A stretch of DNA of 64,000 bases from Sabellastarte sp. h YS-2021. Its lineage: Eukaryota > Annelida > Polychaeta > Sabellida > Sabellidae. Made by a program: the position numbers and the translations under genes. Shown here in pieces: positions 1 to 64,000 of this stretch; the first letter of the stretch is position 1; each line of letters starts with the position of its first letter. A model generated the notes under the pieces. The model was not told the DNA's origin. It made no database searches and was given only the letters and a program-made list of their open reading frames with translations. The stretch covers positions 5,831,962 through 5,895,961 of the forward strand of contig OZ024933.1 in assembly GCA_964017235.1 (NCBI GenBank), read 5' to 3'.

Positions 1-387
1 TTAATATTAATATGCATTTATGAAATTAGCATTGGTATTAACAAATCTTAATAAATATAGAAACATGTTAAAATCATCAACATTCAAAAACGTTAAAATT
101 GACACATGTTGAAATCGCCAACATTTAACAATCTTAGTTATACTAACATTGATAAATGTTTGTATGAAAAACGTTGATAAACATTTGAATCCAAACATTG
201 TACCTGTTTTCATTTTTATACCAAATATCAACGTTTTAATGTCTGTGTTTATGAATGTTTATCAACACATGAAATGCTTATTGGGTTACCTTGCACATTC
301 TGCGGAAGTTTTAGAATGTTTAAAATTTCTGCCTCTGAATTTGGTACCATGGACATCTGTAGATGAATGTAAGCATGCACAAAGATG
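1..387. other. AT-rich non-coding stretch
   Basis: No gene is seen. The first 250 bases repeat short degenerate motifs built on AACATT and AAACGTT, which suggests the interior of an old repeat. Nothing further can be supported. Confidence 0.5.
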
Positions 388-590
388 AATTTAGTGCTAC
401 GGTACCTGAAGGTGTAGTCCACGGTGTATATAAGATTGTGACTCAGTTGTCTTTTGGTGTAACATGGTGACACAATGCGAGTGGAGGTAAATAGACATTC
501 CACCATTGTGTCACAACTTCGCATACAAACCTTACACGGTACTTAAAGGACAGCGGTGTTTCACCCAATGCCTGTAGTGTGATGGAAACA
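388..590. repeat. Partial copy of a CCCTTTCACACTACAG-type DNA transposon
   Basis: This stretch matches 54205-54340 (shared blocks such as GGTGTAGTCCACGG / GGTGTGGTCCACGG, ATGGTGACA and TTTGCATACAAA) and ends in CCTGTAGTGTGATGG, which resembles the terminus of the fuller copies at 41080-41607 and 53992-54645. No coding potential is seen; it is a decayed non-autonomous copy. Confidence 0.6.
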
Positions 591-599
591 CCAAATCTC

Positions 600-1377
600 A
601 AATAGATATGATGCATTCTTGGAGGTGGTTCCGCCACTGAGTAAAACCTCTAACTGTGGAACACACCGCCTTTAGGGTTCTAGATTGAATACAGCTAATA
701 ATAGTATGTAGGATTATTCTCTGAAGAACTGATATGACTTTTTAAAACTTTGTGGAAATTCTCAACTCGGATAGCTTCAGATAAGATTAGATAATTGGTT
801 GTATCATATCTAAACTACCTATGCATTGAATATTTTGTACTAAAAAACTAAATCTTATGTGAAAATATTATATCTAATTTTGTGAAAATATTATATCTAT
901 CCAGTTTTTGGTGCATTGATATTGATATATTTGTACGAGTGCATAGTGTACTCTTATGTACTCTTAGAAAGAAAACAAAAAGAAAGTTTTCTAATGAAAT
1001 ATGTACAAAGAAGTTTGTTGGTCTTAACTTTTTAGACAAGCCATATTTCAAAGATTTACTATTATTACAAGTGAAGCCAAGTGCCTACACTAAAATGTAG
1101 AATTATTTATTTATTCATTTATTTATTATTCCAGACTCTTAGTCCATAAGTAAATGTAAAATTATATAAAAAAGAAGTAAAATTGAAAAACAAACATAGA
1201 TTCACAGGATATTTCGGTGTACAAATACCTAAAATACTCAAACTTAAAACAATCTGAGACTAAATTCATTTGTATATTTACCTGCCGTAGCTAGCCCCAC
1301 TACATATGAAATCAAAACATATTTGAAAAATAAGACTGAAAGTGTATGGCTTTGAAACTTGATGTTTAGAAGTATAA
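600..1377. other. Intergenic AT-rich sequence
   Basis: No gene is seen. It contains a short ATTT/ATTC-rich simple repeat near 1106-1130 and otherwise featureless AT-rich DNA up to the Polinton-type insertion site. Confidence 0.5.
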
Positions 1378-1383
1378 TCTAGC
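1378..1383. repeat. Left target-site duplication TCTAGC
   Basis: TCTAGC lies directly outside the left terminus. The identical hexamer lies directly outside the right terminus at 8858-8863. A 6-bp duplication is the size made by Maverick/Polinton integrases. Confidence 0.85.
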
Positions 1384-1902
1384 AGTAGTATAGGAGTTAG
1401 TATGGTCACACAAATAGTCACACAATCTACGTGGTCCCCCCCCCCCCCCCCCCCCCCCCCTGGGGGTTGTATAGATTTTTGTGACCAGCAGTCACGGCCC
1501 ATCTGTGTGAGGAGGGGGATATGGGGGAGTTGGGGGGTTTACTTAATGCAGGGTGTTAATTATCTGTGAAAATTAGGTTGAAATGGAATACATTTATTGG
1601 AATGAAGTACATAAAATATTCATAGCATCACCAACAAATAAACAACATTTAAAGCTACATGAAGGCAAATAAAATCATGCCAAACAGCTAAAGTAAAATA
1701 AAACCAGCAAACATCCAAGGACCTTTAAAAACTAGTAAACAACTTTGGAATGTTTAAGCATCTACATATTTATAGCAACAAATAAGGGACATTTAAAACT
1801 ACAAATTATCATAAATATGAAACATCCAAAAAAGTTAAGACATTTAATCCCATACAAATTTGTAAGGACATTTAAAAACGAAATAGTCATGAAAGGTAAA
1901 AT

Positions 1903-2207
1903 GATTATATGGTCCATTAGCCGTTGAATGACTATAGTGTTTGCTACTTTTCATATTTTCAAAAATAAAAGCATCATAAAAATTCCTGGATTTCCATTGG
2001 GGTGACTATAATTCCAGCAATCCGATTGGCGTGACTATAAATCAGCGTTGTATAGATTTTTGGATTATATGGTCCATTAGCCGCTGAATGACTATAGTGT
2101 TTGCTACTTTTCATATTTTCAAAAATAAAAGCATCATAAAAATTCCTGGATTTCCATTGGGGTGACTATAATTCCAGCAATCCGATTGGCGTGACTATAA
2201 ATCAGCG
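1903..2207 (+). repeat. Direct duplication of about 145 bp inside the left TIR
   Basis: Two nearly identical units (1903-2047 and 2063-2207) run from GATTATATGGTCC to ATAAATCAGCG. The same pair is mirrored in the right TIR at about 8050-8354, so the duplication predates, or has been copied between, the arms. Confidence 0.8.
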
Positions 2208-2989
2208 TCAGGGGTCATTTAAACATCTACAAATTAAAGCTAACCAAAAAAGTACACACAAGTAATGGTCAAGCTTTTTTCCCACAATTTTTTTCCTTTA
2301 AAAAGCCAGTTAAAGGGACCCAGTTTCAAATTGTCACAGCAGCCTTTCATTAGACGTTGCATATAATTCAAACCCAATCCCTTTAATTTAAACCAACCCC
2401 TGTACATTATTACCTTTATTTTTAAGTAATTACCTTATTTTAAAGTTTTCTCCATGACTGCTATTCAATAATACTGGAATAAGTAAGAATCCCTCTAATA
2501 TACCAAAGTCCCAAAAATTTAAATATCATATACTAGAGTCCAATGGAAAGGCTATTATTCCCCACTGACAAAGCCATTCGCACAGGTGGCGTCATTCATC
2601 ATTAAAAAGGTCTTGTTAAGGAATTATAATGCATAATTTTCAAATGCTCATAACTTTTTGAGGGATAGTCCGATTTTAAAAATTAAAAAAGCGTCTTAAT
2701 CAGTGAGTCTAGACGAACGTGTTGATATGAAACACGCTCCTGTTAAACCATTAATAAAAATTTCAAAAAAATATTCATTAACTATGTTAAGAGACACATA
2801 ATTTGCATTTTTCAAACGGCCCCAACTCTGCGAGGGATAGTCGGATTTTAAAAATTCGAAAAGCGTCTTAATCAGTGAGTCCCGGCGAACGTTTTGATAT
2901 CAAACTTAACCTTGTATGAGAAATAACGGGAAATTTTAACTATACCAAAGCGTTCATTATGATGTAACACATGTGCCGCATAAAATCGC

Positions 2990-3545
2990 ACGCGTAACAT
3001 ATGACTGTACATGTAACACAATGTGCACCGCACATGTAACACAATGTGCGCACATTTAACGCGTGTGACCCTCACAAACCGCACATGTAACACAATGTGC
3101 ACCGCACATGTAACACAATGTGCGCACGTGTGACCCTCACAAACCGCACATGTAACACAATGTGCACCGCACATGTAACACAATGTGCGCACATGTAACA
3201 CAATGTGCGCACATGTGACCCTCACAAACCGCACATGTAACACAATGTGCGCACATGTAACACAATGTGCGCACATGTGACCCTCACAAACCGCACATGT
3301 AACACAATGTGCGCACATGTAACACAATGTCCGCACATGTAACACAATGTGCGCACATGTGACCCTCACAAACTGCACATGTAACACAATGTGCACCGCA
3401 CATGTAACACAATGTGCGCACATGTGACCCACACAAACCGCACATGTAACACAATGTACACCACACAAACTGCACGTGTAACACAATGTGCGCACATGTA
3501 ACGCGTGTGACCCACACAAACCGCACACGTAACATAATGTGCACA
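2990..3545. repeat. CACATGTAACACAATGTG minisatellite in left TIR
   Basis: This is a tandem array of units such as CACATGTAACACAATGTGCG and CACATGTGACCCTCACAAACC, in a higher-order period of about 65 bp. It leaves Cys-rich open frames on the minus strand in more than one frame, which is a by-product of the repeat and not evidence of a gene. A mirrored array lies at 6713-7275. Confidence 0.85.
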
Positions 3546-3652
3546 TGAGGCTCATCAAACGTAATCCATCTCAGGGTTTCCTGGTCCCCCCTTCCTCGGA
3601 AGGTATTATTTGTTCGCAGACAAGGGTATCGTCTCGGGACCCCAACCGAGAC

Positions 3653-3859
3653 TCATTGTTGCCAGGATTCAATCACTTGACCATCTTTTAGCACTCTCAC
3701 GTTTATTAGGTTGTTACCGAATCTGGCTTGACCGTACTGTAATCCAGCCATCGCACACTCTTTGGCATCCGCGTATTTCTTCTTGCTGGGTAATTTTTCC
3801 AAGTATTCTATCGTATACGTATACTTTGCGATACTAGGGTGATATCTGACATGCTCCAT
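3653..3859 (-). CDS. 68-aa protein encoded in left TIR (copy 1)
   Basis: I do not recognise the family. The 68-residue protein starts MEHVRYHPSIAKYTYTIEYL and ends VIESWQQ; it is charged and soluble-looking, with no signal peptide or membrane segment. The start is set by the shared ATG in both TIR copies, preceded by a poly-A/T-rich leader. It differs from the right-arm copy by one residue (N against D after RFG). It lies downstream of the ATPase gene on the same strand with about 100 bp between them, so it could be co-transcribed with the ATPase or driven from the AT-rich leader. Conservation of the frame between arms supports a real gene, although arm homogenisation would also preserve it. 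Confidence 0.7.
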   Translation of the reverse strand: MEHVRYHPSIAKYTYTIEYLEKLPSKKKYADAKECAMAGLQYGQARFGNNLINVRVLKDGQVIESWQQ

Positions 3860-3964
3860 CTTTTTTTTTTTGATTTTGTTTTTATTTTTTTAATTTTTAA
3901 AATTTTTTTATATTTTTTATTCATTAAAAATTCGGATGTTCGATAAAATCGACGCAGGAACTGT

Positions 3965-5641
3965 CTAATTGTAAGGGGTCTTGTAACTTTCTACAGAGCT
4001 TTCATCCTGTGCATGCGGATCGGATTCCCCATCCGTTTCATAGCTGTCATCCTGTGCATGCTGATCGGATTCCCCATCCGTTTCAGAGCTTTCTTCCTCT
4101 GTATGCGAATCGGATTCATCATCTGTACTATCATCATCGTTTTCTTCTTCGCTGTCAATAAGTTCATCAAACAAAGATGAGTTTCGACGAAGAACTATTT
4201 TCAAAGCCTGAACGAATATGTAATGTTTTTCATTCATTAAGGTCTGGATCTCTTCCATCACTTCCTGGTGTATCGTACTCCTTTTCAAATGATGCACAGT
4301 TGTCAAAATATCGGCATAACTTTTCATAATACCCTTTCTATACTTCCAAAATAAGTCTTCTGTGGCCTTTTGTCTCGATTCTACTTCGGAATAACCCTCT
4401 TTCTCGTAGGATTCAACCTTTTCGGAGTATTGGTCATCGTACTTTCTATACACTCTTTGCACTATGTTATCCCATCCAGATTCATCGGGTTCATCTGTAT
4501 TTTCATCGCACAGTCTTTTCATAGGGGGCTCATCATTTTCGGGACACCCTCTTTTAACGTGTTTCTGTAGGTCCATTGTAGATGCAAAAATAATACCGCA
4601 ATCGATGCAAGACCATTGGCTTTTATCCATTTTATATATATCTTCAACTCTCTTTTTCACACTGTTTCCCTGCTGACTGTCAGATGTTAAGTGATGCATC
4701 TTACGCTTTCCAACCCCTTTTATAATATTAGTCCTAAGCCTGTCTTCATCGGCTGTATCTTGTTTGAGGTCGACTAGTAAATAGCCGTAGGGCTCCTTGG
4801 TAGCATAATGAAATGCATCTAAAAACGACTGAGAATTATTCGGGTACATCTGCCTTGCCAAATGCGCCACCTGTTGCTGGTTGCGCGGATTTTTAAAAAG
4901 TACAATATATTGCGTATTTAAGTTTATGGTTCTGTTTTCTTTGCCATGGTGGTACAAATTTTGTAGCAAGCAAATGACGCTCAAGTTACAATGGTGAGAG
5001 CCTTCGGTATACATTTCGCATACGTCTACATTTTTTGTGGTATCTTTCATAAGGTCATCGTAAATGTACAAGGTAGGCTGACCATCGGGAGTCCGCTGTT
5101 CGATACCCTGCACAAATTCTATATGAGGAACATTTTCTTGTAAATCAGTGTAAGCAGGCTGCCATCTTTTGTAAAACCATAAGATCTTTTCAGGAGGAGG
5201 TGTTATCATTGATTCAGCCTGTTGCAGTAAATGTTTCATCCAGGTTGTTTTTCCGCAAGAGGTCGGTCCTGCCAATAACATTGTAAATGGGTGCCTAAAC
5301 ACAAAGGCATTCTCCTGTTTTGACGATACTTTCAAACGCGGAAGATAAATTTGTCTCAATCCGTGTAATGCTTCGGATGATAAAAACTTTTCTTGCGGTG
5401 TCTCGGGTGTTACAATGGGCACGTGTGTGACATCGGGTGCTATGTGTGCCACATTAGGGTTTATATTTGAGACGCGTGTAACATTTGGCATTGCGTGTGC
5501 AAGATCAGCCGACGATGGATTTACAATTCTTTTCTCATTCCAACCCGACATTGCACCCCTTTTGTGCTGTGTAAACATATGTCTCCTGAATGAATAAGGT
5601 GTAGCAAAACCCTTTGAGCACTTTTCGCATGTTTTATTCAT
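3965..5641 (-). CDS. Packaging-type FtsK/HerA (A32-like) ATPase with zinc fingers
   Basis: The protein has 558 residues. An N-terminal C2H2 finger uses C5, C8, H21 and H26. Residues 51-77 are short Val/His/Pro-rich repeats. The ATPase core shows Walker A AGPTSCGKT (124-132), Walker B LYIYDD (191-196) and a glutamine motif ICLLQN (223-228). A second finger with the same spacing uses C345, C348, H361 and C366. The C-terminus from about 490 is highly acidic and holds two copies of an ETDGESD-QHAQD / ETDGESD-PHAQD unit. The core pattern is that of the DNA-pumping ATPases of Polintons and adintovirus-like elements, which fill capsids; their usual length is about 200-300 aa, so the finger and acidic extensions are additions. 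The frame is intact. It stops 8 bp before the TIR. It is transcribed divergently from the basic-protein gene. Family placement is from motif recognition only. Confidence 0.82.
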   Translation of the reverse strand: MNKTCEKCSKGFATPYSFRRHMFTQHKRGAMSGWNEKRIVNPSSADLAHAMPNVTRVSNINPNVAHIAPDVTHVPIVTPETPQEKFLSSEALHGLRQIYLPRLKVSSKQENAFVFRHPFTMLLAGPTSCGKTTWMKHLLQQAESMITPPPEKILWFYKRWQPAYTDLQENVPHIEFVQGIEQRTPDGQPTLYIYDDLMKDTTKNVDVCEMYTEGSHHCNLSVICLLQNLYHHGKENRTINLNTQYIVLFKNPRNQQQVAHLARQMYPNNSQSFLDAFHYATKEPYGYLLVDLKQDTADEDRLRTNIIKGVGKRKMHHLTSDSQQGNSVKKRVEDIYKMDKSQWSCIDCGIIFASTMDLQKHVKRGCPENDEPPMKRLCDENTDEPDESGWDNIVQRVYRKYDDQYSEKVESYEKEGYSEVESRQKATEDLFWKYRKGIMKSYADILTTVHHLKRSTIHQEVMEEIQTLMNEKHYIFVQALKIVLRRNSSLFDELIDSEEENDDDSTDDESDSHTEEESSETDGESDQHAQDDSYETDGESDPHAQDESSVESYKTPYN

Positions 5642-5695
5642 GGTGACTCTTCAGTGTCTAGGAATAAAACGTCTTCATCTAAATGTAACTGCCAT

Positions 5696-5703
5696 CTTTT
5701 ATA
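5696..5703 (-). promoter_or_regulatory. TATA box for the ATPase gene
   Basis: TATAAAAG on the minus strand lies about 55 bp upstream of the ATPase ATG. Placed opposite a matching box for the divergent gene, it makes the 345-bp intergenic region a likely bidirectional promoter. Confidence 0.5.
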
Positions 5704-5871
5704 AATTTGCCCACTCGATGCATAGGATTTTTAGTTAAATTTATTACCCAACAAACAATGTATTTGACCTAAATACCCGGATTTGTAAAAGGCCTTAGCC
5801 AAACCATAGCCTTAACTTTTGTACCTTAACGAAAGCAAGTGGCTAGGTGGCTCAAAAATATTTGAAAAGTT

Positions 5872-5879
5872 TATAAAAG
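5872..5879 (+). promoter_or_regulatory. TATA box for the basic-protein gene
   Basis: An identical TATAAAAG on the plus strand lies about 108 bp upstream of the ATG at 5987. The intervening sequence has no in-frame ATG that I can see displacing that start. Confidence 0.5.
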
Positions 5880-5986
5880 ACCGTAGAATCCGAGGTGCGT
5901 AGTATAAGATTGAATATTCTCGATCAAAAACTTTAAACCTTACTAACTGAGCCATATAGAGTGTATCTTGTATGTAAGGAAAAAAT

Positions 5987-6280
5987 ATGTGGATACCCAA
6001 AGGTTACCATCCGTTTAAATTAATCAGCCCGGTGCAACAGCAAACCGAAATGGCTGAAATGTTGGTCAAAAGGAAGAGAGCCATGGAAAAACAGGCTCAG
6101 AAAAAAGGAATAGGAAAACCGACGGAAAAAAAGAAGAAAAGTATAAGAAAAATGGTGAAGAAAAAGAAGACCGGTAATAACTATGTAACTAAAAAGTCCG
6201 GGAGTAAAAATACATCAGTCAGGAGAGTTAAAAAGTCTACAAGAGGTCGAAGGACGGTGCGAACGGATATATTTTCGTGA
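5987..6280 (+). CDS. Lys/Arg-rich 97-aa putative core (DNA-binding) protein
   Basis: The 97-residue product has about 31 Lys or Arg residues, including runs such as EKKKK and VKKKK and a C-terminal RRVKKSTRGRR block; the N-terminus MWIPKGYHPF is more ordinary. I do not recognise a family. Small, very basic proteins of this kind condense DNA in the capsids of adenoviruses and related double-stranded DNA viruses, so a protamine-like role is a reasonable inference. The gene is divergent from the ATPase, ends 21 bp before the right TIR and is followed in the TIR by the 68-aa gene on the same strand. Confidence 0.7.
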   Translation: MWIPKGYHPFKLISPVQQQTEMAEMLVKRKRAMEKQAQKKGIGKPTEKKKKSIRKMVKKKKTGNNYVTKKSGSKNTSVRRVKKSTRGRRTVRTDIFS

Positions 6281-6397
6281 TGGAGTAAAATAAGGCGGTT
6301 ACTGCGTCGATTTTATCGAACATCCGAATTTTAAATGAATAAAAAATATAAAAAAATTTTAAAAATTAAAAAAATAAAAACAAAATCAAAAAAAAAG

Positions 6398-6604
6398 ATG
6401 GAGCATGTCAGATATCACCCTAGTATCGCAAAGTATACGTATACGATAGAATACTTGGAAAAATTACCCAGCAAGAAGAAATACGCGGATGCCAAAGAGT
6501 GTGCGATGGCTGGATTACAGTACGGTCAAGCCAGATTCGGTAACGACCTAATAAATGTGAGAGTGCTAAAAGATGGTCAAGTGATTGAATCCTGGCAACA
6601 ATGA
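6398..6604 (+). CDS. 68-aa protein encoded in right TIR (copy 2)
   Basis: Same gene as 3653-3859 in mirror image. An in-frame upstream ATG at 6335 exists only in this arm because of a one-base difference, so the start at 6398 shared by both arms is preferred. It follows the basic-protein gene on the same strand after about 117 bp. The family is not recognised. Confidence 0.7.
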   Translation: MEHVRYHPSIAKYTYTIEYLEKLPSKKKYADAKECAMAGLQYGQARFGNDLINVRVLKDGQVIESWQQ

Positions 6605-6712
6605 GTCTCGGTTGGGGTCCCGAGACGATACCCTTGTCTGCGAACAAATAATACCTTCCGAGGAAGGGGGGACCAGGAAACCCTGAGATGGATTACGTTT
6701 GATGAGCCTCAT

Positions 6713-7275
6713 GTGCGGTGCACATTATGTTACGTGTGCGGTTTGTGTGGGTCACACGCGTTACATGTGCGCACATTGTGTTACACGTGCAGTTTGTGCG
6801 GTGTACATTGTGTTACATGTGCGGTTTGTGTGGGTCACATGTGCGCACATTGTGTTACATGTGCGGTGCACATTGTGTTACATGTGCGGTTTGTGAGGGT
6901 CACATGTGCGCACATTGTGTTACATGTGCGCACATTGTGTTACATGTGCGGTTTGTGAGGGTCACACGTGCGCACATTGTGTTACATGTGCGGTGCACAT
7001 TGTGTTACATGTGCGGTTTGTGAGGGTCACACGTGCGCACATTGTGTTACATGTGCGGTGCACATTGTGTTACATGTGCGGTTTGTGAGGGTCACACGTG
7101 CGCACATTGTGTTACATGTGCGGTGCACATTGTGTTACATGTGTTACATGTGCGGTTTGTGAGGGTCACACGCGTTAAATGTGCGCACATTGTGTTACAT
7201 GTGCGGTGCACATTGTGTTACATGTGCGGTGCACATTGTGTTACATGTACAGTCATATGTTACGCGTGCGATTTT
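6713..7275. repeat. Minisatellite in right TIR
   Basis: Mirror of 2990-3545. Units such as CACATTGTGTTACATGTGCG recur with a higher-order period of about 62-65 bp, and small copy differences from the left arm are visible (for example an extra ACATGTGTT near 7140). Confidence 0.85.
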
Positions 7276-8857
7276 ATGCGGCACATGTGTCACATCATAA
7301 TGAACGCTTTGGTATAGTTAAAATTTCCCGTTATTTCTCATACAAGGTTAAGTTTGATATCAAAACGTTCGCCGGGACTCACTGATTAAGACGCTTTTCG
7401 AATTTTTAAAATCCGACTATCCCTCGCAGAGTTGGGGCCGTTTGAAAAATGCAAATTATGTGTCTCTTAACATAGTTAATGAATATTTTTTTGAAATTTT
7501 TATTAATGGTTTAACAGGAGCGTGTTTCATATCAACACGTTCGTCTAGACTCACTGATTAAGACGCTTTTTTAATTTTTAAAATCGGACTATCCCTCAAA
7601 AAGTTATGAGCATTTGAAAATTATGCATTATAATTCCTTAACAAGACCTTTTTAATGATGAATGACGCCACCTGTGCGAATGGCTTTGTCAGTGGGGAAT
7701 AATAGCCTTTCCATTGGACTCTAGTATATGATATTTAAATTTTTGGGACTTTGGTATATTAGAGGGATTCTTACTTATTCCAGTATTATTGAATAGCAGT
7801 CATGGAGAAAACTTTAAAATAAGGTAATTACTTAAAAATAAAGGTAATAATGTACAGGGGTTGGTTTAAATTAAAGGGATTGGGTTTGAATTATATGCAA
7901 CGTCTAATGAAAGGCTGCTGTGACAATTTGAAACTGGGTCCCTTTAACTGGCTTTTTAAAGGAAAAAAATTGTGGGAAAAAAGCTTGACCATTACTTGTG
8001 TGTACTTTTTTGGTTAGCTTTAATTTGTAGATGTTTAAATGACCCCTGACGCCGATTTATAGTCACACCAATCGGATTGCTGGAATTATAGTCACCCCAA
8101 TGGAAATCCAGGAATTTTTATGATGCTTTTATTTTTGAAAATATGAAAAGTAGCAAACACTATAGTCATTCAGCGGCTAATGGACCATATAATCCAAAAA
8201 TCTATACAACGCTGATTTATAGTCACGCCAATCGGATTGCTGGAATTATAGTCACCCCAATGGAAATCCAGGAATTTTTATGATGCTTTTATTTTTGAAA
8301 ATATGAAAAGTAGCAAACACTATAGTCATTCAACGGCTAATGGACCATATAATCATTTTACCTTTCATGACTATTTCGTTTTTAAATGTCCTTACAAATT
8401 TGTACGGGATTAAATGTCTTAACTTTTTTGGATGTTTCATATTTATGATAATTTGTAGTTTTAAATGTCCCTTATTTGTTGCTATAAATATGTAGATGCT
8501 TAAACATTCCAAAGTTGTTTACTAGTTTTTAAAGGTCCTTGGATGTTTGCTGGTTTTATTTTACTTTAGCTGTTTGGCATGATTTTATTTGCCTTCATGT
8601 AGCTTTAAATGTTGTTTATTTGTTGGTGATGCTATGAATATTTTATGTACTTCCTTCCAATAAATGTATTCCATTTCAACCTAATTTTCACAGATAATTA
8701 ACACCCTGCATTAAGTAAACCCCCCAACTCCCCCATATCCCCCTCCTCACACAGATGGGCCGTGACTGCTGGTCACAAAAATCTATACAACCCCCCAGGG
8801 GGGGGACCACGTAGATTGTGTGACTATTTGTGTGACCATACTAACTCCTATACTACT

Positions 8858-8863
8858 TCTAGC
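8858..8863. repeat. Right target-site duplication TCTAGC
   Basis: Identical to 1378-1383 and directly abutting the right terminus. Confidence 0.85.
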
Positions 8864-9190
8864 AACCAATATAAAAGCCCAGATTTGTAGAATATCTGTA
8901 GAATACTCAAAATCTTTATGACAAATCTGAGATTCGTAATTGAGCTACCATATTTTAAATATGTATTGTTTAAGTAAACAATGGGCACGTGATTGGGTTT
9001 ATAACCCTTAACAATGATTTGCAGACATGCAGTTTTAGTGAAATTAAAAACTATTTTATGGTGTTTAGTGCAACTAGAAGATATATTTATAAGATTCTGG
9101 AGACCGTAACTGAGAATGCAATTACTGTCATATCATCTACATATATATTAAGTAATTTAATGACTTGTCTACAAGCTTACACCTAGCACT
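8864..9190. other. Intergenic sequence
   Basis: No gene or repeat is recognised between the transposon's right flank and the LINE fragment. Confidence 0.5.
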
Positions 9191-9191
9191 G

Positions 9192-9460
9192 GAGGATAAC
9201 AAACTTATACTAAGCTTATCAAGATAAACATTGATGAACAATGGTGCCATGATGCCACCCTGTCTGAACCCATTAGACTCTTTAAAGAATCACAAGGCTG
9301 TACTTCCCAATTTAACACAAAAAGACTGCTTATTATGCCAGTACATAAGAGCATGTATGGGTGGATGCATAGTGGTATGTATCTCTCTGTAAGCTTTTTC
9401 AACCAGTACCAGGGATTTATTCTGTCAGAACTTTGCTCTTTTATTAACACAATAAACAAT
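9192..9460 (-). pseudogene. LINE reverse transcriptase fragment
   Basis: Read on the minus strand, the segment gives ALMYWHNKQSFCVKLG, a stop, then NGFRQGGIMAPLFINVYLDK. That matches the RQGG-x-LSP block of non-LTR (CR1/Jockey-like) reverse transcriptases. It has an in-frame stop and no flanking domains, so it is a dead fragment. Confidence 0.75.
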
Positions 9461-9609
9461 TACAAGCTTCCATGAAATGTAAAACCCATGTTAAAGACTA
9501 GAGATTTTATAATATAACACTGAGAATAAATAAACAATCTTAATTAATAGAGACAAGTAATACACATAATAATTGTTTCAAAGAAACTTTACTACTGTAT
9601 ATCTTTCAG

Positions 9610-9809
9610 TGTGTGGACCTGACTACAAAGGCTATGAACAAGCCAGATGCTATAAAGGTAAAAAATGTCCTAAAGGGTACAAGCTGTGCAAGATCAAGAA
9701 GTTCAGTAAATCATGCAAAGAACATCTAACTGAGAGCAAAAAGATGAGATGTTGTTACAAGAAAGAATATGGAAAGATGCATCCTTGTAACAAAGGTCAT
9801 TTTGGATAA
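9610..9809 (+). CDS. Last exon of a small basic cysteine-rich peptide
   Basis: A polypyrimidine stretch and AG at 9608-9609 precede an open frame with eight cysteines and many lysines, from VCGPDYKGYEQARC to the stop at 9807-9809. Cys spacing is C-x11-C-x5-C-x6-C-x8-C-x11-C-C-x10-C. The exon is followed 11 bases later by AATAAA. A disulfide-rich secreted peptide, perhaps antimicrobial, would fit the composition, but the cysteine pattern is not one I can assign (a big-defensin comparison fails on number and spacing). No upstream exon with a signal peptide was identified; the preceding few hundred bases hold a LINE fragment. Confidence 0.55.
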
Positions 9810-9820
9810 CAATATTTGCA

Positions 9821-9826
9821 AATAAA
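9821..9826 (+). promoter_or_regulatory. Polyadenylation signal AATAAA
   Basis: Canonical AATAAA just downstream of the stop of the Cys-rich exon, consistent with that exon being the last. Confidence 0.5.
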
Positions 9827-9829
9827 TGT

Positions 9830-10600
9830 TTAAATACATAATTCTAACTTAAACATTACATAAGTGACTAAAAAAGTTTGTGAAAATTTCACAAGCAAAA
9901 ATTGTGTATTAGTTTTAATTATATATCAGTGATTTGCATTTCATTTTTGGTTTGAACTTGAGCTGTCATAGTACCTTATATCCATATAAAATACCAGGCC
10001 AGTAAACCGAAACTTATATGTCCAATAAAAAGTGTAATTGTACAAATGATACAATAAATGATTGCTGCTACCTCCACATAAGTAAAACAAAACTGTTATT
10101 TTGATGATTTCTGTTACACGTCTGGTAAAGTTTCAATTAGCTGAAAAAGTATTTAATCCCACTAGGCACTTTTGATATACAAAAACCATTATGGGGTGAA
10201 GCTATGAAGCACGACTTTTATTTTACTTCATATGTCCCAAAATTTGTCCCAATTATAAATTGGTGTGTGTGGAAGACCACCAAAAACGGCATCTGAATCT
10301 AGGAGCCTTTATAAATATAACAATTGTCTCAATTCAGTACTTTACCTATAGCTATCTTGTATAATAAATAATCATGGATGGGTTTAACTTAAAATCTGTG
10401 TATTTCTTCGAAAAAGAGGAAATGCCTGAGTTTTTAGGAAAGAAAATAACAAACCAGTTTTGAGGTGTGCATGTCAGTTGCAAATATTATTGATTAGGCT
10501 GTCATTGAAAGAGCTCAAAAGGTTGGCAGCCTCTTTTGTTTACTTTTTGTGAGCCCACTGTTCACTAAATAATTTTGTTGCCAGCAAGATGTTAAGGGCA
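9830..10600. other. Non-coding sequence
   Basis: AT-rich, with no gene, tandem array or TIR pair that I can support. Confidence 0.5.
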
Positions 10601-10639
10601 AGATGTTATGGAATGATGGAATACAAGACGTTCCAACCC

Positions 10640-10992
10640 CAAAAATTTGTTCCTCCAGGTTCCTCATTATTGTGCTTCCATCCATAAATCAAAGGTCCAT
10701 TTCAACAACAGTTTCTCATATGATGCCCCGAAGTTATGGAATGATCTTCCACATGATATCCGCAGTGCTCCAAATCTCTCATGTTTCAAAAGTCGACTAA
10801 AAACCTACCTATTTCAGAAATCATTTCCACCAAAGCTTCTAACTACCGAACACCGGATCGCCTCCCTGGGTACGACTTGGAACATGTCTAATGTCTTGAT
10901 GATTTATGCCTTACGAACTGGATGGTGTGCCTTAGAATCCGTAGACACGGAGATTAAGCACTTGGATGACTGATTGATTGATTGATTGAAGA
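10640..10992 (+). pseudogene. LINE 3' end (reverse transcriptase C-terminus and ATTG tail)
   Basis: The plus strand reads YDAPKLWNDLPHDIRSAPNL then a SRLKTYLFQ motif, the conserved C-terminal end of Jockey/CR1-like pol proteins. It ends in a (TTGA)n microsatellite at about 10970-10988, typical of a LINE 3' terminus. The 5' part is missing, as in 5'-truncated copies. Confidence 0.8.
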
Positions 10993-11029
10993 TGTTCATC
11001 ATTTGAAGGTGAACAATGTCTAAGTTTTA

Positions 11030-12400
11030 AAAGCCAAGAGGAATGGAGAAGTGGTAAACCATATTATTGAAAATCCCCCCTAGTCCCTGAAGGCAGGCGT
11101 CCAAATGACAGTCTGCAGCTTTGTGGTCATATAATCCAACCGGGGCCACGGTGGCAGAGTGGTAACACTCTCGCCTCCCACCTCTGAGGCTGGGGTGCGA
11201 TCCCCGGCACGGCCTCAAGTGGGAAAGCTGGTAGTTGTTTGCCGTTGGTTGCCAGTTTACAGTACAGAACCCTAACGAACTGTATGTGCTGGTTTTCTCT
11301 GCCCTTCCAACTACCCGTCGTGATATGACCTGTACAGTGTTGAAAGCGACGTAAAACCCCAAATAAATAAATATAATGCAACCCCATTGAAACTGAGTAG
11401 GAAATTTGCAAACCACCTTAAATCTCTGTGAAAGCTTGGATTCAAAGTTATGTGGTTGCTATTATGTGCATTTCTAAGAATTTCCAGCATGTGGTTTAAA
11501 AAGAACCCAGCTGGCTTCACACATTTGTGAATGTATAAAGGCTGACCTAAAAGTGACTGCAATTGTCTTTTTGTACATTGCTTTTTTTCGTTTTTCCACT
11601 CCCAGATCATTTTTTACTTTTTTTCTATTTTGTCTTGATGGATTGACATAGATCCAGCAATGTATCTATTTCAACACCTAAACAGGTGACCTTGGTGCCT
11701 GGCCTAACCAACTTTTTCTTGCTTATTGTGAGACCTAGTCGAATAAGGAGGTCATAAAGAAAGTGAAAAGATCCTTTTGCGTTGAACCTAGCACCAAAAC
11801 CAATGTAATTATCAATATAGGCCACCAATTTGTGGCCATTTTTTCTCATATTGAAGCATATGGTGTCACTGCAACGCTGAAAAATTTGGGAACCATGTCT
11901 ACTCCCAAAAGCTACACATGTATCTACATAAATATTATGCCAAGACAAACCTAGGGGATCATAATCCAATGGATCCACTTTCCTGTGTCTAAACGCTCTT
12001 AAGATATCTATCTTATAGAGGGGACAACCCCCCACTTAGTGGTCAGTTGTTGGAAGACTAAGGTGAAAATGAGTGTCTAAGTATGAGGTTTTATAGATGC
12101 CCTCATTCACAGATTTGCCCAAAGGCCAACTAAGGTCCACAAGTACTCTGCAATTCTCTGGGTTTTCTCTTGTAAGAAATGGAGAAATGTGACCACCAGA
12201 GTATGGGTGTTCTTTGAATGGACTTCAATGTCTTTTGGATAATCAATGGCAGATCTATGATTTGCGCCTTCCCAACTTAAGGGAGAAAATACAGAAGATC
12301 TAATAGTTGGATGTCCCAGTAGTCAACCAATACATTTTTCTATTCATCTAAATCAATTGTGAATTTACCTTTATTCTAGCTCCCAAAATATTTGATTTGC
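11030..12400 (-). pseudogene. DIRS-like reverse transcriptase / RNase H
   Basis: Readable blocks include VLVDLSWPLGKSVNEGI, DILRAFRHRKVDPLDYDPLG, AYIDNYIGFGARF (where an active enzyme has Y/F-x-DD) and KKCTKRQLQ-type RNase H sequence, followed beyond the SINE by HLDACLQGLGGIFNN. The substitution YIDN for YIDD in the polymerase active-site box and a stop after TTDH indicate loss of function. Confidence 0.75.
11130..11382 (+). mobile_element. tRNA-derived SINE (family 1, copy 1) with 11-bp target duplication
   Basis: The body at 11141-11371 starts GGGGCCACGGTGGCAGAGTGG (box A-like TGGCAGAGTGG; box B-like GGTGCGATCCC at about 11193) and ends in an (AAAT)n tail. TATAATCCAAC (11130-11140) and TATAATGCAAC (11372-11382) flank it as the target duplication with one mismatch. 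It splits the DIRS RNase H reading frame exactly between VALY and DHKAADCHLD. A second copy is at 50204-50442. Confidence 0.88.
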
Positions 12401-12439
12401 CATGATTCTTGACCAAGTTATGGACTTTTATAGGACAAT

Positions 12440-12846
12440 AATTAGTGACTTCATTAACCTCACCTCACCAATTTCAATGTCACCCACTATCTATATGCTG
12501 ATGACACCCAAATATATCTAGCACTGGACCATAGGAACTTTGATTCCAGTTTTGCTGAGCTTACTGAGTGTCTCACATGTGTCCAAAACTGGATGGCTGG
12601 TGTGAAACTTAAACTCAACCCCGAGAAAACTGAATTTATTATCATTGGTGATAGACAAGCCAGAGATTCCCTCATCAACAAATTCCCGACTCAACTTCTT
12701 GAAAATTCTACCTCCCCTACCGATACAGACAAGAACCTAGGTGTTACTTTTGACTCCGGAAACCCCTTTACCAGCTACATAACCAATATGTGTCACGCCT
12801 GTTACTACCACCTTAAGGACCTAAGCAGCGACTTATTTGTTTTTTA
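12440..12846 (+). pseudogene. LINE reverse transcriptase fragment with YADD box
   Basis: The plus strand reads FNVTHYLYADDTQIYLALD, then WMAGVKLKLNPEKTEFIII and KNLGVTFDS, the active-site and following blocks of a Jockey/CR1-type reverse transcriptase. It ends abruptly at 12846. It lies opposite to, and inside, the DIRS-like element, so it is a later insertion or fragment. Confidence 0.82.
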
Positions 12847-12849
12847 GCT

Positions 12850-14275
12850 CTTTTTGGGCCACTTGGGCAATCTTTTTCACCATGGTTTAGTTACTTGCCA
12901 CTTTCCAAACAGTGAGCATATATCTGCCTATGTAACTTTCCATTTGTATCATGATCTTTGCTGAAACTACATACACCACTTCAAATAATTAACAGAACCA
13001 TGGTCGCTCATTGCCAGAATCATAATGTTTGCCAAACATTGTAGCATTCTGAACATATTTTTGAGCATGGCGTCTGTGTATTCTGTCGATTCTATCAGTA
13101 TTAGTTTAAGAAACAGCCCCCCCCCCCCTTTCCATCTCACATAGCAAGACTGCAGGTGAGGCTTTAGCTCCCTTAAGCTTAAGTGACAGTGGCCTAGTTA
13201 CATTAACACAACCTAGTGGGGTTTATAATTTTTATTAGATTTTTTTCTATGTTATTTATACTACTCTTTATACATAACGCACAATAACTTTACATTGCCA
13301 CCTAGTGTGGCTAATATAGCACAACAATGAATGTTAACACTACAGTCACTTTATGGTGACCTTATTTACATGAAGACATTTACATTTAATCAGCACGTGA
13401 AAAACGTGCCCTGAACATTACTAAATCACATGTCACTTAAGGTGACCATAACTTGAAGAAGTTTAAAAATTGAAATTATGGGTATGATATGATACTGACT
13501 TCAGAATGAAGGTTACGAGTTTTTCAGATGAAATTTTAGGAAGTTAAGATCAACTTATTGTGAAAAACATTCTGTCTGATTCAGTTCAAAAGTTACCCTG
13601 CCAGCTTAAGTCAGTAGCGCCTTCTATTAGATCAGACAGATAATTTAGCATGTTTCCCGAATTTTTTTACATTTTTCATCCAAAATGTTTCTGGCAAAAG
13701 CTTGGACCCATTGTGTCTAAGCAAGCTGATCATAAGACACCCTTTGTATACTACTACCGCAAAGGATAGTATCCTGGGGCCAAGCAATTATTTTTACAAA
13801 ACATTCAACACTTCCACCACCCTTTGATTTATGTTTTAACTTTTCGTCACCTTGTGAAAAACTACATTCTTTAAGTTCATGCATTCTAGAATCAACTTGT
13901 TGCTGTATGTCCCTATTTGACTTTAGATGGTTCAAACTGGGAACCAGAAATTCAACAAAAGATGAGTCACTATCTTGAATTGGTGTTGATATTTGAGGCA
14001 AAGGAAGGCTACTTATCTTTCCCGCTCTTGTAGACTGTAGTTTCACTTCAGCAAACCCATCTTCCACGTCATCCAATCTTGTGTTGACTCTCTTCAGTTG
14101 TTCAAGAATCGGTGACTGGACTTCTGATGCCCCATTTGCTTTCAATTGACTCTTTGAAGGTGTCATTTGCTGTAATTGTGAGGCTAAGACCTTCATCATC
14201 TTCTGTAAATTTGCATTTTTTGCCAGTGGGTGGCAAGTGCTTTCCAAGGCATTTGCTGCATTTTACTTTACTGCT
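12850..14275 (-). pseudogene. DIRS-like gag protein
   Basis: The intact N-terminal piece (13717-14247, 176 aa) has a coiled-coil-like stretch and a WPQDTILCGSSIQRVSYDQL block. The C-terminal piece, about 12850-13100, reads RIHRRHAQKYVQNATMFGKH and then WFC and KDHDTNGKLH-type Cys/His residues across a frame break, resembling a zinc-knuckle region. Between them is a poly-C-containing insertion. Assignment as gag rests on remembered similarity and on position upstream of the DIRS reverse transcriptase. Confidence 0.6.
13130..13640. other. Insertion of unknown type within DIRS gag
   Basis: Non-coding segment separating the two gag blocks. It contains partly inverted motifs (TTAAGCTTAAGTGACAGTGG near 13170; GTCACTTAAGGTGACC near 13430), suggesting a small DNA element, but boundaries are unclear. 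Confidence 0.35.
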
Positions 14276-14589
14276 GGGCATTCTTAAGCTTCTAGTATTT
14301 GAAAAGTCAATGTCTTATTTTATCAGAAGATAGAAAAGCAGAACAGTTGTGCTGAATATCTGACTTTATGCTTGATTTAACTTGAGGGAATTGTTATAAA
14401 ATTACATCAAAAAATCAAGCTTCAGGTCGTCAAGTCTGCGCCCAAAAATGTCTACAGCAACTCTTCAAAGACTACAAACATTAGTGAATCACAGCTTCAT
14501 GGAAGTCCCCAGCCATCTTTATAGCATAAATTCTCCTTTATTAAACCCCCCCCCCCCCCCCCCCCTGTTTTAAGGTCATGACAGACTGT

Positions 14590-16390
14590 TTAAACCCCAA
14601 CAGCTATTTGATTTGAACGTTAGTTATTTTCTGGATTGTGGAAGTTAATAAGTTTATACCCGTTGGGTGGAGGATGACCACTTTGGTTAGTTTGGGACAG
14701 TCTTGTGTAGACAGAACTTTTTTATTTTCAGTATTTTTCTTGGGTGGATAAGTAATTAACGCCTTGGTGCGTAGGTCTTTATGGTTGGGTAATCTTCTAT
14801 ACCCTATAAGTGGTTTGTCCTTGAAGATTTTTTTCAGCTAATCAATATGCTGGATAATGTTCCAATTATTTCTGCTTAAAGGTTTAATAGGTGGATCGCT
14901 CGGGTTGAACTGGGTCACCATGACTGGTGTGTCAAGTGTGGGTTTAGGTGTATTTTCTAACAGATCTGACTGTTTGAACTGATTTGTTCTATTGAAGTGT
15001 ATTTTGAGACTCTCTCTAGGGTACCCTCTTTTGAGATAGTAGCCAGTCAGTTTGAAGGCATTTGTCTTGAAATCTTTATCTAATGTACAGATTCTGCGAA
15101 ACCTAAGGTACTGTCCATATGGTCCTTTTTCCAATACAGTGCTGGGATGTGCAGAACTATATTCAAGGTACACCTGGGTCTCTGTAGGCTTATTATATAG
15201 AGTAGTAATTAATTCCCTACTCTCATTGAACTTGACTGTGGTGTCAAGGAAATTTATGTCAGTGTAGCTAGATTCATGGGTTAATTCTATTGATTCATTT
15301 AGTGAATTGAGGTACTCAATAAAATGGTTGAGTATGTCTTCACCATGTGTCCATTCCATGAAAGTGTCATCAATGAAGCGTTTTCAAACTAATGATTTCA
15401 AATAATAACTCTCAAGTGCCTTAGTGCTGACTTTGTGCTAATGAGGTGCCCACGGCAGTCCCTCCTATATGAAGGTAGTATTCACCATTGAATTCAAAGT
15501 TCATACTGTGAAGAACAAGTTTCAATAAATCAAAAATAAATTTAGTAATGGGTGTTTTTGTTGGGTCACTCCTAATCCTTTTTGTTTTTGTTGTCTGCCA
15601 TTGCCAATATTCCTTCATTATTCGGGATAATGGTGTATAAGCTGGATACATCCAGGGTGCATACTATTACCCCCTCTGGTATTGGTCCTAGGTCTCTAAT
15701 ATTCTTAATAAAGTCCTGAGTGTCTCTAAGATTTAGTTTGGGGAACATAATTTTTGATACGTTCATCAACAAGTTTGCTGATCTTGCTTGTGGGGTGGTT
15801 GACAGAGCTACAAATAGGTCTGCCTGGGACATTTTGTTTATGTATTTTTGGGAGCATGTAACACCTTGCTTCTGTGCAAGATTCAGGTGAGAGATGATCC
15901 AAATTATTTTCAGTAATTAAACCTTTTTGGTGCATCTGAGTTAATGTCTTATGTGTCTTTTTGCCAGTTTCACTGGTTTGGTCATGATCAAGTTTGGTAT
16001 AGAATTTTTGATCATTAAGTTGTCTATAGCCTTCTCTGAGGTAGTCAGTTGTGCTCATTACTACAACTGCTGACCCTTTGTTGGACCTTATGATCACTAT
16101 TCTAGGATTTTGGGATAATTCCTTAAGACCTATCTACTGTTCTTTTGTGAGGTTGGGTTGTCCTCTATTTTTGATCCTGCTTTTGAGCAGCTATCTTTAA
16201 AAGCTCTTTAAAAAACTTCTAGTGATTGCTGAATCCTAGGTAATCTCCAATTACTTTTGTCCACAAATTATTTGTGAATATCTTTATATGGGTTTTCACT
16301 TTCTTCTAAGTTAATAGCTATAAGGTATACTCTTGCCATTTCATCTTCATTCAGATCTTTTACTATCATACTAGATGTATATTATCATAC
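14590..16390 (-). mobile_element. Penelope-like element reverse transcriptase, truncated
   Basis: Minus-strand blocks in order include SNKGSAVVVMSTTDYLREGY, CYMLPKIHKQNVPGRPI, LDVSSLYTIIPNNEG, GGTAVGTSLAQ, RFIDDTFMEWTHGEDI, NFLDTTVKFN and KPLIGYRRLPNHKDL. These are the KGSAVVVM, LPKIHK, DV-x-SLYTNIP and FIDD signatures of Penelope-like reverse transcriptases. Several frameshifts are present. The sequence stops in the linker, and the C-terminal GIY-YIG endonuclease expected next is not seen; a poly-C tract lies at about 14546-14565. Confidence 0.87.
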
Positions 16391-16399
16391 TAGAAGTAA

Positions 16400-18090
16400 T
16401 ATTTCAAACTCAGTCTGCCATGGAATTCTTTGAAATCCATCCAAATCTGAGCCTTACTAGGTGGTCCTGGGGTTGGGTAAAATGTCAGGCCTTTCCAAGG
16501 GCACTGACTTGTGCTTTACTTGGGGGTTCGTCAGATAAGTTAATAATTGTATGACCAATTAGACTGTCCATGTTTTGCTCTGCTGGTGAAATCCATTAGA
16601 TGCTATTTTTACAGATCAGATCTCCAGATAGTTGTAGCCTTCCATCATAAGAGATGTCAAATGTGCAGTTATTCCTGAGGTATAAAAACCGAATCCGGTG
16701 AGATCCGATAATAGTAGCCAAACAACACAGACTAAACTGAAAAATAAATTTTATTGTTTTATTGACACAATAAGCATCATGTGTTGAATTTTTAACAAGT
16801 TTACTCAGTCCTTTAATGAGAAACTGGAGTTGTTTATTGGTCTGTCTGTAGCAACTGGGGTTATTGGGACAGCTTCTCCTTGGCTTCCCTCCAGATTTGA
16901 ATCTTGGTTTGGATTCAGGTCAAGGAATCCTTGAGTTCTTTCACTGACTGGCACTGGTGATATTTTCCATCTCTGCATAAGTTGATTGTATGTCTGCTTT
17001 GATGACACTGTATTTAGAGCTCTTCAACCAGATGTAAGGTCAATTCCCTTACAGTTTTGTACCACTGTCTGATTCCACATTCATACTTGATGTTACTCCT
17101 CTGTTATCACATTGAAGTCATAATAGTAAGATAACAACCAATATTATTTTACTGTTTATTCATTTCCTGATAATACACACATCAAATAGTATAATCACTA
17201 TATTATCAACTACAAGCACATAATGAACAATCAGTGATTTAACTTAAACAAAAATTAGTTATTGTGAATTATCCCATCAGAATCTCTAAATCTGAGATCA
17301 AGGATTTTATAATTGGTCACAATTGGACTATTTTTGTGAACATTTGACAATCTCTTGTTATTATTCATAAAAATATTCATCTGATCCGACATCAGATCCA
17401 CTTGATCAGAATTAATGTTATAAATATGAAATTTAATTTTGGTCACAATTATATCATTTTTGTTAAATAATTTTGAATTTTTTGATAATAATCATTCAAA
17501 TTACTATCTGATCCACCAGATCTGAATGGGTGCTAATTCAGGACCTTGGGGAATGATCCAACCCCAATCATAGCCTCTGATGAGAACTGTCAAGCGCAAA
17601 TCGAAATATTCAAACTATTTATTTTGAATATAAGGCAGAGTAATTTAAAGTCTGGCCTACTTTTCACTGACCCAAGTTACTGTTTCTCGTAATTTAAACA
17701 CATGTGGTAATTTTACAATATGAATGTGCTTCAGCAATTGTAATTTATTAACTGCACTAATTTTCAATAATGATCAACAATGATTGTGATAAATAAGAAT
17801 ATGTGCTTGTAGCCAATCTATGTGCTTGCATTAAGAAATTTAATACTTGATGGGTATCAAATGCTAACTCCATACTCACAATTTATTTTGTTTTCTTTCA
17901 TATTTATTTGTGATCTCAAAATATATATTGCGTTGACTTGTGTTTTCTTATAATATGGTTTGGTTTAATTTAAGTGCTATGGAAAATTTCTGATCACACC
18001 CCCATCTTTATATGGTTCTTGAAATGAGAATCTGATCGCTGGTAAATGCAATAACCTGATCTGTTTGGCTTGAAAGGACAAGCAGTGCAT
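16400..18090. other. Non-coding stretch upstream of Penelope-like element
   Basis: No gene is recognised. 16380-17000 may include decayed 5' sequence of the Penelope-like element; 17260-17520 carries a few short repeats of a TCTGATCC motif. Otherwise AT-rich and featureless. Confidence 0.4.
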
Positions 18091-18092
18091 AT

Positions 18093-19303
18093 GTTATGAC
18101 CCAGATGTGAAATTGTTCATTTCGCGAAATGGACAAGCAAATTGTCCATTTCATGAAATGGACAAATCTGTATATATTTTGCTATCCATTTCATGAAATG
18201 GACAAAGTCATGTATGAAAGTTAAATTTTTGTTCATGGCCAATCTTTTGATTTAGGTTATCCACTTTATTCCCCTATAATAATGATATGTATATGTAATA
18301 TGTTACACTGAGTTAGTTAATAGTTAAATAGTTATAAATATTTGAAATAAATTGGAAATAAAAGTGTCAATTATGTAAAGCATACTTTTAAAAGGAATAA
18401 CTATTTAAATAATTATCACACTTATACTTTACAAAATGTCTTGGTACCTGGTATATTATTTTTTAACTTTTGCTTGAAAGAAATATGATAGAACTTTGTC
18501 TCTTTTGTGCACTAATCCTGTTTAAAAGGCTTTCCTTTGATGGTTAGATCTGAGAAATTGTAGTCTACCCTTTGAAGATAAGTTCTAAAAGTTATCAAAA
18601 GTAACTGTCAATTTAAAAAGGTTGAAGCCATCCTAAAGGTTACAAAAAGAAATGGGCTAATTACAATTAAATCCATCTTACTAGTGGTGAGGCTTTCTTT
18701 TGGTGAGATCTGAGGATTATAGTGAACCTTTTGAGGATTAAATCTAAGGGTTAATTCACATAACTGTCAATTTAAAAGGTTGAAGCCATACCTTTGATGA
18801 TATGTTGAAGCATACCTTTGATTATATGTTCTGAGGATTATTGTAAATAACTGTCCATTCAACACTTGAAAGCCATTTTTAGTCTTTTAAATGTTAAGCT
18901 TTTTACAAAAAGTCCAATTAACAAAGTGCAATTATGTCCAGTCATTTCACTATAAATATACCTGAACACCACAAATTATTATCACTTTTTTGGAAAACTA
19001 CTGGCAGTGCTGTAAATAGATTTTGCATTATTTTAGTACAACCTTTGATCCATTGATGTATTCCAATACTATGTTTCAATAAAAATGTGAAAAAAAAAGT
19101 TTTTTCACTGTGAATGAGAGTAAAAATTTCGTACATTTAGTTATCCATTTCATGAAATGGACAGTGGATTTTTTATCCATTTCACGAAATGGATAAATAT
19201 TTTGTCCATTTCACGAAATGGATAGTTGGGTTGTCTATTTCATGAAATGGACAATTTGCTTGTCCATTTCACGAAATAAACAATTTCACACCTGGGTCGT
19301 AAC
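18093..19303. mobile_element. Non-autonomous TIR element with palindrome clusters
   Basis: GTTATGACCCAGATGTGAAA at 18093 is mirrored at 19303 (GTTACGACCCAGGTGTGAAA read inward). Beside each TIR are repeated 22-bp palindromes with core TCCATTTCATGAAATGGA: three on the left (18114-18135, 18143-18164, 18183-18204) and five on the right (19142-19163, 19174-19195, 19203-19224, 19232-19253, 19261-19282). The interior (18500-18900) has about three diverged direct repeats around AACTGTCAATTTAAAAGGTT. There is no coding capacity. A clean target duplication was not resolved. Confidence 0.75.
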
Positions 19304-19609
19304 ACACATACGCACAAGATTATATGTTTGTGTTAAACAAGGCATACATGTTTGTCAAGAATATGTGCTCTCTTCTCATGTGCATTATTTCATGTATGAC
19401 ATGTATCTTCTTCAAGAATACATGCATTTGTAATTTGTCAAAATTAGGTCAGGTAGAAAAGCATTTATTGAGATGTCAAATTTAGTCGATGATAATTTAA
19501 CATTTGGCAAATTGCAGTTTGAAGATAATTTGAAATGTGCTGTCATGTAACATTTGCCAAATTGGTATTGATCACTTTTTTGATAAATTGTTGGCCCAAG
19601 GCAGTTGTA

Positions 19610-20605
19610 TCTGTTGTTGCATGGTACTCTCACGGGTGAATTGTAATGTTTTAGAGTCTGTGCTTCTTGTCAGCCTTGTGGTCTCAGTTGCTGGCTAGCC
19701 ACATCTATGTCTTCAAGGGTTATAACTTGCCTCCAGTGTCTGGGTAATAGTCTATGTTGTTCATCTTCTTCATCTGGCAATCCCTGATTTACACCCGGAT
19801 ATCTGGTTTACATAAGGTTGTGGAAGTTGCAATAGACTATAACTGCAGCAGTTACATTCCGAGGGTCCTGTAGTATAGATGTTAAGTCCTAATGCAATTT
19901 TTGACCACACCCCTGGCACGAGACAGCTTGTAGTTGAAGATCCTTGGGTCATTTGGTAAATTCCTGGAGCTGAAATGATTCATCAAACGTGTTCTTAAGA
20001 CAAAGTCTTCATCTATACAGTGAGGAAGTAATGCATGTTTCTTTCATCTCCAGGTAGAGGCTTGTCTTCTAGAAGGCCAATTGAGCCATCCAAAATGGCC
20101 ATCAGTAACTCACTTTCAGCAAAAGTGTGTGCATGGAAACAGGAACCATCTGTTCCCACATCAACCCTATTTGTAATTTGCATCTACCAAGGCAAGGACG
20201 GTGATTAAACAGAAACTTTGTAGTAAAAATGGGTAAAAATTGTAGTAAACAGAGCCTCTAATTTTGACATGCTTTCAATTGATGGGCCCAGAGTATGATG
20301 AAAATTCCAGCTGCTTAAGAATTCGAAACATATCTGGGTCCAATAAAACTAAGTTTCTGTAACCTGCAAGATCTTTATTCTGGAGTTTTGTCATCATCTT
20401 GTTATAGTATCCATAGTCCAGCCTTTGGACAATGCATGGTTTTACCCAGAGCCTTTTCTATCTGGATGAAATACTTCATCATCGAAGAGTTTAAGGCAAA
20501 GGCTTTATCTCCTATGAGAAAGTAAGGTATGTCACTTTCACCTCATGGTAGAGACTTGTTTTCTGAAAAAGATATTGAGCCATCCCAAATGGCCATTGTT
20601 TTATT
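19610..20605 (-). pseudogene. PIF/Harbinger transposase fragments
   Basis: Minus-strand pieces include NKDLAGYRNLVLLDPDMF (N-terminal domain), LALVDANYK, a DVGTDGS-like block, MAILDGSIGLLEDKPLPGDE, LRTRLMNHFSSRNL, DPRIFNYKLSRARGVVKN and LKHYNSPVRVP. These follow the order of HARBI1-like DDE nucleases, with a large internal deletion. A second, partly duplicated block (20405-20605: MAIWDGSI, IPYFLIGDKAFAL) precedes it, so two copies or a local duplication are joined here. Multiple stops are present. Confidence 0.78.
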
Positions 20606-20766
20606 ATTTGTCTGTACACCAAGCTATTTATACTGAGAGATACAAGCTATATGGTAGGCACATTGTTTATTGTAAAGAAACAACTAATATCAGTACATGT
20701 GGTTATGCCAGATGCCAGAAAAATGTCATTACTTTTAAACGTCATTGATGTAGCGATATCACAACA
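20600..20766 (-). repeat. Partial Gypsy LTR and polypurine tract
   Basis: On the minus strand, AAAGAGGGGCA (about 20766-20777) precedes TGTTGTGATATCGC, a typical polypurine tract to LTR transition. Within are TATAAATAG and AATAAAACA. The sequence runs straight into PIF/Harbinger DNA at about 20600, so it is probably truncated. Confidence 0.55.
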
Positions 20767-20949
20767 TGCCCCTCTTTAAAAGAAAAGAAGATTAGATAAT
20801 TTCTTGGAATAAAATAAATGATTTGCTTGGCAACAGTACCTAAGCTAAATGGACCAAGTGCAAACTTTATCCTCAAATTAATAGATGTCTACTGTTAAAT
20901 AAAGAAATGGTGGCTGCACAATATCCTGGATCATGAGCAGAACTTTATT

Positions 20950-22160
20950 AGATAGAGGTCCGAAGATTTGACTCTGGCTTTAGGAGACACTGTCACTGTG
21001 ATCGTACTTAGAAAGGTATACAAAGTCGGGGCTTCTGTGTTGTTTCTCCTGTCAACCAGATCTTGTCTTTATGGGTGAGTGGCTCAGGATTGGAATTGGA
21101 GGCAAACTTACAGACTCATCCATTACTGGCTTTGGTAAACGGTCTGCTTTCCTGTTCATTGGTGTTTCATGTAGCATTTCCTGTGCAGATGAAATGGGGT
21201 CAGAATCCAGGACCTTGGGTATAGATGCAGTGAATACTTGTCCCTGTTCCACCTCCTGTGAGATTATTGGAGTTGTGGGATTGTGTTGAACTATAGTGAG
21301 TGATTGTTGATAGCTTGGAAATGAGAAACATGGTTTCAGATCATGGACATTGCGTCTGATGTGTCGATTATTATTATAGCTGTGATGACCCAATATGAGT
21401 CTGGGTACTGACTCTTTGACTTAATGAAGCCTGGTTTCCACTCAGCAACAGAGCCATCTTCCATCATCCTTTCTGCTGATGTGGAGTGTATTCATTTCGA
21501 TTCCCTGGTTCTGAGAGATGAGCTGTATCTCATGTCATTACAGCTTTTGTTTCTGCACATCATCAAGTGTTGCCAGTTGATACATTATGCTAAGGCGAGA
21601 ATTTTTTCGCTTGTTAAAGAACAGCTCTACAAGATATGGCAGATCCTGGGTTATGACGTGTCATGATATGCAACCAGAGCAGTGGTAATTTCAACCTTTG
21701 AGCTGCATTTCTGGAGTATCTGTGCAAGGGTTTGAGTAGCCCTGTCGGCACAGCCATTCCATTTATGGTAGTAGGGAGAGGATGTTCAATTTCAATAGAC
21801 TGACAGAAACTACGGAACTGTTGTGATCTGAAGCATGATCTATCGTTTGCAATGATTGATTTAGTGAGACCAAACCTTCTGAAATTGCAATTGAGTGGTA
21901 ATATAACAGTTTGTGCCTGAAGACCGTCCATTAATAATCCAGAAATATTCTATTGTGACTATCATGTGTCCACCCTTGTGCTCCATGAAGTCAATGCCCC
22001 ACATCTGCATTGGTTTTGTGACTGAGATCTGTTACTCAGGTAGTCTGTGTTTCTTCTTCCCATAAATTTGACATCCTTTACACTGCAAAATCAGATCAAT
22101 GATATCATTTGCAGTCTATGCCAAAATACTGTGCGTCAGGCACATTGGAGTGTTTAGTTT
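20950..22160 (-). pseudogene. Gypsy integrase and pol C-terminus
   Basis: Minus-strand blocks QMWGIDFMEHKGGHMIVT, SIIANDRSCFRSQQFRSF and TTINGMA correspond to the DDE core of retroviral-type integrase, with the central Asp motif decayed. The downstream block 21052-21393 (YNNNRHIRRNVHDLK, ending PIKTRSG) matches the usual pol tail. Frame breaks separate the blocks. Confidence 0.72.
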
Positions 22161-22710
22161 AGTAATTGATGACCATCATCAAGAACCAGTACGGCTGTAC
22201 AGCTTCCATCAAGTGGTGTGTGTGTGAGGGCCATCTATCGTTGATGTACTCAATAATCTGTGATAAAGTGGGGTCTTCTTTTGTTTCTGCTTGAAGTGAC
22301 TGTGGGTGAGTGGGCTTGATAGACATTACCTGTGCAATATGTACATTTAGATCTGGTATTGTTTGACTTGACCCTAGCTTACCCAACCTTGAGTGAGTGT
22401 CAGCTAAAAGGACAATCTTAGTGCCAACATATTTTACATTTAAATCAAACACCCTGAACCCCAGGAGCACTCTGTGGAGGTGAGATGGCACAAGACTAAT
22501 TGGCTCCTTGAATATAGATTCAAGTGGCTTGTGGTCACAATTGATAGTATGGTCAAACACATAAGTGTGAAGCTTTTCACAAACAAAGAGGACACCCAAA
22601 AGCTCTCTCCCATTATTAGAGTATACTCTGCTTCTGTATGTGTGAACGATTTGCTGAGAAATTTTACAGGTTTTCCCCCCTGAACGAGCAGAGCTCCAAT
22701 CCATTTGAGT
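22159..22710 (-). pseudogene. Gypsy RNase H
   Basis: Open 181-codon frame with NNGRELLGVLFVCEKLHTYVF, CDHKPLESIFKEPISL and FDLNVKYVGTKIVLLADTHS, the E-x-LGV, DHKPL and N-x-ADTLSR landmarks of Gypsy RNase H. ADTHS replaces the usual ADTLS. Confidence 0.8.
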
Positions 22711-22799
22711 GATGCATCGGTCTTAATAGCTGCTGGTTTGTTTCGATCAAAATGTATTAGTTGGACTGAACTAACAATAGCCTTCTTGATGTCTTCAAA

Positions 22800-23510
22800 T
22801 TCAAGTTACATGTTGCTTATCCACTCAAAATGGCTGTCTTTCTTTAAGAGGTGGCGCATTACATATGTTTTCCTGGAAAGATTAGCAATGAAAGCAAACA
22901 TGAAATTTCCTGTGGTAAGAAAGCTTTGGAGTTCCTGTTTGCTACTGGGTGAGGCTAAGTTAACTACTGCCTTTATTTTCTTTGGACAAGGAGATACATG
23001 TGAAATGTTCCTAGCAAAGGACTCTATTTTGCATTTTTTGATTTGGCATTTGCTAGGGTTGAACTTAATTCCCACTTTAGTAGTTTTCTGGATAGTTTCA
23101 AGGAGGTGTATGTTGTGTTTCTCCTCAGTGGATACCTGGATTTTAACATCATCTGCACAAGAGAATGTACCTGGAATCCCAACCAAAGCTGCGCCCATTT
23201 GTGCAAAGAATATTTCTCAAGAGGCAGAATCAAAATGACAGTCTGCAGAAACAGCACTTTTAAATGGAGTATTGAATGCTGTAAAAGTTAGCTTTCCTCA
23301 CTCAACTTTTTGTCCAGTATCCAGTCTTCGCATCCAATATTGAAAAAATGGCCATTTGTGAAAGTATGTTTTGCATCCTCTCACGATGCTGTGTAGTGGA
23401 TATTTCTGATGAGGCATTTATTTAAATTATTTTGGTCAGGACAAATTCTGATGTCACTGTTTTTCTTTGAAACAATTACAATGTTGTAAACCCAATTGGG
23501 GTTGACTCTC
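22800..23510 (-). pseudogene. Gypsy reverse transcriptase (palm to thumb)
   Basis: VNPNWVYNIVIVSKKNSDIR and IPGTFSCADDVKIQV (the F-x-DD box, here CADD) are visible, followed by KCQIKKCKIESFARNISHVS and SPSSKQELQSFL. Frame breaks occur near 23200-23400. The start of the domain is displaced to 24145-24240 by the LINE insertion. Confidence 0.78.
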
Positions 23511-23511
23511 T

Positions 23512-24144
23512 TAGTGTAAGTAAAACAATCATACCAGCCAATCCCTTCATTAAAAACCTTGGTGTTATCATTGACGAGGAGCTTACATTAAATAATGACA
23601 TAACTTACATCTGCAAGTTATGTTATCATTATCTGAGGAATATCCATACAGTTCGACCATATTTGATGACATCATCAGCTAAAACCATTGTGCATTCAGT
23701 TATCTCTATTCATCGACATCCCAGATTTTTTTATCACAAAGTTACAATGTGTACAAAATGCTGCTGCTAGGATTGTCCTGAATTTGAAGAAGTATGGCTT
23801 CTAACACCTTATCCGATGAACCTGCACTGGCTACCCATAAGACAGTGAATTATCTACAAACTGAACCTCATTGTGTTCAAGGCATTGAAGGGTGATGCCC
23901 CCAATTACATTCAATCCTTGCTTTCCATAAACCGACTAGCATGACCACTATGTTTGGTTGACAATATGTATAAACTAAAAGAGCATCGATGGAAACTGAA
24001 AAGTAAGGGATACCAATCTTTCCACCTCTCTACTGGAATAGCCTCCCAGATGATGTCCGCAATATCGAACTGGATCTAAATGACTTCAAGAAAAGACTTA
24101 AAACCTTTCTATTTAAGAGTGCTTTTGTTGGAGTCGTGCAGTGA
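23512..24144 (+). pseudogene. CR1/L2-like LINE fragment inserted into Gypsy
   Basis: Plus-strand blocks NLGVIIDEELTLNNDITYIC, LQCVQNAAARIVLN, NLHWLPI, a KLNLIVFKALKGDAPNYIQS motif, LWNSLPDDVRN-like and DFKKRLKTFLFKSAF are the C-terminal part of a non-LTR reverse transcriptase. It lies between GSLDPVT and VNPNWVY of the minus-strand Gypsy polymerase, giving a clear nesting order. It carries stops. Confidence 0.82.
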
Positions 24145-24823
24145 CAGGATCTAATGATCCAGTCTTTTTCCAGCCTATCCAGCTCTGCCTTTAGCTTTGG
24201 CATAACACTCAGTGGTAATATGCATGGAGGCAGTTTAACAGGCTAAGCATCTGGTGTCGTTTTCAAGTTTACTTCACCCTCGAAAATACCAACTTTACCA
24301 TCAAAAATACAGAGAATATGAGAGTGAGATCTTTAAATGCATCTCCTGTCATTAGTCTTCATATCTGTACCGGTAACACCACGCAGGCGTGCCTGTGTTG
24401 GAATGATATCAGCTCATGTTAGGCCCAGTTCTTGCAACATTGACAATGACATACAGGTTGCCATTCAACCAGTATCTACCTGGCTTTGCAGTGTTACTTG
24501 CTTGGGAGTACAGAATTTGATATCAGTAAAAAATTTCATGGGCTCAGCTATTGGTGAAGTCATCAGTTGGGGTAGTGATGTTGTAAATGTGTTAAAATAT
24601 TCCTCTTCACCAGAGGTGTTGTTCACATAGATGGCATTTTGAGTTGTTGCTTTGTGGATCAGTATTTCTGTAGTGTAGTAGTATATTGAAGACTGTATTA
24701 CTAGGACCTGCAGATAGTGATCGATCCATCAGCCGGCCAACTGACTCCAACTGAACTTCACTCTACTTCTTCCTGGGGTATTTATCTTATGTGGGGGTTT
24801 AAGAGATGTAGATGCTCAGCATT

Positions 24824-26605
24824 CCCAGCAGGCACACGCCTTGAAATGTCATTGATTTAGAGTTGAAAACAGGTCCTGACGTTGAAATTCAGATTATCAA
24901 TTACTAAAACTAAGTTAGTTTTCTGACATGAAAAAGTAGTGATATTTTGACCAGAAATCAACGTGATTTTTGGTTGAAAAATTGACACCGGCACAATTTC
25001 AACACTATTTCAAAGCTGGATTTCTGACTGGAAAAAGTAGTGATACTTCATAAAAATTCAACACTAAATCAAGTTAGGTTTTCCGACATGAAATCTTAGT
25101 CATGTTATTGAACAGAAAACAGGTTGAATGTTGGGAAATGAATGACTAGTGATCGTTGATTGAAAATTCTTTCTCTAGAGGGAGATATAGTGATTAAGTC
25201 TAACTTTTTGAAAAAATTATTATTGCAATAGTTTTTGAATTGTAGATATTTGTAACGCAAAGACTAATTTTTAAACTTAAGATTATAAAGATGATAAGGA
25301 TTATGTGCTCATGTACTTGTACATTTTTATCTATTCTCCTTATAAATTTTTAGCTACAACAAAACTAATGCACCCAAATATAATTTTTATAATTTATAAT
25401 TATATTTTAATAAATGCAATTCCTGATAATTAAAAAAAAATGCTCCCATGCCCAAATAACTAGTTTTCAGTTTACAAGTTTACACTGAAAACTTCAAAAT
25501 ACAGAGAACCTTAGCTGTAACATTTTATCACACAGCAGTGAGGTCATGGGGGTTCCTGGTTTTTCTTATCTGTACCCTGCTACACAGAACATTAGGCCCG
25601 TGACATAAAGTAATTAGATAACACAGCTGGGGTGGAGGTGGGGGTTTACCCTTGTTCAATTGCATGCATGGTGTTTACTTCTTTAAGTCTGTTTTTTGTG
25701 GTCAGAACTGACAACTAATTATAGGTGTGAGTAATGGGTGGAGTTCTACAAATGTGGCTATTCTTGTGTTGTTGTTTTTTTTAGTTTATATGACAAAGTT
25801 GTATGAGACACAAGCATCTAAACTGAGCTGTGGCTTTGTTACATGATTATAGCTTCTTTATAATTACAGTATAATTATAGCCAACTTGATAAAACATTTA
25901 AAAGAAACTGATTGGATAAAATACTGAAGATATAAAAAATGTCACAACTGTTTTTTTACAAAGAAAAAATATAAATTTATTTTAAAATTTCACAAAAGAA
26001 TTTCAATTGAAGACATTGAATAATATCGGTTCTATCTAGTTGGAAAATATGGATTTACATATCTTGAGAAATTATATTTGAAAGCTGATGCAAAATTATG
26101 TGTCATTACAATGTCAGCAGAAACAGAATATTAAAAATGAATATAATGATTCATGAAAACATGTCATCTTGGAAATAAGTAAGTACTTTGAAGTTATATC
26201 CAAATTGTAAAATATGTATATGGATAATTATTGTGTAATATTATTAAGAAGCCATAATTATGACACACAAGCTACAACGATTCAAATAAAGAAGACAATG
26301 TAAACAACCTGATATCACCCATTGAATTCAACCCTATTTCATACACTGGATTCAACCAAAAACAGTTTAATTTCAAAGTTGGTTTCAACATGATTTCACC
26401 AGTTGGATCCAACTAAAACCAGTTTGCAAAATCTACACGTATTTCAACCAGATTTTACCCATTGAATTCAACCAGATTTCAACGTTGGTTTCAACATGAT
26501 TTCACCGGTTGGATCCAACTAAAAACATTTTGCAAAATCTACACATATTTCAACCAGATTTCTATGTTGGATTCAACCAGATTTCAAAGTTGCATGCCTG
26601 CTTGG
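24824..26605. mobile_element. Non-autonomous TIR element (CCCAGCAGGC termini)
   Basis: CCCAGCAGGCACACGCCTTG at the left is mirrored by GCATGCCTGCTTGG at the right, with a partly matching TIR of about 24 bp. The interior is rich in GTTGAAAT/ATTTCAAC motifs, and 26325-26590 contains a roughly 115-bp direct repeat (two or more copies around TTGGTTTCAACATGATTTCA). No coding sequence. Boundaries are approximate. Confidence 0.5.
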
Positions 26606-27200
26606 TTGCGAAAGGTTAATCAGAACTTATTCACCATTGAAAAATAATTGAAACTCCTTTTGTAATCTGGAAATCCTTTATTTTAATAACAATGTTCTCT
26701 TTTATGCAACAATTAAATAGTCTTATAAATTATGCTTTACAATATTCACAATCATCCATCCATTTTACTTTATGATAATCTTTATATTTCTCAGTTTCAT
26801 ATATTTTTCATTGTTCACTTAAGTATAGATTTTATAGTTCTTTTAGTTCTTTGTTTGATTTGACTTCACTTCATGTTTGTTACAAGTTCGTCCATCAAGC
26901 TGTCTGTAGATCTATGTCCTGCTCAATGACTAGACGGGAACCAGCCACCTTTAACAATAAAGGGACTGGTATCGGCCACGATGGCCTTGAAGACATCATT
27001 GCCAGCTGTTATTATCGGGATATCTTGATCTTTATTTTAATTACTTATATGATTTTTGTATGTATTTAAAACATTTTAAACATTTATTATTGAAATTATA
27101 ACATCAAATATTGTGAATTAAACTTAAAAATATTTTGGAATGACAATAATCTTTAGAGGCAAAACATGTTTTGGGTGATAATAGAAGATCGACAGTACTT
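26606..27200. other. Non-coding stretch
   Basis: No gene is recognised. AT-rich, without a clear TIR pair. Confidence 0.4.
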
Positions 27201-27396
27201 AAACTAAGTACCCAAGTGTTGTACCCAAGATGGTGGGCGATACCTGACCCTACATTGCAGAGTAGGGTCGGCGGAAACCAGACTACTCAATGACTACCGA
27301 TCAAGCATGTAGCATCCGATGTTTAGTAGAACTCACATGACAGAGAGAAGTGAACCGGAAGCTCATATAATTTCTGCTCCAAAATTTTTGTAAAAG
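27200..27396 (+). other. Possible non-coding first exon of the BTB-BACK gene
   Basis: A locally more GC/CpG-rich patch ends AAAAG|GTTAGT (donor at 27397). The BTB start exon at 31919 has an acceptor-like AG at 31910-31911 only seven bases before its ATG, which requires an upstream 5'UTR exon. This patch is a candidate only; nothing else ties it to the gene. Confidence 0.25.
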
Positions 27397-27964
27397 GTTA
27401 GTATTTTGGTATTTTATGTTTAACATGATTCTTTCTTACCACTCGTAACCTCTCGGCGTCGAAATTTGCATTGTTTTGAATGCATGCAGCCAGTATAATC
27501 TTATCGAATTCAAGCGAAGAATGTGTCAATCCAATATTAACTCGCATATGTCAAAGTCGCACTCAAAGTCGAATTGATGACAACAGACAGTGTGTGTCTG
27601 ATAAACTCAGGCCATTTTGTTACAAACTCGGCCCATTATTCTAAGACATATCCCAAAACAGTCGGTCAAAACATTTATATGCATTATTTATGTATGCACT
27701 ATATTTGTTAATGTCTTTTAAGAGAGGAGTTGGCAATTCTTAAGTTCTGAATTATATTTTGATATCAGTGGAAACGAGCATAGAAATAAATAGTCTTCAA
27801 ACATTATCACATAAAACTGGTTAAAGAGTTTTAAAATGAATATAACACAACCTAAATGTCCTGGTAATTGTTAAAGTATTTTGTCTTTGTTATTGGGTCT
27901 ATAGCTGTCAGTGAATGGCTCAAAGGGACTTGTTTATGTTACACACAAACAAATCGGTATGCGT

Positions 27965-28581
27965 GCAAATCGCGATCAAAACGGCTCGCACCCAACAACT
28001 CGCACACAAAATTGAAGTATTTTATTTATAAAATATTGGATATCCGGTTCCACAGTTTAAAGTATTTTATCTTCTTCGAGGCTTCCATTTTATAAAATAT
28101 TGATACAAAACCCTGAGGGAAATTCATGTTGGTGCTACTCTCATGAGTTCTCGAGTTTAAAGTATTTGATCTTCTTTGAGGTTTCCATTTTGTAGAATAT
28201 TGCTACAAAACGTGATAAAAAGCATGTGGCCTCATATTTCATAAAGTCTGTATGTGCAAACCTAATGTTAAACTGTATATATTTTTGAATAGATGTATGT
28301 TAAATATTTAATTAAATTAATCATGTTTGCAGACGAAAAAAACTTTGTCTTGAGTGAGCTTTCAGTAACAATTGATTTCATTTGCTAATTAAATTAATCA
28401 CGTTTGCAGACGAAAAGTAGACTGGTTGCCTGGATCTTCTGTTTGTAAAATATGGCTGGAAACCCATCGTGGCTTCATATTTCCATATGTGTAAGCTGCT
28501 TTTTATATATTTTTGAATAGACATATGTTAAATATCATTTATTTGTATTTGGGGTGCGAGTTGTTTTGATCGCGACTTGCC
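27965..28581. mobile_element. MITE with TIR GCAAATCGCGATCAAAAC
   Basis: GCAAATCGCGATCAAAACGG at the left and GCAAGTCGCGATCAAAACAA read inward from the right form TIRs of about 32 bp. Inside are two pairs of direct repeats (around AAAGTATTTTATCTTCTTCG and TTAATCACGTTTGCAGACGA). No coding sequence. Confidence 0.72.
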
Positions 28582-28919
28582 GGTAATTCAACAAATCCTG
28601 TAAATCCAATCTCTTTCAATGATTGAATAAGGGTTATTTAAGCAGGTAGATGTATAACAATAACCCTATATAGATTCACAAAAAAGTGTCAACTGATCAG
28701 TATGATATGTACCTCCATTTAATTTTTTTTCAGTAAACACAAATCCTATGAATGCACTCTTGTCACTTATAAATAGTGGAAACTGAAACATGTACAGGTA
28801 CCGTGGTATATGGTAATAACAGCTAACATTAGTGGGTGGACGATTGATTGTGGGTGGATCGATTGATCGTCAATGTCATGTTACCCATGTTACGATCACG
28901 TTCGGTCACTGACAACTTT

Positions 28920-29165
28920 TATAAATCAATTAAATCTTACCCTTCTTTATGTATCTTAATATCCACATGTTTGTTTTTTTATATTTTAGGCAATTTCTTA
29001 AACTTTCCTTTAATAAATCAATAGATTTGTCATGAATTTTGTGTTTGTTTATAACTACTGCCATATTTACCGGAAGTGGAGGCTTTTGGTAGATTCCGAA
29101 TGTCGGAAGCACCGTTATTCTTACCGGATTGAAGTATACTTGATCCCGGAAAGTGTTTCATGATA
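28920..29165. repeat. Interspersed repeat shared with 40200-40360
   Basis: Blocks such as TGTCGGAA, ATTCTTACC and ATCCCGGAAAGTGTTTCATG recur in the MITE at 40082-40448, so this is a second, diverged copy of the same internal sequence. Confidence 0.6.
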
Positions 29166-29441
29166 TATTGACCAGGAGTGAAGTAAAAAAGCTGATGATG
29201 TGTCGATCATCGGTCAGAAAAATGGACACATAATCGTCGTTAATCGACCATGAAAATCGAGGCGATTTCACTCACTATTAACATAGGCAAAAATATATCC
29301 ATTCATCAGTATGTTCTATCTTTATTTCTTGTTTTTCACTTGACCAGTATTGATCAGAATGCAGATGAAGTTCAAATACAAACAAAATCTCTAAATCCAG
29401 GCTCTGTGAACAATAGAATTTTGGAAACTGAAACAGGTACC

Positions 29442-29745
29442 CAGGGTTCCTACATCCTTGAAAATCCTGGAAAAAATTGCTTCATTTTCAAGGCCTTGAA
29501 AGTCCTTGAATTTGGCCAAAATTGAATAAAATCCTTGAAGAGTCCTTGAATTTGTTATTGCCCAACTAGCATTGCTGTAATGAGTTATCAAATGTTAAAA
29601 TCATATGACAATAAAGAATTTTCTGGGAGGAACGGGCAGCTAGAAGGGAGGTAAAGGAGGCCATGCCTTAAAATACATCCTTGAAAATTGTTGTTGACCT
29701 TGAAAAGACATTGAATCCAGTTATCAAAGGTCTGTGAGAACCCTG
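29442..29745. mobile_element. hAT-like MITE (CAGGGTTCC termini)
   Basis: It starts CAGGGTTCCTACATCC and ends GAGAACCCTG, with inward similarity continuing through repeated CCTTGAAAATCC/ATTTTCAAGG motifs. CAGGG termini are typical of hAT elements; an 8-bp duplication was not convincingly found. Confidence 0.6.
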
Positions 29746-29904
29746 TACCGGTATATTAGTACAACAATCATTCATTTAACATAGGCAAACTATATACTCA
29801 ACAGAATGGTACATCCTTTGTATATCCTTAATTGGTTTTTTTAACTGACCACTATGGACCAGATGAGGTTCAAACGTGACCAAATCCTATTCATCCTATC
29901 TCAG

Positions 29905-29990
29905 TCACTAATAATCTAATCTAATCTACTGCTTTGCAGGCGCAATATCTTCCCCACAAAGGGGAACTCAGTGCGCTGAGTTAACAAAAA
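29905..29990 (-). repeat. LINE 3'-terminal fragment with (TAATC)n tail
   Basis: The reverse complement of this block matches 53922-53987 (GCGCACTGAGTTCC, GTGGGGAAGATATTGCAC and the ATTAG repeat tail). It appears to be a heavily 5'-truncated copy of that LINE. Confidence 0.6.
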
Positions 29991-30700
29991 TCATTATCAT
30001 AAGGAGAGTCGAGGGGTGTTCAAGGTCAGAAATCCGGAGTTGTGGGTGTAGAATTGCAGAGAATCAGTAATATAGTATATTGACTATATTCTTATTTAAA
30101 TTTATTTCACCATTTTTAATTGACAAGTATAGACCTCTACTAACCAGTTAAAACTGGTTTGGAACAAATAATCAGGAATATAGTACATTCTTTGCATTTA
30201 TTTCATTATTTTTCAGTGGGCCAGTATTAGCCACTATTGACTAGTAAAAGGCAGTTTTAACCGGGTGTAACCACCGGTCTGGTCAGTACTCGTATTAACC
30301 GATTTTTGCCAACCCTGCACACAGATTTCCGTCATTTCAGTCATACAAACACTAACAGCAGATCACAAACCTGCACACACCTTTCCTGAACTAAAGTTCC
30401 ATAACAGCCATCATCAAACAAACTTATTATACAAACTAAACAAAGGCCCTCTCTGCTTGACCTCCAAAGCCCTAGAAAACACAACTCGCGCCTTTTTCTG
30501 TTTAAAACCAGCCCTTAAACTGTAAACAACTGAAATTCTTCAGACATACAAATAAATAGCCGTTTAAATGCATAAATAATTGAGCAATAAATCCAAAACA
30601 TTGTTTTTCTGACTACACTGGTACACCAATGATGCTTCATTTTTATAAAAAAAAGTACCAATGGATTTGATAAAAATAAACTCTTGTGCTTATGACTCTA

Positions 30701-31334
30701 CTGCTCGGCCAGTGAAGTTTGTCACCCCAGTGAAGTTCGTCGCTTGCATTTTATGACAATATTAAAGCTTCTTTACTGTGAACTTTCATCAGTTATATAC
30801 CTTGCGGTCAAAAGCAGATATTCTATTTATTTTAATGTGAATGTTAATTGCTTGTCCTTGAGTAGACATGGTTATCTCGGCATGACCCACATAAAACCAG
30901 AGATCTGCTTCAGATAAAAATACCAACTTACAAATATGTTCACCCAAGTATTTCCACAACCATTTTGTTATATCCCCGCTTCAACATGCAAGCATGATTG
31001 AGTGAAAATGAATGGTATTTATCCATTTATAAAGTTTTTTGAAGATTTTCCCAAAAAATTGAAAATATTATTTTTGTGTAAAAGTTGTGCGAGATGGCTT
31101 ATGTAACATTATCTCTGTGTCCTTCCATCAAAATCAATTGTTTCCAACTGCATAAAATCAAATGTAGCCATTTATGTAGTTTAATTAAACAGGAAAGTCT
31201 TGTAAAAATCTCCAGTTTTATTGGGGGGGGGGGTCTTGCCACGTCTCTACACGTGAGTGAAGTAGAGCCAAGGGTAACCATATTTAGTCCTTGAGCATTT
31301 TTACAGCAGGTAACGAACTTCACTGGTTGAGCAG
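30701..31334. mobile_element. MITE with TA target duplication
   Basis: CTGCTCGGCCAGTGAAGTTT at the left and CTGCTCAACCAGTGAAGTTC read inward from the right are TIRs directly flanked by TA on both sides, the Tc1/mariner-type target. Length 634 bp, no transposase. Confidence 0.75.
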
Positions 31335-31339
31335 TAACT

Positions 31340-31911
31340 GTGTACACCTCATTCAAGATTATGTCATACCATTATATCCACGATTAAAAACTGACAACAA
31401 TGATGCCTGATGATAGAAATCCATCCATAAAAAACAATTTGCATTTCTGAGTTGTTGGGGGCTGAGTTGACACAGGTGCGGCTTGACCAACTTCCAGTCA
31501 TGACCGAAACACTTGCAGCCAACAACTTGCAGACAAATATCCCCCCCCCCCCACCCCCACCCCCCCTTCAAAAAAAAAAAAAAAAAATTTAATATGCAAC
31601 ACATCAGTTTGCTTGGAGATCAGAGATTCCATGTTCGTGGACCTATACAACTCATTAATATTCATGTGTGCATATGAAATATGAGGTCATAGAATTCCGT
31701 GGGGTTTCCTAACAACACTTTAAAATAAATCAAATTTAGCTTGATCAGTCTTTAATAATGAATTGTATAAGTTTGCAAATTTTACATTAGAAGTTGATTG
31801 TGTCTGCAAGTTTATGTTGGTGACTTCCTGTGGTTACAGGTAGTGAGTCACACACATATACCAAATTTTTATTCACACCCTCCTACTATAAAGCCAATAC
31901 TATAATTTCAG
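31340..31911. other. Intron or 5'-flanking sequence before the BTB start exon
   Basis: No gene is seen. It contains a C-rich simple tract (31542-31566) followed by a run of A (31570-31587). It ends TATAATTTCAG, a good acceptor. Confidence 0.5.
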
Positions 31912-31918
31912 TCACACG

Positions 31919-32118
31919 ATGGCTGAGAGCTGGCAGTTCAGCAGATCTGTGATTGAGTGCAACAGATACATGCTGGAGCATAGTATCGAGACTGATGTCA
32001 CGTTTGTTGTGTCCCACAAGCTCCACACGAGCACGGTGGCTGGTGGCGGGGGCCCGAACCGTGAACCAGATCGCAGAGACAGCAGAGAAATGGAAACTAG
32101 GACATTCCACGCTCACAA
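31919..32118 (+). CDS. BTB-BACK gene, coding exon 1
   Basis: Begins MAESWQFSRSVIECNRYMLE and includes SIETDVTFVV, the first BTB strand. A Gly/Arg-rich loop (GGGGPNREPDRRDSR) is an insertion relative to typical BTBD6 before FHAHK. The donor is AA|GTCAGT at 32119. The local GC content is clearly above the flanks. Confidence 0.82.
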
Positions 32119-35100
32119 GTCAGTGCACTGAAATATAGAGTGTTTGTATTGAGTGATTTGGGTTTATTGTATGGGAAAAAAGCCCTATTGAGAGAAGAAT
32201 TGCTGGAACTACTATTTCAGACTGTAGAGAAATGTCCTACATTAGATTCTCTGTGGGTGGTACAAACTAAGTATGTCTGATATACAAGTTAGCTTGCCTG
32301 TAATTCTAAATTAAAGTAGAATAAGACCTTATATATATAGGGCTTTTCAGCCTCATCTTAAATAATGGTGTAGGGCTTCTCTCCACTGGTGCTAAAAATT
32401 GTTGGGCTTCTCTCCTGTAGAGCTTTCTCCACAATTAAGATATTTTTTTCTCCCAGATTCCATGTAGTTAAGTGATGGCACAAAAAGGCATTACAATATT
32501 GCTGAATTGTTCAGGATTAGGGGTGGGACGAGTACAAATAATTCGGGTCGATTACTCGCAGATAAAAACTCGACTCGACATCGAGCCCTCGCGACATTTA
32601 GTATCCACGATAACAGGAAATGACATCCAATATGGTGGCTCCCGTAAACGAAAAAAATACAAAGATAAAAGCCTTGAATCGCTTGAATTAGCTATTGTCA
32701 GCACATAATATCAATAATATTATGTTACAAATGGTGGATTATGCGATTTGATGAAAGTAAGGTATGTTATTTATGTTTTATTAACTAAAAAACGTAACCG
32801 GTTCTATAGGTTGATATATGTACACAAGCACTCGACCCCAAGAATTGGGGTCAAATTTTCGTGAAATTCACCTCGCTCGGCGAGTGTCGACTGCTCGGTC
32901 GCACCCTATTCAGGATAATACCTAGGGATGGGATATTAGCACTTTTCAAATCGATATCCACAGGGGTTTTAATTTTCCATGACTGAGTATTGATTTCTGG
33001 AAACAAGCGATAGACTCATCTGCCACTGTGGCCGAGTGGATAACACACTCAAACAGGAACATAGAGGACGTGGGTTCAAACCCAAGTACAGGCAGATACA
33101 TAGTGGCTCAGATGGTCCCTTAAAATGGCGGTCCTCTCTCATAGTCTCCTATCCCCAGTGGCAGGTTAAAGAACCACAAGGACGTTGATAAATGGTTATC
33201 CTTGAGCCTCTGTCTTCCAGTTAGGGTAATGTCAGTAACTTGAGAGTTGGGCTGTACTTGTACAGTCGGGTGGGGTCAAATAGCGCTTTAACTCCTGTAG
33301 TACATGGAAATATTGCGCTGAGCATAAATATATACATATAATAGAAAAATACAACTCATTATTAGGCTACTAGCAGGTGTTAAAATTATGTTAAACATTT
33401 CTACATAATCTAAAAATGAATCATCTATAGTGGGTAAATTGTTTATCGATATTGCCGATATTTATTGTTTTGGAACTGGACTCCCGATATCGAGATCTAA
33501 ACATGTATTTCAATATCGCCATTTTAAGTAAAACTGTAAACTTACACTGTTAATACTCGAAGTAAAGCAAAAATCTGAAGACATTGTACACTTTTATCTC
33601 ACATTTTTGAAGTTTTCAATGGGTTTTTGATGAAAACTGCATTGTTTTGTTTTGATTCATTTCGCTTCCTGTTAGCAGTTCGGGAAACACTAAAATAAAA
33701 CGTTTTCAGTTTCCCGAATTTGGACTATTTGGTAGACAATATGAACCCCCCGATATCGCCCGATATTGAAATATTTTTACATTCAATATCGATACCCACA
33801 AAGCCAAACGATTTACCCCCTAATCATCTAGCTTCATCAATTTTGTGAATTTGTGTTATAGTTTATGCAGGTGTTCCACTGGAGCCGACAGCATTTTTGG
33901 ACAGTCGGGACCAATGTTTACATGGCCGGGTAGGGTCGGTTGCAAGTTTGATATTTTCCCGACCCTCTCCGACTCTTGTTCCGACCCTAATTTCAGCCCC
34001 CTATCAACAGGCCTGTCGGTTACACTTCCAGGCTATCATAATATGAAGCCGGCTTGTCTTTTATAATTTATTAGGTACTGCTCATTTGTAGTCCATTTGC
34101 TGCATCATGTGAAGTAAAAGTACGATCAAAAATTATGTCAAGAATGACAGTGCAAGTGATCATAATTTCAAAGTTAAAGACTGAGATAGAAAAGGTCAAA
34201 TTTTATATTTTAAATGACTTTTTCGTTCATAAACTGAAGCAGACATACATTGATTTTATTTCTATGTATATTAAAACAAAAAAGTGGAAACTGTAATTGA
34301 AACTACAAAAAAATAAATTTGGACATTTTAGAATCGAAATATTCAGCCTTGACCTAGTATAAGGATTGTTTATTGCTCCACACTTGACCCTCTTTTTTTC
34401 CCAAAAATTCATCAAAAACTGTTGTTACAATAGCGACTTCAAGTCTGGTCGTGGGGTTCCGTATGTTTCTCCAGTCCTATCTGTTTCTCAGTACGGCTTG
34501 TCGGGACTTGATACGACTTGACTGTTATGGGTTTAGAGCTTGTCCTGGTAGTTTCCAGACCAGTCTTGTAGAAAACATCCCGACCCTACGGCAGGTCGGC
34601 CTCTGGATCCAGACAAGCCTGTATGTTTCACGTCCTGTCGGGGAGTTGAAGCCAACCCCAAAATTTCCCACCTTTTTGTGGATTTTTGTCCCTGACCCCC
34701 CCCCCCCCCCCCCCGACTTTTGCAGCCGACCTTATAATAATACAGAGTTGTATGGTTGGCCTCCAGTGGAAACACTGCATTACACTTATATAAGGTTATA
34801 AGCTTAGGATAAAATAATAAGGTATTCCAAAGTGTTGAAGTAAGTCACAACAAAAAATTTGTTGTTGTTTTCAGTTTCCCGAATTCAGAATATTTAGTAG
34901 ACAATCTCACCCCCCATGAAGCCCCCACCCCCGATATCGGCCAATATTGAAATACAGTAGAACCTCTAATATCAGACCCTCTTGGGAGAGCAAAATTTAG
35001 GTCGGATAATAGAAAGGTCAGATAATAGAAAGGCTAATATAACAGGTTTAAATGGAGTTGGGAGAGTGGATTTGAGGTTGGATAGTTGAAAATTTGGATA

Positions 35101-38100
35101 ATAGAGGGTCGGATAATAGAGGTTCTGTATTTTACATTCAATATCGGTATCAACATAGCCAAACAATTTACCCACAAACAATTTTTCCAATGTTGAATGC
35201 AACAACTGCTTTTGAAATGAACATCAACATTTGTTTGATTTTTATGACAGGCCAACTGCTTTTCATAACATAAAATCAAATCTTGTCACTTTTTTGAAAA
35301 TGTGGTTAAAATATAAAATCCGTAGATATTTAACATATTTTAAATAAATTTCACCATATGTTCAATAAAATGCAAGTTTTATAGATGGGTCAAAATAGGA
35401 TCCTTTGGGATGTGGTGTGATGTTGGTGATTGCTAAACATTTTGCAGAGTCCGAATTTCAGACGCTTGACCCAGATTCCGATTTTGGCGCAGTAAACACG
35501 TGAACTATCAAACTTCTGCGGACATTGTTGCAGCACTACTGTGTACATGACTTTTGAGTCTGTAGGTACTTGGTGTTTATGTCTCGTGCTTTTTTCTGTA
35601 GGAACATGGCGATTCTGTCTTTGTGTACATGATTTTTGTGTCTTGAGGTACATATACGTTGTGTCTGTTTGACATGGTGTTGCTATATATATGTACACAG
35701 ATTCTGTGTCTGTAGGTACATGTACTGTGTGTTTGTTTGACATGATGGTTCTGTATCTATATACAGTAGGGACGTCATCAGGTACCGTGATATCATCATA
35801 TCGCCAATGGTTCAAGTCTGCACATGCTTTGCAACCATAACCCGATTTCCGGGGTTTAGTTACCAGATTAGTGAAAAATTAAATATGTGGGTGAGCCTGA
35901 ATTCATAACTGGAAATGGCTCTCAGTTTATATTGTATCCACCGGAAGCATCCGGTGGATACTTTGGTTTAGCGTTCGCTACGCCATTGCCACCGCGCATA
36001 GAGAGATTTTAGGCATTAAAGCTCTAATGCCCTTGTTCCACCAAAGGATTAAGCCCCGATCCTGTCGGCGACCCTTAATTGTGGGTAGTCTTGGAAAAAA
36101 TGGAAAAAAAATTGACCAATGGGGTGGAAGACAGAATCGGTATGAAGGTCTGGGATTAACTACAGATCGGCCTCAGGACGCCCCAGGAGGCCCCAGACAG
36201 TCCCTAACTGGTCTGGGACTAAGAACAGACTAAGCCATTTTTCTGGTCGGTTTGAACCACGATCCTGTCGTAGACAAACCGACTGGGTCCCAGGACGCCT
36301 CAGGCCTCCTGGGACTAAGCCCCGACTAACCCAGGATTAAGTCCCGACCCCACAAGGTGTCCTGAGGCGTCCCCAGGCGTCCCCAGACCGAGATAGCCGA
36401 TTTTTGTTTTGCAATGGGACTAAGGGTCGCAGGAAGCCTGGGACTAAGAATAGAGGGTCTGGGACTAAGGGTCGGCGACTAAGGGTCGCAGGCGGCCTGG
36501 GACCACATAGGACTGTGTAAATTTGGTCTGAGGAGGCCTGAGGACGCCTGGGACTGGACATTTTGTTTATGGCGGGAAAAAATAATCGGTTGGGGTCGGG
36601 AGAAATATCAAACATGTTTGATTTCTCACACGGCCTCAACCGACCACAACCGACCCTTACAGGAAGCCTGGGACTAAGCATATTTTTGAAACCGACCCTC
36701 AAAAACCCTTAATCGGGAGCCTTAGTCGTGTGGTGGAACACCCACATAAGAGGAAAACTACAGCCGCTAGGTTCACCAAATTTGCAGGATATCTTCATTG
36801 GGGGGTAAGCTTCTCTGGGAAGGAAAATAGCCTCATTCTGAAAAACAAGATGGCCGCCACGGGCATTTCTTTGAAAATAATCGACATTTTTCTACTGGCT
36901 GTTTCTCATAGGTAGAAGGTTGAATCTCTTCATAGGTGATATGTATAACAGATATATATGTCCTCTACAACCTTGCACACATTTGACCTTGAAGCTCTTA
37001 ATTCAAGATTATCCACGGAGTGCCGAAGTAACCCACATAGCGGACTTTAAAAGTGCCTATATCTCCCTTGTTATTGGTCCTAGAGGTTTGCAATGTGAAA
37101 CCAACCTATAGGAAATCATGTGCTGCGAATCTTTTGATGTTGTCAGAATTGACCTTGGACCCTCCTTCAAGGTCAAACGAGGATAGCCAAACTTAAAAGT
37201 GCTTATAACTCGCTTATTATTGATCCTAGAGGTTTGGGATGGTAAACCAACATATAGGAAATGATGGGCTGGGAATCTTCTGGTGTGGTTGGATTTGACC
37301 TTGGGCCCCTCCTTCAAGGTCAAACGAGGTTAGCCAAAGTTAAAAGTGCTTATAACTCGCTTATTATTGATCCTAGAGGTTTGGAATGGTAAACCAACAT
37401 ATAGGAAATCATGGGCTGGGAATCTTTCTGTGTGGTCGGATTTGACCTTGGGCCCCTCCTTCAAGGTCAAATGAGGACAGCCAAACTTAAAACTGCTTAT
37501 AACTCTCTTATTATTTGTCCTACATGTTTGGGATGGTAAACCAACATTAGTGGTGTGAACGGTAAACCGGTATGCCGCATTTCGTTTCGTTTAGGTAGAA
37601 ATGACGAAATCCGCAAAGAATATTTAAGTACCGGTAATTGAAAACATCATCATATTAGGCTTTCTACTGGTTAATATTTCGTCAAAACAATAAAGAACAT
37701 ATACATTTGAGGAAAAACTTGCATATTCACTTTATATTCATGGTAAATGAAGTTTACAAACTTCAAAATATCTCGCAAATCCATTTTTCCTATTGATAAT
37801 ATAGCTCATGTATGCTCGCGTAAAACTTTTTATCATATATCTGTACACTTTCGAAATCCCAGATTTCGTTCGGTTTCAACGCCCCGAAAACCGGTTTTTA
37901 TTTTCACAACCGGTCCAACCACTAACCAACATACAGGAAATGATGGGCTTGGAATCTTCTGGTGTGGTCGGATTTGACCTGGGGCCCCTCCTTCAAGGTC
38001 AAACAAGGATAGAAAAGGTTAAAACTGCTTATAAGTCGCTTATTATTGCTCCTAGAGGTTTGGGATGGTAAACCAGCATATAGGAAATCATGGGCTGGGA

Positions 38101-41100
38101 ATCTTTTGGTGTGATCGGATTTGACCTTAGACCCCTCGTTCAAGGTCAACCAAGGATAGCCGAACTTAAAAGTACTTATAACTCACTTATTATTGGTCCT
38201 AGAGGTTTGGGATGGTAAACCAGCATATAGGAAATCATTGGCTGGGAATCTTCTCGTGTGGACGGAATTGACCTTGGGCCCCTCCTTCAAGATCAAACGA
38301 GGATAGCCAAAGTTAAAAGTGCTTATAACTCGCTTATTATTGGTCCTAGAGGTTTGGGATGGTAAACCAGCCTATAGAAAATCATGGGCTGGTAATCTTC
38401 TGGATACAAGTTTGCATCGGTCTCCGATGCGTAGGTCTAGTTCTAAAGTGAAGATCCTTGGATTTTACCCTTAATAAAGTAAAAATTTCTGTTTTTTCGG
38501 AGAATTTACAGGGTTTATAATGTTTTGAATAGAAAATATAAAAATATAAATAGTTGAAATGTAGATACTAACTTAGTGATTAATACTGCAATATCATCCA
38601 CTATTTTGTTCACGGTATTGAGACAGCAAACTAATACACGATGACGATAATACACGATGACGTAATATACATTTTATGTGTCTGTAGGTACATGCTGATC
38701 TCACGTTCCCCTGTGTTTCATGCTATGTTGTGTGGGGAGATGGCAGAAAAAGGAGTCGTCACAGTGGAGGATGTCCGACCTGATGCTTTCCAACAGATGC
38801 TGAAGTGGGTGCTTCTAACAGTTGCAAATTAATGATAAAAAAACCTGAAAAAAAATATTAAGCAGTACTTACAGTAGTCTGATTTTGGACTCGCTGATTT
38901 CCAAGCTGAATAAAAGTGAAGTAGGTGTTTCTGACATTAATTGAATCATGTAGCAGTGTCACTTCTAGCACATCTTTCTTGTGGAACCACATGTTACTTT
39001 TCATGTTTTCGGTATCTGCATGTAGGATATATTGGAATCAAAGGGATCCTAGAACTCATGTGCTTCATGTAGAGCTGAAACGATTAGCAAAATTTGGTAG
39101 CCGGGTAGTCGCTTGCATTAACCGTTGACTAACTGATTAATTGTTTCTGACGTTTAGCATGTATGAGAAATACAGAAAATGTGTGTTCTGGATGTAAACA
39201 AACAAAATGGTGGATCGCGAGATGCTAAAAAGCAAAGAATTCACTAGATTATTCGGTAAATTGGCCAATAATATAATATTTTGATATTTTAAAAATAAAA
39301 TGCATATAAAATGCTTTAATTTGATACATTTTAAGGTCTTAACTCGAGATACTCATAGTTACAACAATCACGTATAGTCTGCTATGTGGTGATATACACA
39401 AAGTAAATAACCGACTTCATAATATTGGCGTCGACTAGTGCTTTGATAACCTACTAATTGATTAGTATGAATAATCGTTTCAGTTCTAGCTTCATGCTGT
39501 GTAATCATTAAACGTCCCGCAAGAGACACCTGTTTGTATTCAGGAGAAATTCACGCGGAAGGGGCCACTGGCCCACACATTTTCTATTGCTTATAGCTCG
39601 GCATCCACTGGGGGATTCTCTTCAAATTTAGCACATGTATGTAGTAGCCCTGGGAAAATTATCTGAATATGGTGCCATGACATGTCGACCAATGAGAGAA
39701 GTCACATGACCAAAAACATGTTTTTAAAAGTTGTCTGCATGTTTTCACATGATATTTGGCAAGTATTTTTGTTATATAGATGTCTGTAAATAATTAACTT
39801 TTGCAAGTAATCGGAAACAAAATGGCTGACTCAATAACCATTAACTAAACACCACAATTTTTCTTAACAATGAAAAATCTTTAATATCTCGGAAATGGTG
39901 CAAAATAGAGCATTTTCGACGAAATTTTTGAGCACCAGGGTATACTCTGCCACTTTTTTGCCAAAAATATTTTCCCGCCATTTTTGGCAGCCATCTTGAA
40001 TTTCTGCGCAAAAGCACATTTGTCTCGGAAATGGTGCAAGATATTGCATTTTCAACGAAGTTTTGGGGCCCCCAGGATATACCGTAAATGACCTATTTAG
40101 CGCATCCGCCCTTGTAACCGCACCCTATCTCTTTGTCGAGGCAATATCGTTGGTGACAGTGCACAATATCCACATATTTTGTATATATTGCACGTATTTT
40201 TACTAAATAAATTGACATTTTTGCCATGTCTTTCGAGTTTGTTTATATCTACCGCCATATTTACAGGAAGTGGGTATTTTTAGTAGATACTAAATGTCGG
40301 AAAACCATTATTCTTACCAGATTGACCTATACGTCATCCCGGAAAGTGTTTCATGATGAGTGTGCTAAAAGGGTAACTTTTTCCCACCAAATATTGAATA
40401 AAAATAGTCTTTCCTTAGCGCACTGTGCGCTAAATAGGTCATTTACGGTATGCAGAGTTCTCTGCCACTCTTTCAGGAAAACTTTTTCCTGCCATTTTTT
40501 GCAGCTTGAATTTTTGACAAATGGAAAAGCATTAAACAGAGCAAAATAGTTATTGCAGCAAAATCATTAATGTTAAATGGGACGCTTTGTTTTTGCTGTG
40601 CAGAAACAATTTCTTTTTCTCTTGCAAAGCAGTACTCTAGTTTAGAATTGGGGATTTAACTTTTGATACCTCCACAGACTAATAAACTTCGGTCCAGTTC
40701 AGTAATTTGCTTTCAACACCAGTAAAGTCCAGAAATCTACATTGTCACTGTTAACAATATGTGACAAATATAATATCCCTTGATATTTTGTGAAATAAAT
40801 CCACTTGATCTCAATAGAATATATATTGTGTAGTGGAAAGAGCATCTTTGTGATATATTAGTGATCTCTAAACATTTTGCAGAGTCTAAATTTCAAACCT
40901 TTGAGTCGGCCTTTTTGGGGAAGGTCATGTATGAACATTGTTGCAAAACTACAGAGAAATAGAGTTTTTTTCACAGATATGTGACCGTCCATTAGTGCTT
41001 TAACATTTGCTAGTTACACTCTTCGTTATTTTTCATGTAGTTTTTGTTGCTTCCACACTTTCTGTTTACAACCTTATGTCCCTTTCAAACCACAGGTGGT

Positions 41101-42803
41101 ATACCCTACAGTTAGAAGTTTTATTCGGTGGCAGAACACGCCTCCTAGGACACCTCGTATCTTCTGAGATTTGGAGTATCCATACGATATGACACACATG
41201 GCCACTGATGGGACAGTAACAGCAGGATGATAGTAGTACAAACATCACCGATAGACAACCTCCATTTACCTCCACTCACCTCATATAGCCGTCGAATAAA
41301 CACCTGCTACCGAAATGAGAACGAGTTACAACCTTCTATAAATCGTGGACGACACCTTCAGTTACTGTATGAAAAATCTGCGGAAAGTCACTGGCGGGGA
41401 TGGGGAGACACGTATAAAGTGGAAAAGAGACGGTGACTGAGGGTGAATGGTGGTGGAAATTTTGACCAATCTCAAAAATTCTGTGTTACGGGAGATCCAC
41501 TGTAGACAAAAGTTCGCATATAGGCGTCATCCGGTAGTTGAAGCACGGTGGCGTTTTGTCTAAAGCCTACTAAACCGCGGGTGATACCGTCTGTAGTGTG
41601 AAAGGGGTATTAGTATTTGTTCTTTTCATGTGTCTGTTTACAACCTCGCTGTTTCTCTGTTTCAGTTACATCTACCTGGATGACCTGAGGTTAGACCAGG
41701 ACGTGGTTGTGATGGTACTCTATGCCTCCAAGAAGTACCTTCTGCCTGGGCTGACTGAACGCTGCATCCACTTCCTGAACCAGAACCTGCACGTCTCCAA
41801 CGCCACGCTCATTCTCGACATGGCGTTGTTGTTTGAGGAGAAGAAATTGGCAGAAAAGTGCATCACTTTGATCAAAATCAACACCAAGGATGCTCTGGAG
41901 GTCGACAGTTTTCTCGACGTGCGGCTGGATACCTTAGACTATATCCTGGGTATGGATGCCCTCAGTTGGGAAGAGTCCAGCCTCTTTCTCAGATGCATCG
42001 AATGGGCCAAGCGACAGTGTGACTGCGTTGGTGTAAAACCCACTGGAATAGAAATCCGTAAGGTCTTAGGCAAGAGTCTCTTTAAGATCAACTTCTCCAA
42101 CATCCGTGGCCCAGTTTTCATTAAACACGTCTCTCCACTCAAGATCTTAAGCGAACGCGAAGAGCTGAAGTTTCTCAGACACTTGACGGTCAAGTACGAT
42201 TCCGATGCAGACGATTGCACAGACGATATGAGTGATAATAGAGTTGCAGCTTCGCCACCAAAAGGATTTGCCTGCTCGAGGATGTTACGCCAGATATTCG
42301 ACGTCTCGTTTAACCACAGGAAGGAGGTTGTGACAAAAGCCAATGAGCATTTTATGTTCCAGTTGACGTTGCACAGTCAGTTCAGCTTCGTGATCGATTC
42401 CCTAGAATTATGTAGCGTTGCGGAATACCCTTACAGCGGCTGTAGGATTATGATGGTTCAGCCAAGGCTGGTGGTCAACAACCAACCCATACAGGCAAAT
42501 TTTAAGGATGTCATTCGCAAGTGTGATCCAGAAGTGATGAAGAGCCGGCGCCGGTTGGTAATGGAAGAGAAAGCAGTGATTTTAGAGGGTGAAAATCAGA
42601 TCGATGTCAGTTTTAAGATTTACAGCGACCACGGGTCCGGAGTGAATGTATGTGGGGTGATAAAGGTGTTGAAAGGAAGCAAGATGCAAGGAAAAGACAA
42701 GGATTTGGTGGTACCCTTGGAAATAGAGAGCAGAGATGGAGGGAACCAGATTCCAGTGTATGGGATAACGTACAGGTTAAACAGAGACGGTACACTCTTG
42801 TGA
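31919..42803 (+). CDS. BTB-BACK domain protein (BTBD6-like), three coding exons
   Basis: Joining 31919-32118, 38688-38804 and 41666-42803 gives 1455 nt, 484 residues plus stop, with both junctions phase 2 and flanked by GT and AG. The length is like that of BTBD3/BTBD6. The BTB domain covers about residues 18-140 and the BACK domain about 150-258; an acidic linker (DSDADDCTDDMSD) leads into a C-terminal beta-rich region from about 290 in the position of the PHR domain, only weakly similar. BTBD6-type proteins are cytoplasmic adaptors that bring substrates to Cullin-3 ubiquitin ligases. Introns of 6.6 and 2.9 kb are filled with mobile elements. Homology is inferred from motif recognition; family-level confidence is high, the exact orthologue is not determined. 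Confidence 0.85.
32518..32908. mobile_element. hAT-type MITE with perfect 8-bp target duplication
   Basis: TAGGGGTGGGACGAG at the left and TAGGGTGCGACCGAG read inward from the right. TTCAGGAT lies at both 32510-32517 and 32909-32916. It is 391 bp, non-coding, and inside intron 1 of the BTB-BACK gene. Confidence 0.88.
32923..33825. mobile_element. MITE (TAGGGATGGG type) carrying a SINE
   Basis: It starts TAGGGATGGGATATT and ends near CCCCCTAATC. Its right half (33690-33825; TTTCCCGAATT, CCGATATCG, CAATATCGATACCC) is repeated at 34860-35175. A SINE interrupts it at about 33005-33340. The left end also resembles 47291 and 44625. Confidence 0.6.
33005..33340 (+). mobile_element. tRNA-derived SINE (family 2, plus copy)
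   Basis: It starts ATCTGCCACTGTGGCCGAGTGG (box A-like TGGCCGAGTGG) with box B-like GGTTCAAACCC near 33075. The body includes TTAAAATGGCGGTCC and GATAAATGGTTATCCTTGAG; the end is AT-rich. The same sequence occurs on the minus strand at 62785-63006. Confidence 0.8.
33868..34777. mobile_element. TIR element with CAGGTGTTCCACTGGAG / CTCCAGTGGAAACACTG ends
   Basis: Inverted termini frame about 910 bp rich in GTCGGGAC/CCGACC motifs and a C-tract at 34688-34714. No coding capacity is seen. The CAG...CTG ends are hAT-like; a target duplication is not evident. Confidence 0.6.
34850..35180. repeat. Second copy of the TAGGGATGGG MITE right half
   Basis: It aligns with 33690-33825 on both sides of a 173-bp insertion (34955-35127). 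The uninterrupted paralogue supplies the empty site for that insertion. Confidence 0.7.
34955..35127. mobile_element. Pogo/Tigger-like MITE, TA target (copy 1)
   Basis: CAGTAGAACCTCTAATATC at the left and CAGAACCTCTATTATCC read inward from the right, flanked by TA at 34953-34954 and 35128-35129. The paralogous empty site at about 33770 has one TA. Confidence 0.85.
35180..35936. other. Intron 1 sequence with acceptor-like repeats
   Basis: 35425-35500 resembles 40868-40945 (CTAAACATTTTGCAGAGTC, then diverged), hinting at duplicated intron DNA. CTGTAGGTAC-type motifs recur at about 35571, 35607 and 35713, copying the real exon-2 acceptor at 38681-38690. No exon follows them. Confidence 0.45.
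36027..36747. mobile_element. MITE nested in the Helitron-like element
   Basis: CCCTTGTTCCACCAAAGG at the left is mirrored by GGGTGTTCCACCACACG read inward from the right. The interior repeats GGGACTAAGG and GGCCTGGGA motifs. Non-coding; open frames here are compositional. Confidence 0.6.
37050..38400. repeat. Tandem array of about 160-bp units (Helitron core)
   Basis: Each unit carries TAACTCGCTTATTATTG, CCTAGAGGTTTGGGATGGTA, ATAGGAAATCATGGGCTGGG and TTGACCTTGGGCCCCTCCTT. Units are diverged by a few per cent or more. One unit is interrupted by the hAT MITE below. Confidence 0.85.
37548..37924. mobile_element. hAT-type MITE with perfect 8-bp duplication, inside the array
   Basis: TAGTGGTGTGAACGG at the left, TAGTGGTTGGACCGG inward from the right, 377 bp. 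ACCAACAT flanks both sides (37540-37547, 37925-37932) and is a single motif in the intact array units, confirming the insertion. Confidence 0.9.
38688..38804 (+). CDS. BTB-BACK gene, coding exon 2
   Basis: 117 bp between TCTGTAG and AA|GTGGGT. It encodes YMLISRSPVFHAMLCGEMAE and VEDVRPDAFQQMLN across the junction, the central BTB helices and strands. Joined to exon 1 it restores HAHKYML, the conserved BTB motif. Confidence 0.85.
38805..39504. other. Intron 2, 5' part
   Basis: No gene is seen. 39060-39490 has weak inverted motifs around GAAACGATTAGCAA and AATCGTTTCAGTTCTAGC and may be an old TIR element. Confidence 0.4.
39505..40640 (+). mobile_element. Helitron-like element, short core
   Basis: The 5' end AA|TCATTAAACGTCCC and 3' end GTACTCTAG|T match the layout of 51014-53425; shared blocks include ATCACATGACCAAAAA-like sequence near 39710 and GGGACGCTTTGTTTTTGCT near 40580. 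It has about two core units (39880-40080), the second interrupted by a MITE. Confidence 0.65.
40082..40448. mobile_element. MITE with perfect TIRs and TA duplication
   Basis: CCGTAAATGACCTATTTAGC reads identically inward from both ends over at least 24 bp, flanked by TA (40080-40081 and 40449-40450). 367 bp. Its interior matches 28930-29160. Perfect TIRs suggest recent movement. Confidence 0.88.
41080..41607. mobile_element. TIR element 58 bp upstream of exon 3 acceptor
   Basis: CCCTTTCAAACCACAGGTGG at the left and CCCCTTTCACACTACAGACG read inward from the right. Same family as 53992-54645 and 388-590. It ends only 58 bases before exon 3, so the branchpoint and polypyrimidine tract lie in the short remaining intron. 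Confidence 0.75.
41666..42803 (+). CDS. BTB-BACK gene, coding exon 3 (end of BTB, BACK, C-terminal region)
   Basis: Starts YIYLDDLRLDQDVVVMVLYA after TTTCAG; the BACK region includes LLFEEKKLAEKCITLIKINT, FLDVRLDTLDYIL and RKVLGKSLFKINF. The stop TGA is at 42801. Open frame upstream of 41666 is intron. Codon use is markedly more GC-rich than the surroundings, supporting selection. Confidence 0.9.
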
Positions 42804-43527
42804 ATACAGGCTCTGGGTTTTTTTGTTTTTTTGTTGTTTTTTTTGGGGGGGGGGGGGGGGGGGTTCGATTTGTCTTGCCAATGTTTGTCGTATACTCAAA
42901 TCTATCAGAATTTAAAAAATTCTGACAAAAGAGAAACTAGACTTGTTGATGGATTATTCTGTCACAATTTGAAATGCTCAGTCAGAATTTCAAATTGTGA
43001 CAAAATTATCCATCTGGAACAGTTGTCCTCAAAGTTTCAGGATTGATTAATTCACCTAGTTTGATGACCCTATAATCCAGCTAGAATCTGGAGCACACAT
43101 AAATAATACTCATAAAAAATAGTCAAAAATTAACTCCTTAAAAACAGTATTGAACTCTCTGGGACTAAGTTTTAAGAAACCCTTGTCTAAAGTACTTTTT
43201 AACTGAATTATTTAAGATGAGTTTATTAGGTTAGTAAATTCCAAAAGTTATGGCTAATTTTACTGAAGATGGAAACCACTGAAGTATTCTAGTAATTGTA
43301 AGCTAGCATTCGATAACTTAAAGTATAACTGAAATCAGGAGTTTCAATTGTTCACCAAGTAATGGCCTGCTTTAGCCATCTACAAACCAGTTTGCGAAGT
43401 ATGGTATCGTGGAGGAAATACAGAAACTGTCAGATGTACATGCGCCATATATGTGAACATTGAAAGTACTGGTGAAGCAGAAAATTCTCACAAATATGGG
43501 TGTAATTTGCTGAACTTAACTTTGAAA
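42804..43527 (+). other. Presumed 3'UTR / downstream flank
   Basis: Begins with T- and G-rich homopolymers (42818-42864). No strong polyadenylation site was fixed. No further exon is seen. Confidence 0.4.
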
Positions 43528-43529
43528 TA

Positions 43530-44273
43530 CAGTAGAACTTCAATTACCCGACCCTCTATAATTGGAATCTTCGGATTAACAAACCGAAACCTTGTCTCTC
43601 TAATGGCAGTACATATAATGCATGGTCTAGCGTGAGTGATAATACAGGATTTTATACATTCCCAGAAACCATTAATTCTAGTGCTGCATAAAACATACTG
43701 TCCACAAAAAAGCCTGACTTGTTTCAATAGGGGAGGGATTAATTCATTTACACGACTCTGCTACACGACTTCTTTGATAATACACCCATCACTGATTGGG
43801 TGTTCGATTGGGGTTTGCATTTTATAATCTCTCCGAGTAGGTCCATTCACAAACTGACGTGTAGTAAAAGAAAAACGTCAACAATGCATTGCCAACCGAA
43901 CATACAAACCGAAGACGTGTTCGATTACGATTTTTCGGTTGACACAATGCATGACGACATTCATCTAAAAATGAGACGTCAATAGTGCATGTATCAACCG
44001 AACATACCCAGCTCAAGTCCGCGAAATATTTTAAATGAAAATAATAATATCCATAGATATGGAGCAAATAAGTCATATTTAGAGGGTCAGTTATGTGACA
44101 CAAATATATTACTTCATCTATGACTGCCCATGTCTACTTTTAATGCATAAAAATGATTTTTCTTCAATTATGGCCCACTTGGTAAGTGATAACCCATAAA
44201 TCTATCTGAATCCCTCGATTATTCGACCCGATTGTATGTCTCCTATTAGGTTCAGATAATTGAGGTTCCACTG
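43530..44273. mobile_element. Pogo/Tigger-like element, TA target (copy 2)
   Basis: CAGTAGAACTTCAATTACCC at the left and CAGTGGAACCTCAATTATCT read inward from the right, flanked by TA at 43528-43529 and 44274-44275. 744 bp, no transposase frame found. Confidence 0.82.
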
Positions 44274-44723
44274 TATAAAGAAATTTAACAAATACATTTG
44301 TAGTTTTAATTTATGGCTCATGTATACTAGCAGTTAATTTTTACCATAACTCCAATACCTGTATAAAATGTATATATGCACCAGAGTTTGTTCACTTTTA
44401 AGGCCCCAGAAAACAATGTTGCAGACCGTAAAACTATTTAAATGTGACCACAAACAACATGGCCAAAACCCAATATTCAACGGGATTTGTCGACCCGATA
44501 CCAGTTTTTCATGTAAATTTCCTAATTTACACAGATATTTACCAATTTTATCTTTGATAAGTTGGTCTGTATCGCCCTCCATCTTTGCTTCATTGTTACT
44601 TCTAATTGGTTACAACTGGGGATGGGTTGGTAGGCTCGGTATCGAGAGCATTTTACTGAAATACCATGGTGACACTTTACGACCTCTATGTCACTTGTCT
44701 ATGTACATTACATATAACGTTTA

Positions 44724-44916
44724 GAGTAAGGAATCTAAAATTTGCCAGGAATCTAAAATTCGCCACCTCTAAAAACCCTTGTTAATTCTGTGAAGAAAAT
44801 GATGTTTTGTCTTAAACTTGGTCTTATTTGGTTCAAAAAGCTCAATGCATGTAATTTATTAGTAATTTCACATGTGGCGAATTTCAGATATGTGGCAAAT
44901 TTTAGATTCTTTACTC
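44724..44916. mobile_element. GAGTAAGGAATC MITE, TA target (copy 1)
   Basis: Inverted ends GAGTAAGGAATCTAAAATTT and GAGTAAAGAATCTAAAATTT, flanked by TA. Copy 2 is at 54352-54575. The stretch just upstream (44620-44680) is a fragment related to the MITE at 47291. Confidence 0.85.
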
Positions 44917-46560
44917 TATATACTTATACTGGAAGGAAAACGTAAAGTAAGTGAACTGAAATGAACGTACTTGTTTTGTAAGCAATGGATGCATAACATT
45001 TGCTTCCCATTGCAAACGTGGAGTTAATAATACATTCGTAATCCTTGCTAACCCTACCCAGATACAGAATGATTAAATATCGACAGAGATCCAGCCTTGT
45101 TTTCCTTCTGAGTCAAACAGACTAGTTTAACAGGTATACTTAACCAAAAAGGAACCCAAGTTCTATAACATGAATAAATTAGAACTTATCTCGAGGTTTT
45201 TTTGTTGTTTTTTTTTTTGTTTTTTTTTAATTATGTTTGAAGAAAATGATCTCATGAAAAACCCTTAGTGGCTTCAGATAATTTGTGATTTTTTTGAAAC
45301 CTGTGTGATTCTGGAGTGTGTATCTAGTGATCTAACTATTTATCCCAAGTCTTCTCTGTATATAATTTGAACGTGTAACTTATGGATTATGTTTTTTTTT
45401 GTGAATAATAATCATGTTTTAATCAGTAAAGACGGTAATATAATTAAATTCATTGTACACATTGTAATTTGTGCGATAAATGCCTTGGGGGGGGGGGGGG
45501 GGGGGGGGGGGGCGCAATGTCTTTTTTGAAAAAGGTGGTGGGGGACATTTATAACAGTAAAAAACAACTTTTTCTTTTGTATCCTTTAATCGAAATGGGT
45601 TTGCATTAGTGAGATACCGAAATGGAAAATATGTTACCCACCCTGCCCAACCATTGACAACCATTGATATTTTGTGATACATCTGAAAGTCAGAGTGAAG
45701 AAGTTACAGTGAAGTCTGTACAGTCGAGAATATTACACGTTATTTAATTTCGACCATGTCTTCTATAATATTTTGGTTTGGCTGTAAATTTTCAATTTCT
45801 TCTTTTGTATATTTATATATAGCCTACGTGTTGTACATATTTCATTCAGATACGAAGGATGTGATGGGTTGTAAATGTTGACAAACCGTGTGCATACTAG
45901 TGAACCCTAGGGCTGGTAAATCTATTAAAATATTATTTATTTCCATAAATAAGGTCAGGGAAACCGAATATACAACCAGATTTGTTGACAAGTACTTGTT
46001 TTCACAGAAAGTTAACATTTTATCCTCAAAAAGAAAAAAAAAATTACATTGGCAATATTTGCTTTACAAATAATTACAGTTGGTTACAAGTAAAACAGAA
46101 ATACACAGATTTGTTTTAGTGATTGATGGATAGTCCGCACCCCTTTTTGTCTTAAGTCACAATTAATACTGAAATATAGGTACAGGTTCGGTTTCACGTT
46201 TTGAGCACCCAGCCAAAGTATATTTTTCAGGCCTGTCTCATCCCCTTGTTGTCACGTAGTCGTACAGTATGTTGTCAGTGTCATGCGATGTGTATTGTGT
46301 ACTGTCTCTTATGGGGGCTTCATACTAGTGACAAATGGACCAATTGGTTAAATGTCTCCGGTTGAACAGGGAACCCCACACTAGGAAAATGTGTTCATAT
46401 ATATTTTTTGTTGTTAATTGTTGTTGTTATTTAAAGTTGTAATGTTACAGTATAACGTTATGGCGTTTATCATAGTTGAACTTATGCATCTGTGTCGTGG
46501 TTGATTGTTGTGGGTGATAATTGTGGTATTGGTCGCCAATATGCAGCCACAAAAAAATTA
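44917..46560. other. Non-coding stretch
   Basis: No gene. Poly-G tract at 45487-45512, T-rich runs near 45200. 46565-46720 has TACAGTGAAATTTTGTATAA and repeated GGTCTTTA motifs, possibly a worn TA-target MITE. Confidence 0.45.
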
Positions 46561-46739
46561 TACAGTGAAATTTTGTATAAAGACCGCCATTGAGAACCAG
46601 AAAGAAAAAGGTCTTTACAAGGGATCAGTCTGTATAAAATGTTAAGGTGAAAGGCAATCATGGGAACCAAGAAGTGGTCTTTATATAGAAATGGTCTCTC
46701 ACACAGGTTAGTCTGTGTATGTTAAATTTTAAAGTTGAC

Positions 46740-47290
46740 ATAAAAAAAGACAAAAACTGTTGCATAACCTGACATAAATGCAGGGTGTCCTGTCAATTCT
46801 GTAGCTACTCTGCTACCTTTCCTCCCAATTCTGTGTTGTTCTGTCCCTTTCTGTGTCTCCTGTCAAGTTTTTTGTCTGCAGTAACATTACACTATCTTTT
46901 GTGTATCTTTGAAGTGTCTTTGTTGCACCGTTCTGTGTTAAACCTTGTTTATCTGTAGCAAAACTTTAGGTAGAAGTGTATAGCTGGGTTTCTACATTAG
47001 GTGCAACATCCCCCATTTTTTCTGCCATTTGTAACTGCCAGAAATATCATTTGTAGCGTAATCAGGGCATATAATACAGTGTAAAAACAGTGATATTTCT
47101 TTTATTTATTAGCATTTTATCATATTGTTTGAAGTACATGTGAATGTAAAATACTCGCAATGTTCAGATGTGGAAAATGTGGTTCATGATGTATAAAATT
47201 ATATAACAAAAAAATAATAGAAAGAAATGAATGTATTTTTGTGTTTTTTAACTATGGCAATTTCATAACCATTATAGTAATCCTATTGCT
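46740..47290. other. Non-coding stretch
   Basis: No gene or clear repeat; pyrimidine-rich CTGT motifs at 46790-46920. Confidence 0.4.
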
Positions 47291-47905
47291 TAGGGATGGG
47301 TCCATGACCTCGGATTCTCAGTATTGAGAGCATGTTACAGAAATACCGTGATGGCTAGGGCTGTAATCATTAGTGATTTCTGTAGATCGAGGATCACCTG
47401 TTAGATGCGAGTTGAACTCGAGTAAATGGCACAAATGTAAATAAAATAACAATGTCCAAATATTGTTATTAAGGGATTCACCATTATGTAATTGTGTTTA
47501 GTACCATTTTATTGCAAGAAAGTATATTTTGTTGCCAATTAAATTTGTACAGATATGTATGAGCACTTTATGGAACAGCCACGTAAATCAGGGATATAAA
47601 AAAGCGACCATTGCTCATTGATTTTTACGTCTTTATGGTTAAATAAATTGTAAACCGATGTTATCCCCAAATATCGCCCATCGAGTTACGACTCGAGTTT
47701 CGGTCAACTCGTTAAGCACTAGTGATGACACCCCTCAACTGCCATCTCGACTACCATATTTTCTTTTGATGAGCTTCACGTTCTGTTGTTGGGCTTATTC
47801 AATTGGGGATATACTAAAATACATCCATTTTTGGAATCCTAAGATCAAAACAGTTTTTCATTGGTGGGATACTGAAATAAAACCCATGGTATTTACCCAT
47901 CCCTA
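47291..47905. mobile_element. hAT-like MITE containing a nested MITE
   Basis: TAGGGATGGG ends, with CTATTGCT and GTATTGTT (six of eight identical) as possible worn 8-bp duplications. Inside, 47356-47735 has its own ends TAGGGCTGTAATCATTAGTG and (inward) AGGGGTGTCATCACTAGTG. Confidence 0.62.
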
Positions 47906-48054
47906 GTATTGTTATTGACAGGTCGGCCCAGGTACCCGATGCGTATTGGTCAACAAGATATATGCAGTTTATGAGTTCAGTGTATTGCAGAGGCATCACT
48001 GCACGGTTAATACAGAGTAATGCTAGAGATTACTTCTTAATTATCACCAAAATT

Positions 48055-48205
48055 AAAACTGGGCTTTTTTTCACACCCGTTCCAACAGATAAGTTCAAAT
48101 GAGAACACGCACTCGGTGAATTGAACCTTTTGCCCGGGAGTCAAACCCACAACCGCAGCAGTGAAAGTCCAGTGATTATAAATGCTAACCAATCAACTAG
48201 GTAAG
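48055..48205 (-). mobile_element. tRNA-like SINE head (third family)
   Basis: On the minus strand, TTGATTGGTTAGC and GGTTTGACTCCCGGGC resemble Pol III boxes A and B about 45 bases apart. The rest is short and unrelated to the other two SINE families. Could instead be a decayed tRNA copy. Confidence 0.45.
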
Positions 48206-48209
48206 GTTA

Positions 48210-49700
48210 TAAAATTAAATATTGGTTATTTTGGTGATTGGTTTCTTTTGTAATCGTTACTCCTTCTTTTTGAAAACCCAAAAGCCTGGTTTTGTAAACT
48301 TAAAATAACTTTATCACCAGACCACGGTTACCTTGTTCCCCTTGTCAGGATTACACCTTGGTGTTCAGTTTTCACAGGTAGTATTTTAAAAAGGCTGGAG
48401 ACCAGTGCATGTTTTTACTGTGGATACATATTTTTTTTCCAAATTGGCATAAACAATGCAAATTTACAATGTAGCCCCAAAATATATCAAATATATCGGT
48501 TGTGAGGTATTTATCCATTGCTTCTGTTTTTTATGGCATTGAAATCCATGAAGAAGTAAGGGATCAGTTATGAGTTTAAATATTTAAGTCAAGACTTTTA
48601 TATTTATATGTTCTATATATGATCTGAAAGGTATTTACTATTCTTACAAAGCTTCTGCTTTTTGTGACTTTAGTTTAGAATCTGTCCAATAATGGAGAAA
48701 TCATGAGTTTAAATTTGCAGGTTAATATATTAAGTTTGTGTCATGGCCTGTTCTGTTCCCAAAATGTCGTCACAAAGAACAAAAATGATCAAACAGCTGA
48801 AGTATAATATTGACTGGTCAGTTATAAAAGTAAACCCTTCTGACAGTTTTTTTTTCTTTTTTTCAAATTACAACATTGATTTGTATTAATTTATCTTAAT
48901 TAATAAATATGCACCATGCTGGTGATTTTGCTTTGCACCACACACTACATATTTGTTGGTACAACCAGAAGACTGGAAGGTAGCCATAGCCAGTGAATAC
49001 TGGAGAATGTGGCTCTGTGTGTTGTATTGAAAGTAGATTACTATGGAATGTACAGTCAGTGGTACAAACTGTGGAATGTGTATACTCGATGGCCAATTCA
49101 TTGAGTGTGTATACATTCAAAATAACCAATATTCAACAAAAATTTATTAGTATTACAAATACCATGCATGAAAACATAGTATTAGTATTCTATTTATTTA
49201 TATTATAAAATTTAACTTGAAATATAAACACATAGCACAGATCTAGCAGGCTCTGACAAGGGTATTCTGTATATGTCAAATGTTTTGCTCATCTTTTGTG
49301 TAGGGGTTGAGATACTGACTGAAAGTCCTCGAGCGCATTATGTACTTTTAAATATAGAGAAGTGTTAAAACAGTACTCGTGTAGTCATTGATGAGTACTG
49401 GTCCAATTACCTCCACTAGGAGATTATGTTTTTGGATGTGTTCGTCTGTTTGTCTACGCCAAAAGGAATAAAGTAATGCATGTAGGGCTGGACCAGAGGA
49501 AGAAATGGTTAAATTTGGGGAAAGATCCAGGTAATATTCTGGATACAATAAAATCCGGAATTTTTCAGATACTCACTAGAAGAGGAGTGTACTGTACGAG
49601 TACTTTCTAGTTTTAACATAAATCAAGAAAACGAGACTACTCTTTTTACACTTGACCTTCAGCAAGTTCAAAATTAAGCACAGGGATACCAAATACATTT
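48210..49700. other. Non-coding stretch
   Basis: No gene, TIR pair or array recognised. AT-rich. Confidence 0.4.
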
Positions 49701-49739
49701 ATATGTTAAGTGAGTATGTGTAATCAGTGAATACAAGTA

Positions 49740-50145
49740 ATGGCTGAAATTTTCAGTGAATACACATATTCCCTAAGTGACAAATTGGCTGACATAATAA
49801 AGACTAAAAAGAACTTTATTCAAAAGGATGAGTATTTATAAGTCCTTTAAATAGCTCAAGGCTAACCGACATGAATACTAGCTTTTGGCAAAAAAATTGT
49901 GTTTATTATGGTACTGTTAAAGTTGCGTTATCCAATGATGTTGTTAGATTATAATGGTTCTACTACATAAACACAGTGAAGTTATTTCATGCAAATACAA
50001 AGATGTATTCCCAAGACTTTTCTAGTTATTAGGGAATACATTTATTTCAGAGTCATCAACACCAGGGAATGCATGTATTCCCTAAAAATATTAGGGAATA
50101 CGCATATTCCCTTACCATTTTAGGGAATATGCGTATTCCCCGAAG
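49740..50145. repeat. Palindrome cluster AGGGAATACGCATATTCCCT
   Basis: Three 20-bp near-perfect palindromes at 50064-50083, 50093-50112 and 50122-50141, with half-copies near 49770, 50008 and 50031. The arrangement recalls the palindrome clusters of the 18093-19303 element with an unrelated sequence; probably the edge of a non-autonomous DNA element. Confidence 0.6.
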
Positions 50146-50191
50146 CTTGGATTACATAATGACTGTAACATATACATCTGCTGTTCTTTGC

Positions 50192-50454
50192 AATCAGTTG
50201 TTGAGGGGCCACGGTGGCAGAGTGGTAACACTCTCGCCTCCCACCTCTGAGGCTGGGGTTCGGTTCCCGGCCCGGCCTCAAGTGGGAAAGCTGGTAGTTG
50301 CTTGCCGTTGGTCAGCAGTTTACAGTACAGAACCCTGACGAACTGTATGTACTGGTTTCCTCTGCCCTTCCAACTACCTGTCGTGATATGACCTGTACAG
50401 TGTTGAAAGCGACGTAAAACCATTGTAAATAAATAAATAAAAAATCAGTTGTTG
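50192..50454 (+). mobile_element. tRNA-derived SINE (family 1, copy 2) with perfect 12-bp duplication
   Basis: The body 50204-50442 matches the copy at 11141-11371 along its length. Box B is GGTTCGGTTCC. AATCAGTTGTTG flanks both sides (50192-50203, 50443-50454). The perfect duplication suggests a younger insertion than copy 1. Confidence 0.9.
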
Positions 50455-51013
50455 TACACTGAAGTTTGTATGACTAGATTCTGGTCAATGCACAAGTATC
50501 TTACCATACAGTCACTGAATCCTTGTTTAACCTTTGGTCTGATCTCAACCCTACTTTTAAGCTATTGCTTGTAATGTGTACAAAGTATTGTAGATGTTTT
50601 TTGTCAATATTGTGTAAATGTAAAATGTGTTGACCAGATTGGTAAAATTGTGCAGGACAATGAATACAAAGAAAGGAATGTTAGAGAGAAAAGGTAAGTA
50701 CATTCTAAAAACAGTGGATAAAAAATTTTTAGCCTAAAAAACCCCTGTTATGTCTCAGGTTAATGATTAGCACAGAGTACTACTTTTTCTGTTTGGTGCA
50801 CCTAGAGTCTGTCTTTAGGGTATGCAGTATACTAAGAATGGATTGGCAGCATATCTTCTCATATTTGTATCCTTCTAATCTTAATTTATGAAATTCAAGG
50901 ATACTGAAGCAGCTTATTATAATCCTCATTAAATAGACCTACTGGTCGTGGTTTTATTTGTCCTCACCGTTATTTACAATTTAACAAACAATAGTTTACA
51001 GGTTCAGCTCCAA
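50455..51013. other. Non-coding stretch
   Basis: No gene or repeat recognised. Confidence 0.4.
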
Positions 51014-53425
51014 TCATTAAGCGGGACGCTTGTTTGTGTATGGGAGACCTTCAGGCTCCGCCAGCTCCGCATTTTGTTTTCCTTATAACTCTGTAACCGT
51101 TAGGCGGATTCTTTTCAAATTTGGCAGGTTTAGGCAGTAGCCTTGGGGAATTTTTTTGAATATGCTGCAGTGACATTTCAACCAATCAGAGAGGTCACAT
51201 GACCAAAAATGTCTTTTTTCGATGGGGAAGCTTGTCCGGATGATAACTTGAAGGGAATTTTATCAATTCACCTGAAACTTGGCAAATACATTCATTCTAT
51301 TAAAATCTGGAAATCATTAGATTTTGGCATTGATTGGTTAAGAAATGGCCGAGTAATTAATGATTAATTAATCATTATGAATTTTCCAAATAAGGAAAAC
51401 AGAAAAATGCTTATATCTCGAAAACCGTGCTAGATAGAGCGATTTCAACGAAATTTTTGACCCACAGGGTATCTCTGCAGAGTAGTTATCCCAATTTTCA
51501 AAAAAGTTTTGTCTCGCCAAAAGTGGCATCCATTTTGAATTTTCGAATTTTTCACAAAAGTTGCAAAACATAAAAATGCTTATATCTCGAAAACTGTACT
51601 AGATAGAGCGATTTCGACGAAATTTTTGACCCACAGGGTATCTCTGCAGAGTAGCCATGCCTATTTTCAAAAACATTTTGTCTCGCCAAAAATGGCGGCC
51701 ATTTTGAATTTTCGAATTTTTCGCAAAAATTGCAAGACATAAAAATGCTTATATCTCGAAAACCCTGCTAGATAGAGCGATTTTGACAAAATTTTTGAAC
51801 TACAGGGTATCTCTGAAGAGTAGCCATGCCAATTTTCAAAAACAATTTGTCTCGCCAAAAATGGCGGCCATTTTGAATTTTCGAATTTTTCGCAAAAATT
51901 GCAAAACATAAAAATGCTTATATCTCGAAAACCGTGCTAGATAGAGCGATTTCGACGAAATTTTTGACCCACAGGGTATCTCTGCAGAGTAGCCATGCCA
52001 ATTTTCAAAAAAATTTTGTCTCGCCAAAAATGGTGGCCATTTTGAATTTTTCGCAAAAATTGCAAAACATAAAAATGCTTATATCTCGAAAACCCTGCTA
52101 GATAGAGCGATTTCGACGAAATTTTTGACCCACAGGGTATCTCTGCAGAGTAGCCATGCCAATTTTCAAAAAAATTTTGTCTCGCCAAAAATGGTGGCCA
52201 TTCTGAATTTTTGAATTTTTCGCAAAAATTGCAAAACATAAAAATGCTTATATCTCGAAAACCCTGCTAGATAGAGCGATTTCGACGAAATTTTTGACCC
52301 ACAGGGTATCTCTGAAGAGTAGCCATGCCAATTTTCAAAAAAAAATTTTCTCGCAAAAAATGGCGGCCATTTTGAATTTTCGAATTTTTCCGCAAAATTG
52401 CAAAACATAAAAATGCTTATATCTCGAAAACCCTGCTAGATAGAGCGATTTCGACGAAATTTTTGACCTACAGGGTATCTCTGCAGAGTAGCTATGCCAA
52501 TTTTCAAAAAAAATTTGTCTTGCCAAAAATGGTGGCCATTTTGAATTTTCGCGCAAAAATTGCAAAACACAAAAATGCTAATATCTCGAAAACCATGCTA
52601 CATAGAGCGATTTCGGCGAAATTTTTGATCTTCAGGGTATCTCTGCAGAGCAGCTATCCCAAAGAGCTTTCACTCAGTAGCTAATTATTCACCTACTCAA
52701 AATGAGTAAATGCGAATTATCTCTAAAAGTATTGCGGATACCCAATTTTTATCAAATAACTCATTCATCTACTTTTGGGAGAACTTTCACTTGGTGAAGT
52801 TCCAGACCCGTAGGTAATTACTCACTTACTCAAAAGGAGTAAATGTGAATTATCTCTTAATAGTATTGCAGATAGCCAATTTTTCTCAAATAACTCATTC
52901 ACCTACTTTTGGAAGACCTTTCACACACGAAAATGAACAATTGTGAATATCTCGGAAAAGCTATTTCTTCTCCTTTATTGCTCGGCGGGAGATACACACC
53001 GCGGCAGTGGTCTTGTCAAAAATTTTTCTCCCCCAAAATGGTGGCCATTTTGAATTTTCAAAGTCTTTGCAAAACACAAAAATGCTTATATGTCGAAAAC
53101 CATGCTAGATGGAGCAAACTCAACAAAATTTTTGGCCTGCTGGGTATCTCTGCAGAGTAGCCATGCCAATTTTCAAAATATTTTTGTCTCACCAAATATA
53201 GCGGACATTTTGAATTTTCGAATTTTTTGCAAAACACAAAAATGCTTATATCTTGAAAACCGTGCTAGATAGAGCAGACTGCGCTGACTTTGGTTGCCAC
53301 AACAGTATAAGGCTAGAAACGAAGCATTTTCTTAATATTTTAGCACTCACCTTTATATCCTTTTTGGGACGCTTTGTTTTTGCTATGCAAAAACATTATC
53401 CTTTTTTTTGCGAGCGATCCTCTAG
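51014..53425 (+). mobile_element. Helitron-like element with long tandem core
   Basis: 5' AA|TCATTAAGCGGGACGC and 3' GATCCTCTAG|T, the same ends as 39505-40640. The core (51385-53280) has about nine units of about 165-170 bp containing AAAATGCTTATATCTCGAAA, GATAGAGCGATTTCGACGAA and GGTATCTCTGCAGAGTAG. 52670-52980 departs from the unit. No coding function; repeated 60-100 aa open frames are products of the array. Confidence 0.7.
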
Positions 53426-53799
53426 TTTTAATTTTTTTTTTTTTTTGTTGACAGAGCAGCTAATGTCCAGCCAAAATTTTATGATGTAATGAGTTTAGTA
53501 ACCAAACTGTGTTTATTTTGTGTAAGTTTTTGACTGTTTATAGCTTTTCTTGGTGTTTACTTTTGCAACATATTTTCACAACTGATAAAATTAACTCCAC
53601 ATAGAGACTTGTATTCTTTGCAGTATTATAGATTTGGTGCAGAAAACCCACAAACGTTGCATTTACACCATTTTGATGCCATTACTCAATGATAAGCAAT
53701 GCTGACTTAAGCCTATATATATTGTGATGTAATACTGTGCAATACTGTAACAATAAAACATCAGAATAAATATTAACTGGTTTTACTTGTCTACATAAA

Positions 53800-53990
53800 A
53801 TGCTAATATATATCAAAACTCACCTCTTCAGCTCTAGCTTCCCAACTTAGTCTTCCTTCCCTGCCGGTCACACCCACAATCCTGGATAACCGACTTCCAT
53901 ATGACAATGATTTTGTTTAATTAGCGCACTGAGTTCCTCATTGTGGGGAAGATATTGCACTTGCAAAGCAGTAGATTAGATTAGATTAAT
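53800..53990 (+). pseudogene. LINE 3' end with (ATTAG)n tail
   Basis: Reads IKTHLFSSSS near the start and ends with GTGGGGAAGATATTGCAC and an ATTAG repeat. Another tail fragment is at 29905-29990 on the other strand. Confidence 0.55.
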
Positions 53991-53991
53991 A

Positions 53992-54645
53992 CCCCTTTCA
54001 CACTACAGGTGGTATTCCCCACGGTTCTAGGCATTGGGCGAAACGCCCCTGTCCTTCAACTACTGTCCCGAGATTCATATGGAACTTGTGACACGGGGGA
54101 AAAATGTCCATTACCTTGCGAGTCCCACGGTTGTTTTCAGAAGTTTAAAACTTGATTTCGTACCGTAAGTATGTGTAGACCATTCCGCTTATGCGCATAA
54201 GAATTTCTTCCTGCGGTAACCGAAGGTGTGGTCCACGGTCTACATAAGGTTGTTACTCGGTCGTCTTTCAGTGTTATATGGTGACATAAGGTGAGTTCAG
54301 GTATTGGACGTTTTGCCACTGTGACACAAGTTTGCATACAAATCTTGGGTAGAGTAAGAAATCTAAAATTCGCCAGGAATCTAAAATTTGCCACCTCTAA
54401 AACCTTAGTTAATTTTATAAAGAAAATGATGTTTTGTCTTAAAATTGGTATTTTTCAGTTCAAAAAGCTTTAATTTACTGTACATTGAACAAATCTCACC
54501 TCAATTTATTTAATTTATTAGTTTTTCCACATGTGGCGAATTTCAGATATGTGGCGAATTTTAGATTTCTTACTCTAGTAGTTGACAGACGGTCGTTTCG
54601 CCAAACACCTATAACTGCAAATTACACCAGTTGTAGTGTGAATAA
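53992..54645. mobile_element. CCCCTTTCACACTACAGGTG element with nested MITE
   Basis: The left end matches 41080-41607; the right end is a worn inverse (TTGTAGTGTGAATA). A GAGTAAG MITE (54352-54575) sits inside. Confidence 0.68.
54352..54575. mobile_element. GAGTAAGGAATC MITE, TA target (copy 2)
   Basis: Ends GAGTAAGAAATCTAAAATTC and (inward) GAGTAAGAAATCTAAAATTC, flanked by TA. It is longer than copy 1 by about 30 bp in the middle. Confidence 0.86.
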
Positions 54646-55440
54646 CTCGGAACAAATGGGGCGACCTGGGACATACTGTGGGACCTGTGGGACATACTGC
54701 CTGTATGTGAAGGCGCATTAGATTTCTATTCATTATGTACAAGTAGTTTATTATGAGCATGCTTCTAAGAAAAAGTGTTGTTTGAGTTTATTTCCATATT
54801 TTTAAAGGACAAATCTCACACTTTTTACATTCAAGAAAAAGCATTTTAAATTATGTACCAGTTAAAAGTTGCAAGCATGTGGTATATTTTCTGTTGGGAT
54901 TCATTTCATAAACCCCCCCCCCCAAAAAGTGTTTCAAAAAGCACAGTTTCCCCATAAATTTTTCTATGGGCTCCAATTTCCTCTTTTTTTTTTGGACCAG
55001 AAACAGGTGTGACATCATGCAGGACTACATATTCATCCTGTGCACACACACACAGTAAACACACAGTGCACACAGTGTATTTCTTATTTTTGTTCAGAAA
55101 AAGCCTTTCTGTGTAGGTTTATAGTTATCTTTGCTTGAGACTAAAGTTTCTTTGTGATTAAGGAAAATATCCAGCTTATATAATTCAGTGTCACTTTATC
55201 TAATGAACTGTTACACATGGTGGGTTTTATATGAGCATTGTGCTAAGATAGAATGTTTTATGAGCATATATATCTACAGTATAAAGAGCAAATTGCAACA
55301 GCAAAAAGGATAAATGGCCGCCCCCACCCCCATTCCTCCCACCCCAGACCTTCCAATCTGATGTAGACATGAGAAAGCAGTGGGAGACAACCTTGAACAT
55401 GTTTTAGTAATATACATCTTGTCGATGAATTTATGATGCT
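54646..55440. other. Non-coding stretch
   Basis: No gene. Short C-run (54912-54923), a small CACA repeat near 55043 and an unrelated C-rich patch near 55320. Confidence 0.4.
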
Positions 55441-55449
55441 AAACAAAAA

Positions 55450-55660
55450 TCTATTTTAATTTCTGAAAAGACAAACTCAATAAAACAACAGGAAAAGGCA
55501 GTTACACAACAATGTCTGGCAAATGTAGCGTCACTTTCTACCAAAGCAATAACAAGAAAATAGTTCTCACTTCTTGCTGCGTGACACTTTATAAATTTTG
55601 CTGACAAATTAGATTAGGGTTCATTGTTCATTTCACACTTTATATTATCTTACCTGTTAA
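55450..55660. repeat. Duplicated segment A, left part
   Basis: AAACTCAATAAAACAACAGG, AAAGGCAGTTACACAACAAT and CAAAGCAATAACAAGAAAAT correspond in order to 63495-63610. The right part of A is 57570-57800. Confidence 0.65.
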
Positions 55661-55734
55661 AAAAAGTGATCCATATGCCAAGTACAATTTTGTTTTTTGC
55701 GGGTTGCATGTAACCAACCCACCTATTAGATTGA

Positions 55735-57395
55735 ATTGTTCAACATTTTAGTTTAGGGACTCTAATTCGAATATGTTTCCGTCGCTAAGTTGATTTCAAA
55801 ATTTGCGCCATTTTGAAAAACAAGATGGCCTCAATAGCCGCCACTTGAAATTCAGTTTCATGATTCGAACTCGATCAATTGTAAATTTAACACGGTGGTA
55901 GGGCACCATGTAGGCTAGGCTGCTTTCAAAATTAGTGCCACTTAGAAAAACAAGATGGCCACCAAATTGAAATTCTATTTCACAAGTCTAACTCAGACAC
56001 TTGAGCCGATTGATTTGAAACTTAACAGGGTGGTAGAGCACCACCTAGGCTAGATTGCTTTCAAAATTGGTGCCACTTTGAAAAAGAGGATGGCCGCCAT
56101 CTTGAAATTCTGTTTCTGGACTCAAACTCGAATACACCTCATCTTATCATTTTGAAACTTAACAGAGTGGTAGGGTAACACCTAGGTTGCTTTCGAAGTT
56201 GGTGCCATTTAGAAAAACAAGATGGCCACCGTCCCTCTGCCTTTCAACATTTTGGTTTACAGACCCTAACATCAAACATGTTTCCTTTGCTAGGCTGCTT
56301 TCAAAATTTGCACCATTCTGAAAAACAAGATGGCCATCATGGCCACCACTTGAAATTCGGTTTTGGACTCGAACTTGATCTATTGTAAACTTAACATGGT
56401 GGTGGGGCACCATCTAGGATAGGTTGCTTTCACAATTGGCACCACTTAGAAAAACAAGATGGCCACCATGGCCACCTCTTGAAATTCGGTTTCTAGACTC
56501 AAACCCAATCGATTGTAAACTTAACGCAGTGGTAGAGCACCAACTAGGCTAGGTTGCTTTCAAAATTGATGCCACTTTGAAAAACCGGATGACCGCCATC
56601 TTGAAATTCTCTTTCTGGAATCTAAATCAAATATGCTTCATCTTATCAATTTGAAACATAACAGGGTGGTAGGGCATCACCTAGATTAGGATGCTTTCGA
56701 AGTTGTTGCCATTTGGAAAAACAAGATGGCCACCATCTTGAAATTCTGTTTTCGGCTTCTGTTTCTAAGACCCTTTGTCCAATCATGAAATTTAACAGGG
56801 TGATAGGACACCACCAGGGCTTGGTTGGTTTTGAAACTGGAGTCCCTCCATTTGCCCATTTTGGGTGTGTGCTCATCCAACATATTTTGATTTCTGGTCT
56901 CTCACTTGGAGATGCTTTGGTCGATCACCTTAAATCTTAACAGGATATTTGGACACCACTATAGCTAGGCTGCTTTTGAAATTAGTGTCTGTCCATTTGC
57001 CTGTTTTAGGCGTGTCCTCATCAAAAATAATTTAATTTCTGGACCCAAACTTGCAGATGCTTTGTTCAACCTAACAGGGACACCTTCAGGGTTAAGTTGC
57101 TTGTGAAATTGGAGCCCGTCTTTGCCAGTTTGGGCATGCACTCATCCATCCATATTTTGCTTTCCGGACCCTAACTTGACACTTTCCACTGATTGATTTG
57201 AAACCGGGGTTGTAGGACATTGCCTGGGTTTGGTTGCTTTCAAAATTGGTGTCCGTCTGTCTGTGCGCATCTGTCAACATTATTGTTTCCAGACTCTAAC
57301 TCAAAGATGCTTTCACTGATCGATTTCAAACTTGACAGAATTAAAGGACAGCACACAGCACTATCTTGAAATTTCTAGCACAGTTATCAAGTTGC
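55735..57395. repeat. Minisatellite of about 150-165-bp units
   Basis: About ten diverged units with AAAAACAAGATGGCC, CTTGAAATTC, TTGAAACTTAACAGGGTGGT and ACCTAGGCTAGGTTGCTTTC. It lies between the two halves of duplicated segment A and is absent from segment B, so it is probably an insertion (perhaps a Helitron-type core). Not coding. Confidence 0.8.
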
Positions 57396-57569
57396 ATACA
57401 TCTGGCAACCTATCCCTAATACCTATTGCGCAACATGCATGTTTGGGTCTATGACACCAGTTTCTTGTTGCATCCTGTTTTCAGTGAATGCAAAGTGAAT
57501 ATAAAAACATTAAGGGGTCGGGGAGGGGGGGGGGGGGAATTAGTTTATTTATTTATTCTGGTGTGTCAC

Positions 57570-57800
57570 TTGGCTGATATTGAATACAAAGGAGTTACTA
57601 ATTGTTTGTTTTCAAACAAAAAAAAACAAACACAAAAGAAAACTTTCATAACAGAAGATTTCCTACAATCTGAAATGATGAAAACTTAGGAATTTGCAGG
57701 ATACATTTCAGTTAGTTTATATGACATTTTAAAATGTTGGTTTATGTGACAATAAAGTAGTGACAATGAGTAGAATCTACACTCTTGTGAAAACAAAGCA
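57570..57800. repeat. Duplicated segment A, right part
   Basis: ACAAAGGAGTTA, CCTACAATCTGAAATGATGA and AAAATGTTGGTTTATGT match 63795-63985 in order. Confidence 0.65.
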
Positions 57801-57879
57801 GTTTTGAAAATTTAACTAAAGTTTAGAATAATAAAAAATTTTGCTAAGTTCGTCTCTTTATAGATTACATAGAACATTG

Positions 57880-58515
57880 TAAAATCCAGTGATTTTCGAG
57901 GCGGGATATTGTTTTCACCCATGGTGTCCGGATGGGCAGGCAGGCGATCAAACGGGCAGGCAAGTAGTTGAACGGGCGAGGGGGCGGGTGGATGTTATAT
58001 CTCAGAAACTGTAAGGTGTAGGAATTTGATACATGGTAGAGACATTGGTAAGGGGGTGTAGGTGTGCAACATGGTATGACCTTCATTTGACCTTGCCGTA
58101 GTGACTGACCTCGACGTATAAAATCTTGCCTGGGCTATATCTCAGAAACCGTACAATGTAGGAATTTGACACATGGTAGACACATTGGTGTGTAAATATC
58201 ATGGTGATTTGCCCATTGACCTTGCCGTAGTGACCTTGACCTATAAAATCTTGTCTGGGCTATATCGGAAACCGTAAGGTGTAGAAAGTTGATAATTGGT
58301 AGGGACATTGGTTAGGGGTTGTAGCAGTGCAACATCATGGTGTGACCTTGATTTGACCTTTGACCTTGCTGTAGTGACCTTGAAATCTTGTCCTGGCTAT
58401 ATCTCAGAAACCGTAAGGTGTAGGAAGTTGATACTTGGTAGGGACATTGGTTAGGGGTGTAGGTGTGCAATGTCATGGTGTGACCTTGATTTAACCTTTG
58501 ACGATATTTGAAACA
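57880..58515. repeat. Tandem array, TGACCTTGACC type (block 1)
   Basis: Four units of about 150 bp with GGGCTATATCTCAGAAACCG, TAAGGTGTAGGAAGTTGATA, GGGACATTGGTTAGGGG and GTGACCTTGATTTGACC. Starts after GGGATATTGTTTTCACCCAT. Open frames are artefacts of the repeat. Confidence 0.85.
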
Positions 58516-58639
58516 TATTTCTCTTATCACAAAGCTGTATGAATTGCTTTAACCTATTAATATATATACATTTACTTAATTGGGCCATTTCCTTTGACAG
58601 CTATACTTAATGTTACAGCTTCATAATTTTTACCCCACA

Positions 58640-59635
58640 GCCCTTGAGGGTTGCCAGGGTATTGTTTTCACTCAAGGTGTCTGGAAGTTTGTCCGGGCTG
58701 TATCTCAGAAACTGCTGATACTTGGTAGGGACATTGGTTAGGGGGTGTAGGTGTGCAAACGTCATAGTATGATCTTGATTTGACCTTGTCGTAGTGACCT
58801 TGACCTATATAATCTTTTCCGGGCTATATCCCGGAAACCGTAAGGTGTAGGAAGTTGATACTTGGTAGGGACATTGGATAGGAGGTGTAGGTGTGCAACA
58901 TCATGGTGTGACCTTAATTTGACCTTTGAGTATTTGAACTTGACGAAGTGACCTTGGTTGATGTAGGGACATTGGATAGGGGGTGTAGATGTGCAACATC
59001 ATGATGTAACCTTGATTTGACCTTTGACATTGCTGTAGTGACCTTGACCTATAAAATCTTGTCCTGGCTATATCTTGGAAACTGTAAGGTGTAAGAAGTT
59101 GATACTTGGTAGGGACATTGGTTAGGAGGTTTGGGTGTGCAACATCATGGTGTGACCTTGATTTGACCTTTGACCTTGCTGTGGTGACCTTAACCTATAA
59201 AATCTTGTCTGGGCTATATCTCGGAAACCATAAGGTGTAGGAAGTTGATACATTGGTAGGGACATTGGTTGGGGGTTGTAAGTGTGCAACATCATGATCT
59301 GACCTTGATTTGACCTTTGACCTTGCCATAGTGACCTTGACTTTTAAAATCTTGTCCGAGCTATATCTCAGTAACGGGACATTGGTTGGGGTGTAGGTGT
59401 GCACCGTCATGGTGTTACCTTGATATGACCTTTGGCCTTGCTGTAGTGACCCTGACCTATAAAATCTTGTTTGGGCTGTATCTCGGAAAGCGTAAGGTGT
59501 AGGAAGTTGATATTTGGCATGACATTGGTTGGGGGTTGTAGGTGTGCAACAACATCATGGTGTGACCTTGATTTGACCTTTTACCTTGCCGTAGTGACCT
59601 TGACCTTTAAAATTTTGTCCAGACAATATCAGCAA
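58640..59635. repeat. Tandem array, TGACCTTGACC type (block 2)
   Basis: Same unit as block 1, about seven copies, preceded by GGGTATTGTTTTCACTCAAG, the same leader as block 1. Two closely spaced elements or one element split by 58515-58640. Confidence 0.85.
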
Positions 59636-59869
59636 GGACGGTGTTGTAAATGGAACCGGCAAAAAAAACCCAGACATTTGCGGACAGTTATCAGACTTTA
59701 AATATAAACTAACTTGTTGCCAATCACATTCTTTTTGCAGGAGGGTTGCCACAAAAGAAAGACCTAAATCCCAATATTGTTAAACAAAAGTCATGTGTGA
59801 AAAATGTTTCCTGTGTCGATTACTTGAGTATTTTTTCAAAATTGTCACAAATACCCAATTGTTGTTCCA

Positions 59870-60700
59870 GATCTATCTGTAGAGGCCAGATTGCACCAAT
59901 TTTGGGAAATATGGACAGCCTTTTAGGGGGGGGGGGGCAGTCCAATGGTCAGAACAGTCCTCAGAAAAGGTTACACCCTCCTTTTCCCGATCTGGCCAAA
60001 TTGGACAAGGTCACCCACCAACTTAAGTTGCTGTGTACATCCCCTCATGAACAGCTACCTTATGGTGGTCTTGCATGCACTTATGCAAAAGAATGCAGTA
60101 GAACCAATCACAACTAAAGAATCACTAGGATTTTACAACAGAACATTCCTTGTTCCAAAACTAAACAACTGGTGGAGATCTATCTTGGACCTCAGTACCC
60201 TGAAGAAATTTCTAAAGACAGAGAAATTCAAAATGGAGACAATAACAACCGACCTCCAGACAGGGGAGTGGGTATCGTCCATAGATTTCAAGGACACCTA
60301 CTTCCACATACAAATTCAAAACCAGTCATGGAAGTACCTGCGTCATGTCCAGGGTTAGTCCTACCAGGTAAAAACACTACCATCTGTCCACAGCACCAGT
60401 GGAGTTCACGGTGGTGGCAAAGGAGATCAACTGATGGTATAACAAAAGGGTATAAGAATCCATCAGAACTAAAGACGACTGTTTGATCAGAGCCAGATCC
60501 AACCAAACCTGTCTACATCATGCACAATCTCTAGTAAATCTGAGTCGGGAGTTAGGTTGGATAGTGAACATGGAGAATCAGAACTGGATCCTAAGCAAGT
60601 CTTTAACTTTTTAGGCTACCAGTTAAACCTGAAAGAGACCAGGTCAGACCTACCCTAGACTGTAGGCAGACCTTAAATGTAAAAATACTGGCATTGCTCT
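59870..60700 (+). pseudogene. DIRS-like reverse transcriptase
   Basis: VLRKGYTLLFPIWPN, ALMQKNAVEPITTKESLGFY, RTFLVPKLNNWWRSILDLST, FKMETITTDLQTGEWVSSID and FKDTYFHIQI are readable in one frame to about 60358. The YLDDW active-site block expected next is lost in frame breaks. Confidence 0.82.
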
Positions 60701-60899
60701 CAAAACAAGCACTCCCTGGCAGACACCTGATGTCCCTGATAGGGTTGTTTGACACAACTACAGAAAGACAAACCTAGGTCGCCTCCACATGAGAGCAATA
60801 CAGTTGCACCAGAAAAACAATTGGAGGGTACCAGAAACACTAGAGATGGTGATCCCCATCCCCAGGTCACGCCATTGTCACTTACACTGGTACGTACAT

Positions 60900-61440
60900 G
60901 AAGAAAACATTCTTCAAGGTTAACCAGTACACCCACTCAAACATACTCTACAAATCTTTTATAGACACAACAAAAGAAGAATGGGTTGTTCACTAAGAGG
61001 AACACACTGCAAGGGGAACCTTGTCCCTTCCAGAAAGCAAATTGCACATAAACTATCTGGAACTAAAGGCAGTCTTCCTGGTCTCAAAAGAGTTCCAAGA
61101 CCTCTGCTTGAACAAACTAGTGCTCATAGCTACAGACAACATGACAGTGGTTGCCTATATAAACAAGGAAGGAGGCAAGAGGTTGGGCCCTGTGTGCCCT
61201 TCTATGGAATTCTGATCTGGTGCTCCAGGAAGCAGGGGACTCTCAAAGCCAGAAACATTCCAAGCCAGCTGAATGTTCTAACAGACAAGCTATCCAGGCT
61301 AGTCAAGACCAGTCAGACAGAAGGGTCCCTTCTTCCACAGGTCTTCTAGTTGATATGCTCCTGGTGGCATCAGCTTCAAGTAGACCTGTTTGCCATCAGA
61401 TTCAATGGAAATTGCCTCAGTTTGTGTCACTGGTACCAGA
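60900..61440 (+). pseudogene. DIRS-like RNase H
   Basis: ESKLHINYLELKAVFLVSKE, LVLIATDNMTVVAYINKEGG and, after frame changes, RNIPSQLNVLTDKLSR are RNase H landmarks (LELKAV, ATDN-x-T, N-x-DKLSR). Confidence 0.82.
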
Positions 61441-61719
61441 ACCCTAGCCTGGGCAGTGGATGCAGACTTAGGAGGATCTGGACCATATGCCTTCCCACTG
61501 GTAGCCATTTTGGGTAAAGTACTGGAGAAGAACTATCTGTGCAGGAGAATCATTCTGATTTCTCCAGGGTGACCCAACATGCCCTGGTTTTGGGACCTAG
61601 TGGTAATGCCAGGTCAGATCCCTCTGTGCCTGCCCAATATGTTGACCCATCCACCCATTCAACCAGATCAGTCTATCAGGCAAAATGGACCATTTTTACA
61701 TTGTGGTGCCACAGTAATC

Positions 61720-62610
61720 AGGTGGACTTCAGGGCACTCCGTATAAAGTCCATAGCTGACTTCCTGCTGTACCTGTTCCAGGCCAGGCAGCTGCAGCCAA
61801 GTCCTATATTGATGGCCATAGATCTGCCATTGCAGACAAACTGGGAAATTCACCCATTCATATAAGCAATGATGAGAATCTCACTCGTTTCTGGGATAGC
61901 TTCCACAGAGTTGAACCTTAGGGTCACAGAGGTATTCCCACCTGGAACATTTCCCTGGTGCTACACCAGCCCACAAAGGCTCCCTTTGAATCACCTAAAG
62001 ACACCTCTTTGAAGCATATGACCTACAAGACTGTTTTCCTCTTAGCTTTGGGTTCAGGGAAATGTAGGAGTAAGATCCATGCTTGGCTAAGTAAGAACAT
62101 TAGACACTAGTCAGACTGGTCCAACATGTCTCTTTAGGCTGCTTTCTTTCCAAGAACCATGCGCTGACCAAAAATGGTCCAAACGGTGTGGTTCTGGTGG
62201 TTATCCCTGCTCTGGCCCAACTCTGGATAAATCACTTAAGAATGAGAAGTCCCTATGCCCTGCACTACTATTTGGATAGAACCGCAGGCAGAACAAGGAA
62301 CTGGTCTTTGTCTCCTTCAAGAAAGGTTTCGAAAAAAAAGATATATCTGATTATCAGAGATCAGATTCTGATACCACTATCTCCTCATGGATCCAGCTAT
62401 GATCCTATGCTATGAGCTCTCTCTGATCAGGAGTCCCTCACTCTACATCAGGTCAAAGCCCATGATGTGAGGGCCTTTGCTGCTTCTAAGATCTTCCAGC
62501 CATTGTCAACCTGCCTTCACACAGTATTGGAAGGGTGTGGCTTTGGCTGATTCAGAACTTTTCCATCTTGGCCCAGTGGTGGCTGCTCAGCAGATACACC
62601 AATAGTCCAG
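61720..62610 (+). pseudogene. DIRS tyrosine recombinase remnant
   Basis: SIADFLLYLFQARQLQPS, YKTVFLLALGSGK and HDVRAFAASKIFQ (62461-62499; the H-x2-R catalytic motif) are followed by FTQYWKGVALADSELFHLG near the position of the nucleophilic tyrosine. Stops interrupt every long frame. Confidence 0.75.
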
Positions 62611-62784
62611 CTCATTGAGATGATCTGTATATATATATATGTAAATATTATATATAGTTACAAATAAAAACAACTCTGACTCTGTATTGTATGTATACTC
62701 AACGCAAATATCTCAATGTACTACAGGACTCAAAGTGCTATATGACCCATCCAACTGCACAAGTACTGCCCAACTGTCATGTTT

Positions 62785-63006
62785 CTGCCATTCCCCTTAC
62801 TGAAAGACAGAGGCTCAAGGATGACCATTTATCAACATCCCTGAGGTTCTTTCATCAGCCACTGGGGATAAAAACCAATGACACAGGACCTCCATTTTAA
62901 GTGGTCATCCAAGTGACTATGTACCTGCTTGTACCTGGGTTTGGACCCATGTCCTCTGTGTTCCTAGGCAAGTGGGTTACTCACTAGGCCACAGTGACAG
63001 ATGGGC
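62785..63006 (-). mobile_element. tRNA-derived SINE (family 2, minus copy)
   Basis: Read on the minus strand it starts CATCTGTCACTGTGGCCTAG and continues with GGGTCCAAACCCAGGTAC (box B), TTAAAATGGAGGTCC and GATAAATGGTCATCCTTGAG, matching 33005-33240. The 3' part is shorter. Confidence 0.8.
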
Positions 63007-63489
63007 TTCCTTTGGGAGGTTTATTTTCCAAGGACTAAACTCATACCTCTCGTCCCCTACCTCAGAGCAGGTCTGTTAAAAAGGGGGGGCAACATTGGTA
63101 TTCTAGCTGGAACTGGGACACTGGTAACCGACCTGTAGCACCAACTGGAGTCCTGTTCAAGATCACCTTTGAGTTCACATAAAGTCCCCAGTAACTGACC
63201 CACCTGCCAAGTGGTAGTTATTCAGCACTTGTCCATGGGAAAGATGTATTGACGCAATGAAATAACAAATTTACTAATCTACTAAATTAAATTTTTTAAA
63301 GTTAATACCTTATTAGCCCATGGACAGGTAAGGCCCTCCTAACCGACCCCAATATCAGTTTACTAGCGGTCTAAATAGGTTTAGACAACGACAAAGATGC
63401 AGTGATGTCATGTGGTCTTGACAGGAAGTACGATGCGCCACCAAGCGAATGCACACTACTGGACCAGTCCTGCCAGTGTATATCACAGG
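63007..63489. other. Non-coding stretch
   Basis: No gene recognised; a short G-run near 63084. Confidence 0.4.
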
Positions 63490-64000
63490 ACAGGACTAAA
63501 ATCAAACTCAACAAAACAGCAGGGAAAGGCAGTTAAACATCAATGTCAGGCTAATTAAGGAATCACTATACCAAAGCAATAAAATGAAAATAGTTTTCAC
63601 TCTTTCCTCCTTGGCTCTCTTAAATTTTACATGCACTATACTACATATTTTGTTTTTGTATCCTGTCCTGTTCCAGTACCACAAACTGAATGTCAAAATC
63701 AGTTGTCTCTGAAACAGGATCTTAAGGTGGGTGTGAGGATTGTTGATTTTTAGAGTCACATGAACACGTGGCTGGTACTAATTTTATACAAAGGAGTTAT
63801 TCTAAGTTCACCAAACAAAAACCCGCAATTTTCAAATAAAACAATCCTTCCATTACATAAACAGAAGATATCCTACAATCTGAAATGATGAAAAGTTACT
63901 TGCAGCCTGCATTTTTGTTATGTTGTAATGGCATCTAAAATGTTGGTTTATGTTGAAGTGATCAGTAGATTCTACACTTAAGTTTATAATCACAAAAAAG
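63490..64000. repeat. Duplicated segment B
   Basis: Collinear with segment A (55450-55660 and 57570-57800) but without the minisatellite. The window ends inside it, so its full extent is unknown. Confidence 0.65.

What the first reader, a model, noticed from the sequence alone, without database searches (positions are those of the whole stretch)
1384..8857. A compact Polinton derivative that keeps only a packaging ATPase
Exact 6-bp TSD (TCTAGC), AG/CT ends and an FtsK/HerA-type ATPase point to Maverick/Polinton, yet there is no polymerase, integrase, protease or capsid gene. A non-autonomous element keeping a DNA-packaging motor and a DNA-condensing-type protein, rather than nothing, is odd: it could be a satellite that biases packaging of its own genome by a helper. 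The retention is seen; the satellite role is inference.
Basis: partly seen in the sequence, partly recalled or inferred. Interest (0 to 1): 0.9.

Follow-up and report, generated by a model that had tools for sequence, protein, structure and literature searches.

The report
Polinton satellite with its own motor
A short virus-like jumping element, repeated many times in an animal genome, borrows the ends of larger virus-like elements but keeps a different DNA-packaging motor of its own, which suggests it may be a parasite of those larger elements.

Summary
The element at 1384-8857 is real: a perfect 6-bp duplication (TCTAGC), near-identical ~2.6-kb inverted repeats, and a 2.3-kb centre with one packaging-type ATPase and one small basic protein. 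It is no one-off: of 78 ATPase places scored in the genome (a capped list), 39 are at 97% identity or more, and 13 of 14 copies with both ends readable have their own 6-bp duplication. Among older compact copies the ATPase has dN/dS 0.20-0.26.

It is not a simple deletion. Its outer repeat is 99-100% identical at 10 larger Polinton loci, yet the ATPase there is another family (72/191 core identity). The same core (ATPase DNA 99.6%) also sits between the ends of a second Polinton family. Related ATPases lie beside a capsid candidate 98-100% identical to a third family's.

A minisatellite (RTGTNACAY) travels with this ATPase: in the repeats of compact copies, inside the ATPase gene of larger relatives, and rare in the little Polinton sequence read.

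Best reading: a Polinton satellite with its own motor and probably its own packaging signal, like phage-inducible islands. The structure is shown; packaging is inferred. Forms without the ATPase but with the same repeats also exist, which argues against a strict need for it.

The parts
1378..1383 (.). left target site duplication TCTAGC
   Evidence: sequence
8858..8863 (.). right target site duplication TCTAGC
   Evidence: sequence
1384..3973 (+). left terminal inverted repeat
   Evidence: outer part of the two arms 1589/1596 identical with 18 gap columns
6286..8857 (-). right terminal inverted repeat
1470..2062 (+). outer repeat stretch, 99-100% identical at larger Polinton loci
   Evidence: terminal bases
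8195..8787 (-). same outer stretch in the right arm
   Evidence: right-arm match of the same query
2990..3545 (+). minisatellite array with RTGTNACAY motifs (left arm), candidate recognition or packaging array
   Evidence: 36 motifs inside the element against 8 in the other 56.5 kb of the window
6718..7270 (-). same array in the right arm
3653..3859 (-). small ORF, 68 aa, left-arm copy
   Evidence: homologue in element C at 56% over 57 aa
6398..6604 (+). small ORF, 68 aa, right-arm copy
3965..5641 (-). packaging-type ATPase, 558 aa from the first Met, with N-terminal and central C2H2 fingers and acidic tail
5987..6280 (+). 97-aa lysine/arginine-rich protein ('K'), function unknown

Best explanation
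Shown: a recently mobile, multi-copy, non-autonomous Polinton-type element made of two parts of different origin. The outer inverted repeats are those of larger Polintons in the same genome; the core (a second type of packaging ATPase plus a small basic protein) belongs to a different ATPase lineage. Inferred mechanism: the larger Polintons supply polymerase, integrase and capsid in trans and act on the shared ends, so the element is copied and inserted with 6-bp duplications. The element's own ATPase, guided by its zinc fingers, recognises the minisatellite arrays that travel with it and loads this DNA, rather than the helper's, into helper capsids. It would thus be a satellite that carries its own motor and its own packaging signal and changes ends to match available helpers.
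For: Copies and insertion: 78 places scored of 2142 candidates, 39 at 97% or more, 26 aligned over residues 1-561 without a stop; duplications in 13 of 14 copies with both ends readable, two more undetermined. Selection: dN/dS 0.20-0.26 in the six pairs among win, L020, L022 and L023; variable sites by codon position 49/46/113 over 16 copies and 3/4/14 over the 12 closest. Helper ends: of 14 repeat places tabulated, 10 have ATPase2 nearby (5 of these 10 also PolB, 7 a capsid candidate); the other 4 are short elements; end motif seen in 7 of 8 end pieces. End swapping: the core of L015, L016 and L018 is 98-100% identical to the window in nearly all 150-bp bins and falls to 89-91% in the bins outside on both sides; the L015 outer repeat is 99% identical at C18:45857693, with PolB and an ATPase2 (two stops) downstream and a 184-bp match at 95% as the other arm. 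Array: at least one cluster in each of the 15 other compact A copies and both B copies, inside the ATPase linker of the C and D copies read, kept in L035-L037, 0-1 motif per Polinton or palindrome piece. Motor fold.
Against: No packaging, expression, particle or DNA binding was tested, and the helpers' integrase was not searched for. L035 and L036 (no ATPase; repeat stretch 1470-2990 about 100% identical) and the gene-less palindrome L037, whose repeat pattern recurs at C8:96269013-96275209, show that forms without the ATPase exist and, for the last, at two sites; whether L035 and L036 lost the gene before or after insertion is not known. The 68-aa ORF is broken in both arms of L015-L018, L020, L021 and L023 and in one arm of L019. 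The nearest compact copies differ by too few changes to test selection alone, and L021 gives 0.34. Repeats shared by a gene and a TIR may reflect ordinary exchange. Gene lists are capped. The direction of end transfer is unknown. Only about 4.7 kb of end-sharing Polinton was read. The capsid candidate has no confirmed fold.
Confidence: 0.5

Rival explanations
1. A split Polinton system: the ATPase serves the related capsid element C, which has the same ATPase family and no polymerase or integrase seen, and compact and capsid elements complement each other, with replication and integration supplied by larger Polintons.
For: Eight of 78 ATPase1 places, all of the 65-77% class, sit within 12 kb of the capsid candidate; in the one read (L026 with L029) no PolB or integrase frame is seen and the duplication GGTGAG is perfect. 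The 68-aa ORF is shared with C.
Against: The ends of C (ACTACTATAGGG) differ from those of A, its ATPase is only about 75% identical to A's, and its capsid candidate is 98-100% identical to genes beside PolB with an ATPase2-type gene of their own.
Confidence: 0.2
2. An ordinary non-autonomous Polinton derivative whose ATPase is a passenger, open only because copies are young.
For: Many copies are 99% or more identical; relatives with the same repeats and no ATPase exist.
Against: Older compact copies (dS 0.09-0.19 from the window) keep the frame open or, in L023, split once, with dN/dS 0.20-0.26, and the gene is not the one of the elements that share the ends.
Confidence: 0.17
3. The ATPase is a weapon or regulator, for example a competitor that blocks helper packaging or aids replication of long inverted repeats, not a motor for the element's own DNA.
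For: The helper already has an ATPase; fused zinc fingers and acidic tail are compatible with a DNA-bound regulator.
Against: Walker motifs and many core residues are invariant or nearly so across 24 relatives, and of the four parts compared the core has the lowest dN/dS in four of five comparisons (not against L020).
Confidence: 0.1
4. An assembly artefact caused by inverted repeats.
For: Very long palindromes occur in this assembly.
Against: Separate copies at many sites with distinct perfect duplications.
Confidence: 0.02

Closest known systems
Polintons/Mavericks (polintoviruses)
   Same: 6-bp duplications (family feature recalled), inverted repeats, packaging-type ATPase; the ends are shared with larger members in this genome.
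   Different: Lacks the polymerase and integrase that PMC6723459 (passage) gives as shared by all Polintons; no capsid or protease seen; each repeat is about 35% of the element; the ATPase is not that of the end-sharing Polintons.
Phage-inducible chromosomal islands (PICIs)
   Same: Analogy: small satellites that use helper particles (passage in PMC6431247). That many carry their own small terminase and packaging site, and that phage pac sites often lie in the terminase gene, is recalled.
   Different: Bacterial, unrelated proteins; packaging here is not shown.
Virophages and Polinton-like viruses
   Same: Virophages depend on a helper; a packaging ATPase of the same broad fold (Sputnik V3 is a fold match).
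   Different: Virophages encode capsid genes (passage in PMC6723459); the compact element has none.
Transpovirons
   Same: Capsid-less linear elements with terminal repeats that ride with a helper (recalled).
   Different: Other gene content and giant-virus hosts (recalled).
Non-autonomous DNA transposons and MITEs
   Same: Use ends recognised by autonomous elements.
   Different: They usually keep no conserved gene (recalled); here one gene shows purifying selection.

Membership tests
[quoted passage not shown]
   no such frame of 60 aa or more in the element (by eye); no PF03175 place falls in it
Polinton/Maverick, autonomous | retrovirus-type integrase | tested here: not met
   no such frame of 60 aa or more in the element (by eye); no integrase match in the three frames scanned
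Polinton/Maverick, autonomous | capsid proteins and protease | tested here: not met
   no such frame in the element (by eye); no capsid-candidate place falls in it; protease not searched by model
Non-autonomous Polinton derivative | 6-bp target site duplication | tested here: met
   13 of 14 copies with both ends readable
Non-autonomous Polinton derivative | ends shared with an autonomous Polinton in the same genome | tested here: met
   second family. Autonomy is inferred from PolB, ATPase2 and capsid-candidate places (all three at 3 of 10 loci); integrase not searched
Non-autonomous Polinton derivative | core derived from that same Polinton by deletion | tested here: not met
   ATPase2 near all 10 larger end-sharing loci tabulated; 72/191 core identity of one of them (L046) to the element's ATPase
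Packaging ATPase of the A32/FtsK-HerA type | fold and Walker motifs | tested here: met
Satellite with own packaging function (PICI-like) | DNA packaged into helper particles by its own motor or signal | not testable with these tools
   needs particles or binding data
Satellite with own packaging function (PICI-like) | packaging gene kept by selection | tested here: met
   dN/dS 0.20-0.26 among older compact copies, codon positions
Adintovirus or virophage | ATPase groups with that clade | not tested
   no relatives in three viral-contig scans; no reference sequences at hand

The most novel reading that the evidence does not exclude
An animal counterpart of phage-inducible islands: a capsid-less satellite of Polintons that carries its own packaging motor and a matching packaging array, has moved that array from inside the motor gene into its inverted repeats, and changes its outer ends to follow different helper Polinton families living in the same genome.
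Probability: 0.38. Interest if true: 0.92.

Novelty: new variant of a known kind. Interest (0 to 1): 0.74.

Why it matters
Whether animal Polintons still make particles is, as far as I recall, an open question. A satellite that keeps only a packaging motor under selection would be indirect evidence that Polinton particles are, or recently were, produced in an animal, and would make it testable: look for the compact element's DNA inside particles. It would also give a natural pair (motor plus array) with which to find the packaging signal of Polintons.

Tried and rejected
Simple internal deletion of the end-sharing Polinton: rejected, because the ATPase families differ. One-off insertion: rejected. 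First thought that C1:111709214-111731043 and C7:105999647-106020470 were ordinary full-length Polintons: for C7 the two pieces read (L033, L034; 18.6 kb together) mirror each other, with a short ATPase2 frame in each and retroelement-like frames; the C1 pair was not read, only its mirrored ATPase2 matches were seen. Strict cis need of the ATPase: weakened by L035-L037. Capsid fold of L026:982-2250: single-sequence model is useless (mean pLDDT 29.5), no Pfam match and no PDB sequence match, so it stays a candidate on gene place and size only. Polymerase in L027: seen by motifs only (recalled); Pfam gave no polymerase match. Searches did not complete: repeat of lineage C and the K protein in the whole genome. 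Not made: integrase of the larger Polintons. Paper searches that timed out.
Full report
What is there. The element spans 1384-8857 (7474 bp) between two copies of TCTAGC. Its inverted repeats are about 2.6 kb each and nearly identical: one ungapped stretch of 1598 nt at 100%, and 1589/1596 with 18 gap columns over the outer part. Only 2.3 kb in the middle is unique. It holds an ATPase of 558 aa from its first Met on the minus strand and a 97-aa basic protein (K) on the plus strand; each repeat also holds a 68-aa ORF and a minisatellite. The ATPase matches Pox_A32 (1.5e-6) and has C2H2 fingers near residues 7-29 and 347-366. Its predicted core (pLDDT mostly 70-95; whole model 69) is closest in PDB to the genome-packaging NTPase B204 of STIV2 and, among viral models, to adenovirus IVa2, A32-like ATPases and Sputnik V3.

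Copies. The window lies in an unnamed 1.79-Gb assembly. The ATPase search scored 78 places of 2142 candidates, a lower bound: 39 at 97% or more (fragments included), 15 at 84-96%, 8 at 78-83%, 16 at 62-77%. I read 20 of these with about 4 kb of flank. Fifteen of the 20, and the window, have the compact architecture (lineage A); the left arm of L019 is rearranged. Of these 16, both ends could be read in 14, and 13 of the 14 have a perfect 6-bp duplication, all different; L011 has none, L013 and L021 were undetermined. The ATPase frame is open in 15 of the 16 (L021 lacks 63 nt in frame; L023 is split). The K frame beside it is 94-107 codons in 14 of the 16 and shortened to 73 in L021 and L023.

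Selection. Between the window and the older compact copies L020, L022 and L023, dN/dS is 0.26, 0.23 and 0.20, and among those three 0.21-0.22; in the ATPase core, the three window comparisons give 0.145-0.27. L021 gives 0.34 (23 changes); the other close pairs computed have 12 changes or fewer. Over 16 copies, variable sites fall 49/46/113 on codon positions 1/2/3; over the 12 closest, 3/4/14. K is less clear (0.16-0.41 for the older pairs, 0.77 on four changes for L019; 7/13/18 by position). The 68-aa ORF is whole in both arms of the seven copies with window-type arms (window, L009-L014) and of L022, whole in one arm of L019, and broken in both arms of L015-L018, L020, L021 and L023. So the ATPase, not everything, is preserved.

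The ends belong to larger Polintons. The repeat search scored 40 of 412 candidates. It found the outer 593 bp at 99-100% at places where, in independent searches, a PolB match and another ATPase (ATPase2) lie at similar distances. I tabulated 14 repeat places outside lineage A: ATPase2 is near 10, PolB near 5 and a capsid candidate near 7 of those 10 (all three at C5, C4 and C19; ATPase2 alone at C3:175029508); the other 4 are short elements with none of them. Integrase was not searched, so 'full-length' is inferred. The last bases agree too: 7 of 8 fetched end pieces show AGTAGTATAGGAG; in the eighth (L044) the motif was not found. One ATPase2 (L046) shares 72 of 191 core residues with the element's ATPase. 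None of the 78 ATPase1 places lies within 12 kb of the 61 PolB or 81 ATPase2 places given to that call, while 46 of the 61 PolB places have ATPase2 and 45 a capsid candidate within that distance. The lists are capped and I left rows out; L027, where I see polymerase motifs by eye, is an exception that the PolB list did not contain. In one such Polinton (C1:22984247) the repeat resemblance stops near window 2734 and a 222-codon frame with a membrane-type stretch follows; no array, 68-aa ORF, K or ATPase1 is in the 2 kb read.

End swapping. Copies L015-L018 have another end (AGTAGTAAGGGGG) and outer repeats that match the window only in pieces at about 73-94%, yet their ATPase is 99.5-99.6% and K 99.0-99.3% identical in DNA. 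For L015, L016 and L018 identity is 98-100% in nearly all 150-bp bins of the core and falls to 89-91% in the two full bins outside on each side. Their outer repeat (L015:1410-1905) is 99% identical at C18:45857693-45858189, with an opposite match of 184 bp at 95% at C18:45879907-45880094; a PolB match (1130-codon frame) and an ATPase2 with two stops lie between. So one core sits between the ends of two Polinton families. The direction of exchange is not known.

Relatives of the ATPase. The tree is (D,(C,(B,A))): 100/100 for all four, 97/93 for C+B+A, 89/86 for B+A; ATPase2 is far outside on a very long branch and the root is a midpoint. Lineage B (L024, L025; about 80%) is also compact with long repeats. 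Lineage C (L026 with L029) is about 10.6 kb with duplication GGTGAG and holds the ATPase, a TBP-like gene (PF00352, 4.7e-11), the 68-aa ORF homologue and a 434-codon capsid candidate; no polymerase or integrase frame was seen. Its capsid candidate is 98-100% identical to genes beside a third PolB group (1118-codon frames), and eight ATPase1 places have it nearby. Lineage D (L027) has an integrase (rve 1.9e-10) and, by motifs only, a polymerase. In Pinctada an integrase and this ATPase family are predicted as one protein, P0046.

The array. The palindromic motif RTGTNACAY occurs 36 times in the element and 8 times in the other 56.5 kb of the window. Clusters of it lie in the repeats of all 15 other A copies read (one arm only in L019) and both B copies; inside the ATPase linker of C (42 motifs, one elsewhere in the locus) and D (16 and 16, two and one elsewhere); and in the ATPase-less L035, L036 and L037. 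The ATPase2 palindrome (18.6 kb in two pieces) and the end-sharing Polinton pieces (about 4.7 kb in 10 pieces) hold 0 or 1 motif each; that is little Polinton sequence. These are tandem repeats, so counts are not independent events. I read the array as the site the ATPase recognises; phage pac sites inside small-terminase genes (recalled) are the parallel. This is inference.

Against. L035 (K and the 68-aa ORF, no ATPase) and L036 (K twice, inverted, no ATPase) lie between repeats about 100% identical to window 1470-2990, and L037 is a gene-less palindrome whose repeat pattern recurs at C8:96269013-96275209. Their outermost ends were not read, and L035 and L036 may have lost the gene after insertion, but the recurring gene-less form suggests that insertion does not need the ATPase in cis. 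Nothing shows transcription, particles or binding. The capsid candidate's fold was not confirmed.

Literature. Passages seen: PMC4028283, PMC6431247, PMC6723459, PMC11071308, PMC11071296, PMC10294476, PMC8905726. Listings; one search found none. None of these searches (Polinton with packaging ATPase and non-autonomous; with adintovirus; with oyster and Maverick; with nonautonomous; with phage-inducible islands and satellite; with satellite, packaging and transposon, 20 of 36 listed) showed, in title, abstract start or the passages seen, a Polinton satellite that keeps only a packaging ATPase. The library holds open-licence papers only, and no paper was read whole, so this is not proof of absence.

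Noticed in passing
L026:3-359 (-): A TBP-like (TATA-binding protein) gene, PF00352 at 4.7e-11, inside a Polinton-type element with a perfect 6-bp duplication.
   Followed up: partly
L033 and L034 (G000:C7:106000700-106019300): Two adjoining pieces (18.6 kb) that mirror each other, with mirrored short ATPase2 frames and retroelement-like frames; mirrored ATPase2 matches also at C1:111715655/111724223 and C11:89496008/89504376.
   Followed up: partly
L036 and L037: Inverted repeats that seem to have grown inward to take in K (L036) or the whole interior (L037), suggesting repeat expansion by snap-back copying or conversion.
   Followed up: partly
L026:3440-4270, L027:5450-5834: The minisatellite is translated as a Thr-His-Val-rich linker of the ATPase in the larger relatives and lies outside the ATPase gene, in the repeats, of the compact ones.
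   Followed up: yes
window about 1436-1460 and 8797-8812: The C run near the end is about 25 long in the left arm and about 8 in the right arm, though the arms are otherwise almost identical.
   Followed up: no
L020:1187 and 1588: Two start-like ends in one left arm; only the outer one pairs with the right duplication TTTGTT.
   Followed up: no
protein P0106: An ATPase of this family is labelled as from a Solemya velum gill symbiont (a bacterium); host contamination of that assembly is likely.
   Followed up: no
window 11027-23238 and 59713-61349: Open frames that look like remains of retroelements (by eye, not searched).
   Followed up: no
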